Part shown: piece by piece, positions 1 to 64,000 of the stretch
Layout of the letters: the number at the start of each line of letters is the position of its first letter
Numbering within the stretch: the first letter of the stretch is position 1
NCBI RefSeq assembly: GCF_032854445.1
Contig: NC_088303.1
Span: 1,371,501 to 1,435,500 of the forward strand
DNA from: Liolophura sinensis
Taxonomy: Eukaryota; Mollusca; Polyplacophora; Chitonida; Chitonidae
DNA: 64,000 nt
Reading direction: 5' to 3'
Position numbers and translations under genes: made by a program
The notes under the pieces: model-generated
Databases searched by the model: none
What the model was told of the DNA's origin: nothing
What the model saw: the letters and a program-made list of their open reading frames with translations, nothing else

Positions 1-1108
1 GTAGCACGTAAAATTACTACAATTTTATTTTCAAGTTGTATAACTAAGATATAAAGATTGTGTTTATACACACTTTGGGAGAAGGCAGCTATGTAACCCT
101 TTAAGTTTACCTTACCTCTGATAGTGTTTGACTTTTGTTGCTTCATAGATATAACCCCAAGCTACCGCAATCTATTTGGATGCCTTATACAAATAATCGT
201 GTGTTTATTTCTCGTTTATTATTTACTGAAGTTGCGGGCTTATCAAACATTTCTCGCCAGAGGTACTTCGCATTCCGCTGCCATCAGTTTGTGGTACGCG
301 TGTGACACATATTCAAACATTTCATGTGGTAATTTGTGTAGGATAGAAACTCTCAGGTCACATAATGACGGACATATTATAACTTTACATATCAGGCGGT
401 TCTGTTCGCCCATTTTGAATTGAAACATTTCAAAATAACTGCAGAAAATGATTCACTCAACCTTGAATGCATTGACGTAACATCTTTGCGAAGCTCTAGC
501 TTAAAGGAGAAGAAAACATAGAAATGATGCCAAATCAGATGTAAGAGCGTCAAGACTTATTTGCAAATATAATCTTTAATATTTTTTTGGATTTTTTTTT
601 CAAGAGAAAAGGGTATTTGAAAATGTAAATTTGTTGTTTATATCGAAACCTTAATTATGATAATATTTATGAACATATTAAAAATATAAATATCATCCAA
701 ATTGAATGCAATTTTAATACATTTGTTAGCTGAAAAGAATAAATTCTAGTGCAAAAATATTTATTAAACCTGTGTTACATCCTCATTTCTGACATTATTC
801 AACAAAGACTGTAAATACTAAAAGGTTGTCCCAAATACTCACCAGACAAAAATTATTTTCAAGTGTCTTTTTTTTCTTAAGGAAAAGTCGGACAAAATAT
901 GAAAGACCAAATTTACGAATAACAGTTCGCACTCTTTCATCTGAAATGCCATTTTTATGTTTTCTCCACCTTTAACGAAGAGTCCACTCATAAAACAGAG
1001 CGACATCATTTGTGTGAAATAACACTTTACAATACAGAAGTCCGTATTAAAATTCACTGTAGGTACTTTTCCCATGTGTTGTTTAATGGCCTCATAGTGT
1101 TGTCTTAC
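1..1108. other. Presumed CAP-gene intron sequence; no exon recognised
   Basis: AT-rich sequence downstream of CAP exon 2. A 61-codon minus frame at 243-428 is not like the missing half of a CAP domain, and nothing else here resembles a gene or repeat. The next CAP exon should begin in phase 1 and probably lies beyond base 1. Confidence 0.4.
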
Positions 1109-1214
1109 ATGGCTGTGCTGCTAGATTCTCTCCATAGCTGGTCCTATTGTCGCTGGCGTAGTCACATCCGTCTGCCCAAGATTGGGCATCTGTGGCCAGA
1201 CTGGGGTCCCAGCT
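1109..1214 (-). CDS. CAP gene exon 2
   Basis: The acceptor ttggacttcag precedes AGCTGGGAC (S-W-D) and the donor gtaagac follows. 106 nt, entering in phase 0 and leaving in phase 1. It encodes SWDPSLATDAQSWADGCDY then SYGENLAAQP, the core of CAP motif 1, with two cysteine/aromatic positions usual for the fold. Joining to exon 1 gives the expected spacing between DMRQQ and SWD. Confidence 0.8.
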
Positions 1215-2556
1215 CTGAAGTCCAAACGGTATCGCATGTGACAAAGGTAAGCAAATGCCAACATTCAGACATGAAACATCAACCAGAAGAAATATACGTA
1301 TACATATTTATCTGTAAACAGTTTGTAATCTTGAGAAACATGAATTAATTGAGTTATGTTACTTCTCCGCTGACATATTTCTCTGCTGACTATTGGCAAG
1401 TTCGCCAATAATTTGTTCCACACGGACAAATGTTTTGTTGACATTTCTCCCAATCATTATTTCTCCACTGGAAATTTCACCGTTGATCAATTTTTCTATG
1501 ATTATTTTTTATGGACAATTTCTCTGATGAGAGTTTCCCTCAGTGAATATTTCTCTAGACAGAATTTCTAAACACTTTTCTCCAATGATTTCTTCTCCGC
1601 TGAGATTTTCTTTTTGACAGTTATTTATTTATTTGATTGGTGTTTTACGCCGTACTCAAAAATTTTTTTTGACAGTTCCTCCAATGATTATTTCTCCACG
1701 AACAAACATTGATCCGTTAGCTTCGTCCCAAAATATTTATTTCCACACTGCCAATTTCTATGCTGACAGCTTTCCCAATGATTTGTTCTTCACTGCCATT
1801 TCTCCGGTGAAAATTTTCCCTGGCTAAAGGTTATTTATCCCCGACAATTTTTCTGTTCACAGTTTTGCTTAATGTTTATTTATGCATTAACAATTTGCTT
1901 ATGCCTCCATCGACAATCTTTTGTTCAAAAATTTACCACAATGGTTATTTCTCTACAGACAGTTCTCTGCTGACAATTTTCCCCAATGATTATTTCCCTA
2001 TCGACAATTTTTCTGTTAAACATTTTCGTTAACGGTTATTTCTCCAGTCACAATTTGTTTTTTCCCAATGGTTATTTCGGCAACATTCATTTAATGCAAA
2101 ACGTTGATATGGTCAATTAAACACATATTGTATACTTTAGGCAACATGCTCAGTAAATTTAGTGTTAACTTTATTTAAATACTTTCTCACGTGAAAACAA
2201 AAACGGTTAGATTTACTGCTACTAACTCTGGCTGTGTTTGCCCCTATCATCGTTACAGTTATTTGTTTGGAGGTAACTGTAAACACAAACATCTAGTTAG
2301 TATTGACGAACAAACCCTTGAACACAGAGACATTACTTACCTGTTGTCTCATATCGGAAGCGTTCACACGTAGACGGAGCTCGTTGTGTATTTCCACAAT
2401 GGCTTTTTCTTCCTCTGAAGTAAATCCTGACTTTTCAGTGTCAGTTTTCCAGCCAGTAAACCAAGATCTTCTCTGTAGAACTGAGCGAGATGCCGTTCCT
2501 GTCAGTAAACCAGACAGCAACATTGTGACGGTACACCAGTATACACGCCCGGCCAT
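1109..2556 (-). CDS. CAP/CRISP-family secreted protein, 5' part (two exons; gene continues past base 1)
   Basis: Two minus-strand exons join in phase 0 to give about 107 residues: a hydrophobic signal peptide, a linker, and the first half of a CAP (CRISP/antigen 5/PR-1) domain. Visible CAP hallmarks are EIHNELRLRV, then SWDPSLATDAQSWADGC across the junction, then SYGENLAA. These match the family pattern HN-x-LR, W-D-x-x-LA-x-x-A-x-x-W-A-x-x-C and YGENL. CAP proteins are usually secreted; known roles include venom, reproduction, defence and protease inhibition. The second half (GHYTQ-type motif) is not in the window; I searched bases 1-840 on the minus strand without finding it. Family confident, subfamily unknown. 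Confidence 0.8.
1340..2085. repeat. Degenerate tandem repeat in CAP intron 1, with a SINE fragment
   Basis: Motifs such as caatgattatttctcc, gacaatttttct and ctccgctgaca recur every 25-60 bases with heavy divergence, so this is an old decayed minisatellite. A SINE tail fragment (ttgattggtgttttacgccg) sits inside at about 1633-1665. It lies between the two CAP exons. Confidence 0.5.
2341..2556 (-). CDS. CAP gene exon 1 (signal peptide and start of CAP domain)
   Basis: ATG at 2556; 72 codons, ending in CAG before the donor gtaagt at 2340. The first 23 or so residues (MAGRVYWCTVTMLLSGLLTG...) form a typical signal peptide. The exon ends just after ASDMRQQ, equivalent to the family's N-M-x-x stretch. 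Phase 0 at the 3' end. A short 35-codon reading frame on the opposite strand is a shadow. Confidence 0.8.
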
Positions 2557-3140
2557 CCCGCATCCGTCTTGACTTAATACACGCTAGGAAGGGTACCTGC
2601 CGATGACTCGGTTAGACCGTGGGGGAATTGGCTGAGTCACATGACGAAACCTAACATCTACCACAATAAAGCCCTTCCCTTCTGTGAGTGCGAAAAAAAA
2701 AAGAACACACTGTTAGGTTTCTAGTGTTGTGAGGTCGCTGAATACTGCGTACGTTTGTTTCCACGCCGACAGATAAGAATCAATTTTTTCAGTGGCTGTA
2801 AAATTATTATCAATTCGCGTGTTCCTTGAACCGGACGTATGGACACGAGTTTACGCGAGCTGAACATGTCATAATTATAGTTGACGCTTCATAACTCGGC
2901 CTAAGCTCTGTAATTACATACCAAGTACTTACCCTTTGGTGATTGCTTAGCGTATGGAACATGCATACACCGTGAAGGGTGAAGTGCTTCTGTATGAAAT
3001 CAGCCAAGTTTTAATCACATTTCGGAACGAATGTACGATAGACGCTGCAGGGATCCCAAACCTCAATTGCTGGTAACAAATAAAGCCGTGTCATACTTAT
3101 GAATTTGCTTACTTATAAAAAAAAACGGTATCAGTTAAAT
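2557..3140. promoter_or_regulatory. CAP gene 5' flank
   Basis: About 600 bases upstream (minus sense) of the CAP start codon. The non-coding spacer includes an A-rich run at 2692-2704. I see no convincing TATA box or upstream exon. A promoter is expected here from position only. Confidence 0.3.
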
Positions 3141-3144
3141 ACCG

Positions 3145-5215
3145 TGAATCATCAGACAGCTTCACACAACAAACCAAAAAACTTTCCGGCAGCTGACAAT
3201 GATTTCCCGCTAATCTGTAATCAGACAGCTTCACACAACAAACATGTAAACTTACAGGCAGCTGACTCATTGATTTCCCGCTTATCGGTAATCGGACAGT
3301 TTCATACAAGAAACACCCAGAATTACCGGCGCTGACTCATTGATTTCCCACTAATCGGTAATCGGACAGTTTTATACAAGAAACACGCAGACTTACCAGC
3401 AGCTGACTTAATGATTTCCCGCTAATCGGTAATCGGACAGTTTCATACAAGAAACACGCAGACTTACCGGCAGCTGACTTAATGATTCCCCGCTAATCGG
3501 TAATCGGACAGTTTCATACAAGAAACACCCAGACTTACCAGCAGCTGAATCAATGATTCCGTGCTAATCTGTAATCGGACAGTTTCATTCAAGAAACACG
3601 CAGACTTACCAGCAGCTGACTTAATGATCCCCCGCTAATCGGTAATCGGACAGTTTCACACAAGAAACACGCAGACTTACCAGCAGCTGACTTAATGATT
3701 TCCCGCTAATCTGTAATCAGACAGCTTCACACAGCAAACATGTAAACTTACCGGCAGCTGACTCATTGATTTCCCGCTAATCGGTAATCGGACAGTTTCA
3801 CACAAGAAACATGCAGACTTACCAGCAGCTGACTTAATGATTCCCCGCTAATCGGTAATCGGACAGTTTCATACAAGAAACACGCAAGACTTACCAGCAG
3901 CTGACTTAATGATTTCCTGCTAATGGGTAATCGGACAGTTTCACACAAGAAACACGCAGACTTACCAGCAGCTGACTTAATGATTCCCCGCTAATGGGTA
4001 ATCGGACAGTTTCACACAACAAACACGCAGACTTACCAGCAGCTGACTTAATGATTTCCCGCTAATCTGTAATCAGACAGTTTCATACAACAAACATAGA
4101 CATAACGGCAGGTGACTCCATGATTTGCGGCTAATATGTACTCACACAGTTCATAAAACAAATATAGACATACCGGCAGCTGACTCAATGATTTGCCTCT
4201 AATGGTAACGTGAAGACATAGTTTCACACAACAAACACGTAGACTTACCGGCAGCTGACTCAATAATTTGCCGCTAATCAGTAATCAGACATTTTTAAAC
4301 AACAAACACGTACACTTACCGGCAGCTGACACCATGATTTCCCGCTAATCAGTACTCACAAGATTCCTACAACAAACATAAACTTACATTGACCCCATGA
4401 TTTCTCGCTAATCGCTAATCAGACAGTTTCACACAACAAACACGTACACTTACCGGCAGCTGACTCCATCGTTTGCCTCCAGTGATGACGTGGACACACA
4501 GTTTTACAGATCAAAGACGTAGACTTATCGCCAGCTGACTCCATCGTTTGCCTCCAATGGTATTGTGGACACACAGTTTCACAGATCAACACGTAAACTT
4601 ACCGGCAGCTGACTCCATCGTTTGCCTCCAATGTTAACGTGGACACACAGTTTCACACAACAGACAGATAGACTTACCCGCGGCTGACTCCATGGTTTGC
4701 CTCCAACGGTCACGTGGACACACAGTTTCACACAACAAACACACAGACTTACCGGCAGCTCACTCCATGATTTGTCACTAATCACTAATCAGATAAGTTT
4801 CACACAACAAACACGTAGACTTACCGGCAGCTCACTCCATGATTTGTCACTAATCAGTAATCAAATAAGTTTCACACAACAAACACATAGATTTACCGGC
4901 AGCTCACTCCATGATTTGTCACTAATCACTAATGATAAGTTTCACACAACAAACACGTAGACTTACAGGCAGCTGACTCAATGATTTGTCACCAAGCAGT
5001 AATCAGATAAGTTTCACACAACAAACACGTAGACTTACAGGCAGCTGACTCCATGATTTGTCACCAAGCAGTAATCAGATAAGGTTCACACAACAAACAC
5101 GAAGACTTGCCGGCAGCTGACTCCATGATTTGTCACCAAGCAGTAATCAGATAAGGTTCACACAACAAACACGAAGACTTGCCGGCAGCTGACTCCATGA
5201 TTTGCCGCTTATCAT
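3145..5215. repeat. 71-bp minisatellite, about 29 copies
   Basis: Unit length counted as 71 bp (for example 3359 to 3430). Core words on the plus strand are taatcggacagtttcacaca and gcagctgact. The 3' units (4480-5215) are a diverged subfamily. Read on the minus strand, most units contain GTAAGT directly after cagctgccg or cagctgctg, a consensus 5' splice-site sequence. Short reading frames inside the array are repeat artefacts. Confidence 0.9.
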
Positions 5216-7145
5216 AGTGAACGGAATTTTGAGATGGAAGGAAAGAATAGTTCAAAGTCCATTTGCAATTTATATGACTTTACTTTGGCTATCATCAAGA
5301 GTTAAGTGAACTGGAGCTAAATGATATGCAGCTGTAGTAATTAGTGCTATATAAAACCAAGCAAGGTCATGGTCAAGCAAGGTTATGAGTGTGTCTTGGG
5401 TTAAAAATATTGGTTTAAGTAATTTTTGACGTAAAAATGTCTGGAATTTTCATGTAATTCTTGGTTTTAAGGCTGCGTATGCCTGTTTTCAATAAACCGA
5501 AAAGATCCAATTTGCTCTCAAAACAATTTTGTAATAAGAATTTCCTATATCAGCAACTAAAACAAGTACACCGTGTCAAGGTCCAATATGATAATTTCAT
5601 TGTGTAAGCATATTATGGGTTTTTTAAATTGCACTGTCCGTGTTGTTGTTGACAGTTTTCTGAACAAAGACCTGGTCAAAATGATCTAATCTTCTCCTAT
5701 ACGGACTCTTCAAGAGCCATAACAGTATTCTGGTCTCATTCTTCTTCTCGTCAGCAAGGTGGACACTGCGCTCAAGCCTTCGTATTGACCGTTGCTTCAC
5801 TGTACTGAAATTGATCCCAAGGAAACATATTGAAATGTTCCCGCAATAGGAAAAAGCAGGGAAATCGAAACAGCTTGAAACGTCTTTATGACATCTCCTG
5901 TCCACTAATTCCTATTTACATGGTGGTGATTCGTAGGAGAAGGTTTACACTGGCCTCATATTGCTACGGTAGGTTTGCCTGTGACGTTCTTTCGGCGTTG
6001 ATGACAGACAGGTGACTTGGGTTTCACGCGCTCAATTAAACAGGCAAATTGCTGCTCGCGAGATGGTATCGCTTCGTAAATCTTCACGTCAGCGGTTGTG
6101 CTTAAAGACCCCCTTAAAGTCCACGGGTGTGCCCGTAAAATATTGTTACAAGATCACTCAATACGATTAGCCAGTGATATATCTTGAAGTATTCTGCAAA
6201 GAGACAAAGTGTACCACTGTATAGAATCCAGGAGTCATGTTACCACAACCGACTGTTCAGGTAAACAGGAGACAGTTTTATTGTACGATACATTGCTACA
6301 GATGGGATTAATTCATGGCTTTGAGTACACTTTAAAGGCTTGCCAAGTCTACTTGTTGGTTTTCATAGTTTCACGAATCCTATTCACATATTAAACTACA
6401 TCTGTTTTATATATTGCGGTGTTTCAACACGTATGCCTCAATATTCTGGGGAGGCAGCGGATTCGAACAAATCTAAAATCACCAAGCGTCTTTTCCGATA
6501 GCATATACCAGGATATAAGTGAAATTGGGCCAGTTGTGTGCGCCAGGCTTAATGCAAAATCATGTGGACTTTAGTCCGAATTAAAGTTAATACGGGCCTT
6601 AACTGCTAATACACTTTTGAACAACTGGGCCGTGGAGAAATCCACCATGACTGGATTCAGAAGGCAACTGGTGGTGGTGGCGCTGATGAGAATAGTTTGT
6701 CTTTCAAACATTACACAGAAGGTTACCTTGTTACACAGAATGTTACCATGTCAGACAGAAGGTTACCATGTTCTCGGTTCCTGTGCTTGTGGCAAATAAA
6801 GAACAAAAACAATCGTTCAAGTGACCTTACGCATTCACCTAATATAATCCAGGTTTCGAATCCGACAACAACGTTCAACACCAACAACCAAAGAACTATT
6901 AAGCAAGTATATAAAGTAAGAAATCACGACGGATTCATGTAAAGAGAAGCAGTCAAGAGTGTACAATGATGTCGGAAACAGGCAAGAAATGTTCGAGGCA
7001 AATGAATTAAATCAGTATCCAGATCCTGCACCATGGTAGTTTGTAAGCTGTCGTTATTCACAATATGCATATCAGTTGTACTTTGACTGCAAGTCTTCAA
7101 CACGATGACACCCATACTGAACTCGCTCTGTGGCTGTAAACCAAC
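5216..7145. other. Intergenic spacer between the CAP gene and the RGS22-like gene
   Basis: No gene recognised. A 93-codon minus frame at 5624-5905 has a charged stretch (ETRILLWLLKSPYRRRLDHF) that looks more protein-like than its surroundings, but no start context, splice sites or family could be assigned. Short ggttacc duplications occur at 6720-6770. A dispersed-repeat fragment lies at 6986-7042. Confidence 0.4.
6986..7042. repeat. Dispersed repeat fragment, copy 1
   Basis: About 57 bases containing aaatcagtatccagatcctg, matching 29172-29227 at roughly 80% by eye in the same orientation. Probably a piece of an interspersed element not otherwise identified. Confidence 0.5.
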
Positions 7146-7300
7146 GTGTCACATTTGGTGAAGTCGGTCAGTTACTCGCCAAAGATCGGGGATGTCCGGT
7201 GTCACACTTGGTGAAGTCGGTCAGTTCGCCAAAGGTCGGGGATGTCCGTTGTCACATTTGGTGAAGTCGGTCAATTACTCGCCAAAGGCTGGTGCCTTTC
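7146..7300. repeat. 53-bp tandem repeat, about 3 copies, SINE-like core
   Basis: Three copies carry cacatttggtgaagtcggtc and cgccaaaggtcggggatg. The word order (gtcagttactcgccaaaggtcgg) resembles the reverse complement of the central part of mollusc SINE cores. Located just downstream of the RGS22-like stop codon. Confidence 0.6.
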
Positions 7301-7596
7301 TGACAGCACATTTTTGTGAAAGTCGACCATATCTTTAGGCAACCTTTGTGTCACATTTCTTTTCAAGGACTCTGGGGATATATTAAGCAGGGTGATCCAC
7401 AAACTCATAAACATCTGCATTAGTGCTAAATGTTAGTGTTTATTGGAAACAACGAATGGAATTCGTACATAGCTACTTAATAATCATCGATCTAGATCAA
7501 CTCATAACAATGTTCATAAATCTGTCTCACCCCCCTTCCCCGCCCAAAAAAATAACAAACGATGACGTAAGTTCAGTGCTGAAAGTGGAGCACCTC

Positions 7597-7886
7597 TTAT
7601 AGATGAGGAGGGTTGAAAGACTCCACGCTGCTTGTTGCCGTTAAGGGACAAGCCCGCATTGAGAATGGTCTACTCCTGTTTCCACCCACACTGCCATGCC
7701 TGGGTCGTGCCGTAACACCGCTTACTTCCTTGGACGGTTTCTCTTTGACGGTTTTCTTGCTGCTGTATGGGCTGAACATGGTACCCCGCCTGCCATCATA
7801 GGTTGTGGTGCGGTGTCGGGGATCCATAGGTACGATCATTCGGACACCGTTGGCGATGGAGAATTGTATCCGAAAGAGATCGTCAC
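7597..7886 (-). CDS. RGS22: RGS22-like exon 21 (C-terminus and stop)
   Basis: Acceptor ggtgtacag at 7887; enters in phase 1 and reads 96 codons to TAA at 7597. Contains IQFSIANGVRMIVP and DPRHRTTTYDGRRGTMFSPY, then a basic, low-complexity tail. Its first 17 bases and the acceptor are part of the tandem array that fills 7870-8515. Confidence 0.78.
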
Positions 7887-10800
7887 CTGTACACCCAAAA
7901 AACTCAATCAGTTACATCCCCGAAAAGTCTTCACATCTACATCCGAAAAATTCAATCAGTTATATCCCCGAAAAGTCGCCACCTGTACATCCGAAAACTC
8001 AATCAGTTATATCCCCTGAAAATCGTCACCTGCACAGCCGAAAACTCAATCAGTTATATCCCCGAAAACTCAATCAGTTATATCCCCTGAAAATCGTCAC
8101 CTGCACACCAGAAAACTGAATCAGTTATATCCCCGAAAAGTCGTCATCTGTACACCCGAAAAATTCAATCAGTTATATCCCCGAAAAGTCGTCGTCTGTA
8201 CACCCGAAAAATTCAATCAGTTATATCCCCGAAAAGTCATCGTCTGTACACCCGAAAAATTCAATCAGTTATATCCTCGAAAACTCAGTCAGTTATATCC
8301 CCCCTGAAAATCGTCACCTGCACACCCGAAAACTCAATCAGTTACATCCCCGAAAAGTCGTCCTCTGTACACCCGAAAAATTCAATCAGTTATATCCCCG
8401 AAAACTCAATCAGTTATATCCCGTAAAAATCGTCACTTGCAAACCCGAAAACTCTATCAGTTATATCCCCGAAAAGTCGTCACCTGTACACCCGAAAAAC
8501 TACATCAGTTATAACCCCAAAGAAATACACACGTCCACACAACTTATGTCTTTCATTCACTTTTTTGTAATTTATGTCTTCAATGTTAGTGACTAGTCTT
8601 ACCATTTAATTATTTACAGAAGAATACCTCCCTGGTGAATAAAATAAAAACTATATGTAACCATTACTGTGAAGAAAATCGGCGTTGGAAACCTTTCTAA
8701 CATTCCTTGTGATCATATTCAGAGGGAGAGATTAACTGTACCAGTGAATCAAATCGTTACAGTACGGCAGCCAGTTAACAACACCATCATAATACACCGG
8801 TACAGCAAGGCAGCCAGTTAACAACACCATGGTAACATACCGGTACAGCACGGAAGCCAGTTAACAACACCATCGTAACATACCGGTACAGCACGGCAGC
8901 CAGTTAAAAACACCATCGTAACACACCGGTACAGCGAGGAAGCCAGTTAATAACACCATCGTAACATACCGGTACAGCACGGCAGCCAGTTAAAAACACC
9001 ATCGTAACATACCGGTACAGCACGGCAGCCAGTTAACAACACCATCATAATACACCGTTACAGCACGGCAGCCAGTTAACAACACCATCATAATACACCG
9101 GTACAGCACTGCAGCCAGTTAACAACACCATCATAATACACCGGTACAGCACGGCAGCCAGTTAACAACACCATCATAATACACCGTTACAGCACGGCAG
9201 CCAGGTAACAACACCATCATAATACACCGGTACAGCAAGGCAGCCAGTTAACAACACCATCATAATACACCGGTACAGCAAGGCAGCCAGTTAACAACAC
9301 CATGGTAACATACCGGTACAGCACGGAAGCCAAATAACAACACCATCGTAACATACCGGTACAGCACGGCAGCCAGTTAAAAACACCATCGTAACACACC
9401 GGTACAGCGAGGAAGCCAGTTAAAAACACCATCGTAACATACCGGTACAGCACGGCAGCCAGTTAAAAACACCATCGTAACATACCGGTACAGCACGCCA
9501 GCCAGTTAACAACACCATCATAATACACCGGTACAGCACGGCAGCCAGTTAACGACACCATCGTAACATACCGGTACAGCACGGAAGCCAGTTAAAAACA
9601 CCATCGTAACATACTGGTACAGCAAGGCAGCCAGTTAAAAACACCATCGTAACATACTGGTACAGCACGACAGCCAGTTAACAGCACCATCGTAACATAC
9701 TGGTACAGCAAGGCAGCCAGTTAACAGCACCATCGTAACATACCTGTACAGTACGGCAGCCAGGTAACAACACCATCATAATACACCGGTACAGCAAGGC
9801 AGCCAGTCAACAACACCATCGTAACATACCTGTACAGCACGGCAGCCAGTTAACAACACCATTGTAACATACCGGTACAGCACGGCAGTCAGTTGAAAAC
9901 ACCATCGTAACATACTGGTACAGCAAGGCAGCCAGTTAACAGCACCATCGTAACATACCGGTACAGCAAGGCAGCCAGTTAACAACACCACCGTAACATA
10001 CCGGTACAGCAAGGCAGCTAGTTAACAACACCATCATAATACACCGGTACAGTACGGCAGCCAGTTAACAACACCGTCATAATACACCGGTACAGCACGC
10101 CAGTCAGTTAACAACACCATGGTAACATACCGGTACAGCACGCCAACCAGTTAACAACACCATCATAATACACCGGTACAGCAAGGCAGCCAGTTAAAAA
10201 CACCATCGTAACATACCGGTACAGCACTGCAGCCAGTTAACAACACCATCATAATACACCGGTACAGCACTGCAGCCAGTTAACAACACCATCATAATAC
10301 ACCGGTACAGCACTGCAGCCAGTTAACAACACCATGGTAACATACCGGTACAGCACGGCAGCCAGTTAACAACACCATCATAATACACCGGTACAGCAAG
10401 GCAGCCAGTTAACAACACCATCGTAACATACCGGTACAGCACGCCAGCCAGTTAAAAACACCGTCGTAACATGCCGATACAGCACGGCAGCCAGTTAAAA
10501 ACACCATCGTAACATACCGGTACAGCACGCCAGCTAGTTAAAAACACCATCGTAACACACCGGTACAGCAAGGCAGCCAGTTAACAACCCCATGGTAACA
10601 TACCGGTACAGCACGGCAGCCAGTTAAAAACACCATCGTAACATACCGGTACAGCACGGCAGCCAGTTAACAACGCTATCGTGACATACTGGTACAGCAA
10701 GAGAGCCAGTCAAGAACACCATCCTACGAAATCGGCACAGCACGCAAGTTAAGAACACCATCGTAACATACTGGTACAGCAAGGCAGCCAGTTAATAACA

Positions 10801-13800
10801 CCATCGTAACATACCGGTACAGCACGGCAGCGAGTTAACAGCACGGCAGCCAGTTAACAACACCATCGTAACATACCAGTACAGCACGGCAGCCAGTTAA
10901 AAACACCATCCTACGAAACCGGTACAGGAAGAGAGCCATTTAAGAACACCATCGTAACATACCGATACAGCACGGCAGCCAGTTAACAACACCATCGTAA
11001 CATACTGGTACAGCAAGAGAGCCAGTCAAGAACACCATCCTACGAAATCGGCACAGCACGCAAGTTACGAACACCATCGTAACATACTGGTACAGCAAGA
11101 GAGCCAGTTAAGAACACCATCGTAACATACCTGTACAGCACGGCAGCCAGTCAAGAACAACATCCTACGAAACCGGTATAGCATGGCAGCCAGTTAAGAA
11201 CACTAACGTAACGTACCGGTACAGCAAGAGAGCCAGTTAAGAACACCATCCTACGAAATCGACACAGTAGGGGAGCCAGTTTAAAACACCATTCTACGAA
11301 ACCGGTACAGGAAGAGATCCAGTTAAGAACACCATCGTAGCATACCCGTACAGCAAAAGAGCCAGTTAAGAACACCATCTTACCAAACCGGTACACCACG
11401 GGATCCAAATAAGAACACCATCCTTCCAAACCAGTACAGCACGGCAGTCAGTGAAGAAAATCATCATACGAAACCGGTACAGCCCCATGCTATCGTATGA
11501 TCGCCTCATTCCATCGTATGATTGCATGACGCCATCGTATACTCGCCTCACGCCGTCCCGTAATTGCCGCGTGCCATCATGTAATCGCCTTATGCCATCG
11601 TATGATTGCCCAATGTTATCGTATAATCGCTTCATTCCATCGTATGATTGCCTGACTCCATCGTATAATCGCCTCATGCCATCGTGTATTCGCCTCATGC
11701 CATTGTGTAATTGCCTCGTGTCAAAGTTTCAGTACCTCGTTACGATTATGGCTTTAACCAGCTTCCATAGTAAAGGTACATAGCGTATGAATACTTTCTT
11801 AGTCAACAAAGACAGCCTATAGAAACTGATATTGTCAGATGACAGAATGCCAAAATAGAACATCAACACAGTATTTCAAAGCCATCGTTTTGGTTTAATG
11901 TTACATGGCCAGAACTGACACGTTGATCCTCGCGTTCCACAGCGTGGACAAGCTGAAAGGCGCAGATCCAAACGACAATAACACCCTAACATTACACACC
12001 TCTTTCCTGTACTCGAATCGAACTCACACCTGCATTTCCAACTCACATTCGTATCTCAATCTCACACTCGTATCTCAACACTCACACTAGTGTCTCAAAC
12101 TCACACTCGTATCTAAAACTCGCACACGTATCTATCATTGTCAACTTCGATATGCTCAAAGACTGGGGTTATAAAATAGGGAACAGTCGTTTATGAGTTT
12201 GATTTTAATTTTGGAGATTTTCAGTTTTGGAAAAGAATAAAACTTTCAAATCAGTTGATACTTTTTTCCAGTTAATCTATCATAATTTTATAACTTATTT
12301 CTGTTCAAATTAGAGTTTTTTTAATTTGCATTCGTGCAATAACCAAAGTTATCATTTATCAGTTTGGCAGAGTGTGACTCGAATTTTACCTTGAGTATTA
12401 TTACATCACTTCTCCGTTACTAAATGGTTAATAACAGTCCCGAGAAAGATATGCACCAACAAAAATGACTCGCGTTATGCTGCCAGTTTTCCCTCAATAA
12501 CAACAATCTTCGAGTCTTCTTCCAACTCCATGCTGAACGTGAAGCACTTAAAAGGGAATTTAAGTCTTGAGTTGAATCAGCTTTGAGCACAAAGTTGAAC
12601 ATTATAAGGGTACATTCGGCCTAAAACCATGATGTCTTGCGTTGAAGCCCTACTTGCTGTTTTACTTTCAACATTTTAACGGCTCCACTATACAGGTTGT
12701 TCACTGGACACGAGGTAACTCAGCTCACACGAGGCGTCGCGAGACCAATACATACACAGAAATTACAGATGCATACATATCAGAGATCTTAATCTGTGTA
12801 AGTCTATTTACCTCGTGGGCCCATTATCCTCTGGATATCAGCCGGCTGGGTTTTCAAGTAGTCGGGAAATTCTTTTTCTCTGTGTGGCGTCCCATGCGAA
12901 TCGGGTGTTTTTAATTCGTCTAACTCTGCCATTATTTTCTCTAGCACTTCGTCTAAGTTCGTGTCATCTTCCTTTAATCCATATTCTTCGCAACAACTTG
13001 GAAAAAAACGCAAAGTAATTGCCTGTGTTTCTATATACATCGCATAAGTGTTAGAGCTCTTTGTGTTATATCAATGGTTCGGTGGCTAACAAATGGAATA
13101 CAGAGCAAAATACTCAATAGAGCTTTGTGTGTTATATCAATGGATCGGCGGCCAGTTAATGGAATACAGAGCACAATATACAAAAGAGATCTTTGTGTTA
13201 TATCAATGGTTCGGTGGCTAACTGATGGAATACAGAGCACAATGTGCAATAGACCATATACAAAAGAGATCTTTGTGTTATATCAATGGGTCGGTCGCGA
13301 GCTAATGGAATACAGAGCACAATATGCAATAGAGCTCTTTGTGTTATATCAATGGATCGGTGGCTAACTGATGGAATACAGAGCACAATGTATAACAGAA
13401 CTCTTTGACTCTTTGTGTTATATCAATGGATCGGTGGCTAACTGATGGAATACAGAGCACAATGTACAATAGAGCTCTTTGTGTTATATCAATGGATCGG
13501 TGGCTAACTGATGGAATACAGAGCACAATGTACAATAGAGCTCTTTGTGTTATATCAATGGATTGGTGGCTAAATGATGGAATACAGAGCACAATGTACA
13601 ATAGAGCTCTTTGTGTTATATCAATGGATCGGTGGCTAACTGATGGAATACAGAGTACAATGTACAATAGAGCTCTTTGTGTTATATCAATGGATCGGTG
13701 GCTAACTGATGGAATACAGAGCACAATGTACAATAGAGCTCTTCGTGTTATATCCATGGATCGGTGGCTAACTGATGGAATACAGAGCACAATGTACAAT

Positions 13801-16800
13801 AGAGTTCTTCGTGTTATATCAATGGATCGGTGGCTAACTGATGGATTACAGAGCAAAACATACAAATAAAATAGATAACGATATACAGTTCTTATTGATT
13901 GGTGCTATGCGACGGCGGTCAGCATTATGGTGGAAAGAAACCAGAGCCCGGCGGAAACCTACGACCGTTCGCAGGTTGCTTCAACACCTTCTCACGAACG
14001 GCCGGAGAGGAAGCCAGCAGGAGCTAGCCTTGAACTCACAGCGACCGCATTAGTGAGGGGCTCCTGGGTCATTGTAACCATTACGTGGCGCAGACCATTA
14101 CCTTATATCACAGTGAAATATGAAAAGTAAGCTTACTTTTTGAAGTAATGGAACAATATCGGAAAGATGGACATGATGGCTTCGTGGAACATACTGCGGG
14201 TGGGTCCACGGGTGACCAGCATTGCTATCACGTTAGACGCCACTTCCTGGGTCACATTCACCTGGTCAACAATCATAAAGCATAAGTAAATACATCTTCC
14301 TCATCTTAAAGTGTCTCAGGAACATCTTTGCCACACGTTCAAAAATAAGGGAGAGTTTAAAAATTTCTGAGACTCACTAATTTTGTACCAGACACTTTCT
14401 ATATGTGCTCGTTATCTTCAGTTTGTTAAGTGATGTTTTTCTTATCTGTTTGGCATGTCATTCTGTTTTTATCATCTGTTTGGCATGTCATTCTGAAGGC
14501 AGCAATACATAATATGTGCCTATGTGGTGTGAAGTCAAGAAATATCTCCTATGTGACTATGTTGGGTGAAGTTCAGCAAAATATTCTATGTGCCCATGTG
14601 GTGTGAACTTTAGCAATATATTTTATGTGCCTATGTGGGGCGAAGTTCGCAAATATATCCCATCTACCCATGTGGTCTCAGGAGCAGCAATATCTCCAAT
14701 ATCCCAATGTGGTATGAAGTTCATCAATAAAACCATGTGCCCATTTGATGTAAAGTTCAGCAATATATGCTATATGCCTATGTGGTGTGAAGTTCAGCAA
14801 TACACCCTATGCGCCTATGAGGTGTAAAGTTAACAAAATATCAAATAAGTCCAGAAATATCTCTTATGTTGCTATGTGGTGTAAACTTTATTAATATATC
14901 CTATATGCATATGTGGTGTGAGATTCAGCAATATATCCTATGTACCTATGTGGTGTCAGGAGCAGCAATATCTCCAATATGCCTATGTGGTAAGAAGTTC
15001 ATCAAAAAAACCCATGTGCCCATTTGATGTAAAGTTCAGCAATATAGCTATATGCCTATGTGGTGTGAAGTTCAGTAATATATCCTATGTACCTATGTGC
15101 TGTAAAGTTTACAAAAATATCATATAAGTCCAGAAATATCTCTTATGTTGCTATGTGGTGTAAGCTTTATTAATATATCCTATATGCCTATGTGGTGTGA
15201 GATTCAGCAATATATATTATGTACCTATGTGCTGTAAAATTTACAAAAATATCATATGTGCCTATATGGTGTGCAGTTCGGCAATACATACTATGTCCCT
15301 ATATGGTGAAAATTTGGCAAAACATCGTATGTGCCTATGTGGTGTAAAGTTCAGCAATATAGCTATATGCCTATGTGGTGTAAAGTTCAGCAATATAACC
15401 TATTTCTCTATGTGGTGTGAAGTTCAGCAATGCAAATTATGTGCCTATGTGGTGTGAAGTTCAGCAATATATCTTATGTAAATATGTGCTGTAAAGTTTA
15501 CAAATATATCATATGTGCCTATATGGTATGAAGTTCAGCAATATATCCCATGTGACTATGTGGTGTAAAATTTGGGAATACATGTTATGTGTCTACGTGG
15601 TGTGTTCAGCAAAAAATCATATGTGCCTTTATGGTGTGAAGTTCAGCAATATATCCTAAGTGCTTATGTGGTGTGCAGTTTAGCAATACATCCTATGTGC
15701 CTATGGGGTGTGAAGTTTAGCAATATATCCTATGTGTCTATGTGGTGTAAAATTCACCAATACGTATTTTGTGTCTATGTGGTGTGAAGTTCAGCAATAT
15801 ATCTTATTCACCTATGTAATGTGAAGTCCAGAAATATATTCTATGTGACTTTCTGGTGTAAACTTTATTAACAAATCCTATATGCCTATGTGGTGTAAAG
15901 TTCAGCAATATATTCTATGTACAGATGTGCTGTAAAGTAAAAAAATATATCATGTGCCTGTATGGTGTAAAGTCCAAAAATATATAATATGTGCCTATAT
16001 GGTGTGAAGTTTGGCAATACATTCTATATGCCTATGTGGTGTAAAGTTCGGCAATACATTCTATATATCTATGTGATGTGATGTTCAGCAATACATCTTT
16101 TGTCCCATTGTGGTGTAAACTTCAACAATATATCCTATGTCCCTACGTGGTGTGAAGTTCAGCAATATATCCTATTTCTCTATGTGGTGTGAAGTTCAGC
16201 AATGTATCCTAAGTGTCTATGTGGTGTGAAGTTCAGCAATACAGAGTAGGTCCTTGTGTGGTGTTAAGATCAGGAATGCAACTTACGTGCTTATGTGGTG
16301 TGAAGTTTAGCAATATATCCTATGTAGCTATGTGCTGTAAAGTTTTCAACTATATCATACGTGCCTATATGGTGTTTAGATCAGCAATATATCCTACATG
16401 CCTACGTGGTCTGAAGTTCAGGAATATATCCCATGTGCCCATGTGCTTTAAAGTTTACATATATATTGTTCGTGCCTATGTGGTGTGAAGTTTAGAAATA
16501 AATCCTATGTACCTATATGGTGTGAAGATTAACAATTTATCATATGTGACTATATGGTGTGAAGTTCAGAAATATATCGTATGTCCGTATGTGGTGTGAA
16601 CTTCAGCAATACACAAAATGTGCCTATGTTGTGTAAAGCCAAAAAATATCACCTATGTGCCTTTGTGGGGTGAATTTCAGCAATATATCCTATGTACCTG
16701 TGTGGTGGAAAGTTTAGCATTACGTACTATGTCCCTATGTGGTGTGAAGTTCGGCAATGCAACCTATGTGCCTATGTGCTGTGAAGTTCAGCAATACATC

Positions 16801-19800
16801 CTATGTACCTATGTGCTGTAAAGTTTTCAACTAAATCATACGTGCCTATATGGTGTAAAGTGCACCAATATATCTTATTCGCCTTTGTGGTGTGAAGTCC
16901 AGAAATATATCCTATGTGCATATGTGGTGTAAACTTTAATAATATATCCTATATGCCTATGTGGTGTGAAGTTCAGCAATATCTTCTATGTACGTATGTG
17001 GTGTAAAGTTTAACAATATATCATACGTGCCTATGTGGTGTGAAGTTCGACAATACATCCAAGTTCAGAAGTTCAGCAAAATATCCTATGTGCCTATGTG
17101 GTGTAAAGAGCGGCAATACATATGTACCCATGTGGTGTAAAGTCAAGAAATAACTCCTATGTGCCTATGTGGGATAATGTTCAACAATATATCCTCTGTA
17201 CCTAAGTGGTGTGAAGAGCAGCAATATATCCTATGTGTCTATGTGGTGTAAAATTCAGCAATATATTTTATGTGCCTATGTGGGGCGAAGTTCGGCAATA
17301 TATCCTATATACCGATGTAGTCTGAGATGTAGCAATATTTCCTATATGCCTATGTGGTGTGAAGTTCATCAATAAAGCCCATGTGCCTATGTGGTGTGAA
17401 GTCCGGAAATATCTCTTATATGTGGTGTAATGTGGTGCTATGTGGTGTAAACTTTATTATTATATCCTATATGCCCATGTGGTGTGTAGTTCAGCAATAT
17501 ATCCTCTTTACCGTCCCGTAAAGTTTACAAATATATCATATGTGCCTGTATAGTGTGAAGTTCAGCAATATATCCTATTTGTCTGTGGTGTGAAGCTAAG
17601 CAATATATCCTATGTGTCTATGTGGTGTAAATTTCTTTAAATACATCCAATGTCCCTACGTGGTTTAAAGTTCAACAATATTTCCTATCTGCCTTGTTGG
17701 TTTAAAGTTCAGCAATATATCCTTTGTGTCTATGTGGTGTGAAGTTCAGCAATATATCTTATTCGACTTTGTGATGTGAAGTCGAGAAATATATTTTATG
17801 TGGCTATGTGGTGTAAACTTCAATAATATATCCTATATGCCTATGTGGTGTGAAGTTTACATATATATTATATGTGCCTATGTGGTGGGAAGTTCAGCAA
17901 TATATCATATGTACCTATGTGCTGTAAAGTTTAACAATATATCATATGTGCCTATATGGTGTGAAGTTCAGAAATATATCATGTGCCTATGTGGTGTGAA
18001 GTTCGGCAATACATCCTGTGTGTCTATGGGGTGTGAACTTCAGCAATACATAATATGTGCCTATATGCGTAATACAAGACAAGTCAAGAAATAACTCCTA
18101 TGTGACTATGTTGGATGAAGTTCAGCAATATATCCTATGTACCTGTGTGGTGTGAAAAGCAGCAATATATCCTATGTGTCTATGTGGTTTAAAGTTCAGC
18201 AATATATCCTATGCGCTTATGTGGTGTGAAAAGCAGCAATGTCTACTATATGCCAATGTAGTGGAAAGTTCATCAATAAAACCCATGTACCCATTGGATC
18301 TAAAGTTCAGCAAAATATGCTTTTGACTAGGTGGTGTGACGTTCATCAATATATAATATATGCCTATGTGGTGTGAAGTCAAGCAAATACATCCTATGTG
18401 CCTATGTGGTGGGAATTTCGCCAATATACCCTACACGCCCATGAGGCGTGATGTCCAGAAATATCTCATATGTGGCTATGTAATGCAAACTTTATATATG
18501 TATCCTATATGCCTATGTGGTGTCACGTTCAACAATATTACCTATATACCTATATGGAGTGAAGGTCAGCAATATATATTATGTGCCCATGTGGTGTGAA
18601 GTTTGGCAATACATCGTATGTGCCTATGTGGTGTAAATTTCAGCAATAAGTCGTATGTGTCTATGTGGTGTGAAGTTCACCAATATATCCTATGTGTCTA
18701 TGTGGCGAGATGTTCAGCAATATATTGTATGTGTCTATGTGGTGTAAAGTTCAGCAATACATCCTATGTGGCTATGTGAAGTAAAATTCAGCAATACATA
18801 CTATGTGCCTATGTGGTGTGAAGTTCGCCAATAAATCCTATATACATATGTGTTGTAAAATTTACAAATGTATCATATATGCCTAAATCGTGTGAAGTTC
18901 AGCAATATATCGTATGTGTCTAGGTGCTATGAAGTTCAGCAATACATACTATGTCCCCTTTGTGGTTTGAAGTTCAGCAATATATCATATGTGACTATGT
19001 GCTGTAAAGAGCAGCAATATATTGTATGTGTCTGTGTGGTGTGAAGATAAACGATATATTTTATGTGCCTATGTGGGGCGAAATTCAGCAATATATTCCA
19101 TGTGTCCATGTGGTGTGAAGTTCAACAATATACCCTATGTGCCCATGTGGTGTGAAGTTCCGCAATACATCCTATGTGCCCATGTGGTGTGAAGTTCAAC
19201 AATATACCCTATGTGCCCGTGTGGGGTTTAGTTCCGCAATACATCCTAAGTCCCTATTTGGTTTAAACTTCAAAAATATGTTGTATGTCCCTACGTGGTG
19301 TAAAGTTCAGCAATATATCTTATTCGCCTTTGTGGTGGGAAGTCCAGAAATATATTCTATGTGGCTATGTGCTGTAAACTTTAATAAACTATCTTTTATA
19401 CCTATATGGTGTGAAGTTCAGCAATATATCCAATATGCCCATGTTTTGTGAACTTCGGCAATATTTCCTATGTGCCTATGTGCTGTAAACTTTACAAATA
19501 TATTCTATGTGCGTATGTGGTGTGAAGTTTCCAAAAATGTCATATGTGCCTATATGGTGTTAAGTTCAGCAATATATCCCATGTGCTCATGTGCTGTAAA
19601 GTTTCCAAATACATTATATGTACCTATATGGTGTGAAGTTCAGCAATATATGCTATGTGCCTATGTGGTGTGAGATTCAGCAGTATATTGTATGTGGTTA
19701 TGTGGTGTGAAGTTCAGCAATATACCCTAAGTGCTTGTGTAGTGTAAGGTCTAGCAATACATTCTGTGTGTCTTTGTGGTGTGAAGTTTATAAATATATT

Positions 19801-22800
19801 CTATGTGGCTATGTGGTGTAAACTTTAATAATATATCCTGTATGCCTATGTGGTTTGAAGTTCAGCAATATATCATATGTACCTATGTGGTCTGAAGTTC
19901 GGCAATACATTCTATATGCCTATGTGGTGTAAAGTCTAGCAATACAACCTATGTGCCCATGTGGTGTGAGGTTCTGCAATACATCCTATGTTCCTTTGTG
20001 CTGTTTTCCACTATTTCATACGTGCCTATATGGTGTGAAGTTAACAATATATCTTAAATGCCTACGTGGTGTAAAGTTCAGCAATATATCCTATGTGCCC
20101 ATGTGCTGTAAAATTTACAAATATATCATATGTGCCTATGTGGTGTAAAGTTCGGCAATACCTCCTTTATGCGTATGCGGTGAATAGTTTAGCAATATAT
20201 CCTATGTGTGTATGTCGTGTGAAGTCTAGCAATAAAATCTATGTCCCTATGTGGTGTGGAGTCTAGCGATGCAACCTATGTGCCTATGTGGTGTGAAGTT
20301 CAGCAATATATCCCATGTGCTGTAAAGTTTTTAACTATATTATACGTGCCTATATGGTGTGAAGTTCAGCAATATATTCTATGTGCGTATGTTGTGTAAA
20401 GTTTCCAAAAATATCATATGTGCCTATATGGTGTGAAGTTCAGCAATACATCCTCTGTCCCTATGTGGTGTAAACTTCAACAATATATCCTATGTCCCTA
20501 CGTGGTGTGAAGTTCAGCAATATATCATATGTGCTTATGTGGTGTGAAGTTTAGCAATATATGCTTTGTACCTATGTGCTGTAAAGTTTAACAATATATC
20601 ATATGTGCCTTTATGGTGTGAAGTTCAGCAATATATCCTAAGTGCTTATGTGGTGTTAAGTTTAGCAATACATCCTGTGTGCCTTTGTGGTGTGAAGTTC
20701 AGCAATATATCCTATGTGTCTATGTGGTGTGAAACTCACCAATAGGTCCTGTGTGCCTAAGTGGTGTGAAGTTCAGGAATATATCTTATTCGCCTTTGTG
20801 GTGTAAAGTCCAGAAATATATTCTATGTGGCTATGTTGTGTAAACTTTAATAATATATCCTGTATGCATATGTGGTGTGAAGTTCAGCAATATATCCTAT
20901 ATACCTATGTGGTCTGAAGTTCGGCAATACATTCTATATGCCTATGTGGTGTGAAGTTCAGCAACATATCTTATGTGCCTATGTGGTCTGAAGTTCCGCA
21001 GTACATTCTATATGCCTATGTGGTGTGAAGTTCAGCAACATATCTTATGTGCCTATGTGGTCTGAAGTTCCGCAGTACATTCTATATGCCTATGTGTGTA
21101 AAGTCTAGCAATACAACCTATGTGCCTATATGGTGTAAAGTTCAGCAATATATCCTATGATCTTATGTGCTGTAAAGTTTTCAACTATATCATACGTGCC
21201 TATATGGTGTGAAGTTCAGCAATATATCTTATATTCCTACGTGGTGTGAAGTTCAGCAATATATCCTATGTGCCCATGTGCTGTAAAGTTTACAAATATA
21301 TCATATGTGCCTATGTGGTGTGAAGTTCGGCAATACATCCTATATGCCTATGTGGTGTAAAGTTCAGCAACATATCCTATGTGTCTATGTGTTGTGAAGT
21401 TCAGCAATACATACTATGTCCCTATGTGGTGTGAAGTCTAGTGATGCAATCTATGTGCCTATGTGGTGTGAAGTTTAGCAATATATCCTCTATGCCTACG
21501 TGGTGTGAAGTTCAGCAATATATCCTATGTTCCCATGTGCTGTAAAGTTTACAAATACATCATATGTGCCTATATGGTGTGAAGTTAAGGAATATATCAT
21601 ATGTGCCTATGTGGTGTGAAGTTCGGCAATACATCCTATATGCCTATGTGGTGTGAAGTTTAGCAATATATCCCATGCACCTATATGGTTTAAAGTTCAA
21701 CAATATATCCTATATTCTTATGTGGTGTGAAGTTCAACTATATATCCTATGTGCCTTTTTTAGGTGAACTCACGTGTACACGTCAACAGTTGTAAAGGAG
21801 AAGGTGTGAACTGAGGTAAACACGTCAAACAGTTGTAAAGAATAAGGTGTGATCTCACGTATACACTTCTGGAAGTGGTAAAGGATAAGGTGTAAACTGA
21901 CGTATACATGTCAGAAAGTTGTAAAGGAGAAGGTGCAAACTCAAATATACACGTCAGACAGCTGTAAAGGAGAAGGTGTGAACTCATGTATACACGTCAA
22001 ACAGTTGTAAAGTAGAAGGTGTGAACTTAGGTATACACGTCAGACAGATGTAAAGGAAAAGGTGTAAACCCACGCATACACGTCAGATAGTTCTAAAGGA
22101 GGTGTGAACTCACGCATACACATCAGAAAGTTGTAAAGGAGAAGGTGTAAACTAACGTATACACGCCAGAAAATTGAAAAGGAGAATGCGTGAACTCACG
22201 CATACACCTTGGATCGTTACAAAGATGTGAAGTTATGCATACAGGTAAGATAGTTACGAAGAAGTATGTGAACTTACCGAAATGAAGTTTGAAACTCCCC
22301 TTACCTGTAACTTTGGCTGGATATCAGAGTTGAGAAAACAGCTGATTATGCTTTGACTTTCAGAATCTCCTCATCCGTCTTGGTCAGAATGAAAAACGTG
22401 CCAGGTTTACATATGCCGTTCACCATTTCTGTGTATCTGGTAAAACAGAATGTGGTCAGAATGAAAAACGTGCCAGGTTTACATATGCCGTTCACCATTT
22501 CTGTATATCTGGTAAAACAGAATGTGGTCAGAATGAAGAACGTGCCAGGTTTACATATGCCGTTCACCATTTCTGTGTATCTGGTAAAACAGAATGTGGT
22601 CAGAATGAAGAACGTGCCAGGTTTACATATGCCATTCACCATTTCTGTATATCTGGTAAAACAGAATGTGGTCAGAATGAAGAACGTGCCAGGTTTACAT
22701 ATGCCGTTCACCATTTATGTGTATCTGGTAAAACAGAATGTGGTCAGAATGAAGAACGTGCCAGGTTTACATATGCCGTTCACCATTTCTGTATATCTGG

Positions 22801-25800
22801 TAAAACAGAATGTGGTCAGAATGAAGAACGTGCCAGGTTTACATATGCCGTTCACCATTTCTGTGTATCTTGTAAAACAGAATGTGGGTCAGAATGAAGA
22901 ACGTGCCAGGTTTACATATGCCGTTTACCATTTCTGTATATCTGGTAAAACAGAATGTGCTCAGAATGAAGAACGTGCCAGGTTTACATATGCCGTTCAC
23001 CATTTCTGTATATCTGGTAAAACAGAATGTAGTCAGAATGCAGAACGTGCCAGGTTTACATATTCCGTTCACCATTTCTGTATATCTGGTAAAACAGAAT
23101 GTGGTCAGAATGAAAAACGTGCCAAGTTTACATATGCCGTTCACCATTTCTGTATATCTGGTAAAACAGAATGAGGTCAGAATGAAGAACGTGCCAGGTT
23201 TACATACGCCGTTCAAACATTTCTGTATATCTGGTAAAACAGAATGTGGTCAGAATGAAGAACGTGCCAGGTTTACATATGCCGTTCACCATTTCTGTAT
23301 ATCTGGTAAAACAGAATGTGGTCAGAATGAAGAACGTGCCAGGTTTACATATGCCGTTCACCATTTCTGTATATCTGGTAAAACAGAATGTGGTCAGAAT
23401 GAAGAACGTGCCAGGTTTACATATGCCGTTCACCATTTCTGTATATCTGGCAAAACCAGAAATGTGGTCAGAATGAAGAACGTGCCAGGTTTACATATGC
23501 CGTTCACCATTTCTGTATATCTGGTAAAACAGAATGTGGTCAGAATGAAAAACGTGCCAGGTTTACATATGCCGTTCACCATTTCTGTATATCTGGTAAA
23601 ACAGAATGTGGTCAGAATGAAGAACGTGCCAGGTTACATATGCCGTTCACCATTTCTGTGTATCTGGTAAAACAGAATGTGGTCAGAATGAAGAGCGTGC
23701 CAAGTTTACATATGCCGTTCACCATTTCTGTGTATCTGGTAAAAACAGAATGTGGTCAGAAATGAAGAACGTGCCAGGTTTACATATGCCGTTCACCATT
23801 TCTGTGTATCTGGTAAAACAGAATGTGGCCAGAATTAAGAACCTGCCAGGTTTACATATGCCGTTCACCATTTCTGTATATCTGGAGCAGAGCAGCCATA
23901 ATACCCCAAGGCATGAATGGTGTTATGATTTTCTAATAAATGTATATGTACCGTTCTTAAAAATTGTTTTCAAACCCGTTCGGCAGAAGAGTGTACAGGT
24001 AATTGGGAAAGCCCTCCCGGGGCAATACCCACTGAAGTGATCAGGAAGGTTAGTAATACATAAGCCTGCCAATGGCCTAAATGCAGTCAGATATGGATCC
24101 GAAGACTTGTTTGGACCATAATGATAATGTATAGTTCTACGGCACTGGAGATTTAGAAATTATAAAAAAAACATGCTTTTGATGTTAGATTAGATATTTT
24201 GTGGTCTCAGTGTACATACTATAAACAAAATCACAAAATTTTAACAATGAGAGAATACTGTATACGTAAAAGTAAAATAATTATAAGTGAAGACATTGTT
24301 TTTTACACGATCATTAGGCGGGTTAGATTTGGTCTTTGTAAGCGACGATATTGCGTTTTACACGATCATTAGGTGGGTTAGAATTGGTCTTTGTAAGTAA
24401 CGACATTGTGTTTTACACCATCATTAGGTGGGTGAAAATGGATCTTCGTTAGTGACGACATTGTGTTTTTACACGATCATTAGGCGGGTTAGAATTGGCC
24501 TTTGTAAGTGACGACATCGTGTTTTACACGATCATCAGGTGGGTTAGAATTGGTATTTGTAAGTAACGATATTGTGTTTTACACCATCATTAGGTGGGTG
24601 AAAATGGATTTTTGTAAGTCACGACATTGTGTTTTTACACGATCATTATGTGGGTTAGAATTGGTCTTTGTAAGTGAAGACTGTGTTTTACACGATCATT
24701 ATGTGGGTTAGAATGGATCTTTGTAAGTGACGACATTGTGTTTTACACCATCATTAGGTGGGTTAGAATGGATCTTTGTAGGTGACGACATTGTGTTTTA
24801 CACGATCATTAGGTTTGTTAGAATGGATCTTTGTAAGTGACGACATTGTGTTTTACACCATCATTAGGTGGGTTAGAATGTATCTTTGTAAGTGACGACA
24901 TTGTGTTTTACACGATCATTAGGTGGGTTAGAATGGGTCTTTGTAAGTGACGACATTGTGTTTTACACGATCATCAGGTGGGTTAGAATGGATCTTTGTA
25001 AGTGACGACATTGTGTTTTACACGATCATTATGTGGGTTAGAATGGATCTTTGTAGGTGACGACATTGTGTTTTACACGATCATCAGGTGGGTTAGAATG
25101 TATCTTTGTAAGTGACGACATTGTGTTTTACACGATCATTAGGTGGGTTAGAATGGGTCTTTGTAAGTGACGGACATTGTGTTTTACACGATCATTAGGT
25201 GGGTTAGAATGGATCTTTGTAAGTGACGACATTGTGTTTTACACGATCATTATGTGGGTTAGAATGGATCTTTGTAAGTGACGACATTGTGTTTTACATG
25301 ATCATTATGTGGGTTAGAATGGATCTTTGTAGGTGACGACATTGTGTTTTACACGATCATGAGGTGGGTTAGAATGGATCTTGTATCTTTGGTATTACAC
25401 AAGTAGACAAGAATTTCCTCCAACTTTACCTCACACAACTGACATGCAAACAATATCAATATGAACAATAACCTTACTATAAAAATCCAACTGAAATTCA
25501 CTCTTTGACAGCATTTGATTCAATCATAAAGAAGATATTAAAACATACAAAAGTACATGTAAACCTTGTTGCAGACAAACTTTATCCATGGCCTGTCCAG
25601 TGACATTTGCCTGTTTTGGGGTATTTCTTGAAAATGGGAAAAGAACACATCAAAAGATCATATCAATATCAAGTTGTTCTGTACCAGATAGCTCTAAGAG
25701 GTAAAAACAACTTACTTTGCGACTTCAACCCAAAACAGCAGATCTTGTGGAAGTTTGTTAACAACCAGTAGGCGATTCTGCAGAACGATTTTGATCTCCG

Positions 25801-28800
25801 ATGATATGCCTGTTTTTTCTGATATATGAAAAGAAGAAAATGGATGTATTTCTGGAGGTTCGTAGATGTAAATGACATTAAGATTACGTTATGGTATTGT
25901 AGCTCTGTCTTGTGACAAATTAACACGTTATGGTATTGTAGGTGTGAAAAATTAACACGTTATGGTATTGTAGCACTGTCTTGTGACAAATTAACACGTT
26001 ATGGTATTGTAGCACTGTCTTGTGACAAATTAACACGTTATGGTATTGCAGCACTGTCTTGTGACAAATTAACACGTTATGGTGTTGTAGCACTGTCTTT
26101 TGACAAATTAACACATTATGGTGTTGCAGCACTGTCTTGTGACAAATTAACACGTTATGGTGTTCTAGCAGTGTCTTGTGACAAATTAACACGTTATGGT
26201 ATTGTAGCACTGTCTTGTGACAAATTAACACGTTATGGTGTTCTAGCAGTGTCTTGTGACAAATTAACACGTTATGGTGTTCTAGCACTGTCTTGTGACA
26301 AATTAACACTTCATGGTGTTCGACATACATTTTACAACAGCAAACAATATTTATACTATACAATATATCTACTCTCATTTTACAGTATTCCACATTTTGC
26401 ATCATTTTAAATAACACTTAAATTTACCTAATTTGCCAGTTAAAAAGAATTTAACAAGGTGTTAGAACTTCTTTAGTACAACGTTAAACACTGATCAAAT
26501 AAAATAAATAATAAATAAATAAATGTAAAAGAAACTGTGAAAGGTTTCATATAAACTGTCTTGTATCAGAACAACGAGGTGTATTAGCAATGGTTTCATC
26601 CCTGCTGTCTTATCTTAGAACAACACGGTGTGTAATATCTGCTATCGCATCTAAAAAAACATTGTGTATTAAGAATACTTTTGTCGTTGCTACATGTTTC
26701 CTATCTCATAATGATATGTTCTATTCAAATGGTTCGTATCCGAGGGAGTATCTCATAACAACAGTGCGCATTAAGAATGGTTTCATCTCTACTATCCTGG
26801 TCTGTTATGTATACGTTCGAATTTGTTATCGTATCTCAGAATAACAAGGTGTGTTAAGAATAGTTTCGTATCGACTATCTTTTCTCAGCGAAATTACACA
26901 GCGAATAACATAGTTTCATTTATGATTTCCTATCTCAGAGCAATAAGTTAGGCCTATATTAGGAACAGTTTCCTATTTGCTCTCTTGTCTCAGAACAACA
27001 TGGTCTATTATATTATTTGTATCTCAAAATAACATTGTGTAGGCCTACTAAGAATGGTGTTGTATCTGATGTCATATTTCAGAACAGTATTGCGTTTAAA
27101 GAATATTTGCTATCGTATCTCTGGTGTCTTTATAAGCATTTTGACTTACTCTGAATCGCCTTTTTAACCTGGAGATTAAGATAGATCCAGAAAATGACAA
27201 CCTGTCGACTGTCCTTGAGGGCTTTGTTGAAGTGGCAGATTATTTTGAGAAGTCTAGACCAGAGATAGTGCTGAAAACCGACAGAACACAGGACAAAAGA
27301 TAAAGATGTCACCAAGCAATACTGTAAACTGACAGAACGCCAGGCAACAACTAAACATTTCACCAGGCAATACTGTAAAGGCACAGAACATAGAACAACA
27401 GATAAAAACGTCATCAAGCAATACTGTAACCCGACAGAACGCCGGGCAACAACCAAACATTTCACCAAACAATACTGTAAAGGGACAGAACACAGAACAA
27501 CAGATAAAAATGTCATCAAGCAATACTGTAAACCGACAGAACACAGGGCAACAACTAAACATTTCATCAAACAATATTGTAAACCGACAGAACACAGAAC
27601 AACAGGTAAAGATGTCACCAAACAATACTGTAAACTGACAGAACACAGAACAGCAGATAAAGATGTCACCAAGCAATACTGTAAACAAATAACAGATAAA
27701 GATGTCATCAAGCAACACTATAAACAGGCAGAACACAGGGCAACAACTAAACATTTCACCAAACAATACTGTAAACTGACAGAACACAGAACAGCAGATA
27801 AAGATGGCACCAAGCAATACTGTAAACTGACAGAACACAGAACAGCAGATAAAGATGTCACCAAGCAATACTGTAAACAGACAGAACACAGAACAGCAGA
27901 TAAAGATGTCATCAAGGAATACTGAAAACCGACAGAACACAGGGCAACAACTAAACATTTCATCAAACAATACTGTAAACCGACAGAACACAGAACAACA
28001 GACAAAGATGGCACCGAGCAATACTGTAAACCGACAGAACACAGAACAACAGATAAAAATGTCACCAAGCAATACTGTAAACCGACAGAATACCGGGCAA
28101 CAAACAAACATTTCATCAAACAATACTGTAAAGGGACAGAACAACAGATAAAGATGGCATCAAGCAACACTGTAAACTGACAGAACACAGAACAGCAGAT
28201 AAAGATGTCATGAAGCAATACTGAAAACGGTTTTACCTGGTGTTAACGAGGAGGAACATTCGAACGCAGTAACCAAAAATTTAAAATTTTCTCCTTCTTT
28301 ATAAAGAAGTTACTGGCTTTAGCTATTTTCGGTCCCAGCTATTGTGAAATAAAGGTAATGGTGGGACGTGTTGCAAGTGTACTTCATGATTTGAAAACAG
28401 AGTGAGCAGTACCGCATAACACTAAGGTAAGTTAAACCATCTCCAAAATTCGGAAACCGAGCATTTGCTGGTACCAGAATGTGGACAATGTAACAGACAA
28501 TATTTTCCAAAACAGCTTGCGGTGATTCGATATAGACATATGAAATGCCTATCTACAAAACGGCGAGACGTCCGAATTTCTAACTGTTGTGTTGTAACTG
28601 AAGAACACATTTGTCATGCCATGGACATGTGTGCTTATAACAGCATTTTACCATGCTGATAATTCACTGACTTTGCTATCGCTCAATTCAGTCACTGGCG
28701 TGACATTACAATTGTGTCTCCATGTAGCAGATAATTCACTGACTTTGCTATCGCTCAATTCAGTCACTGGCGTGACATTACAATTGTGTCTTCATGTAGC

Positions 28801-31800
28801 AGATCATTCTCAATTCTCTATTGTAGTGTTTCCTCAATTAAACACGATGCTACCACAGAAGTGACATCTCACATGCTCACATTAGACCATATGTGACAAA
28901 GTCGACACGTGCAAAATGTAAAACCCGGAAGAACCAAGATTTCAAATTTCTTCTACAGACCGAATAAACCTGGTTTGACCAGCTTACAAATCTAGCGGTC
29001 TCACCACTTAGCTATTACAGTGCTGTTCATAGGAAGGAATCTGGGCGTCAAACAGGAATTAGTATACTAGCTGGAAATCACAGCTAGCTTAACCAACCTG
29101 GAAATCACTGACCACTAATCGTAAGGTCAATTCCCAAAACATCGATGAAAACAAACCACCAAAGAAATAACAAAATGTTCTAGGCGAAGGAATGAAATCA
29201 GTATCCAAATCGCGTGCCATATTAGTTTTTAGAATATCTCGCTGGAGGTTGACACAAATACGGCGAACTCCTTCACTTACCGTTTGAAGTTTTCCTGGAG
29301 ACCGCTTTGCACCGCCCCAGTCTGATGCCTCGTATTCTGGGAACAGATCGGCACCCTCATTTGCCGTTAAAGGTGAAGCTAAAGGTGACCTAACGTCGTC
29401 GTCAGGGAACGTAGACAAGTATATGTCGTACCTGATGAAGAAAGAATACAACGTAAATACGATTCTGTTAGGTTGTTGTATGAAAGGTTCAATGCCCTTG
29501 GGGTAGTAGTTTACTTAGGAGCGCCACAAACAAAATGTACAAATCTTCACACTAAGGTGACCTTATCATGACTTCCAATAAATGAACAATACTTTATTGG
29601 GGATTTATTATAGGGTAAAAGAAAACTATTTTATTTATGTGCCCTTTGGAAATGGTAAAGAGTCGTTAACATGTTTACATGTATGTACATGTAACAGGTC
29701 TCTGACAAGGGTGAAGAATCGTTTTACATGTATGTACAGGTAACAGGTCTCTGACAACGGTGAAGAATCGTTCAAATGTTTTCATGTATGTATATGTAAC
29801 AGGCCTCTGACAACGGTGAAGAATCGTTAACATGTACATGCAGTAGGTGCCATCATAAGACCTATTAGATAGATGACGTCATCTGACTTACCAAATTTGC
29901 ATAATTACTATGTCCTGGATGCAGTTTTTTATTGAACCTAATCTAATGCCATATATGGTTGTTTCAAATAGCTTTAACATCAGCCTGTTGCATCAAAGTT
30001 ATTCTTAATAGAAAATTACGGTCTGGAAACTATGATTCATTTTGAGACAAGCTCAACAACGCACGTGCTGTTTCTGAAATACTGGGAAAGGGCAAATGTA
30101 TAAGCATTTATGGCCCATAACCACATGGTTTTGATATTATCCTTTAAAGCTGTCTGGGCCAATTTGATTCGCTCATAAATTCATGTAACTCAACTAAATT
30201 TCCGACATGTTTCGTGAGCCATAAATTTAAGTAAGAAATTAATGAATGGGTGAATGATGACTTTAGCGTCATTCTAGCAGTATTTCAGACATATAGTGTT
30301 GAGACAGACTGAGACAAAGGACTGGCCATAAGGTTCACTGAAGCAGCTCTCTAATCCTCACACTATGCTTCTCCCCAGCGTTTATATATTTACCTCGCTG
30401 ACCGCAAGATGAAGTAATAAGGCAGGGCGCCGTGTCACGAAAATAAAGACGGCATGTCAACCTTCATTCTGGACTGACAAGTAAACCATACATTCCTTCT
30501 GTGCTTATAACTTTCAGCTGAATTTTAACACTCACTTTTATTAGAGATTTTTAATTAAAAATCCAACGAAAGCCACTTTCAACACAACCATTTGTGTGTC
30601 AAAGAAGGCTCTAGGGTCTATCCTGCCAAGCAGTATCGTGGCTTATCGTGTATCGTGACAGCGAATATAAGAAGCAAAACATAAGCTCTTAGCCCCGTGA
30701 TGACATGAGAATCTGTTCTGGTAAAACTTACCACCTTTTCTCTAGACTGCGCATGACGGCTCCCTGTGCACAGACAATCATAGAGGCGGTAACGCGGTCC
30801 ATGTGCACGATTTGTTTGATGATTTCATCCGAACACTCCAGCTGAGCCCCTGATGGGAAAATTAAAAAGAGACGGCTTAGAAGACGTGTTGCAGCATTCT
30901 GTGTTAAGAAGGGAACATTTAGGGTATTTTAGAAAGTCTTTAACGACTGGAAATGCTAATAACGTAAAATTGACCTTTGAAAGACGAGAATGATGTAAAA
31001 TCTGGGCAATTCTCTAGCAATCATGCCAAAGGTAATCATCATGAGAAAGAAATATTATTTACCGTACTGAGCATATTTGCTGAAGAAACGTCGAAATATT
31101 TGTGCGATCTTGGCGATTCTCTGACGAGGGTTCTTCGTTTCTTTCATATCCTGAACCTGTTTCCAGAACAGCAATGGCATGGCGGATCGCTTTAGTACTA
31201 GAAAGCGTTTGAAAAATTCGAACTGTATATTGTTGGTTAAAATCTCCAGGAAACATCTGAAACGAAATACGTACATGTCCTTAGAGAGTAATAGGAGGGT
31301 ATTGTAAACAAATAATGTCCCTTTTTGTGCAGACAGTTTTTGTTAATTTGGGAATAAAATACATACCATCCATATTTTCCCAAAACGGACACGAAGTTTT
31401 AAATAAAATACCATTATGAACAAAAATGTTAGAACGCAAAACGGATTTTCATCTTCTCAACACCCATATGTTAAAACACCCTGCTTTACTTTCCTATTGA
31501 TTATGCACAGAAATAAAGTGAACAGATGTGTTGCCTTATCTTTAACTAAGGTGAGGTGAGACTGGCCTAACATTTAATGGTGAGACTGGCCTAACATTTA
31601 ATGGTGAGACTGGCTTAACATTTAATATTGAACCTGTAGTTCCAGAGAATTCAAGCTTTCAGCTTAACTATTAAACTAAGATAATTTTAGTAGCTATGCC
31701 CCGCCTATATTATTTCAAAATTATACATAAATATATTCAACAGGTAATAATCTCCCCACGTAAAAAAGGATTCTGGCATTTTTCAAGTCTTGAAAACATT

Positions 31801-34800
31801 GCGAATAAGTTATCTGCCAACACCGTCTACATACAGTTAGATTTGACATAATTTATCTACTTTAAATGCAGTTTTACGCCGTAGGCTACTCAAAAATATT
31901 TCACTTATACGACCTCGGCCAGAATGACGGTGGGAGGAAAACGGGTTGGGTGAAACCTATGACCATCCGCAGGATGATTTGACTGAGGACAGTTCTACCA
32001 ATTAATGGAAATTCGTCCCCTAGAAGCAACACTAAAAGCATAACAAGCTGCCTTATTCCCTCTCAGGCTGACCTGGGTTTGGGAGGTCTGTTCACCGTGA
32101 AGCCATCTGTTAGGAATGGGTGTCCTTTGGAATCCGTGATGCGAAACTCCGGGATCTGCGGACGTTTATATTCACTGAACCGTGACACTCTGAGCTTATG
32201 GATATCGATCTTCTCGCATGAAACGATCTGACGTATTTTGGCTACGGAACAAAAAAGCATGAAAAAAATCATTACAAAGCCGTACACGATAGGCGATCAA
32301 AACGTTTACTGGCGAATATATCCGGCAGCCAAAGGATTTCTGACTTGTGGGCAAAAAGTAGATAACTCGATCTTCCTCGCTTGTATAGATATGCACACTC
32401 GGAAATCCAAATTAAACCAGTGTAAAGTTGCTCCAAGTCACATAGATAGGTCCCGGAGAGCTCCTTCGTTCACATATGGCTACTGATAGGCTGTGAAGAG
32501 GGTTACTTCAGTGAGCCATCCCGCCAACACATGCCAGCTCCACAGGCCATTACGACACGGGGGCTGTAGGCCACTACGCTGAAGCACTTGTCACCACGTT
32601 TCTGAGCAATATAACTAAGACACACCAGTGTGAGGAAACTTACACACTCAGTATGCAAAGCCCTCGGGGAATGTCAATGTTCCTTAATCTTTCCTTAAGC
32701 TTAAGTCTTTCGACCTGTCGCCAAACTAAAAGACACATACATTTAATACCCGGATGGTGGTATTCCAATTATTAGAGAAGAGGTCAAACATTTCATCTAT
32801 GCAGAAATTACAAATTCATTCACTCTCATCTCATAGATAGCTCCAAAAATCTTTTTGAGAGGTGAAGTAATACTCACTTTGTGAGCAAAAAAGGCTGTAC
32901 ACACTGAAACTTTCTAATAACATTTACTTATATTTATCTCGCTCAAATAGCTATAATAAATGAGAAAATAATGAAAAGTGGCATCCTCTAATTCGTTCAG
33001 GTTATCTTTCTTACATTGCCATTCTAATCTGACATGACCATAACATCCAATTTCAGTTGTGAGTTTCAAAGTCTGTGATGGGATGTTTTAACCCTGGCCA
33101 TTTGTAAGTCTGTGATGGGATGTTTTAACCCTGGGCAGTTCTAAGTCTGTGATGGGATGTTTTAACCCTGCTCATTTTTAAGTCTGTGATGGGATGTTTG
33201 TTTTAACCCTGGGCAGTTCTAAGTCTGTGATGGGATGTTTTAACCCTGGGCAGTTCTAAGTCTGTGATGGGATGTTTTAACCCTCGTCAGTTCTAAGTCT
33301 GTGATGGGATGTTTTAATCCTGGTCATTCCTAAGCCTGTGATGGGATGTTTTAACCCTCGTCAGTTCTAAGTCTGTGATGGGATGTTTTAACCCTGGTCA
33401 TTTCTAAGTCTGTGATAGGATGTTTTAACTTTGGGCAGTTCTAAGTCTGTGATGGGATGTTTTAACCCTGGTCAGTTCTAAGTCTGTGTTGGGATGTTTT
33501 AACCCTGGTCAGTTCTAAGTCTGTGATGGGATGTTTTAACCCTGGTCAGTTCTAAGTCTGTGGTGGGATGTTTTAACCCTGGGCAGTTCTAAGTCTGTGT
33601 TGGGATGTTTTAACCCTGGTCAGTTGTAAGTCTGCGATGGGATGTTTTAACTTTGGTCAGTTCTAAGTCTGTGATGGGATGTTTTAACACTGGTCCTTTC
33701 TAAATCTGTGATGGGATGTTTTAACCCTGGGCAGTTCTAAGTCTGTGATGGGATGTTTTAACCCTGGTCAGTTGTAAGTCTGTGATGGGATGTTTTAACC
33801 CTGGGCAGTTCTAAGTCTGTGATGGGATGTTTTAACCCTGGTCATTTCTAAGTCTGTGATAGGATGTTTCAACCCTGGGCAGTTCTAAGTCTGTGATGGG
33901 ATGTTTTAACCCTGGTCATTTCTAAGTCTGTGATAGGATGTTTCAACCCTGGGCAGTTCTAAGTCTGTGATGGGATGTTTTAACCCTGGTCAGTTGTAAG
34001 TCTGTGATGGGATTGTTTTAACCCTGGTCAGTTGTAAGTCTGTGATGGGATGTATTAACCGTCGCCCTTTCTATGTCTGTGATGGGATGTTTTAACCCTG
34101 GTCATTAGTTTTCGGTATTTACATAGCTTTTACTATTTATCAAGCATCTTGCGAAGATCGGTTTTAGTATTTGTACAAACTTGATCTCGGAGACTGAATA
34201 TGTTATTTAGAAAAGATAAAAATTCAAATTTTTTGGTTCTTGGGCTCGTAAAAACATATTTACTGAACCAGAAACACAAAAAGATTATTAATGTGTTGCG
34301 TTTATGCTCTTACAAACTACATATTGAAGCGTTTCTTTTTGGCGTCTGCTGATGGTTGTTTACTTCTACATGCTTATATAACAGTATCGCCATATTCGCG
34401 GTGGTGTAGATGTCAAATGCTTCATACATACTTGTAAAAATAAACAAAAGAAAAAATATTTTTAAAAAAAGTAACAGTATAATATCAACAAAAAAAATAA
34501 AAACAAAAGAGGAAATATATATATTTTTTTAAATTATGTTACTACGATATTGTAATAAGGTAATCAGTTTCTGTCAATGATATATAAGAACTAGTGGTCA
34601 TTCCCCTTCAAACTTACCGTTATAGAAGGGCTGGACGAGCTGAGCGGGTCTCCCTAGGCTACCCAACCCGTGCTCCTTCATAGAAACTACTTCGCGAATG
34701 TTATACTCTGGCTTCAGACCTGATAAGACCAAAACAAGCTTAGTTGTGATACTTCATATCTCTCTTCTAATTACTGAATGATTTGTTCATGAATTGTATG

Positions 34801-35620
34801 TATGCCCGTCGCGGCCAGCCACCACTTTAAGCGTCAGAGCCAGCGAAGGCATCAGTTCCTTTATATGAGCAAGTGAACAGTTACAACGGTACAGTGGTGC
34901 TTTGACTTCTCTCACTATCACACGTAGGCGATAAATTGCATTTATTTTTTTTTTTTTGGTTTGTTTATTTATTTATTTGATTGGTGTTTTACGCCGTACT
35001 CAAGAATATTTCACTTGTACGACAGCGGCTAGCATTTTGGAGGAAGGAAACCGGGCAGAGCCCGGGGGAAACCCACGACCATCCGCAGGATGCTGGAAGA
35101 CCTTCCCACGTACAATCATAATTAAGAAATACGATTAAATGACGTACCACGAGAGGCTTACCACTTGGAAAACGACTAACCGCAGCCAGTTCTAACGCTG
35201 TCCACATGTAGGTGCTTCCATTGTCCGGCGATAGGACAACTTCTCGCAAATCTCCGTCCATCACGTTATTTGTAGGCGATAGTTTCATCACACCTCTGCG
35301 AGTCTTAAAAAAACAAACAAAAAAACAAACAAATAACAAACAAACAAGAAAATGTTTTCTTTTCCTTGTCACAAATTCGGCATTATACAAATGACAATAT
35401 AGGTGCCACCGATTAAATCTTATTACAGACATTCAGATCATCACCGAGGAAAAATCTTTAGGTTTGTATGCATGAGGTTTAACGACGTACTTAACAATTT
35501 TTCAATCATATGTGTTCACAGAAATATACTGTCTCTTCTTGTATAGCAGGGAGAGTCCATGTCGCCAAGTGCTGTCGCCACTGAAGAATACATACATACA
35601 TACATACATACATACATACA

Positions 35621-35654
<34 letters not shown>

Positions 35655-38600
35655 CTTACCACTTTATTAAAAAATATAAGTTGATCATTGTTAGTGAAAG
35701 TCTTCCATGAAGGTCTCAAAGCCTGTAACGAAAAGATATAGAATGACATTGGGTAACATTCCATTGTTTTCGGACTCCAGACAACAGGAGACATCACAGA
35801 CAAGCAATAAACTGCAATGTCTTCGTAATCGATAGTAAATACAATAACACGATGTGTGTAATAGATATACAACTTCTTGGTTTACAACAACGTTGTCAAG
35901 CTTGATAATAATGCTAGTAACTACATCGAAACGTTGTGTTAATAAACTAAGAAGTTTAGCGATAACGAACATCTTGCTGCTTTATTTCCTCAACAACTTC
36001 CAAATGCCACTGAAAGTAGTCAACAGTTGCATGTATATGTCACATACAAAGCAGTTTACAGGGTGAAACATGCACGGATGTGATCACAACTTTGGCCCGG
36101 AATAACGTTTCTTGTTTACCTGAATGCAGTGTTCTTGGGCCTGGATCAAAGCTTCCGGATTATTCCCGTACTTAAGTGACCAATAGAGAGCCTCCTGTTC
36201 CTCCGCTGGAAACATGGAATGGTGAGCCGATGGGTCCAGACGATACTGCTTCAAGATGTTGGCTGCAAACAATTGTCTGTTGTTCCTCCCAACAGAGTCT
36301 GTGGCATTAGGATCCATTCTCAGGTACTCCTCCAGATCATTAAGGAGCATAAGAAATACCAAGGATCCAAAAGCGTACGAAGCGTTCAGGTAGGTCTCAA
36401 ACGGTCGCCCGGCAAGCACGTCCGATGCTATAGACACTATGAGCCGTTTGTTGTCCTGTTCATACGAGCTTGTCGACATGTACATCGAGCCACGCAGCAA
36501 ATGGCGAACTGAAGGTGACAGTTCAAATGGTTCAGTGTTTGCTTTAGCAGTATTGCTCTGTTTGCCACCGGCATGCTGATTTACCTGACGGTTCGGCGGA
36601 AAATTTGGACTCTCTCCATGTTCATTAGAATCATCACTGGCATGACTCGAGTCGCAGAACTGGCGTACATTTGTATTTGCCCGAAACGGAGAAAATTTCG
36701 ATGATTCCAGGGATACTGCAGACGCTGGCGTCCACAAATCGTCCTGTGACTTGGAACTGATGTCAGTAATCCGATCAGATGCTAAATTCTCATTACCGAA
36801 AACTTTAGACTCGTTTAAACGATGACCTAAAATCAAGAGGATCACACGTCACAGCGGTTTGGTTTTGGAAGTTTTGATACAGAACAGAAACAAACAAAAG
36901 TTTCAAATCATAAGTTTTACAGCAGTTTAAAGAAAATGAAAAAGAGAATAGAATGAGATTAGGAAAAAACATAAATAATGACAGGTATGAATATTTTTAA
37001 TGTTATATAAAGCCCGTTCTCACGATGCAATTTGTAGTACCAACTTGAAGCATTCGACTTATATAAGCCATTTTATTGAGAGTGTCGCCTGTATTCAGCT
37101 GTGTGTAAACTCAGGCACACTCATTGTCAAAATTGCCTTTAGTCAGTGACACGTAACAACACAAGCTCTACACATGGATAAGTTCGAAGTCCATGTTCTT
37201 GCAAAGAAAATCAAATTAGAACACTTTTTTCTAATTCATAATGTCAAATCCCATAAGCTTAGTTTCGATACCAAGAACTCGTTGCACGGGTGACGGGGGC
37301 GTGAAGAGTAATTTGCATTACAATAGGTGCACCAACCTGCGGGAACTCCAGGCAGTAACATATCCTACACTAGACTCTCAGCCAATAGACTGCATTCTTC
37401 CTTCTAACAAAATTTCCTAACATCCAGCTTTCAAACCATACTGCCGTGAGATAATATACTACAACAGATAAAATTATATTCATTTGTTTCAGCAATTTCA
37501 GCTATGGCAGAGGCAAAAACAAGGTTTACAGTAAGATCGGTAGCAGTTTTGGAGACTGGTGTCCCTCCTCTCCCCCCCCCCCCTTGTCAAAACACAACTC
37601 CAACAAATATGCAGCATGCCACTGGTTTTGACTAATTATGACGTCACTTGAGGCAATGGGTTCTTGCAGTCGAAACGAGACTTATGTACTTTAACATCAT
37701 GAATTAAAAAGTGTTCTAACTTCATTTTCCACGCAATAATATGAACTTTAAACATATCAATGTGTAGAGCGTATGTTGTTGCGTGTAACTGATTAAAGGC
37801 AATTTTGCTAGCGAGTATGACTGATTTTTCAAACAGCTGAAAATAGGCGACTCTCTAAAAGAAATACACAATAGTATTCGACAAAAATCGTCTCGGAAAT
37901 CGCGGTTTCTTGTTCAGTTCCGTGGCTAAGATCTGGCGTTGTTGTTATGCATGGAGGTTTACTGTAATTTACATGATGTGTAATTTCATACCATAGTAGA
38001 TCTTGACAAAGATAGTAAGCAATAAATTACTCGGGATCAGTGAGTGGTAAGACTCTCTGCTTTCCTCAGTACAAGCATTTGTATCGTCATGGTTGTTGAC
38101 AATCTTTGATTGGCAAGGCAAAGGGGCGTAACTTATATTGGAAAAACTGAAGTGATTTGACTGGCCAGCGCATGCGATTTGTAGCATGGAAACAGAGTCC
38201 TCTCTATTTATTTCGACAAGCTCACAACTCTTTGAATGCGACAAATGTCGAAGCCATTCCGGTGTTATGACGGTTCAACTCGGTTACATGCTACAAGTTG
38301 GTACAACTCGCGGTATAAGAAGGGGCCTATTCATTGAAAATTTTTAAATTCCACAAACTTACGACAGAAAACTTTGCCATAACTTAGAAGCAACGTTACT
38401 TATTAACGGGTCGTGGAAATCATCAGCTGTCAGTGATATTGGTATAGTCTATTGACCAAAATGTACGGCCTCATACTGGGGATATGTTGTATAGATATAT
38501 GTGAGATAATCCTTAATAGTGTAAATCGTTGTGTAAGAATATCTAACAAAATACTGGCGTGGGCAAGCGGTCCAAGAAAGTGGAATAACCTCTTAACAGG

Positions 38601-41600
38601 TATAACAAAAACAGTATCAATGGCTGTCTTCAAATCAGTAGCAAAGTCAACACACTAGCTTAGTCGTCAAAATCAGCAGACAGAAGCGGTTATGTGTGTA
38701 TAGTAAATCGACAGATAGAACCTGTCTTGTGTGCATACAATAAAGTTATATTTTCACCATTTTAAATTACAAGCATTTCTTACAAACGAGTAAGTCAGTA
38801 ACTGGCCACATGCCGGTCGTTTACACAGGGTACTGCAGTTTCCCCCACCAATGAAACTGACCGCCATGGCATAAGTGGATTTTAAAACTTGTCTCTCTTT
38901 CTGCCTTTTGCGTATATGATAAAACTGTGCACACCTGTGACAAAGACATTATTTTTGCATGTGTTTCTGTATCTATATACGAATGAATAAACAGAAAGTA
39001 TATAGTTACCTCCCCACAACGAGAGAAGGTCAGACAGTTCTACCCTTTCTGCCGTTGGTTGTTCAGGGATACTCGAATCGGGCTGGTCGATCATAGCCTC
39101 ATCCGCTTTGATTCTCAGTGATTCGTCTCCAGGATTTTCCGGAAATAAGCACTGCAGGCGCATACGTGTTCTTTTGGTGAAAAAACTCATATCTTCGTCT
39201 CTAGAGCATTGAGAGCCAGATTTGCGCGAATGCCTCGGGATGGGGATGCTCCTGTGGACGTGCAGAATATAGCGAGGGAGCCAGTACGACTTGAGAGCCG
39301 CCAGCATGACGTGTTGCAGACGAATGAATGTCTCTTGACAGGAGTGCGAAAAGTTTTCCGTTCCATTCGTTGGAGACTTAAACAACTTCCGCATGAAGTC
39401 CTGTCCATCCGTACAAATTTCATCGTGAAGAAGACTGAAATCAATTGGTCCTGAACACAGAAAATAGCACAGGTGTAATATTACCAGTGAGATACAGTTA
39501 TATGTGTGGCTACGCTTAATAATGACCATAAGCCGCGTTTTGCACTATTCTGAAGCACAGTCACTCGAACAACCGTAGCATGCAAGTGGCAAGGTTAGTT
39601 CGGCATAGCACAAAGCACACACAATCAGCTGGAAAGCGCTTGACTTCTTTCGTGACCAAACCCTTCTTAATAAAGATCCTGTTGTAAGTCTTTGATATCT
39701 ATAATATTTATTTATTTATATGTTTTATTTGTGTGCGGCATACTCAAAAATATTTCCCTGATACAACGGCAGCCAGCATTATAGAGGGAGGAAACCATCG
39801 ATGTGTAGACAGTAAGAAAAAATGTGCTTTTTGTGGTGGCGCCACAGCTTTGTGAAACAAGCCCCTGAAGGCCAAACGCAAAAGTAACAAGGCTGACATG
39901 TTTGAGGCCAGACAATACTGAATCTGGTTCAGTCGTCTGGGATGCGAACGCCATCATATATTTTGTAGTACAAAAGCCTGGAATTTAAATGAGAACGACA
40001 GGTAAACGTGTAAATTTTTCGTGATATGATTGTCTTGCGCTTGGCCGCAATACCTTTGAAGGCCTGGTGTTTGGCTATCAGTGATATCTCCCTTGGGGCA
40101 CCGCTCACGAGGTACGTCTCCTTGATATAGTGGTACATTTTCAAACGTTCGGGGTCATTGACGTTCAGACGCCGAAACTTCTCCAAGTCCACCCAACATG
40201 CGAACGCCGTATCACCTGGTGTCTGCAGTAATGAGTGACGGAAATACTGCATGCCCATCACGTGACCCACCAAAAATTCTGTCGTTTTTCTGCCAGAATT
40301 CCCTATTGCTCTGCAGGTCACCTTTAAAAGCGATTTTTAGATGTTTTATAATGGGCACATAAACTTTGTCCTGTAAAAAAGATCAACTCAACTAAAGAAA
40401 AATACAAATAATTTAACCTATAAATAAGTTATCAAGGGGTATGGGTCGAAACAGACCTGAACGGCCTCGCTCAATTCGTTCTGACGTGCTTGGTTAATCT
40501 AAATATCAACTTTTAATCTCGGATTCTTACGAGGGCATGGGATGCGCCATATTGGAGAAACCGGAAACCCTATGTCATACACAGGTTTCGGGTGACGCCA
40601 GCGGATACAGATGCCTTCTTGGTAATATAAACAACTCGCTTGGTTAGATAAAAATTGATAACATGCCGGCCTCATCAATTTTCTCAGTGCGCGCGATTTT
40701 GTTCACCTTGAACTGTGATATTTCAGTTTGCAGCATTGCGAAAATAAACAGTTATGCTTTTCAAACTTTTATACGGATATTTCATTGATGAATATACACA
40801 TTTGGTCAGGTGTTGTATTTCCTCCTAGGTAGGCGTACAGGTAGATGGATGTATTGTATGATCATATATTACAACAGGTATAAATTAGCCACAGTCTGTT
40901 TCTTCTAGAGAGTCGTTAATATTCAGCTGTCTGTAAAATCAGTCATACTCTCTACCAAAATTGGCCTTAGTAGTGACACCTAACAATATAAGCTCTAAGC
41001 ATTGATATGTTTAAAGTTATTTAATATTATTTCAAGGAAATGAAGTTGGGGACACTTTTCTAATTCATTATAGTAAAGTCCATCAAATCGGTTTCGACGA
41101 CAACCATTGCCCTGGGTGACGTCATAATTATTAAAAAAAAATGTCATGCTGTTATTCGGCAGAGTTCAGCATGATTTGACGGCGGTCGACACCAGCTCCC
41201 TAAACCACTATCGATATTACTGTAAACCCTGTTTCTAACACTGTCATATTTGAAATTTCTTTACACGTTTTGTACAGTATAACATTAATGGTTTTTTTTC
41301 ATCTCTTGCAGTATACGATCTCATGGCAGTATGGTTTTAAATCTGGATGTTAGGAAATTTTGTTGTGAAATACAGTGTAGTCTATTCGCTGAGAGTGTAG
41401 TGTAGACTGTGTTATTACGTGGAGTTTGTTCTAAACCGCATGTTGGTGCGTCTATTGTAAAACAAATTACTCTCCACGCCCATTCCCCAAAATACTACTG
41501 GTTTTTGAAGAGTTATGACGTCCCCGAGGCGATGAGCTCTTGTCGTCGGAACTGAGCTTATGGAGTTCAACATTATAAAGTAGAAAAATTGTTCTAATTT

Positions 41601-41959
41601 GATTTTCTTTGCAAGAATATGGACTTCCAACATATCCATGATTTTACAGACAGCTGAATATAGGCGACTCTCTAAAAGACAGAGACTACAGTTTGGAGCT
41701 AAATATAGACTGCCGGACAATGATAATTAAACTGCCAACACTGAATATGGTGTTTGTGGTTACCGGACTTGTGCTGTAGGAATCCATCACTGGTATCCCT
41801 CAGTCGACAGCAGAGGTTGTATTCTATAAACAGGTCAGACTGGACGAAAGCCCAAAAGCGATATGTGCGCAGCCAGTCCCGTACCTCATACTGGAATACT
41901 TTCTACAAAGAAACAAATAGGGTGGCACCAATGACATGCGTGTGGACAGATTACATCGG

Positions 41960-41997
<38 letters not shown>

Positions 41998-43686
41998 TAT
42001 ATATATATATACTTATTTGATTGGTGTTTTTACGCCATACTCAAGAATATTTCACTTATACGAGCATTATGGTGGGAGGAAACCGGGCAGAGCTTGGGGA
42101 AAACCCACAGCAATCCGCAGGTTGCTGAAAGACCTTTCCACGTACGGCTGAAGAGGAAGCCAGCATGAGCTGGATTTGAACTCAAAGCGACCGCATTTGT
42201 GAGAGGCTCCCGGGTCATTACGCTGCGCTAGCGCGTTACAGAGGCCCCCTCGGGTACCTATAAGCTTGCCGAATAAAGATTTGAACATTAAACGTGTAAT
42301 GTATGTCCATGACACGAGGCTGGTATAACCAGTCATTTGAGATAAGAAACAAATTCTGGAACTTCTCTACGTATATTGTAAAATTTTGACACAGGAGAAT
42401 TAAAACCTGTTGTTTATGGATTTATTTCCAGGATGTCTCACTTTTGTTCTATCTACATATATTTCATTTGCAGCGGTAATTCCTTCAAATGAAGTGGAAT
42501 ATGACTTCAAATTACCTGCAGGGTTTATTTATGTGCTATTATAAGAAATAAGCTGTAAATCCGCATGGGCCTAAACAACCGTTTCAAGCCCCTGTACGTA
42601 TAACTGAGGCCTGTGGTCGTGAGCTTTGAGCATGTATAAGTTATAATCCTATATGGTATAAGCTAAACCTTTTCACATTTCTACACCGTTGTACTCCAAC
42701 TGCAGTTTCGAACTTTCGTTCGCATCAGGGATACTGCTATATGTATAGTATATATATGTATATATGGTTTGTCAGGTGATATATATAGATGGCACTTACA
42801 TGTCTGTCCTTATGGACCGGCGGGTCCACGACAAAGTCTTTGAAGCGATGACGATACACAACCCTCTGTCCAAATACCTAGTTATAAATTAACAATCCAT
42901 GTGTATTTTAACATTGTGTCCAATTTTTTTTTTAGCTTAAATAATGCGTTTAAAATTGATTTGATATTATAGGTCGGCGTACAATTTAACTAAAATAAGT
43001 GACAATAATGGCTCGTTTCGGATCTTTTCATGTTAGCTTATTGTCGAACATCATATAGGTTGATCATAATGTCGTATATACACAATAAAGTCAAATTTAC
43101 AGGCCTATAAATTAACGATATCATAACCCATATGGGTTAATAAGTTGATTTCAGCATATAACGAAACATCACGCAATATAAATCCTTTGTGCTTATACGC
43201 TTAATACTTTCAGTGAGTACATTACGATCTAAGCCTACTTGAATCTCAAACGACAGAAAGGTAAAAGTAGCAAAATGTCCTTTTTTTCCTACTCACCGGC
43301 TGGTTGAGGAACACATTAAAGTAGTCTGAGAAAGCGTAATCTTGTAACAGTGTGGTCAAACTCGCCCTTAGAAGGGATTCGAAGTCGAGTGAGGCTGAAA
43401 AATAAAACATTCATGATGACGCTAGTATTTGGATAACCAACCTATTACCAACAAAGAAAAAGCTCTTGTCATAAGCATACGGTATGGCATTAGGGTTTTG
43501 TTTTGAAATTGCATAGAATAAGTGAAATATTCTTGAGTACGGCGTAAAACACCAAACAAATTAAATAAATAATTAAATTGCATAGAAGATATTACAAAAC
43601 ATAACGCTGATCGCATAACTTACATGCCATCGTAACTACAGCTTAAAACGATAATTTTTTGCACCCAAAGGCCTCATATTTGCCAT
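7597..43686 (-). CDS. RGS22: RGS22/RGSL1-family protein with multiple RGS folds, 21 exons (joined model)
   Basis: The exons below join to 3,830 nt. Adding the single base apparently missing from exon 18 gives 1,277 codons, that is 1,276 residues plus stop, close to the roughly 1,260 residues I recall for vertebrate RGS22. Intron phases agree at all 20 junctions. Family hallmarks appear in order: an N-terminal YFNVFLNQPVFGQ block, an RGS fold (exons 5-6), a degenerate RGS fold (exons 8-9), and two further folds with LLFW cores (exons 13-14 and 16-19). RGS proteins normally bind G-alpha subunits; RGS22 is known as a testis/ciliated-cell protein. RGSL1 is the alternative. Start codon tentative, and one or more small exons could be missing between exons 4 and 5. 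Confidence 0.82.
7870..8515 (-). repeat. About 48-bp array including the exon 21 acceptor, about 13 copies
   Basis: On the plus strand units read cgtcacctgtacacccgaaa and caatcagttatatccccgaa. The first unit spans the exon 21 boundary (cgtcac is exon; ctgtacaccc is intron). Many later units retain tgtacag followed by gtgacga, an acceptor-like junction in the minus sense, in otherwise intronic DNA. Unit lengths vary by a few bases, and some lack the middle. Confidence 0.85.
8745..11480. repeat. 43-bp minisatellite, about 63 copies
   Basis: Unit counted as 43 bp with core words cagccagttaacaacaccat and taccggtacagca. Fills most of the intron between exons 20 and 21. The right end (10.7-11.45 kb) mixes in a variant with ctacgaaatcggcacag. 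Minus-strand frames of 78-110 codons in it are artefacts of the repeat. Confidence 0.92.
11490..11735. repeat. 21-bp minisatellite, about 11 copies
   Basis: Unit ccatcgtatgattgcctcat plus one base, with point variants. Directly abuts the 43-bp array. Open in both directions for 110 codons because it is short of stops; not a gene. Confidence 0.85.
11736..12811. other. Intron sequence between exons 20 and 21; small 18-19 bp repeat at 12020-12135
   Basis: Unique AT-rich sequence apart from six imperfect copies of ctcacactcgtatctcaa. Nothing coding seen. Confidence 0.5.
12812..12996 (-). CDS. RGS22: RGS22-like exon 20
   Basis: Acceptor gtttttttccaag and donor gtaaat. 185 nt, phase 2 to 1. Encodes TNLDEVLEKIMAELDELK, a likely short coiled coil after the RGS fold, then DYLKTQPADIQRIMGPRG. 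Confidence 0.85.
13037..13866. repeat. 66-bp minisatellite, about 12.5 copies
   Basis: Unit counted as 66 bp with words tgtgttatatcaatggatcg and gtggctaactgatggaatac. It begins 40 bases upstream (minus sense) of exon 20. 66 is a multiple of three, so 22-residue frames run open on both strands (154 and 173 codons). In the minus sense each unit has ctctgtattccatcag, an acceptor-like run. Confidence 0.92.
13889..14090. mobile_element. Diverged SINE copy
   Basis: Contains ttgattggtgctatgcgacg, gaggaagccagcaggagcta and the tRNA-like end gaactcacagcgaccgcatt. Lies between the 66-bp array and exon 19. Confidence 0.75.
14137..14261 (-). CDS. RGS22: RGS22-like exon 19 (end of the last RGS fold)
   Basis: Acceptor tgattgttgaccag and donor gtaagc. 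125 nt, phase 0 to 2. Encodes TRSMFHEAIMSIFPILFHYF, matching the final RGS helices. It is separated from exon 18 by an 8-kb intron made almost wholly of tandem repeats. Confidence 0.85.
14450..21755. repeat. 37-bp minisatellite, about 195 copies (7.3 kb)
   Basis: Unit counted as 37 bp: cctatgtgcctatgtggtgt then gaagttcagcaatatat. Units diverge 10-25%, with a few larger duplications (20940-21110 contains a repeated multi-unit block). It fills almost the whole intron between exons 18 and 19. The 37-bp length is not a multiple of three, so frames of 65-104 codons are chance products. Confidence 0.93.
21765..22275. repeat. About 43-44-bp minisatellite, about 11 copies
   Basis: Core word gttgtaaaggagaaggtgtg followed by aactcacgtatacacgtcag. 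It starts about 30 bases downstream (minus sense) of the exon 18 donor. In the minus sense units contain gtgagttcac or gtaagttcac, donor-like sequences. Confidence 0.88.
22305..22436 (-). CDS. RGS22: RGS22-like exon 18, with apparent 1-base deletion
   Basis: Acceptor tctgttttaccag and donor gtaagg. Phase 2 entry gives YTEMVNGICKPGTFFILTKT then DEEILKVKA. The frame then hits TAA at about 22347-22349, while the next frame continues IISCFLNSDIQPKLQ up to the donor in phase 0. Both halves match the RGS fold (E-V-x-K-Y ... I-I-x-C-F), so one base is missing near 22350, next to an AAA run: sequencing error or a true lesion. Its 5' part and acceptor are tandemly repeated upstream. Confidence 0.75.
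22377..23888 (-). repeat. 72-bp array made from the acceptor and 5' coding part of exon 18, about 21 copies
   Basis: Unit 72 bp; the minus sense carries attctgttttaccag (acceptor) then about 57 bases of exon 18 sequence encoding YTEMVNGICKPGTFFILT. The copy nearest the gene's 3' end continues into the unique rest of exon 18. 72 is a multiple of three and units are stop-free in the exon's frame, so the array reads as a 24-residue repeat. Single-base indels at about 22880, 23455 and 23635 break the frame in places. Plus-strand frames (up to 273 codons) are artefacts. Confidence 0.9.
24285..25385. repeat. 55-bp minisatellite, about 20 copies
   Basis: Unit counted as 55 bp: tagaatggatctttgtaagt, then gacgacattgtgttttacac. 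Lies in the intron after exon 17. GTAAGT occurs on the plus strand, antisense to the gene, so it is not a usable donor for it. Confidence 0.92.
25716..25809 (-). CDS. RGS22: RGS22-like exon 17 (LLFW core of the last RGS fold)
   Basis: Acceptor atatcagaaaaaacag and donor gtaagt. 94 nt, phase 1 to 2. VNKLPQDLLFWVEVAK is the canonical RGS L-L-F-W-x-E-V core. It sits as an 0.1-kb island between two minisatellites (24.3-25.4 and 25.9-26.3 kb). Confidence 0.85.
25875..26320. repeat. 39-bp minisatellite, about 11 copies
   Basis: Unit counted as 39 bp: tgtgacaaattaacacgtta then tggtattgtagcactgtct. Multiple of three, giving an open 13-residue frame on the minus strand. Lies 65 bases upstream of exon 17 in the minus sense; the exon 17 acceptor is not in the unit. 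Confidence 0.92.
26321..27149. other. Intron between exons 16 and 17; weak decayed repeat
   Basis: AT-rich. Diverged copies of tcgtatctcagaacaacatg recur every 50-60 bases at 26560-27070, suggesting a decayed minisatellite. No exon seen. Confidence 0.4.
27150..27270 (-). CDS. RGS22: RGS22-like exon 16 (start of the last RGS fold)
   Basis: Acceptor tgtcggttttcag and donor gtaagt. 121 nt, phase 0 to 1. Encodes RLLKIICHFNKALKDSRQ and VVIFWIYLNLQVKKAIQ. In RGS22 the equivalent stretch precedes the last RGS fold. The acceptor region is tandemly repeated immediately upstream (27272-28225). Confidence 0.75.
27272..28225 (-). repeat. 51-bp array carrying the exon 16 acceptor region, about 18 copies
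   Basis: Unit counted as 51 bp. In the minus sense each unit has ttctgtgttctgtcggttta followed by cag, the same pyrimidine tract and AG that precede exon 16 (gtgttctgtcggttttcag). The array stops at the real acceptor. 51 is a multiple of three, and a 193-codon frame runs from inside the array through exon 16; a 296-codon frame elsewhere in the array is in another phase. Confidence 0.9.
28226..29171. other. Intron between exons 15 and 16; 72-bp duplication at 28658-28801
   Basis: Unique sequence except for a near-perfect two-copy 72-bp tandem duplication (starts at 28658 and 28730; word cactgactttgctatcgctc). No exon recognised. Confidence 0.6.
29172..29227. repeat. Dispersed repeat fragment, copy 2
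   Basis: Matches 6986-7042 (shared words aaatgttc, aaatcagtatcc). It directly follows the exon 15 donor region and creates a misleading extension of the exon's reading frame. Confidence 0.5.
29281..29431 (-). CDS. RGS22: RGS22-like exon 15
   Basis: Acceptor ctttcttcatcag and donor gtaagt. 151 nt, phase 2 to 0. Starts with W (TG from exon 14 plus G) then YDIYLSTFPDDD, and ends SDWGGAKRSPGKLQT. Open frame continues past the donor into a dispersed repeat (29172-29227), so the longer reading frame is misleading. Confidence 0.85.
29655..29835. repeat. About 57-bp tandem repeat, about 3 copies
   Basis: Core word ggtctctgacaacggtgaag, separated by acatgtatgtacatgtaac-type runs. In the intron between exons 14 and 15; the remainder of that intron (29836-30731) shows nothing notable. 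Confidence 0.7.
30732..30849 (-). CDS. RGS22: RGS22-like exon 14 (third RGS fold, C-half)
   Basis: Acceptor ttttcccatcag and donor gtaagt. 118 nt, phase 1 to 2. Encodes DRVTASMIVCAQGAVMRSL, the C-terminal helices of the RGS fold. Confidence 0.88.
31063..31256 (-). CDS. RGS22: RGS22-like exon 13 (third RGS fold, N-half)
   Basis: Acceptor atttcgtttcag and donor gtaaat. 194 nt, phase 2 to 1. FFKRFLVLKRSAMPLLFWKQ is a textbook RGS helix pair (F-x-x-F-L ... L-L-F-W-x-x-V), followed by RIAKIAQIFRRFF. Confidence 0.9.
31257..32072. mobile_element. Intron between exons 12 and 13, containing a SINE fragment at about 31862-31995
   Basis: The SINE part contains cagttttacgccgtaggcta, aaaatatttcacttatacga and gaccatccgcaggatg. 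A short triplication of ggtgagactggcctaacatt lies at 31552-31625. Confidence 0.65.
32073..32241 (-). CDS. RGS22: RGS22-like exon 12
   Basis: Acceptor ttttgttccgtag and donor gtcagc. 169 nt, phase 1 to 2. Encodes KLRVSRFSEYKRPQIPEF then TDGFTVNRPPKP, a basic, proline-rich linker leading into the next RGS fold. Confidence 0.8.
32242..33055. other. Intron between exons 11 and 12, left part
   Basis: Unique sequence. I see no exon, SINE or tandem repeat here. Confidence 0.4.
33056..34105. repeat. 37-bp minisatellite, about 28 copies
   Basis: Unit counted as 37 bp: gtctgtgatgggatgtttta then accctgggcagttctaa. Very homogeneous. Unrelated in sequence to the 37-bp array at 14.5-21.8 kb. Confidence 0.93.
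34618..34719 (-). CDS. RGS22: RGS22-like exon 11
   Basis: Acceptor ggtcttatcag and donor gtaagt. 102 nt, phase 1 to 1. Encodes YNIREVVSMKEHGLGSLG, linker sequence. Confidence 0.8.
34964..35112. mobile_element. SINE copy, core and tail
   Basis: Contains ttgattggtgttttacgccg, tactcaagaatatttcactt, ggaaaccgggcagagcccgg and gaccatccgcaggatgctgg. It lacks the tRNA-like end, so it is truncated. It sits 50 bases from exon 10. Confidence 0.8.
35162..35303 (-). CDS. RGS22: RGS22-like exon 10
   Basis: A strong T-rich tract ending taag precedes ACTCGC; donor gtaagc. 142 nt, phase 0 to 1. Encodes DLREVVLSPDNGSTYMW, a linker I cannot assign to a domain. A SINE copy sits about 50 bases downstream in the intron. 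Confidence 0.8.
35588..35650. repeat. CATA tetranucleotide microsatellite
   Basis: About 15 perfect units of CATA, within ten bases of the exon 9 donor on the intron side. Confidence 0.95.
35660..35722 (-). CDS. RGS22: RGS22-like exon 9
   Basis: Acceptor tcgttacag and donor gtaagt. 21 codons, phase 0 both ends. LRPSWKTFTNNDQLIFFNK corresponds to the closing helix of an RGS fold (L-x-P-W-x-x-F-x-x-S-D). A CATA microsatellite starts about 9 bases into the following intron. Confidence 0.85.
36120..36826 (-). CDS. RGS22: RGS22-like exon 8 (second, degenerate RGS fold)
   Basis: Acceptor cttgattttag and donor gtaaac. 707 nt, phase 1 to 0, the longest exon. A serine/asparagine-rich linker is followed by LAGRPFETYLNASYAFGSL and FLMLLNDLEEYLRMDP, then ANILKQYRLDP. 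These match helices of the second RGS-like repeat, with non-canonical core residues (no LLFW). Confidence 0.85.
37070..37866. mobile_element. Foldback (long terminal inverted repeat) element, copy A
   Basis: The left arm (gagagtgtcgcctgtattca; caacacaagctctacacatg) is the inverted complement of the right arm (aacagctgaaaataggcgac; gtagagcgtatgttgttgcg) over about 230 bases. The spacer has no coding capacity. It is a MITE-like, non-autonomous DNA element in the intron between exons 7 and 8. Target-site duplications not resolved. Confidence 0.8.
37992..38201 (-). CDS. RGS22: RGS22-like exon 7 (probable; acceptor weak)
   Basis: An open frame ending NLLLTIFVKIYYG with donor gtatga in phase 1 fits exon 8. 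The only phase-compatible acceptor is aaatagag at 38202, which lacks a pyrimidine tract. Low-complexity linker, not recognisable by itself. Confidence 0.5.
38452..38660 (+). pseudogene. Possible LINE reverse-transcriptase 3'-end remnant
   Basis: The short frame contains SGPRKWNNLLTGI and VFKSVAKSTH, resembling the conserved tail G-P-R-x-W-N-x-L-P ... F-K-x-x-L-K-x-H of non-LTR retrotransposon ORF2 proteins. No start, domain or flanking element remains. Antisense within the intron between exons 6 and 7. Confidence 0.45.
38780..38885. mobile_element. Old diverged SINE fragment
   Basis: gtaagtcagtaactggccac, cagtttcccccaccaatgaa and gccatggcataagtgg resemble the reverse complement of the SINE core. 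Highly diverged. Confidence 0.4.
39010..39450 (-). CDS. RGS22: RGS22-like exon 6 (first RGS fold, C-half, and linker)
   Basis: Acceptor tgtgttcag and donor gtaact. 441 nt, phase 1 to 1. ALKSYWLPRYILHVHRS is the conserved end of the RGS fold (x-W-x-P-R-F/Y). A hydrophilic linker rich in charged residues follows. Confidence 0.85.
39703..39797. mobile_element. SINE fragment
   Basis: Contains catactcaaaaatatttccc, acggcagccagcattataga and gggaggaaacc. Core only, in the intron between exons 5 and 6. Confidence 0.65.
40054..40302 (-). CDS. RGS22: RGS22-like exon 5 (first RGS fold, N-half)
   Basis: Encodes FLVGHVMGMQYFRHSLLQT, FACWVDLEKFRRL and YHYIKETYLVSG, the F-x-x-W-x-D-x-E-x-x-R core of an RGS domain. 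Donor gtattg, phase 1. The acceptor is uncertain: tag ending at 40303 (used here) or gag ending at 40309 both keep phase 1, but the pyrimidine tract is poor, so an upstream exon could be missing. Confidence 0.75.
40891..41690. mobile_element. Foldback element, copy B (opposite orientation to A)
   Basis: The arms share the same words (tctagagagtcg; aatataggcgactctctaaaag; aagctctaagcattgatatg). The inner segment (cctaacatcca in A; tggatgttagg in B) is reverse-complemented relative to A. Lies in the intron between exons 4 and 5. Confidence 0.8.
41764..41902 (-). CDS. RGS22: RGS22-like exon 4
   Basis: Acceptor tttctttgtag and donor gtaacc. 139 nt, phase 0 to 1. Encodes VRDWLRTYRFWAFVQSDLF, then IEYNLCCRL, matching the family's W-I/L-x-x-x-R-L-x-x-F-x-x-S-D-x-x-x-E-Y pattern. 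Inverted-repeat element B begins 70 bases downstream in the next intron. Confidence 0.8.
41967..42013. repeat. AT dinucleotide microsatellite
   Basis: Alternating AT run with one AG interruption, immediately before the SINE at 42012. Confidence 0.9.
42012..42252. mobile_element. Near full-length tRNA-derived SINE
   Basis: Read 5' to 3' on the minus strand it has a tRNA-like head with a B-box-like gagttcaaatcc, a conserved core (complement of ggaaaccgggcagagcttgg) and an A/T-rich tail. On the plus strand the far end reads acgctgcgctagcgcgttac. The best copy in the window and the reference for the other fragments. Confidence 0.85.
42800..42877 (-). CDS. RGS22: RGS22-like exon 3
   Basis: Acceptor ataactag and donor gtaagt. 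26 codons, phase 0 both ends. Begins VFGQRVVYRHRFKDF, continuing the N-terminal block (x-P-x-F-x-x) without a gap. Confidence 0.8.
43297..43394 (-). CDS. RGS22: RGS22-like exon 2
   Basis: Acceptor tttttcag and donor gtgagt. 98 nt, phase 1 to 0. Encodes DYAFSDYFNVFLNQP, corresponding to the conserved N-terminal D-Y-F-N-x-F-L block of RGS22/RGSL1. Confidence 0.8.
43518..43570. mobile_element. SINE tail fragment
   Basis: aagtgaaatattcttgagta followed by cggcgtaaaacaccaaacaa, the inverted tail. In the intron between exons 1 and 2. Confidence 0.7.
43665..43686 (-). CDS. RGS22: RGS22-like exon 1 (tentative start)
   Basis: ATG at 43686 starts MANMRPL and ends in phase 1 before gtgcaa, which matches the phase-1 acceptor of exon 2. 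The donor is weak, so a different first exon in 43.4-44.3 kb is possible. A CRE lies 51 bases upstream. Confidence 0.4.
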
Positions 43687-44356
43687 CTTGTCTATCCACT
43701 TGGCCTTTACAGGTCACACTATACCGCCGTGCATAGTGACGTCATAAAAGGCCGACGTTACGCGCAAGCGGAGTTGCGCAGTGACAACATTTGTAGAGCT
43801 TGCTTTATTGAGTGGACGTCAAAGAAAATAGTAACCGAGCAACATTATTATTATTTTCAAACAGCATCCATCTAACTAAAAGTCACATGTAGGTTTCATG
43901 GACTTTCACATATTAAACACAGGACTTAATGATTTCAACTAGGGGTCCAAAATTGGTTAATAATTCGAGACGGACTTCATGAATTTTGGAGGTGTTTTCA
44001 ACCTGCAATTTGATCAACGCCTAGTCACTCATATGAAAAGCCAAGGAACACATGAAATATTTTTACAATAGGAGTCAGTTTTAATTGTCCTTGTGCCACA
44101 ACGTGGGCAGAATATGACCGATTTATACTAGTTAAGACTAAGAGCTAAAGGGACCTTGCAACAGTGCGATAAAGAGGCGGCTGTGTTACTAAAAATAGCC
44201 GAGTCACGTGACGTGAGGATTTCCCCAATATGGCCGACGGGAAACATCATAGGTGTTATGTGTACTTTCGTTTTCCACTTGCAAGTCAGTTTAGGGACAA
44301 AATAAGCTTCTGATGCTGAGTTTTGTCTGTTATGGTGGTGTATGCAAGATTTTCAC
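43687..44356. promoter_or_regulatory. Head-to-head intergenic promoter region, RGS22-like and IMPACT
   Basis: 670 bases separate the two start codons. Visible sites: a perfect CRE (TGACGTCA) at 43737-43744, an E-box CACGTG at 44205-44210 and a YY1-like CAATATGGCCG at 44226-44236. There is no clear TATA box for IMPACT, as usual for a housekeeping gene. Whether the two genes share regulation is inference from layout. Confidence 0.55.
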
Positions 44357-44389
44357 ATGGCAGATAACGATGACAATATTGCCAAACAG
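44357..44389 (+). CDS. IMPACT: IMPACT exon 1
   Basis: ATG followed by ADNDDNIAKQ, then donor gtaaat, phase 0. Chosen because it joins exon 2 to give IAKQADEVEALSSIF, a natural RWD beginning. Two upstream ATGs (44313, 44332) are out of frame. Confidence 0.8.
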
Positions 44390-47300
44390 GTAAATCTAGG
44401 TGGCAATATTCGATGTTACGCATGTATGATTAAGGCAAACGCATCAACAGAGTTGTTGTCGACTGCGTCAGTACCCGGCGTGTAGCGTGTGCGTTTGTGT
44501 TAGTGAGTTGGACAGTCGTAACGGTACCTCATTGTTTAGAAATTCTGTTTACACCCTATTAATAAATTACTCGAAGCATATATGTACCATATACATGACA
44601 TATATACGTACCACATACATGATATATACCTACAACATACATGACATATACGTACCACATACATGACATATATACGTACCACATACATGAAGAATACGTA
44701 CCACATATACAATGTATACCTGCCACATACATATGTACCACATACATGACACATACATACCACATACATGACATATATACGTACCACATAAATGAGATAT
44801 ACACACCACATACATGACATATATACGCACCACACATATGGCATAAACGTACCACGTACATGACATATACATACCACATACATGACATATATACGTACCA
44901 CATACATAACATATATACGTACCACATACATGACATAAACGTACCACGTTCATGAGATATAGGCACCACATACGTCACATATCATAAAACATACATGACA
45001 TTATATGCATACCATATAGATGACATATTCGTACCACATACTAGTACGTGATGTATGTGTATCACATACATGACATATACATACCACATACGTGACATAT
45101 ACGTACCACATACTTGACATATATACTTACCACATACATGGCATATTCGTACCACATACTAGCACATGATGTATGTGTATCACATACATGACATATACGT
45201 ACCACATACATGACATATACATACCACATACGTGACATATACGTACCCACATACTTGACATATATACTTACCACATACATGGCATATTCGTACCACATAC
45301 TAGCACATGATGTATGTGTATCACATACATGACATATACGTACCACATACATGACATATACATACCACATACATGACATATACGTACCACATACTTGACA
45401 TATATACATACCACATACATGGCATATTCGTACCACATACTTGACATATATACTTACCACATACATGGCATATTCGTACCACATACTAGCACATGATGTA
45501 TGTGTATCACATACATGGACATATACGTACCACATACATGACATATACATACCACATACATGACATATACGTACCACATACTTGACATATATACGTACCA
45601 CATACATGGCGTATTCGTACCACATACTAGCACAGGATGTATGTGTATCACATACATGACATATATGTACCACATACATGACATATGCGTACCACATACG
45701 TAACATAGGAGCAACTGCATCAGCTTTAAAATGGAGCATGCTCTGACGTTGGTTTGGGGTCAATCTTGATTAAACAAAATTCAGCTACTAAATTTGTGAA
45801 GGCACTCAAGCTTATGGCTCTACTCAGTGTATGAGTGGGTGTTAGTAGTGCAGATTTAACACACAGTAAAATTGGTAACTCTTTGAAAGCTACCTACAGG
45901 CCCTCTTAAACAACAGTTGTATGTGAGAATGTCAGTGACACAATGTCATCTGCAGATGGCCATGCATGGGTTTCCCCTAGGTGTACATTGCTCTCGTACC
46001 TTTGCTAACAGTATGGTAGAGCCATGCAAGATTCTGTTGATTTTCTTCAGGTACCAGTAGTTCTAGGGTTCTAGCATCGATGACCTTCAAGGCCTGCAAG
46101 CTTCTAGGGAATGAAGGCAAGGGTCGCCAAAGTTATAGCTCGCATATTTGTATTGCATGTACTTTCGCAGGAGACAAAAAATCAAATAGAACCGTAGTGT
46201 TAGTAAAGGTATGGAGCAATGTAGGACTAGGTTTTCCCCTGATTTCCTCCCACCATAATGCTGGCTGCCATTGTATGAGTGAAATACTTTTCGTCAACAT
46301 CAAGTACCATTGGGCCAAATAAATAAACGAATCATAACAACAGTATTATCCCTTAATTGTCACATGGGAGTGATTATGACACAACACAAGATTAGTTTAT
46401 GAGGCGTGAAACTATGAGAAGTGGGACCTCATCTCTTAAAGCTTTTGGTATTTAGGTTATGACTCGACAGTGACATATATTTTCCAGACAACAGAATGTA
46501 AAAATCATGATGTCAGCCTGGGAGAGCCTCATAAATGTTGAGAAACGTTAATAGATTTTTCAGCTCAGGTAGAATATATGTATTTGATAACGCTGCTTGC
46601 CCTGAATATTTGTCAGCCCTCAGTTTGCTGATTTGCTGTGAGCCATTTTCTGAGGTCCCACTTAACCACAGATTACTCCTAAAAATGCACCTTTTAAACA
46701 GGAGAGTGACCTCAAGGAGGTACATGTAATTCGGTGCAGCCCTGTTGAATGTGCCTATGCAGGATCATGCCACTTAAGCTGTGTGCCACACATAACGGTA
46801 TGTAAATTTACATGATGCAGGAGTAAAGAGAAGTATATAAGGATCCTATCAAACCAGTTCTAACATTACAGTGAAAAGCGGCTGTTCCAGGCTGAATGGC
46901 CATTTCTTCGATTTTCTACAGATGGAACATTACATCCTGCTATGGGCACTTCCCTTCTAGTTCTTTGCCAGGTTAACAGAACTAAGGCAATATGACTAGG
47001 CTTGAATTACATGTAAGTAAGGACTACAAAAAAGCACAGAGCCATATTGTGCAAGACTAAATGCACATAGAGCCAGAATAAGAGAATCAAAAAGGTAGAG
47101 AAACATATTGATCTCAAGAAAAGTGTGATAAAGATTTGGGGAAACATGTAAGTAAAATGCCGTCTGGAAACTGATCAAACTTTATAATGATTACTGTTAG
47201 TCCACAGTTTAATTAGTATATTTTAATTTTGACTTACTGTTAGTCCACAGTTTAATTAGTATATTTTAATTTTGACTTAGATTTTTGTGGTAAAATTTCT

Positions 47301-50300
47301 TGAGAATTCACCTGAAGGCATCCCTGGGGGCAAGGCCGTGGCGATGACTTTGGGGAGGGGGGCTGACTTGAAGGGCCTGGGGGTGCAACTCTATACTGAC
47401 ACTCAAACAACAGGGTGTGCTCATCAATTATTGTGGTGATGCAGGCAGATGAAGTGGAGGCTTTGTCGAGTATCTTTGAGGGGTCATTTCATGTCGTGGA
47501 TGAAGCAACGAGGACTTACAGCATACAGGTGACTGCAACAGAGGATGGGGTGGACCAGGAAACAATGCCAGTCATGCTACAGGTAATGTGTTAATGGGGT
47601 GGACAAGGAAACAATGCCAGTCGTGCTACAGGTAATGTGTTAATGGGGTGGACCAGGAAACAGTGCCAGTCATGCTACAGGTAATGTGTTAATGGGGTGG
47701 ACCAGGAAACAATGCCAGTCATGCTACAGGTAATGTGTTAATGGGGTGGACAAGGAAACAATGCCAGTCATGCTACAGGTAATGTGTTAATGGGGTGGAC
47801 CAGGAAACAATGCCAGTCATGCTACAGGTAATGTGTTAATGGGGTGGACAAGGAAACAATGCCAGTCATGCTACAGGTAATGTGTTAATGGGGTGGACAA
47901 GTGGGGTGGGTGGGGACACTGGAAATTGGTGCCAATAAGACGTTGCTTACATGCACCCACCCAATATGTTAACTGACAGAAGTAAGGGGAAAATGTAATG
48001 TTTTCAGTCTGTATTTCATTAGCTGCAAGTATATAAAGTATAAAGTATATAAAGTATAAAGTATATAAAGTATAAAGTATATAAAGTATAAAGTATATAA
48101 AGTAATCGAAGATAATTGTGGATGAGGACATCACTTTTCTTTAAATAGCATGCAAAATATTTTGTGAGGACTGACACATCTTGCTTCGCATTCTAACTCT
48201 TACGGTTCTGCAACTTGAATCATAGTTAAATGTTATCAACTATCATGACAATAGCAAATCTGCACGCCACACATCGGAAAGTTTGTTAGTAACTTGCCAA
48301 AGTTTGGTAGTTTATCCTGGGCACTCCAGTTCCCCTCACCCATCAGACTGATTGGCATTGTATAAGTGAGTCATTCTTGGGTATGCCTTAAACTGACAAC
48401 AGGAAACATAAGGTAAATAAATTGTGTCTGGCCTACTAGTGTTTGTGTAAATCCAGTGAGGCTGATTAAGTGTGTATGGAGTGAGTCCATCTATTGCTGG
48501 TTCAGCTATCCATGGCTTTCATGTCAGAATTAGGTCTGTCCAGTACAGGGAACATGGTGGGGTGTTCTACTGGTCTCTGCCCTCCAGTTTCTTCCACCAG
48601 TCAACCCATCATGCCCATAAACCTGACTGCACAGAGGTATAAAGGGCAATACCCTCAAGTACCAGCACAGCTTAATTCCCAAACGAAATAAGGTCAAGAG
48701 AGAGATTGAGACGTCTCAAATGTTCTGTATTGGCTGTTAGGAATGACTTGTCTTTCATTGCACATTTGAGCAGTCATGTAGCCCAAGATCTTCATAATGA
48801 TATTGATTGGGGGTCACACATAGGAGTGTTAAGATAGATACACAAGTCTTCCCATTTTGAAAGATTCTCACCCTTGGGAGTCACACAGTATTTATCAAAT
48901 TCCATCCATGCTAAATGAAACTTTGTGGGCACCTAGAAATTTAGATGTACTTGAGCATTTTGAAAAATACACACAAATAATCTATAGCTGATTTCAATGC
49001 CTTGTCCTCACAAAAGTCGTCAGTGTTGTTGCATGGGCAGAAATGGCCATATGCTTTTGTTAGTCCAGCATTTGGATGGGTGCCATATTCTGTGGGTTAA
49101 CACAGTCTTGACCAAATCGTACAAAGTTACCTCCCACTTTGTGATGATAGCCGTTTCTCTGTAAACTCACACATTTGCATGTGTAGTTTATCGACAAAAT
49201 CAAATACATAGAGTAACAGAAACTTTAAACACCGTAAAACTTGACCTGGGAAATGTAGACCTGATCTATATAGAAAATTTTGGTCTTCAAATTGATGTGT
49301 AAGAGCTCTATAAATATTTATGTTTTAGTTTTTTTCGTTAAGGCTAACTGCTTGAGCAGAACTGTTCATAACAGTGGAAGGGGGATAACTCTTGTCATTT
49401 TACAGTCTGCTTGGCATGTTAGTGTGTGGCCCTATGATGTGTTTCAGATCCAGATGCCTCCGGATTACCCTAGCAGTGCACCACCTGTGTACCAACTCAA
49501 GTATGTACATATGCTTCACTCTCAATGAAATTTGTCAGTTTTTAACTATTTTTCAACTCAAAATCACTCGCTGGATGTAAACACGGGCCAGCTGGTATAT
49601 ACAGTAGTGACAGTTATCCACAATTAAACATGACATGACTTTGAACAAGATTTTACCATCCTTACACAAAACAGTTTGTAATTTGCTCATTTTCTATCAA
49701 CGTTTCCAACTTGTATGCATCACTGTAGTCATAGGGACATGTCGGAGCGGGTTGTGGTCACATGGTAATCTTATAAGGGCTAGGGACTTGTAGGAGCGGG
49801 TCATGATCACATGGTAATCCTGTGACCGTTAGGGACATGTAGGTGTGGGTCATAGTCACACGGTAATCTTATAAGGGTTAGGGACATGTAGGAGCAGGTC
49901 ATGGTCACATGGTAATCTTATAACAGTTTGGGACATGTAGGAGCAGGTTGTGGTCACATGGTAATCCTATAACCATTAGGGACATGTAGGAGCGGGTCGT
50001 GGTCACATGGTACACTCTATAACGGTTTGGAACATGTAGGAGTGAGTCATGGTCACATGGTAATCTTACAATGGCCAGGGACATGTAGGAGCAGGTCAGG
50101 GTCACATGGTAATCTTTATAACGGTTGGGGATATGTAGGAGCGGGTCATGGTCACATGGTAATCTTATAATGGTTGGGGACATGTAGGAGCAGGTCATGG
50201 TCAAATGGTAACCCAATAATGGTTGGGGACATGTAGGAGCAAGTCATGGTCACATGGTAATCTTATAACGGTTGGGGACATGTAGGAGTGGGTCATGGTC

Positions 50301-53300
50301 ACATGGTAATCTTATAATGGTTGGGGACATGTAGGAGCAAGTCATGGTGACATGGTAATCTTATAACGGTTGGGGACATGTAGGAGCGGGTCATGGTCAC
50401 ATGGTAACCCTATAACGGTTAGGGACATGTAGGAGCGGGTCATGGTCACATGGTAATCTTATAACGGTTGGGGACATGTAGGAGCAGGTCATGGTCACAT
50501 GGTAATATTATAACTGTTAGGGTCATGTAGGAGCGGGTCATGGTCACCTTGTAATCTTTATAACAGTTGGGGACATGTAGGAGCGGGTCATGGTCACATG
50601 GTAATCTTATAACGGTTGGGGACATGTAGGAGCGGGTCATGGTCACATGGTAACCCTATAACGGTTGGGGACATGTAGGAGCGGGTCATTGTCACATGGT
50701 AATCTTATAACAGTAAGGGACATGTAGGAGCCGGCTTTGGTCACATGGTTATCTAGTAACAGATGGTGACATGCAGGAGCCGGGCATGGTCACGTGGTAA
50801 TCTTATAACGGTAGGGGACATGCGGATCATTATCATGTGGTTGACATGCTTGTCTTTCTGTCACTAGGACAGACAAGCTATGGGTTCAGTTCCAGGGTGG
50901 AAAACAGATTTTTACTGTTCCTGGGGCTGTGATGACTTTGGGTGGTTAGTGATACTTAAAAAAAAAATGGAGTGCTTTGAAAATCTCATCTTGTACAATT
51001 AGGGGACAACAGTTTTATGTTTTACAAGTGTACCAACACAAAAAAGTCTCAAAATGTTCTGGGATTGAAACTGAAAACCCACCTTTTCATGTTATCTGAT
51101 CTTAATGTTTAATCAATGTGGCAAGTCTTTATACCAGTATGTCAGCCATGGGAAAGTTTGTCTGTAGGCCTAAGCTGTCAAAGGCTGGTGGACTACCTGG
51201 GTCACTCTGGTTTTCTTCATCTATACATTTTACTCCCATAGGCCTAAGCTGTCAAAGGCTGGTGGGTTACCTGGGTCACTCTGGTTTTCTTCACCTATAC
51301 ATTTTACTCCCATATGCCTAAGCTGTCAAAGGCTGGTGGATTACGTGAGGCAATCTGGTTTTCTTCATCTATAAATTTTACAGCCATAGGCCTAAGCTGT
51401 CAAAGGCTGGTGGATTACGTGAGGCAATCTGGTTTTCTTCACCTATACATTTTACTCCCATATGCCTAAACTGTCAAAGGCTGGTGGATTACGTGAGGCA
51501 ATCTGGTTTTCTTCATCTATAAATTTTACAGCCATAGGCCTAAGCTGTCAAAGGCTGGTGGATTACGTGAGGCAATCTGGTTTTCTTCATCTATAAATTT
51601 TACTGCCATAGGCCTAAGCTGTCACAGGCTGGTGGGTTACCTGGGTCACTCAGGTTTTCTTCACCTATAAATTTTACAGCCATAGGCCTAAGCTGTCAAA
51701 GGCTGGTGGATTACGTGAGGCAATCTGGTTTTCTTCATCTATAAATTTTACTGCCATAGGCCTAAGCTGTCACAGGCTGGTGGGTTACCTGGGTCACTCA
51801 GGTTTTCTTCACCTATAAATTTTACTGCCATAGGCCTAAGCTGTCAAAGGCTGGTGGATTACGTGAGGCAATCTGGTTTTCTTCATCTATAAATTTCACT
51901 GCCATATGCCTAAGCTGTCAAAGGCTGGTGGGTTACCTGGGTCACTCTGGTTTTCTTCACCTATAAATTTTACTGCCATATGCCTAAACTGTCAAAGGCT
52001 GGTGGACTACCTGGGTCACTCGGGTTTTCTTCATCTATACGTTTTACTGCCATAGGCCTAAGTTGTCAAAGGCTGGTGGACTACCTGGGTCACGCGGGTT
52101 TTCTTCACCTATAAATTTTACTGCCATATGCCTAAGTTGTCAAAGGCTGGTGGACTACCTGGGTCACTCTGGTTTTCTTCACCTATAAATTTTACTGCCA
52201 TATGCCTAAACTGTCAAAGGCTGGTGGACTACCTGGGTCACTCGGGTTTTCTTCACCTATAAATTTTACTGCCATATGCCTAAACTGTCAAAGGCTGGTG
52301 GACTACCTGGGTCACTCGGGTTTTCTTCATCTATACGTTTTACTGCCATAGGCCTAAGTTGTCAAAGACTGGTGGACTACCTGGGTCACGCGGGTTTTCT
52401 TCACCTATAAATTTTACTGCCATATGCCTAAGTTGTCAAAGGGTGGTGGACTACCTGGGTCACTCTGGTTTTCTTCACCTATAAATTTTACTGCCATATG
52501 CCTAAACTGTCAAAGGGTGGTGGACTACCTGGGTCACTCTGGTTTTCTTCACCTATAAATTTTACTGCCATATGCCTAAGCTGTCAAAGGCTGGTGGACT
52601 ACCTGGGTCACTCTGGTTTTCTTCATCTATAAATTTTACTGCTCCTTAGAAGACTTCTATGGGACACTCTGGTTTCCATCAGCCATAAAGCTTTACTGCC
52701 ATCATGTAAGTGAGGTAATTTTGAGTATAGTGTAGAACAGCAATCAAATAGATAAATAATCAAATGATTTTCAGTATGTAAGTCGGTGAGAGCAGGTCTG
52801 GCTTCAAAATTTAAGTGGTTGGGAGCTGTCTCCCCTCAGCCATTGTACAGGGATTGCTAGCAGAAATATTTTTAGCAATTTTTGTAATTTGTACACGAGA
52901 AAACTTTAATCCAAAATGTTAGTTATCTTGTTTGCTGATCCTATCAAAATAGAGAAGTACATAAATGTGGCTGGACACTCCTGCTTGTGGTTACATAAAT
53001 TGCTGAAAAACTTTGAACTATATTCCCATAATTGATTTGATTTAATAACTGTTTGTAGTGCTCCATGGCTAAGAGGGGACAATAGAGCCGATTTGGAGGC
53101 CAGTTTGCAAGAAATCTACGTGTAAGTATTTCATGGCAATGTATCCTTTGGGGATTTGAGGTCACGTACAAAGGATTGTGGGTATAGTGTTATACACAGG
53201 TATATATGTCTACACTTTGTCATTGCTTTTTCGCTATTTTATGATACAAAATATTAAATGTTGATATTATCACTCTTGATTGCTTATAGCCAGATATCTA

Positions 53301-56300
53301 GGCCTACTTGTAAAAATGTTATAATAAAATATGGTGTAAGGCCATGTGTTTGATGTTACAAGCCCTTTATAACAAAAAAGGGTAGGTAGGTCGGGGGTTT
53401 TTTTGTGTTTTTTTGCAGAAGGAAAGAACGATCGTAGAATATTGATCAAATGATTGATCACAATTAAACTTGCTTAACATTGATCAAAATGAAGTACTAA
53501 ATTATGTCACCAAATATTTCGAAATTCTAAAAATGAATGTTCTTAGATCTTTACACTAAAATTAACAAGTCAACGTTTGTTAACAATTTTTATAATTGCC
53601 AGAGCGCAATTCAAGTCTACAGTTTGTGCTAGCATTGTCAAGCTTGATACAGACCCGGGGGAGGGGGGGGGGGGTTGTGGGGAGAGGGGGTGTTGTGGTG
53701 TGAGCGTGTGAAAATGTAACCAAAATCCTGTCCATCTGAAGCGGAACCTCATGACCTAGTAAAATAAAATCTGTGCTGAGAAATCTGTTTCCATTTTCCT
53801 AAAATTCCTAATGTTAAGGATCAAACATTTATTCTGTTCTCAATACATCATTCAATGTACATGTTTGTCTAAAAGTATGAAGATTGTCAGCACCAAAGTC
53901 AGCCCCAGCTCAGCTCACCAGCTTTGACCTTATCTACGCTGTCCAAACCATGTATACATGAGGAAGAGGAGAGCCAGTATCATGTTGTGTTGCATGCAGA
54001 TTAAAGGATTCAACATATCAGCTTTGTCTTTGTAGGTGAACTTCCCTGCACCCTTTTAGAAATGCACCTGCCCTTTCTATTGTCACTACCATTGTTGCCA
54101 CTTCACAACAGTGTATCAGTGAACAGATATCATACCAATGTATTCCCAGCTACATGCTCCCTAGCATAGAGTTTTGACAGGGAGAAAAGGTATCCAAGGT
54201 GTGATGAGGAGGTTTGTCAGGTGTGATGAGGAGGTTTGTCAGGTGTGATGAGGAGGTTTGTCATGTGTGATCAGTAGGTTTGTCAGGTGTGATGAGGAGG
54301 TTTGTCAGGTGTGATGAGGAGGTTTGTCATGTGTGATGAGGAGGTTTGTCAGGTGTGATGAGGAGGTTTGTCTGGTGTGTTCAGGAGGTTTGTCAGGTGT
54401 GATCAGTAGGTTTGTCAGGGATGATGAGGAGGTTTGTCTGGTGTGTTCAGGAGGTTTGTCAGGTGTGATCAGTAGGTTTGTCAGGTGTGATGAGGAGGTT
54501 TGTCAGGTGTGATCAGTAGGTTTGTCAGGGGTGATGAGGAGGTTTGTCAGGTGTGATGAGGAGGTTTGTCATGTGTGATCAGTAGGTTTGTCAGGTGTGT
54601 TCAGGAGGTTAGTCAGGTGTGATGAGGAGGTTTGTCAGGTGTGATGAGGAGGTTTGTCAGGTGTGATGAGGAGGTTTGTCAGGTGTGATGAGGAGGTTTG
54701 TCAGGTGTGATCAGTAGGTTTGTCAGGTGTGATGAGGAGGTTTGTCAGGTGTGTTCAGGAGGTTAGTCAGGTGTGATCAGTAGGTTTGTCAGGGGTGATG
54801 AGGAGGTTTGTCTGGTGTGTTCAGGAGGTTTGTCAGGTGTGATCAGTAGGTTTGTCAGGTGTGATGAGGAGGTTTGTCTGGTGTGATCAGTAGGTTTGTC
54901 AGGTGTGATGAGGAGGTTTGTCTGGTGTGTTCAGGAGGTTTGTCAGGTGTGATCAGTAGGTTTGTCAGGTGTGATGAGGAGGTTTGTCTGGTGTGTTTAG
55001 GGGGTTTGTCACGTATGATGAGGAGGTTTGTGTTAAGGAGGTTTGTCAGGTGTGATGATGAGGTTTGTCAGGTGTGATGAGGAGGTTTGTCAGGTGTGAT
55101 CAGTAGGTTTGTCAGGGGTGATGAGGAGGTTTGTCAGGTGTGATCAGTAGGTTTGTCAGGGGTGATGAGGAGGTTTGTCTGGTGTGTTCGGGAGGTTTGT
55201 CAGGTGTGTTAAGGAGGTTTGTCAGGTGTGATGAGGAGGTTTGTCAGGTGTGTTCAGGAGGTTTTTGTCATGTGTGATGAGGAGGTTTGTCAGGTGTGAT
55301 GAGGAGGTTTTTGTCAGGTGTGATCAGGAGGTTTTTGTCAGGTGTGATCAGGAGGTTTGTCTAGTGTGTCAGGAGACTTTGTGATGGATATTTGTGTTTA
55401 TTGTTTTATGTTTATAAGGAGATTTCTCAGCCAAATGATCAGATGTTGTAACCAGAGCCTGCTTTTCCTCCATAGTCAGATTACCAGCTAAACTACAAAT
55501 CAGTGGGTTTTTTATCTCACTTTGGAATGATGCCATTTAACCTACCAGAAAACAACACAGTGTTTGTACACATGTGCTTGTGCTACTCATGTACCATGTC
55601 TTCCTTACAGTGAAAATATGGGAGAAAGTATTATATACCTATGGGTGGAAGAAATCAGGGAATTTTTGAAGAGTGGTAGTTGGAGAAGTCAAGGTGAGCT
55701 CTCAGAGGTAGTCCATTTTCCTGTTTCAGATTTGCTTAATGTATTGTTCACTTTTAAATGTTAACTGTTAATTGTAAACTTTCAATTGTTAACTGTTTCA
55801 AGCACCCAGTAAAATGTTAATCATTAAAATGAATGTGGAATAGTTGTTTAATTTTCTGGGGAAAGCCTGTATTAGTGTACTATTCACATACATGTATGGA
55901 GACATGTTTGCTACATGTGCACACAGGTGTGTGTATAGGTGAATTCAATTCTCAATCAAATATGCACATAACAGTTTGAGTTTACCGTCTGACATATTCC
56001 AGTTAAAGGCCTTTTTTGTTATGTATAATGATAGATAAAACTGAATTTCACTACCATGTTGACTACACAGATTTTCTCTGGGGAACTTCATTTAAACATG
56101 CTTATAAGCACAGGTATACACTGTGTATTGATATACTTTATAAACAGAGGTTTTGTATCTTGCACAGGCCATAAAAGGTGTTGTTTTTCACATTAAAATT
56201 CTGTGCTAAAATGTAGAATAATGAATGATGCATTTTAATAAATTGATGAAAAGTTTAATTTTAAGCACATTTTATTAAGGTATTAACTTATATTAACTTC

Positions 56301-56590
56301 AGCTCATTAGTGTCATTTTGATGTCATCAGAGTAGGTTTTACATGTTTTTTAGCATGGCAATAATTTTACCTACTATGTATAACTATAAAAATTTCTATT
56401 CATGTGTATAAATATGTGTTTGTGGTCTGCATGTACGTATATGTTTGGCCAGATTGCTCTGGTGAAGCAGATGTTACAGAACTAGAGCTTGAGTTAGATG
56501 ATCTTGAGGTGTGTGGTAGAGATACAGACAGGTGGAGAAGAGAAGGATTGGCTGGGAGTCATGGAGGTGAAGATGCTGGGCAAGATCAGT
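44357..56590 (+). CDS. IMPACT: IMPACT orthologue, N-terminal part (exons 1-6)
   Basis: Six exons join in phase to 169 complete codons. They give an acidic start, an RWD domain (residues about 12-120) and an acidic linker. Diagnostic matches to vertebrate IMPACT: DEVEALSSIF, MPPDYPSSAPPVYQL, NAPWLRGDNRADLEASLQEI and ENMGESIIYLWVEEIREFL. IMPACT binds GCN1 through its RWD domain and prevents GCN2 activation, moderating the amino-acid-starvation response. The C-terminal ancient (UPF0029/Impact) domain is not in the window, so the gene continues past 64,000 or is truncated. Confidence 0.9.
44575..45710. repeat. About 22-24-bp minisatellite with longer super-units
   Basis: Core accacatacatgacatatac. 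A marker (catgatgtatgtgtatcaca) recurs at about 45050, 45170, 45310, 45495 and 45635, giving super-units of roughly 120-185 bases. In IMPACT intron 1, starting 185 bases after exon 1. Minus frames of 88-233 codons, all repeats of MYVVRICH-type residues, are artefacts. Confidence 0.9.
45711..47444. other. Rest of IMPACT intron 1; SINE fragment at about 46228-46325
   Basis: Mostly unique. The SINE piece is inverted (tttcctcccaccataatgct, ggctgccattgtatgagtga). A 50-base tandem duplication of actgttagtccacagtttaa lies at 47187-47280. No other gene seen. Confidence 0.6.
47445..47582 (+). CDS. IMPACT: IMPACT exon 2 (RWD domain)
   Basis: Acceptor gtgatgcag and donor gtaatg. 46 codons, phase 0 both ends. 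ADEVEALSSIFEGSF, then VVDEATRTYSIQV and MPVMLQ. The last 36 exon bases plus the donor are duplicated in tandem downstream (47547-47900). Confidence 0.88.
47547..47900 (+). repeat. 49-bp array made from the 3' end and donor of IMPACT exon 2, 7 copies
   Basis: Unit counted as exactly 49 bp (starts 47547, 47596, 47645, 47694, 47743, 47792, 47841). Unit 1 is coding sequence plus the true donor; all seven keep tgctacag followed by gtaatgtgttaat. Divergence is under 5%, so it is recent. Reading past the first donor meets an in-frame TAA after three codons. Confidence 0.95.
48029..48104. repeat. 16-bp repeat (gtatataaagtataaa), about 5 copies
   Basis: Perfect or near-perfect units in IMPACT intron 2. 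Confidence 0.9.
48105..49447. other. Rest of IMPACT intron 2; diverged SINE at about 48285-48420
   Basis: The SINE fragment shows ttagtaacttgccaaagttt, atcctgggcactccagttcc and tgtataagtgagtcattctt. A 65-codon frame at 48494 has no family resemblance. Confidence 0.5.
49448..49500 (+). CDS. IMPACT: IMPACT exon 3 (RWD core)
   Basis: Acceptor atgtgtttcag and donor gtatgt. 53 nt, phase 0 to 2. IQMPPDYPSSAPPVYQL contains the Y-P-x-x-x-P-P signature of RWD domains. Confidence 0.92.
49735..50830. repeat. 49-bp minisatellite, about 22 copies
   Basis: Unit counted as 49 bp: gggacatgtaggagcgggtc then atggtcacatggtaatctta. In IMPACT intron 3. Equal in length but unrelated in sequence to the exon-2 donor array. 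Confidence 0.92.
50840..51110. other. Possible tRNA-like and LINE scraps in IMPACT intron 3
   Basis: gtggttgacatgcttgtctt ... ctatgggttcagttcc has the spacing and words of A- and B-box promoter elements of a tRNA-derived SINE head. About 150 bases further on, LKLKTHLFML (plus, about 51049) recalls the end of a LINE ORF2. Both are weak. Confidence 0.3.
51160..52650. repeat. 74-bp minisatellite, about 20 copies, apparently amplified from a SINE core
   Basis: Unit counted as 74 bp: ggcctaagctgtcaaaggct, ggtggattacgtgaggcaat, ttttcttcatctataaattt. The array ends in a diverged inverted SINE (52650-52765), and the unit's order of words follows that element. Confidence 0.9.
52650..52765. mobile_element. 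Diverged inverted SINE fragment bordering the 74-bp array
   Basis: tttactgccatcatgtaagt, aattttgagtatagtgtaga and acagcaatcaaatag read as the reverse complement of the SINE start (ctatttgattg...ctacactatactcaaaa). Confidence 0.6.
53059..53121 (+). CDS. IMPACT: IMPACT exon 4 (RWD)
   Basis: Acceptor tgtttgtag and donor gtaagt. 63 nt, phase 2 to 2. Completes N, then APWLRGDNRADLEASLQEIY, nearly matching the vertebrate protein's NAPWLKG...L..SLEEIY. Confidence 0.92.
53122..54190. other. Left part of IMPACT intron 4
   Basis: Unique sequence with a G-rich run at 53655-53690. No repeat or exon recognised. Confidence 0.4.
54195..55375. repeat. 22-bp minisatellite, about 53 copies
   Basis: Unit gaggaggtttgtcaggtgtg plus two bases; variants with cagtagg and ttcagg alternate in blocks. 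In IMPACT intron 4. Confidence 0.93.
55611..55693 (+). CDS. IMPACT: IMPACT exon 5 (end of RWD domain)
   Basis: Acceptor cttccttacag and donor gtgagc. 83 nt, phase 2 to 1. ENMGESIIYLWVEEIREFL is the last RWD helix. Confidence 0.92.
55694..56452. other. IMPACT intron 5
   Basis: AT-rich intron of about 760 bases. No repeat or other gene seen. Confidence 0.5.
56453..56590 (+). CDS. IMPACT: IMPACT exon 6 (acidic linker)
   Basis: Acceptor tgtttggccag and donor gtaagt. 138 nt, phase 1 to 1. DCSGEADVTELELELDDLEV then a Gly/Asp-rich tail. The acidic linker position agrees with vertebrate IMPACT, but sequence conservation is low here. Confidence 0.7.
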
Positions 56591-56651
56591 GTAAGTATAC
56601 AAGCATGCACAGTTTTGATGGTCGTCATCTTTTACCATTCTGCTCATGTTC

Positions 56652-59640
56652 AGTGGGACTCTCCTTGCCTACACTACATCTTCCACTGTATTATATTCAT
56701 GTCAACTGGACTCTCCTTGCCTACACTACATTTTCTACTGTATTGTGTTCATTTCAACTGGACTCTCCTTGCCTACACTTCATCTTCTACTCTATTATGT
56801 TCATGTCAACTGGACTCTCCTTGCCTACACTACATCTTCTACTGTATAATGTTCATGTCAACTGGACTCTCCTTGCCTACACTACATCTTCTACTATATT
56901 ATGTTCATGTCAACTGGACTCTCCTTGTCTACACTACATCTTCTACTATATTATGTTCATGTCAACTGGACTCTCCTTGCCTACACTACATCTTCTACTA
57001 TATTATGTTCATGTCAACTGGACTCTCCTTGCCTACACTTCATCTTCTACTATATTATGTTCATGTCAACGGGACTCTCCTTACCTACACTACATCTTCT
57101 ACTATATTATGTTCATGTCAACGGGACTCCCCTTGCCTACACTACATCTTCTACTATATTATGTTCATGTCAACTGAACTCTCCTTGCCTACACTACATC
57201 TTGTACTATATTATGTTCATGTCAACTGGACTCTCCTTGCCTACACTACATCTTCCACTGTATTATATTCATGTCAACTGGACTCTCCTTGCCTACACTA
57301 CATTTTCTACTGTATTATGTTCATGTCAACTGGACTCTCCTTGCCTACACTTCATCTTCTACTATATTATGTTCATGTCAACTGGACTCTCCTTGCCTAC
57401 ACTACATCTTCTACTGTATTATGTTCATGTCAACTGGACTCTCCTTGCCTACACTTCATCTTCTACTATATTATGTTCATGTCAACTGGACTCTCCTTAC
57501 CTACACTACATCTTCTACTGTATAATATTCATGTCAACTGGACTCTCCTTGCCTACACTACATCTTCTACTATATTATGTTCATGTCAACTGGACTCTCC
57601 TTGCCTACACTACATCTTCCACTGTATTATATTCATGTCAACTGGACTCTCCTTGCCTACACTACATTTTCTACTATATTATGTTCATGTCAACTGGACT
57701 CTCCTTGCCTACACTTCATCTTCTACTATATTATGTTCATGTCAACTGGACTCTCCTTGCCTACACTACATCTTCTACTGTATTATGTTCATGTCAACTG
57801 GACTCTCCTTGCCTACACTACATCTTGTACTATATTATGTTCATGTCAACTGGACTCTCCTTGTCTACACTACATCTTCTACTATATTATATTCATGTCA
57901 ACGGGACTACTATATTATGTTCATGTCAACTGGACTCTCCTTGCCTACACTACATCTTGTACTATATTATGTTCATGTCAACTGGACTCCCCTTGTCTAC
58001 ACTACATCTTCTACTATATTATATTCATGTCAACTGGACTCTCCTTGTCTACACTACATCTTCTACTATATTATGTTCATGTCAACTGGACTCTCCTTGC
58101 CTACACTACATCTTCTACTATATTATGTTCATGTCAACTGGACTCTCCTTGCCTACACTTCATCTTCTACTATATTATGTTCATGTCAACTGGACTCTCC
58201 TTACCTACACTACATCTTCTACTATATTATGTTCATGTCAACGGGACTCCCCTTGCCTACACTACATCTTCTACTATATTATGTTCATGTCAACTGGACT
58301 CTCCTTGCCTACACTACATCTTCTACTATATTATGTTCATGTCAACTGAACTCTCCTTGCCTACACTACATCTTCTACTATATTATGTTCATGTCAACTG
58401 GACTCTCCTTGCCTACACTACATCTTCCACTGTATTATATTCATGTCAACTGGACTCTCCTTGCCTACACTACATTTTCTACTGTATTATGTTCATGTCA
58501 ACTGGACTCTCCTTGTCTACACTTCATCTTCTACTATATTATGTTCATGTCAACTGGACTCTCCTTGCCTACACTACATCTTCTACTATATTATGTTCAT
58601 GTCAACTGGACTCTCCTTGCCTACACTACATCTTGTACTATATTATGTTCATGTCAACTGGACTCTCCTTGTCTACACTACATCTTCTGCTATATTATAT
58701 TCATGTCAACGGGACTACTATATTATGTTCATGTCAACTGAACTCTCCTTGCCTACACTACATCTTCTACTATATTATGTTCTTGTCAACTGGACTCCCC
58801 TTGTCTACACTACATCTTCTACTATATTATATTCATGTCAACTGGACTCTCCTTGTCTACACTACATCTTCTACTATATTATGTTCATGTCAACTGGACT
58901 CTCCTTGCCTACACTACATCTTCTACTATATTATGTTCATGTCAACTGGACTCTCCTTGCCTACACTTCATCTTCTACTATATTATGTTCATGTCAATTG
59001 GACTCTCCTTACCTACACTACATCTTCTACTATATTATGTTCATGTCAACTGAACTCTCCTTGCCTACACTACATCTTCTACTATATTATGTTCATGTCA
59101 ACGGGACTCCCCTTGCCTACACTACATCTTCTACTATATTATGTTCATGTCAACTGGACTCTCCTTACCTACACTACATCTTGTACTATATTATGTTCAT
59201 GTCAACTGGACTCTCCTTGCCTACACTTCATCTTCTACTATATTATGTTCATGTCAACTGGACTCTCCTTGCCTACACTTCATCTTCTACTATATTATGT
59301 TCATGTCAACTGGACTCTCCTTACCTACACTACATCTTCTACTGTATTATGTTCATGTCAACTGGACTCTCCTTGCCTACACTACATCTTCTACTGTATA
59401 ATGTTCATGTCAACTGGACTCTCCTTGCCTACACTACATCTTGTACTATATTATGTTTATGTCAACTGGACTCCCCTTGCCTACACTACATCTTCTACTA
59501 TATTATGTTCATGTCAACTGAACTCTCCTTGCCTACACTACATCTTCTACTATATTATATTCATGTCAACGGGACTCCCCTTGCCTACACTACATCTTGT
59601 ACTATATTATGTTCATGTCAACTGGACTCTCCTTGTTTAC
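56652..59640. repeat. 52-bp minisatellite, about 57 copies
   Basis: Unit counted as 52 bp: gttcatgtcaactggactct, ccttgcctacactacatctt, ctactatattat. The consensus has no stop codon in any plus frame and no AG dinucleotide. Since 52 leaves remainder 1 modulo 3, one frame cycles through three units, producing open frames of up to 937 codons (57577-60390). These are not genes: all plus frames are open and there is no coding signature. Confidence 0.95.
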
Positions 59641-60385
59641 ACCTCATCTTTTTACTGTTCTCATATCAGCTGGACTCCCCTTGCTTACATTTTGTACGCC
59701 TCATCTTTTTACTGTTTTCATGTCAATTGGACTCCCCTTGCCTACATTTTGTACACCACATCTTCTTACTGTTTTCATGTCAATTGGACTCCCCTTTCCT
59801 ACATTTTGTACACATCATCTTTTTACTGTTTTCATGTCAGTTGGACTTCCCTTGCCTACATTTTGAACACCTCATCTTTTTACTGTTCTCATATCAGCTG
59901 GACTCCCCTTGCCTATATTTTGTACACCTCATCTTTTTACTGTTTTCATGTCAATTGGACTCCCCTTGCCTCCATTTTGTACACCTCATCCTTTTACTGT
60001 TTTCATGTCAGTTGGACTCCCCTTGCCTACATTTGTACACCTCATCTTTTGATTGTTCTCATTGTCAGTTGGACTCTCCTTGCCTACATTTTGTACACCT
60101 CACCTTTTTACTGTTTTCATGTCAATTGGACTCCCCTTGCCTACATTTTGTACACCTCATCCTTTTACTGTTTTCATGTCAGTTGGACTCCCCGTGCCTA
60201 CATTTTGTACAACACATCTTTTTACTGTTTTCATGTCAATTGGACTCGCCGTGCCTACATTTTGTACAACACATCTTTTTACCGTTTTCATGTCAATTGG
60301 ACTCCCCTTGCCTACATTTTGTACACCACATCTTTTTACTGTTTTCATGTCAATTGGACTCCCCTTGCCAACACCCCATCTTTTA
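59641..60385. repeat. 57-60-bp related minisatellite, about 13 copies
   Basis: Diverged relative of the 52-bp unit: tttttactgttttcatgtca, attggactccccttgcctac, attttgtacac. Directly contiguous with the 52-bp array. Confidence 0.9.
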
Positions 60386-60659
60386 CATGAACCAGTCATG
60401 GATATTTTCCTCTCAGACTGGTGTTCTATTTCCTTTAATGAACCATATGAATACCATGCAGGAGCATGGTTAATAAGTTATGTGCTTTAACCATGTTAAA
60501 TGCAGTTTTCTGATGTGCAACTATTTTGGCTTTACAGTACAATATTTTACATTTTCCTGTATTTACAGTGTATTTTTTTTAGTTTTTTTTTCATTTATTT
60601 ATTTTGTTTTAATTTTTTTTTTGAAACTGATAATTTTGTCAATGTCTGTGTGACATTGT
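60386..60659. other. Spacer between the two large IMPACT-intron arrays
   Basis: Includes a T-rich stretch at 60570-60625. No exon fits the expected phase-1 entry. Confidence 0.4.
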
Positions 60660-63600
60660 CTTTCAGAGTGTATACCTGCCCAGAGTTCATGTTTTGGTTG
60701 TTTATCTTTCACAGTGTATATCTGCCCAGAGTGTATGTTTGGTTGTTTATCTTTCACAGTGTATATCTGTCCAGAGTGTATGTTTTGGTTGTTTATCTTT
60801 CACAGTGTATACCTGCCCAGAGTGTATGTTTGATTGTTTATCTTTTACAGTGTATACCTGCCCAAAGTGAATGTTTCGTTGTTTGTCTTTCACAGTGTAT
60901 ATCTGCCCAGAGTGTATGTTTGGTTGTTTATCTTTCACATTGTATATCTGCCCAGAGTGTATGTTTTGGTTGTTTATCTTTCACAGTGTAGGCCTATATC
61001 TGCACAGAGTGTATGTTTGGTTGTTTATCTTTCACAGTCTATACCTGCCCAGAGTGTATGTTTGATTGTTTATCTTTTACAGTATATACCTGCCCAAAGT
61101 GAATGTTTCTTTGTTTATTTTTCACATTGTGTACCTGTCCTAAGTGTATGTTTTGGTTGTTTATCTTTCACAGTGTATATCTGCCCAAAGTGTATGTTTG
61201 GTTGTTTATCTTTCACATTGTATACCTGTCCAGAGTGTATGTTTGGTTGTTTATCTTTCACAGTGTATACCTGTCCAGAGTGTATGTTTGGTTGTTTATC
61301 TTTCACAGTGTATGTTTGCCCAGAGAGTAGGTTTGGTTGTTTATCTTTCACAGTGTATACCTGCCCAGAGTGTAGGTTTGGTTGTTTATCTTTCACAGTG
61401 TATATCTGTCCAGAGTGTATATTTGGTTGTTTATCTTTCACAGTGTAAACCTGACCAGAGTGTATATTTGGTTGTTTATCTTTCACACTGTATATCTGCC
61501 CAAAGTGTATGTTTGGTTGTTTATCTTTCACAGTGTATATCTGCCCAGAGTGTATGTTTGGTTGTTTATCTTTCACATTGTCCATCTGCCCAGAGTGCAT
61601 GTTTGGTTGTTTGTCTTTCACACTGTTTATCTGCCCAGAGTGTATGTTTGGTTGTTTATCTTTCACAAAGTATGTCTGCCCAGAGTGTATTTTTGGTTGT
61701 TTCTCTTTTACAGTGTATACCTGCCCAGAGTGATCGTTTGGTTGTTTATCTTTCACCGTGTATATCTGTCCAGAGTGTATGTTTGGTTGTTTATCTTTCA
61801 CGGAATATACCTGTCCAGAGTGTATGTTTAGTCATTTATCTTTTACAGTGTATACCTATAAAGAGTGTAAGTTTGGTTGTTTATCTTTCACAGTGTATAC
61901 ATGCCCAGAGTGTATGTTTTGGATGTTTATCTTTCACAGTGTATACCTGCCCAGAGTGTATGTTTGGTTGTTTATCTTTCACAGTGTATACCTGCTCAGA
62001 GTGTGTGTTTTGTTTATCTTTCACAGTGTATATCTGCCCTGAGTATATGTTTTGGTTGTTTATCTTTCACTGTGTATATCAACCCAGAGTGCATATTTGG
62101 TTGTTTGTCTTTAATAGTGTATACCTGTCCAGAATGTCTGTTTGGTTGTTTATCTTTCACAGTGTATATCTGTCCAGGGTGTATGTTTGGTTGTTTATCT
62201 TTCACAGTGTATATCTGCCCAGAGTGTATGTTTGGTTGTTTATCTTTCACAGTGTATATCTGCCCAGAGTGTATGTTAAATTGTTTATCCTTCAGATTGT
62301 AAATCTGCCCAGAGTGTATGTTTTGGTTGTTTATCTTTCACAGTGTATATCTGCATCTGCCCAGAGTGTACGTTTGGTTGTTTATCTTTCACATTGTGTA
62401 TGCACCCAGAATGTATGATTGGTTGTTTATCTTTCACACTGTATACCTGTCCAGAGTGTATGTTTTGTTGTTTATCTTTCACAGTGTATATCTGTCCAGA
62501 GTGTATGTTTTGGTTGTTTATCTTTCACAGTGTATACCTGCCCAGAGTGTATGTTTGATTGTTTATCTTTTACAGTGTATACCTGCCCAAAGTGAATGTT
62601 TCGTTGTTTGTCTTTCACAGTGTATATCTGCCCAGAGTGTATGTTTGGTTGTTTATCTTTCACATTGTATATCTGCCCAGAGTGTATGTTTTGGTTGTTT
62701 ATCTTTCACAGTGTAGGCCTATATCTGCACAGAGTGTATGTTTCGTTGTTTATCTTTCACAGTCTATACCTGCCCAGAGTGTATGTTTGATTGTTTATCT
62801 TTTACAGTATATACCTGCCCAAAGTGAATGTTTCTTTGTTTATTTTTCACATTGTGTACCTGTCCTAAGTGTATGTTTTGGTTGTTTATCTTTCACAGTG
62901 TATATCTGCCCAAAGTGTATGTTTGGTTGTTTATCTTTCACATTGTATACCTGTCCAGAGTGTATGTTTGGTTGTTTATCTTTCACAGTGTATACCTGTC
63001 CAGAGTGTATGTTTGGTTGTTTATCTTTCACAGTGTATGTTTGCCCAGAGAGTAGGTTTGGTTGTTTATCTTTCACAGTGTATACCTGCCCAGAGTGTAG
63101 GTTTGGTTGTTTATCTTTCACAGTGTATATCTGTCCAGAGTGTATATTTGGTTGTTTATCTTTCACAGTGTAAACCTGACCAGAGTGTATATTTGGTTGT
63201 TTATCTTTCACACTGTATATCTGCCCAAAGTGTATGTTTGGTTGTTTATCTTTCACAGTGTATATCTGCCCAGAGTGTATGTTTGGTTGTTTATCTTTCA
63301 CATTGTCCATCTGCCCAGAGTGCATGTTTGGTTGTTTGTCTTTCACACTGTTTATCTGCCCAGAGTGTATGTTTGGTTGTTTATCTTTCACAAAGTATGT
63401 CTGCCCAGAGTGTATTTTTGGTTGTTTCTCTTTTACAGTGTATACCTGCCCAGAGTGATCGTTTGGTTGTTTATCTTTCACCGTGTATATCTGTCCAGAG
63501 TGTATGTTTGGTTGTTTATCTTTCACGGAATATACCTGTCCAGAGTGTATGTTTAGTCATTTATCTTTTACAGTGTATACCTATAAAGAGTGTAAGTTTG

Positions 63601-64000
63601 GTTGTTTATCTTTCACAGTGTATACATGCCCAGAGTGTATGTTTTGGATGTTTATCTTTCACAGTGTATACCTGCCCAGAGTGTATGTTTGGTTGTTTAT
63701 CTTTCACAGTGTATACCTGCTCAGAGTGTGTGTTTTGTTTATCTTTCACAGTGTATATCTGCCCTGAGTATATGTTTTGGTTGTTTATCTTTCACTGTGT
63801 ATATCAACCCAGAGTGCATATTTGGTTGTTTGTCTTTAATAGTGTATACCTGTCCAGAATGTCTGTTTGGTTGTTTATCTTTCACAGTGTATATCTGTCC
63901 AGGGTGTATGTTTGGTTGTTTATCTTTCACAGTGTATATCTGCCCAGAGTGTATGTTTGGTTGTTTATCTTTCACAGTGTATATCTGCCCAGAGTGTATG
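60660..64000. repeat. 45-bp minisatellite, about 74 copies, with a 1,725-bp higher-order duplication
   Basis: Unit counted as 45 bp: tatatctgcccagagtgtat, gtttggttgtttatctttca, cagtg. Each unit has a pyrimidine-rich run ending tttcacag, acceptor-like in the IMPACT sense. The segment 60745-62469 recurs from 62470 to the window end at an offset of 1,725. The only difference I noticed is ttggttg against ttcgttg at about 61020/62745. 45 is a multiple of three, so long frames are open on both strands; none is a gene. The array runs off the window. Confidence 0.93.

Follow-up and report, generated by a model that had tools for sequence, protein, structure and literature searches.

The 72-bp tandem array described here, found in a 64,000-nucleotide stretch of Liolophura sinensis contig NC_088303.1 (the window), is very probably a large splice-junction minisatellite of the kind called mirages in amphioxus, from which an RGS22-like gene would be spliced at the exon-proximal copy. 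As in mirages, the unit spans a junction, is of minisatellite size, and splice signals are present in many units. The coordinates of the array, its exon and the related features are given in Table 1.

Table 1. Position (in the window) and content of the features discussed
Feature	Position	Strand	Remarks
Exon E14 (following)	14137..14261	minus	phase 0 at start
RGS22 exon E13	22305..22436	minus	132 nt; 13th exon seen in the partial model, exon 18 of the preliminary description; last array unit is its first 55 nt
72-bp array	22381..23885	minus	20 complete units (55 nt exon start, 17 nt intron end), then the copy belonging to the exon
Intron end with the exon's own acceptor	22437..22453	minus	17 nt contributed by the final complete unit; closely preceded by a branch-like CTGAC within exon-derived repeat
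Exon-proximal units	22437..22724	minus	three upstream units (starts 22652, 22580, 22508) with acceptors open into the exon, plus unit starting at 22724
Exon E12 (preceding)	25716..25818	minus	donor AAA/gtaagt; ends two bases into a codon
51-bp array	27271..28228	minus	acceptor-like motif in units; the final AG serves as acceptor for RGS22 exon E11 (27270-27150)
RWD-domain exon, IMPACT-like gene	47445..47582	plus	last 38 nt and donor repeated downstream
49-bp donor array	47545..47901	plus	seven donors CTACAG/gtaatg spaced exactly 49 bp
45-bp acceptor array	60659..64000	plus	part in the window; continues 9 kb beyond it, to L009:9044

Composition and variation of the 72-bp array

The repeat table of the window gives 20.8 copies of the 72-bp unit, and an AG precedes the unit start in 21 of 21 copies, in agreement with a preliminary description of this DNA as holding an exon start repeated about 21 times together with its acceptor. 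Cutting the array into units required this AG, although no unit was skipped, as the longest has 74 bp. The consensus unit opens with 55 nt of exon start, followed by ACATTCTGTTTTACCAG. With 55 nt of exon and 17 nt of intron in each unit, the array is indeed built, as had been claimed, of acceptor and exon-start sequence taken from the gene itself. The 20 units differ from the consensus by 27 substitutions and seven one-base indels (about 97.6% identity); four inner units are identical to it, and the first unit has three private substitutions. The exon copy differs from the consensus at unit positions 4 and 43, both synonymous, and these variants are found again in 6 and 3 of the 20 array units, respectively. 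The exon copy would still belong to the homogenisation pool of the array.

Coding constraint was sought from the distinct substitutions of the exon-derived part (10 nonsynonymous and 6 synonymous versus 75% expected), with a result that is not significant (p 0.25). Counting every occurrence of the same substitutions (11 nonsynonymous, 13 synonymous) gives a synonymous bias (p 0.005). Such a bias is expected from the shared ancestry of the copies, and translation of some units could be an alternative source. The count was made without the MAFFT alignment, whose indels in three units were misplaced.

Short near-identical repeats are difficult to assemble, and the available text of PMC3087553 reports one aberrantly assembled mirage. 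That the copy number, or even the entire 72-bp array, was created by mis-assembly is nevertheless hardly credible, as units bear private substitutions, unlike sequence bounds the array on either side, and the same build is seen at three other junctions.

Splice signals, reading frame and state of the host gene

Seventeen of the 21 acceptors, including the exon's own, have the same score of 8.2 and the remaining four score 10.2, 7.6, 7.3 and 4.5, on a simple splice-site frequency matrix. The branch-like motif CTGAC is located 19-21 nt ahead of 18 of the 21 acceptors. Judging from these motifs, each unit may constitute a self-contained 3' splice site, with CTGAC in the exon-derived part and the 17 nt that follow it holding the pyrimidine tract and AG. 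The array may have started as a tandem duplication of 72 bp of RGS22, from the 3' end of an intron to 55 nt into the next exon, later amplified through unequal exchange or slippage. These steps are tentative, as the first unit lacks the branch-like motif and the upstream flank, compared as a worn unit end, shows no resemblance to it (p 0.66).

When exons E3-E14 are translated jointly (709 aa), the top PDB match is the RGS22 chain of 9fqr (1257 residues, E 2.9e-13), so that the earlier assignment to an RGS22-like gene stands. The match comprises two stretches, the best of which spans E13. For Pfam RGS (cut-off 23.9), the middle domain of the gene scores 42.0 bits (34.2 from one exon alone), the third 23.3 or 22.8 and the first 17.8 or 14.7, according to the piece used. 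A search of a large protein collection with the joined RGS22 model (residues 255-963) left 0 of 5512 candidates at E <= 0.001, and 9fqr is therefore the only chain alignable at E13.

The unit had also been described as 24 codons long and stop-free in the frame of the exon. This is correct for the consensus unit, which translates as YTEMVNGICKPGTFFILTTFCFTR, but not for the array as a whole: 15 of the 20 units have exactly 72 bp and five have 71, 73 or 74 bp, and in the unit starting at 22724 a GAA has become TAA, an in-frame stop at 22717. Open reading into the exon is found from 4 of the 21 acceptors, all of them exon-proximal (the last four), and the other 17 run into a stop within the array. 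As assembled, no array acceptor leads to full-length RGS22, and the exon's own acceptor also meets a stop, E13 being one base out of phase with a TAA at 22348 and the conserved IISCFLNSDIQPKLQ in another frame. All acceptors of the array were tested for restoring the frame of the exon and none does so, since past the array, within the exon, a TGA interrupts the frame of IISCFLNSDIQPKLQ.

These results bear on the previous proposal that splicing to more distal acceptors inserts blocks of 24 residues, here into the third RGS domain of RGS22. The last four acceptors do open into the exon start with similar scores, compared with 9fqr the window protein is already 11 residues longer at the array-bearing exon, boundary repeats in human are able to change splicing according to the available part of PMC2812944, and the human IFI6 minisatellite is credited with multiple donor sites in the title of its report. 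Such isoforms are nonetheless very unlikely, given the 17 acceptors closed within the array, the stop met even from the exon's own acceptor as assembled, and the amphioxus mirages, said in the available text to leave splicing undisturbed (PMC3087553, PMC3902484). Considering the frame evidence together with the published cases, we infer that the preceding exon is most likely joined to the last, exon-proximal acceptor, the upstream copies being removed as part of the intron.

The RGS22 frame is not intact as assembled, since there is a second one-base break in E1, where the frame changes near a run of five T. The breaks in E13 and E1 could mark a dying gene, i.e. a pseudogene in which array growth was unopposed. 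We consider this improbable: both breaks are of one base, a size that assembly errors also produce, the remaining 12 of 14 exons are open with lengths that agree with each other's phases (checked by hand, with borders chosen by eye at AG and GT), and the donor array sits in a gene with four joined RWD exons in open frame.

Junction arrays in the neighbouring gene and their placement

In the 89 kb of the contig that were read, four arrays hold exon-junction sequence: the 72-bp array of RGS22 and three in a neighbouring gene. In each of them, one to four sites are open, and the exon-proximal site is included every time. For the 49-bp donor array, one of the seven donors is stop-free, namely the first. 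The 45-bp acceptor array terminates within the exon L009:9028-9122 and comprises about 270 copies of a unit made of 17 nt of exon start and, from the intron, 28 nt that include tract and AG. The AG is retained in 166 of the 269 recognised copies (the count used here, a fuzzy-pattern count of 31 having been set aside); reading from 2 of these 166 stays stop-free and in phase all through the exon. In the 52-bp acceptor array of the same gene, 1 of 18 motif-bearing acceptors is open, which is the exon's own. The 51-bp unit found next to RGS22 exon E11 was compared with the E11 exon start as a possible worn copy, and rejected (p 0.74 local, 0.08 global).

Four joined exons of the neighbouring gene, open in their joined frame, encode an RWD domain (81.1 bits, cut-off 22.8). 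UPF0029 scores 21.7 bits (E 2.1e-4), below the cut-off of 27, with a query of two exons linked by an X spacer, and no match was obtained with the first of the two exons alone. We take this gene to be IMPACT-like, IMPACT being a protein with RWD and UPF0029 domains. The short peptide from the exon of the 45-bp array had no match in Pfam and PDB.

The window is 1.4 Mb from a contig end. Most samples near contig ends are minisatellite-rich and interior samples are not. In the window, 49.8% is occupied by 23 arrays, selected by hand among the 33 groups that the repeat table lists; the ten omitted arrays are short, and of these one abuts E4 and another lies near E5. With half of the window made of minisatellites, some arrays could meet exons by chance. 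In the window alone, junction contact is seen for 3 of the 23 arrays versus 0.76-0.87 expected (P 0.04-0.05), or for 2 of 23 when overlap with the exon is required (P 0.17-0.19), and inclusion of the ten short arrays gives 5, 4 or 2 contacts, depending on the definition (P 0.007, 0.03 and 0.33). Over 89 kb the contacts are 5 of 25 arrays versus 0.65-0.71 expected (P 0.0002-0.0008), or 4 of 25 with overlap (P 0.005), values that flatter the result, because the extra 25 kb were chosen by following a junction lead and the search for exons was directed to the ends of arrays. Coincidence cannot, in any case, account for a unit that is the exon's own sequence: in a comparison of 21 units with 19 exons, just two units, those of 72 bp and 49 bp, scored far above shuffles, each matching its abutting exon. 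The other units among these 21 (of the 23 chosen) gave nothing beyond shuffles, with one 22-bp unit tying the best shuffle. A chance placement of the junction arrays therefore appears rather unlikely.

Under the mirage-type explanation, the array would lie close to a contig end in surroundings rich in minisatellites, where several junctions of two neighbouring genes shared the same fate. It is conceivable, though we put it forward only tentatively, that arrays arise by preference at splice junctions in the minisatellite-rich contig ends of this genome, and that genes one by one come to splice from repeats, among up to hundreds of decoys. Junction-spanning duplications would be tolerated there because a working site always remains beside the exon.

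The 72-bp array illustrates a gene becoming dependent on a minisatellite. The acceptor, pyrimidine tract and branch-like site of E13 are all within the repeat, and its first 18 codons are open to repeat turnover. With four arrays copied from junctions within 89 kb, one of them reaching about 270 copies, there is a natural test of how the splicing machinery chooses among near-identical sites, and also of the proposal made for amphioxus globins that such arrays are seeds of new introns.

Comparison with published junction repeats

The statement in the preliminary description that such a minisatellite was not known from any described gene has to be withdrawn. The amphioxus mirages are minisatellite-like tandem duplications of intron-exon boundaries, reported in Adh3, TnC, the globins BflGb6 and BflGb9, and PGBD5, and, in the available text, without interference in regular splicing (PMC3087553, PMC3902484). 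All cases given this name there come from cephalochordates. Their published units measure 10-160 bp (10-72 bp in Adh3), and the traits given for them are concerted evolution within a cluster, less homogenised boundary copies and length instability between haplotypes; for lancelet PGBD5, a predicted exon lies inside the repeats (PMC3902484). Some points run contrary to the mirage reading: the synonymous bias over all occurrences, the first unit with neither a branch-like motif nor a unit-like flank, the splicing changes of PMC2812944 and the PGBD5 exon in repeats.

Repeats in human genes are comparable as well. In CBS, the 31-bp VNTR c.1444_1467+7(16_21) combines, as its name indicates, 24 nt from the end of the exon with 7 nt of intron, which is the build of the 49-bp array; it is on the donor side and polymorphic in people, whereas the 72-bp array is on the acceptor side (PMC2630376, available part). 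The 844ins68 variant of CBS is a single duplicated intron 7/exon 8 junction, of which the distal site (a 'donor' in the wording of the paper) is reported there to be strongly favoured, the upstream copy being removed (PMC2630376). The junction is duplicated as in the 72-bp array, but in two copies only. The minisatellite of IFI6 (6-16, G1P3), going by its title, also concerns the donor side, in contrast to the acceptor here. Internal tandem repeats at exon-intron boundaries are further described for human segmental duplications (PMC2812944, in the part available); unlike the 72-bp array, they have on average a 30-bp unit present four times and are linked to recent paralogues.

The closest likeness is with amphioxus, where mirages are, as far as the available descriptions go, repeats of the boundary at either exon end with AG or GT retained in many units, and where the repeat in BflGb6 covers an intron's 3' end and the 5' part of the exon, as does the 72-bp array. 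The copy numbers differ, with 21 (72-bp) and about 270 (45-bp) here versus 6 and 3 in two BflGb6 haplotypes. Junction-derived repeats are thus already published; unlike in the amphioxus cases described in that text, several junctions in two neighbouring genes are involved here, and this recurrence is new.

Array exon of the RGS22-like gene

The partial RGS22-like gene model lies on the minus strand between 40370 and 14137 and comprises 14 exons (E1 to E14), whose borders were chosen by eye at AG and GT. The array at E13 has a 72-bp unit, made of the first 55 nt of this exon and 17 nt of intron end, present in 20.8 copies. Cut at the exon start, it yields 20 full units, followed by one more copy, the 21st, that continues into other sequence. 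Unit length is 72 bp in 15 of the 20 and 71, 73 or 74 bp in five; together the units depart from the consensus by 27 substitutions and seven one-base indels, and four inner units are identical to it. The repeated exon start reported in the preliminary description is borne out as anatomy: this array is a genuine, clearly observed structure, known in kind.

The joined E3-E14 translation matches the RGS22 chain of PDB 9fqr (E 2.9e-13), the best stretch spanning the array exon. There, FWVEVAKYTEMVNGIC aligns with FWQEVQKYKDLCHSHC of 9fqr and IISCFLNSDIQPKLQ with IINCFINSSIPPALQ, which marks the exon start and the part beyond the array as old coding sequence. Eleven residues (PGTFFILTKTD) have no counterpart in 9fqr as aligned, eight or nine of them, depending on gap placing, lying inside the repeat unit. 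They presumably sit at the loop following the FW..V helix of the general RGS fold.

Features in the window and in neighbouring stretches (L009, L031)
Feature	Position	Strand	Remarks
72-bp array at E13	22381-23885	minus
Array exon E13	22436-22305	minus
15th candidate exon, RGS22-like gene	12996-12812	minus
51-bp array with acceptor-like motifs	27271-28228		final AG is the exact acceptor of RGS22 exon E11
RWD-domain exon, IMPACT-like gene	ends 47582	plus	four joined exons score 81.1 bits
49-bp donor-side array, RWD-domain gene	47545-47901	plus	7 donors, 49 bp apart
45-bp acceptor-side array, ~270 copies	60659-64000, continuing to L009:9044	plus	ends within next exon of IMPACT-like gene
52-bp array with acceptor in unit	L031:3561-4893		adjoins further exon of the same IMPACT-like gene, L031:4886-4979

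Acceptors, reading frame and substitutions

On a simple matrix, 17 of the 21 acceptors, the exon's own among them, reach 8.2, in agreement with the earlier claim that the units carry an acceptor; those of the 13 other model exons score 1.9 to 12.3. A CTGAC motif, a candidate branch site, lies 19-21 nt upstream of the acceptor in 18/21 (absent for 23881, 23809 and 22941). Where found, it lies within the exon-derived portion of the preceding unit, so that the branch-like site, tract and AG of the true exon would all come from the array.

The last codon of the preceding exon holds two bases and the following exon starts in phase 0; the array exon is therefore expected to measure a multiple of three plus one base. 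It measures 132 nt. The frame of YTEMVNG...KTDEEILKVKA hits TAA at 22348, and the remainder, IISCFLNSDIQPKLQ, is in another frame. A similar one-base break, the second in this gene, occurs in E1 (40054-40370), close to five consecutive T. Either break may be an assembly error or a real lesion.

Read in the gene frame, 17/21 acceptors meet a stop inside the array and four are open into the exon. The suggestion that distal acceptors insert 24-residue blocks is thus unlikely. Were the one-base indels mere errors, the acceptors at and above the unit starting at 22724 would still be closed, since GAA has become TAA there. In the assembled sequence, array-acceptor isoforms of full-length RGS22 are not possible.

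Within the exon-derived part of the units, 10 distinct substitutions are nonsynonymous and 6 synonymous, against 75% nonsynonymous expected (p 0.25); counted with repeats they are 11 and 13 (p 0.005). The exon copy differs from the consensus at two positions, both synonymous and both also present in array units. It is as if exon and array exchanged sequence, the exon copy being filtered by selection.

Other arrays at exon junctions

The 49-bp unit consists of the last 38 nt of the RWD exon with its donor and 11 nt of intron; only the first of the seven donors gives a stop-free reading. The 45-bp unit joins a 17-nt exon start to 28 nt of intron end, and the exon where this array ends reads tttacag/TGTATACCTGCCCAGAG/ATAAAACATGG. 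The AG is kept in 166 of 269 recognised copies, and two of these 166 stay open in the correct phase across the exon. The 52-bp unit holds 8 nt of exon, by itself a weak match (exon tttgatag/GATATGCC/GTGGGG), and 1/18 motif-bearing acceptors is open. Joined, the exons at the ends of the 45-bp and 52-bp arrays score 21.7 bits for the UPF0029 domain, below the curated cut-off of 27. The pairing of RWD with this candidate UPF0029 domain points to an IMPACT-like gene. The 51-bp unit shows no significant match to the start of E11.

Arrays might reach exon junctions by chance. In the window, 3/23 chosen arrays contact a junction, with 0.76-0.87 expected (P 0.04-0.05), and 2/23 do so when exon overlap is demanded (P 0.17-0.19). 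With ten short arrays added, contacts number 5, 4 or 2 by definition (P 0.007, 0.03 and 0.33). Over the 89 kb read locally, contact occurs in 5/25 arrays (P 0.0002-0.0008) and overlap in 4/25 (P 0.005); the extra stretch was read because of this very lead, so we do not lean on these values. Coincidence is considered unlikely. A more novel reading, itself less likely than not, is that arrays arise by preference at splice junctions.

Other repeats were seen nearby. A 7.3-kb array (14500-21756, 37-bp unit, ~198 copies) lies in the intron following the array exon, and a four-base repeat run (35588-35659) starts immediately after the donor of E4. On the minus strand, the units of a 71-bp array (3151-5214) contain gtaagt, which resembles a donor and is preceded by a start codon in only some of them; no exon could be assigned to this array. 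Near-identical tails GAGTACGGCGTAAAACACCAATCAAATAAATA at 35001 and 1657 (minus) and 43535 (plus) probably derive from one dispersed element. Such tails are frequent in mollusc genomes.

Genomic setting and published boundary repeats

The window (1371501-1435500) belongs to a contig of 37.3 Mb; the genome totals 609 Mb. Minisatellite makes up 98-99% of the three 10-kb stretches beside it (L009, L010, L011) and, among seven other samples within ~1.5 Mb of a contig end, 44-76% in five and 0% in two. Twelve samples at least 2 Mb inside contigs, seven of them picked as RGS loci, contain at most 11% in 11 cases and 27% in one. Samples close to contig ends are mostly minisatellite-rich and interior ones poor; a contig end is not necessarily a chromosome end.

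Minisatellite-like duplications of intron-exon boundaries are known in amphioxus as mirages; the name, queried only jointly with 'minisatellite' and 'amphioxus', was not found outside cephalochordates among the open-access papers searched. The statement that no such gene had been described does not hold. PMC3902484 presents comparable boundary repeats in lancelet PGBD5, with a predicted exon situated within them, and cites Adh and TnC. In human CBS, according to PMC2630376, a 31-bp repeat runs across an exon end and its donor, and a 68-bp duplication of the intron 7/exon 8 junction is spliced with the distal site strongly favoured.
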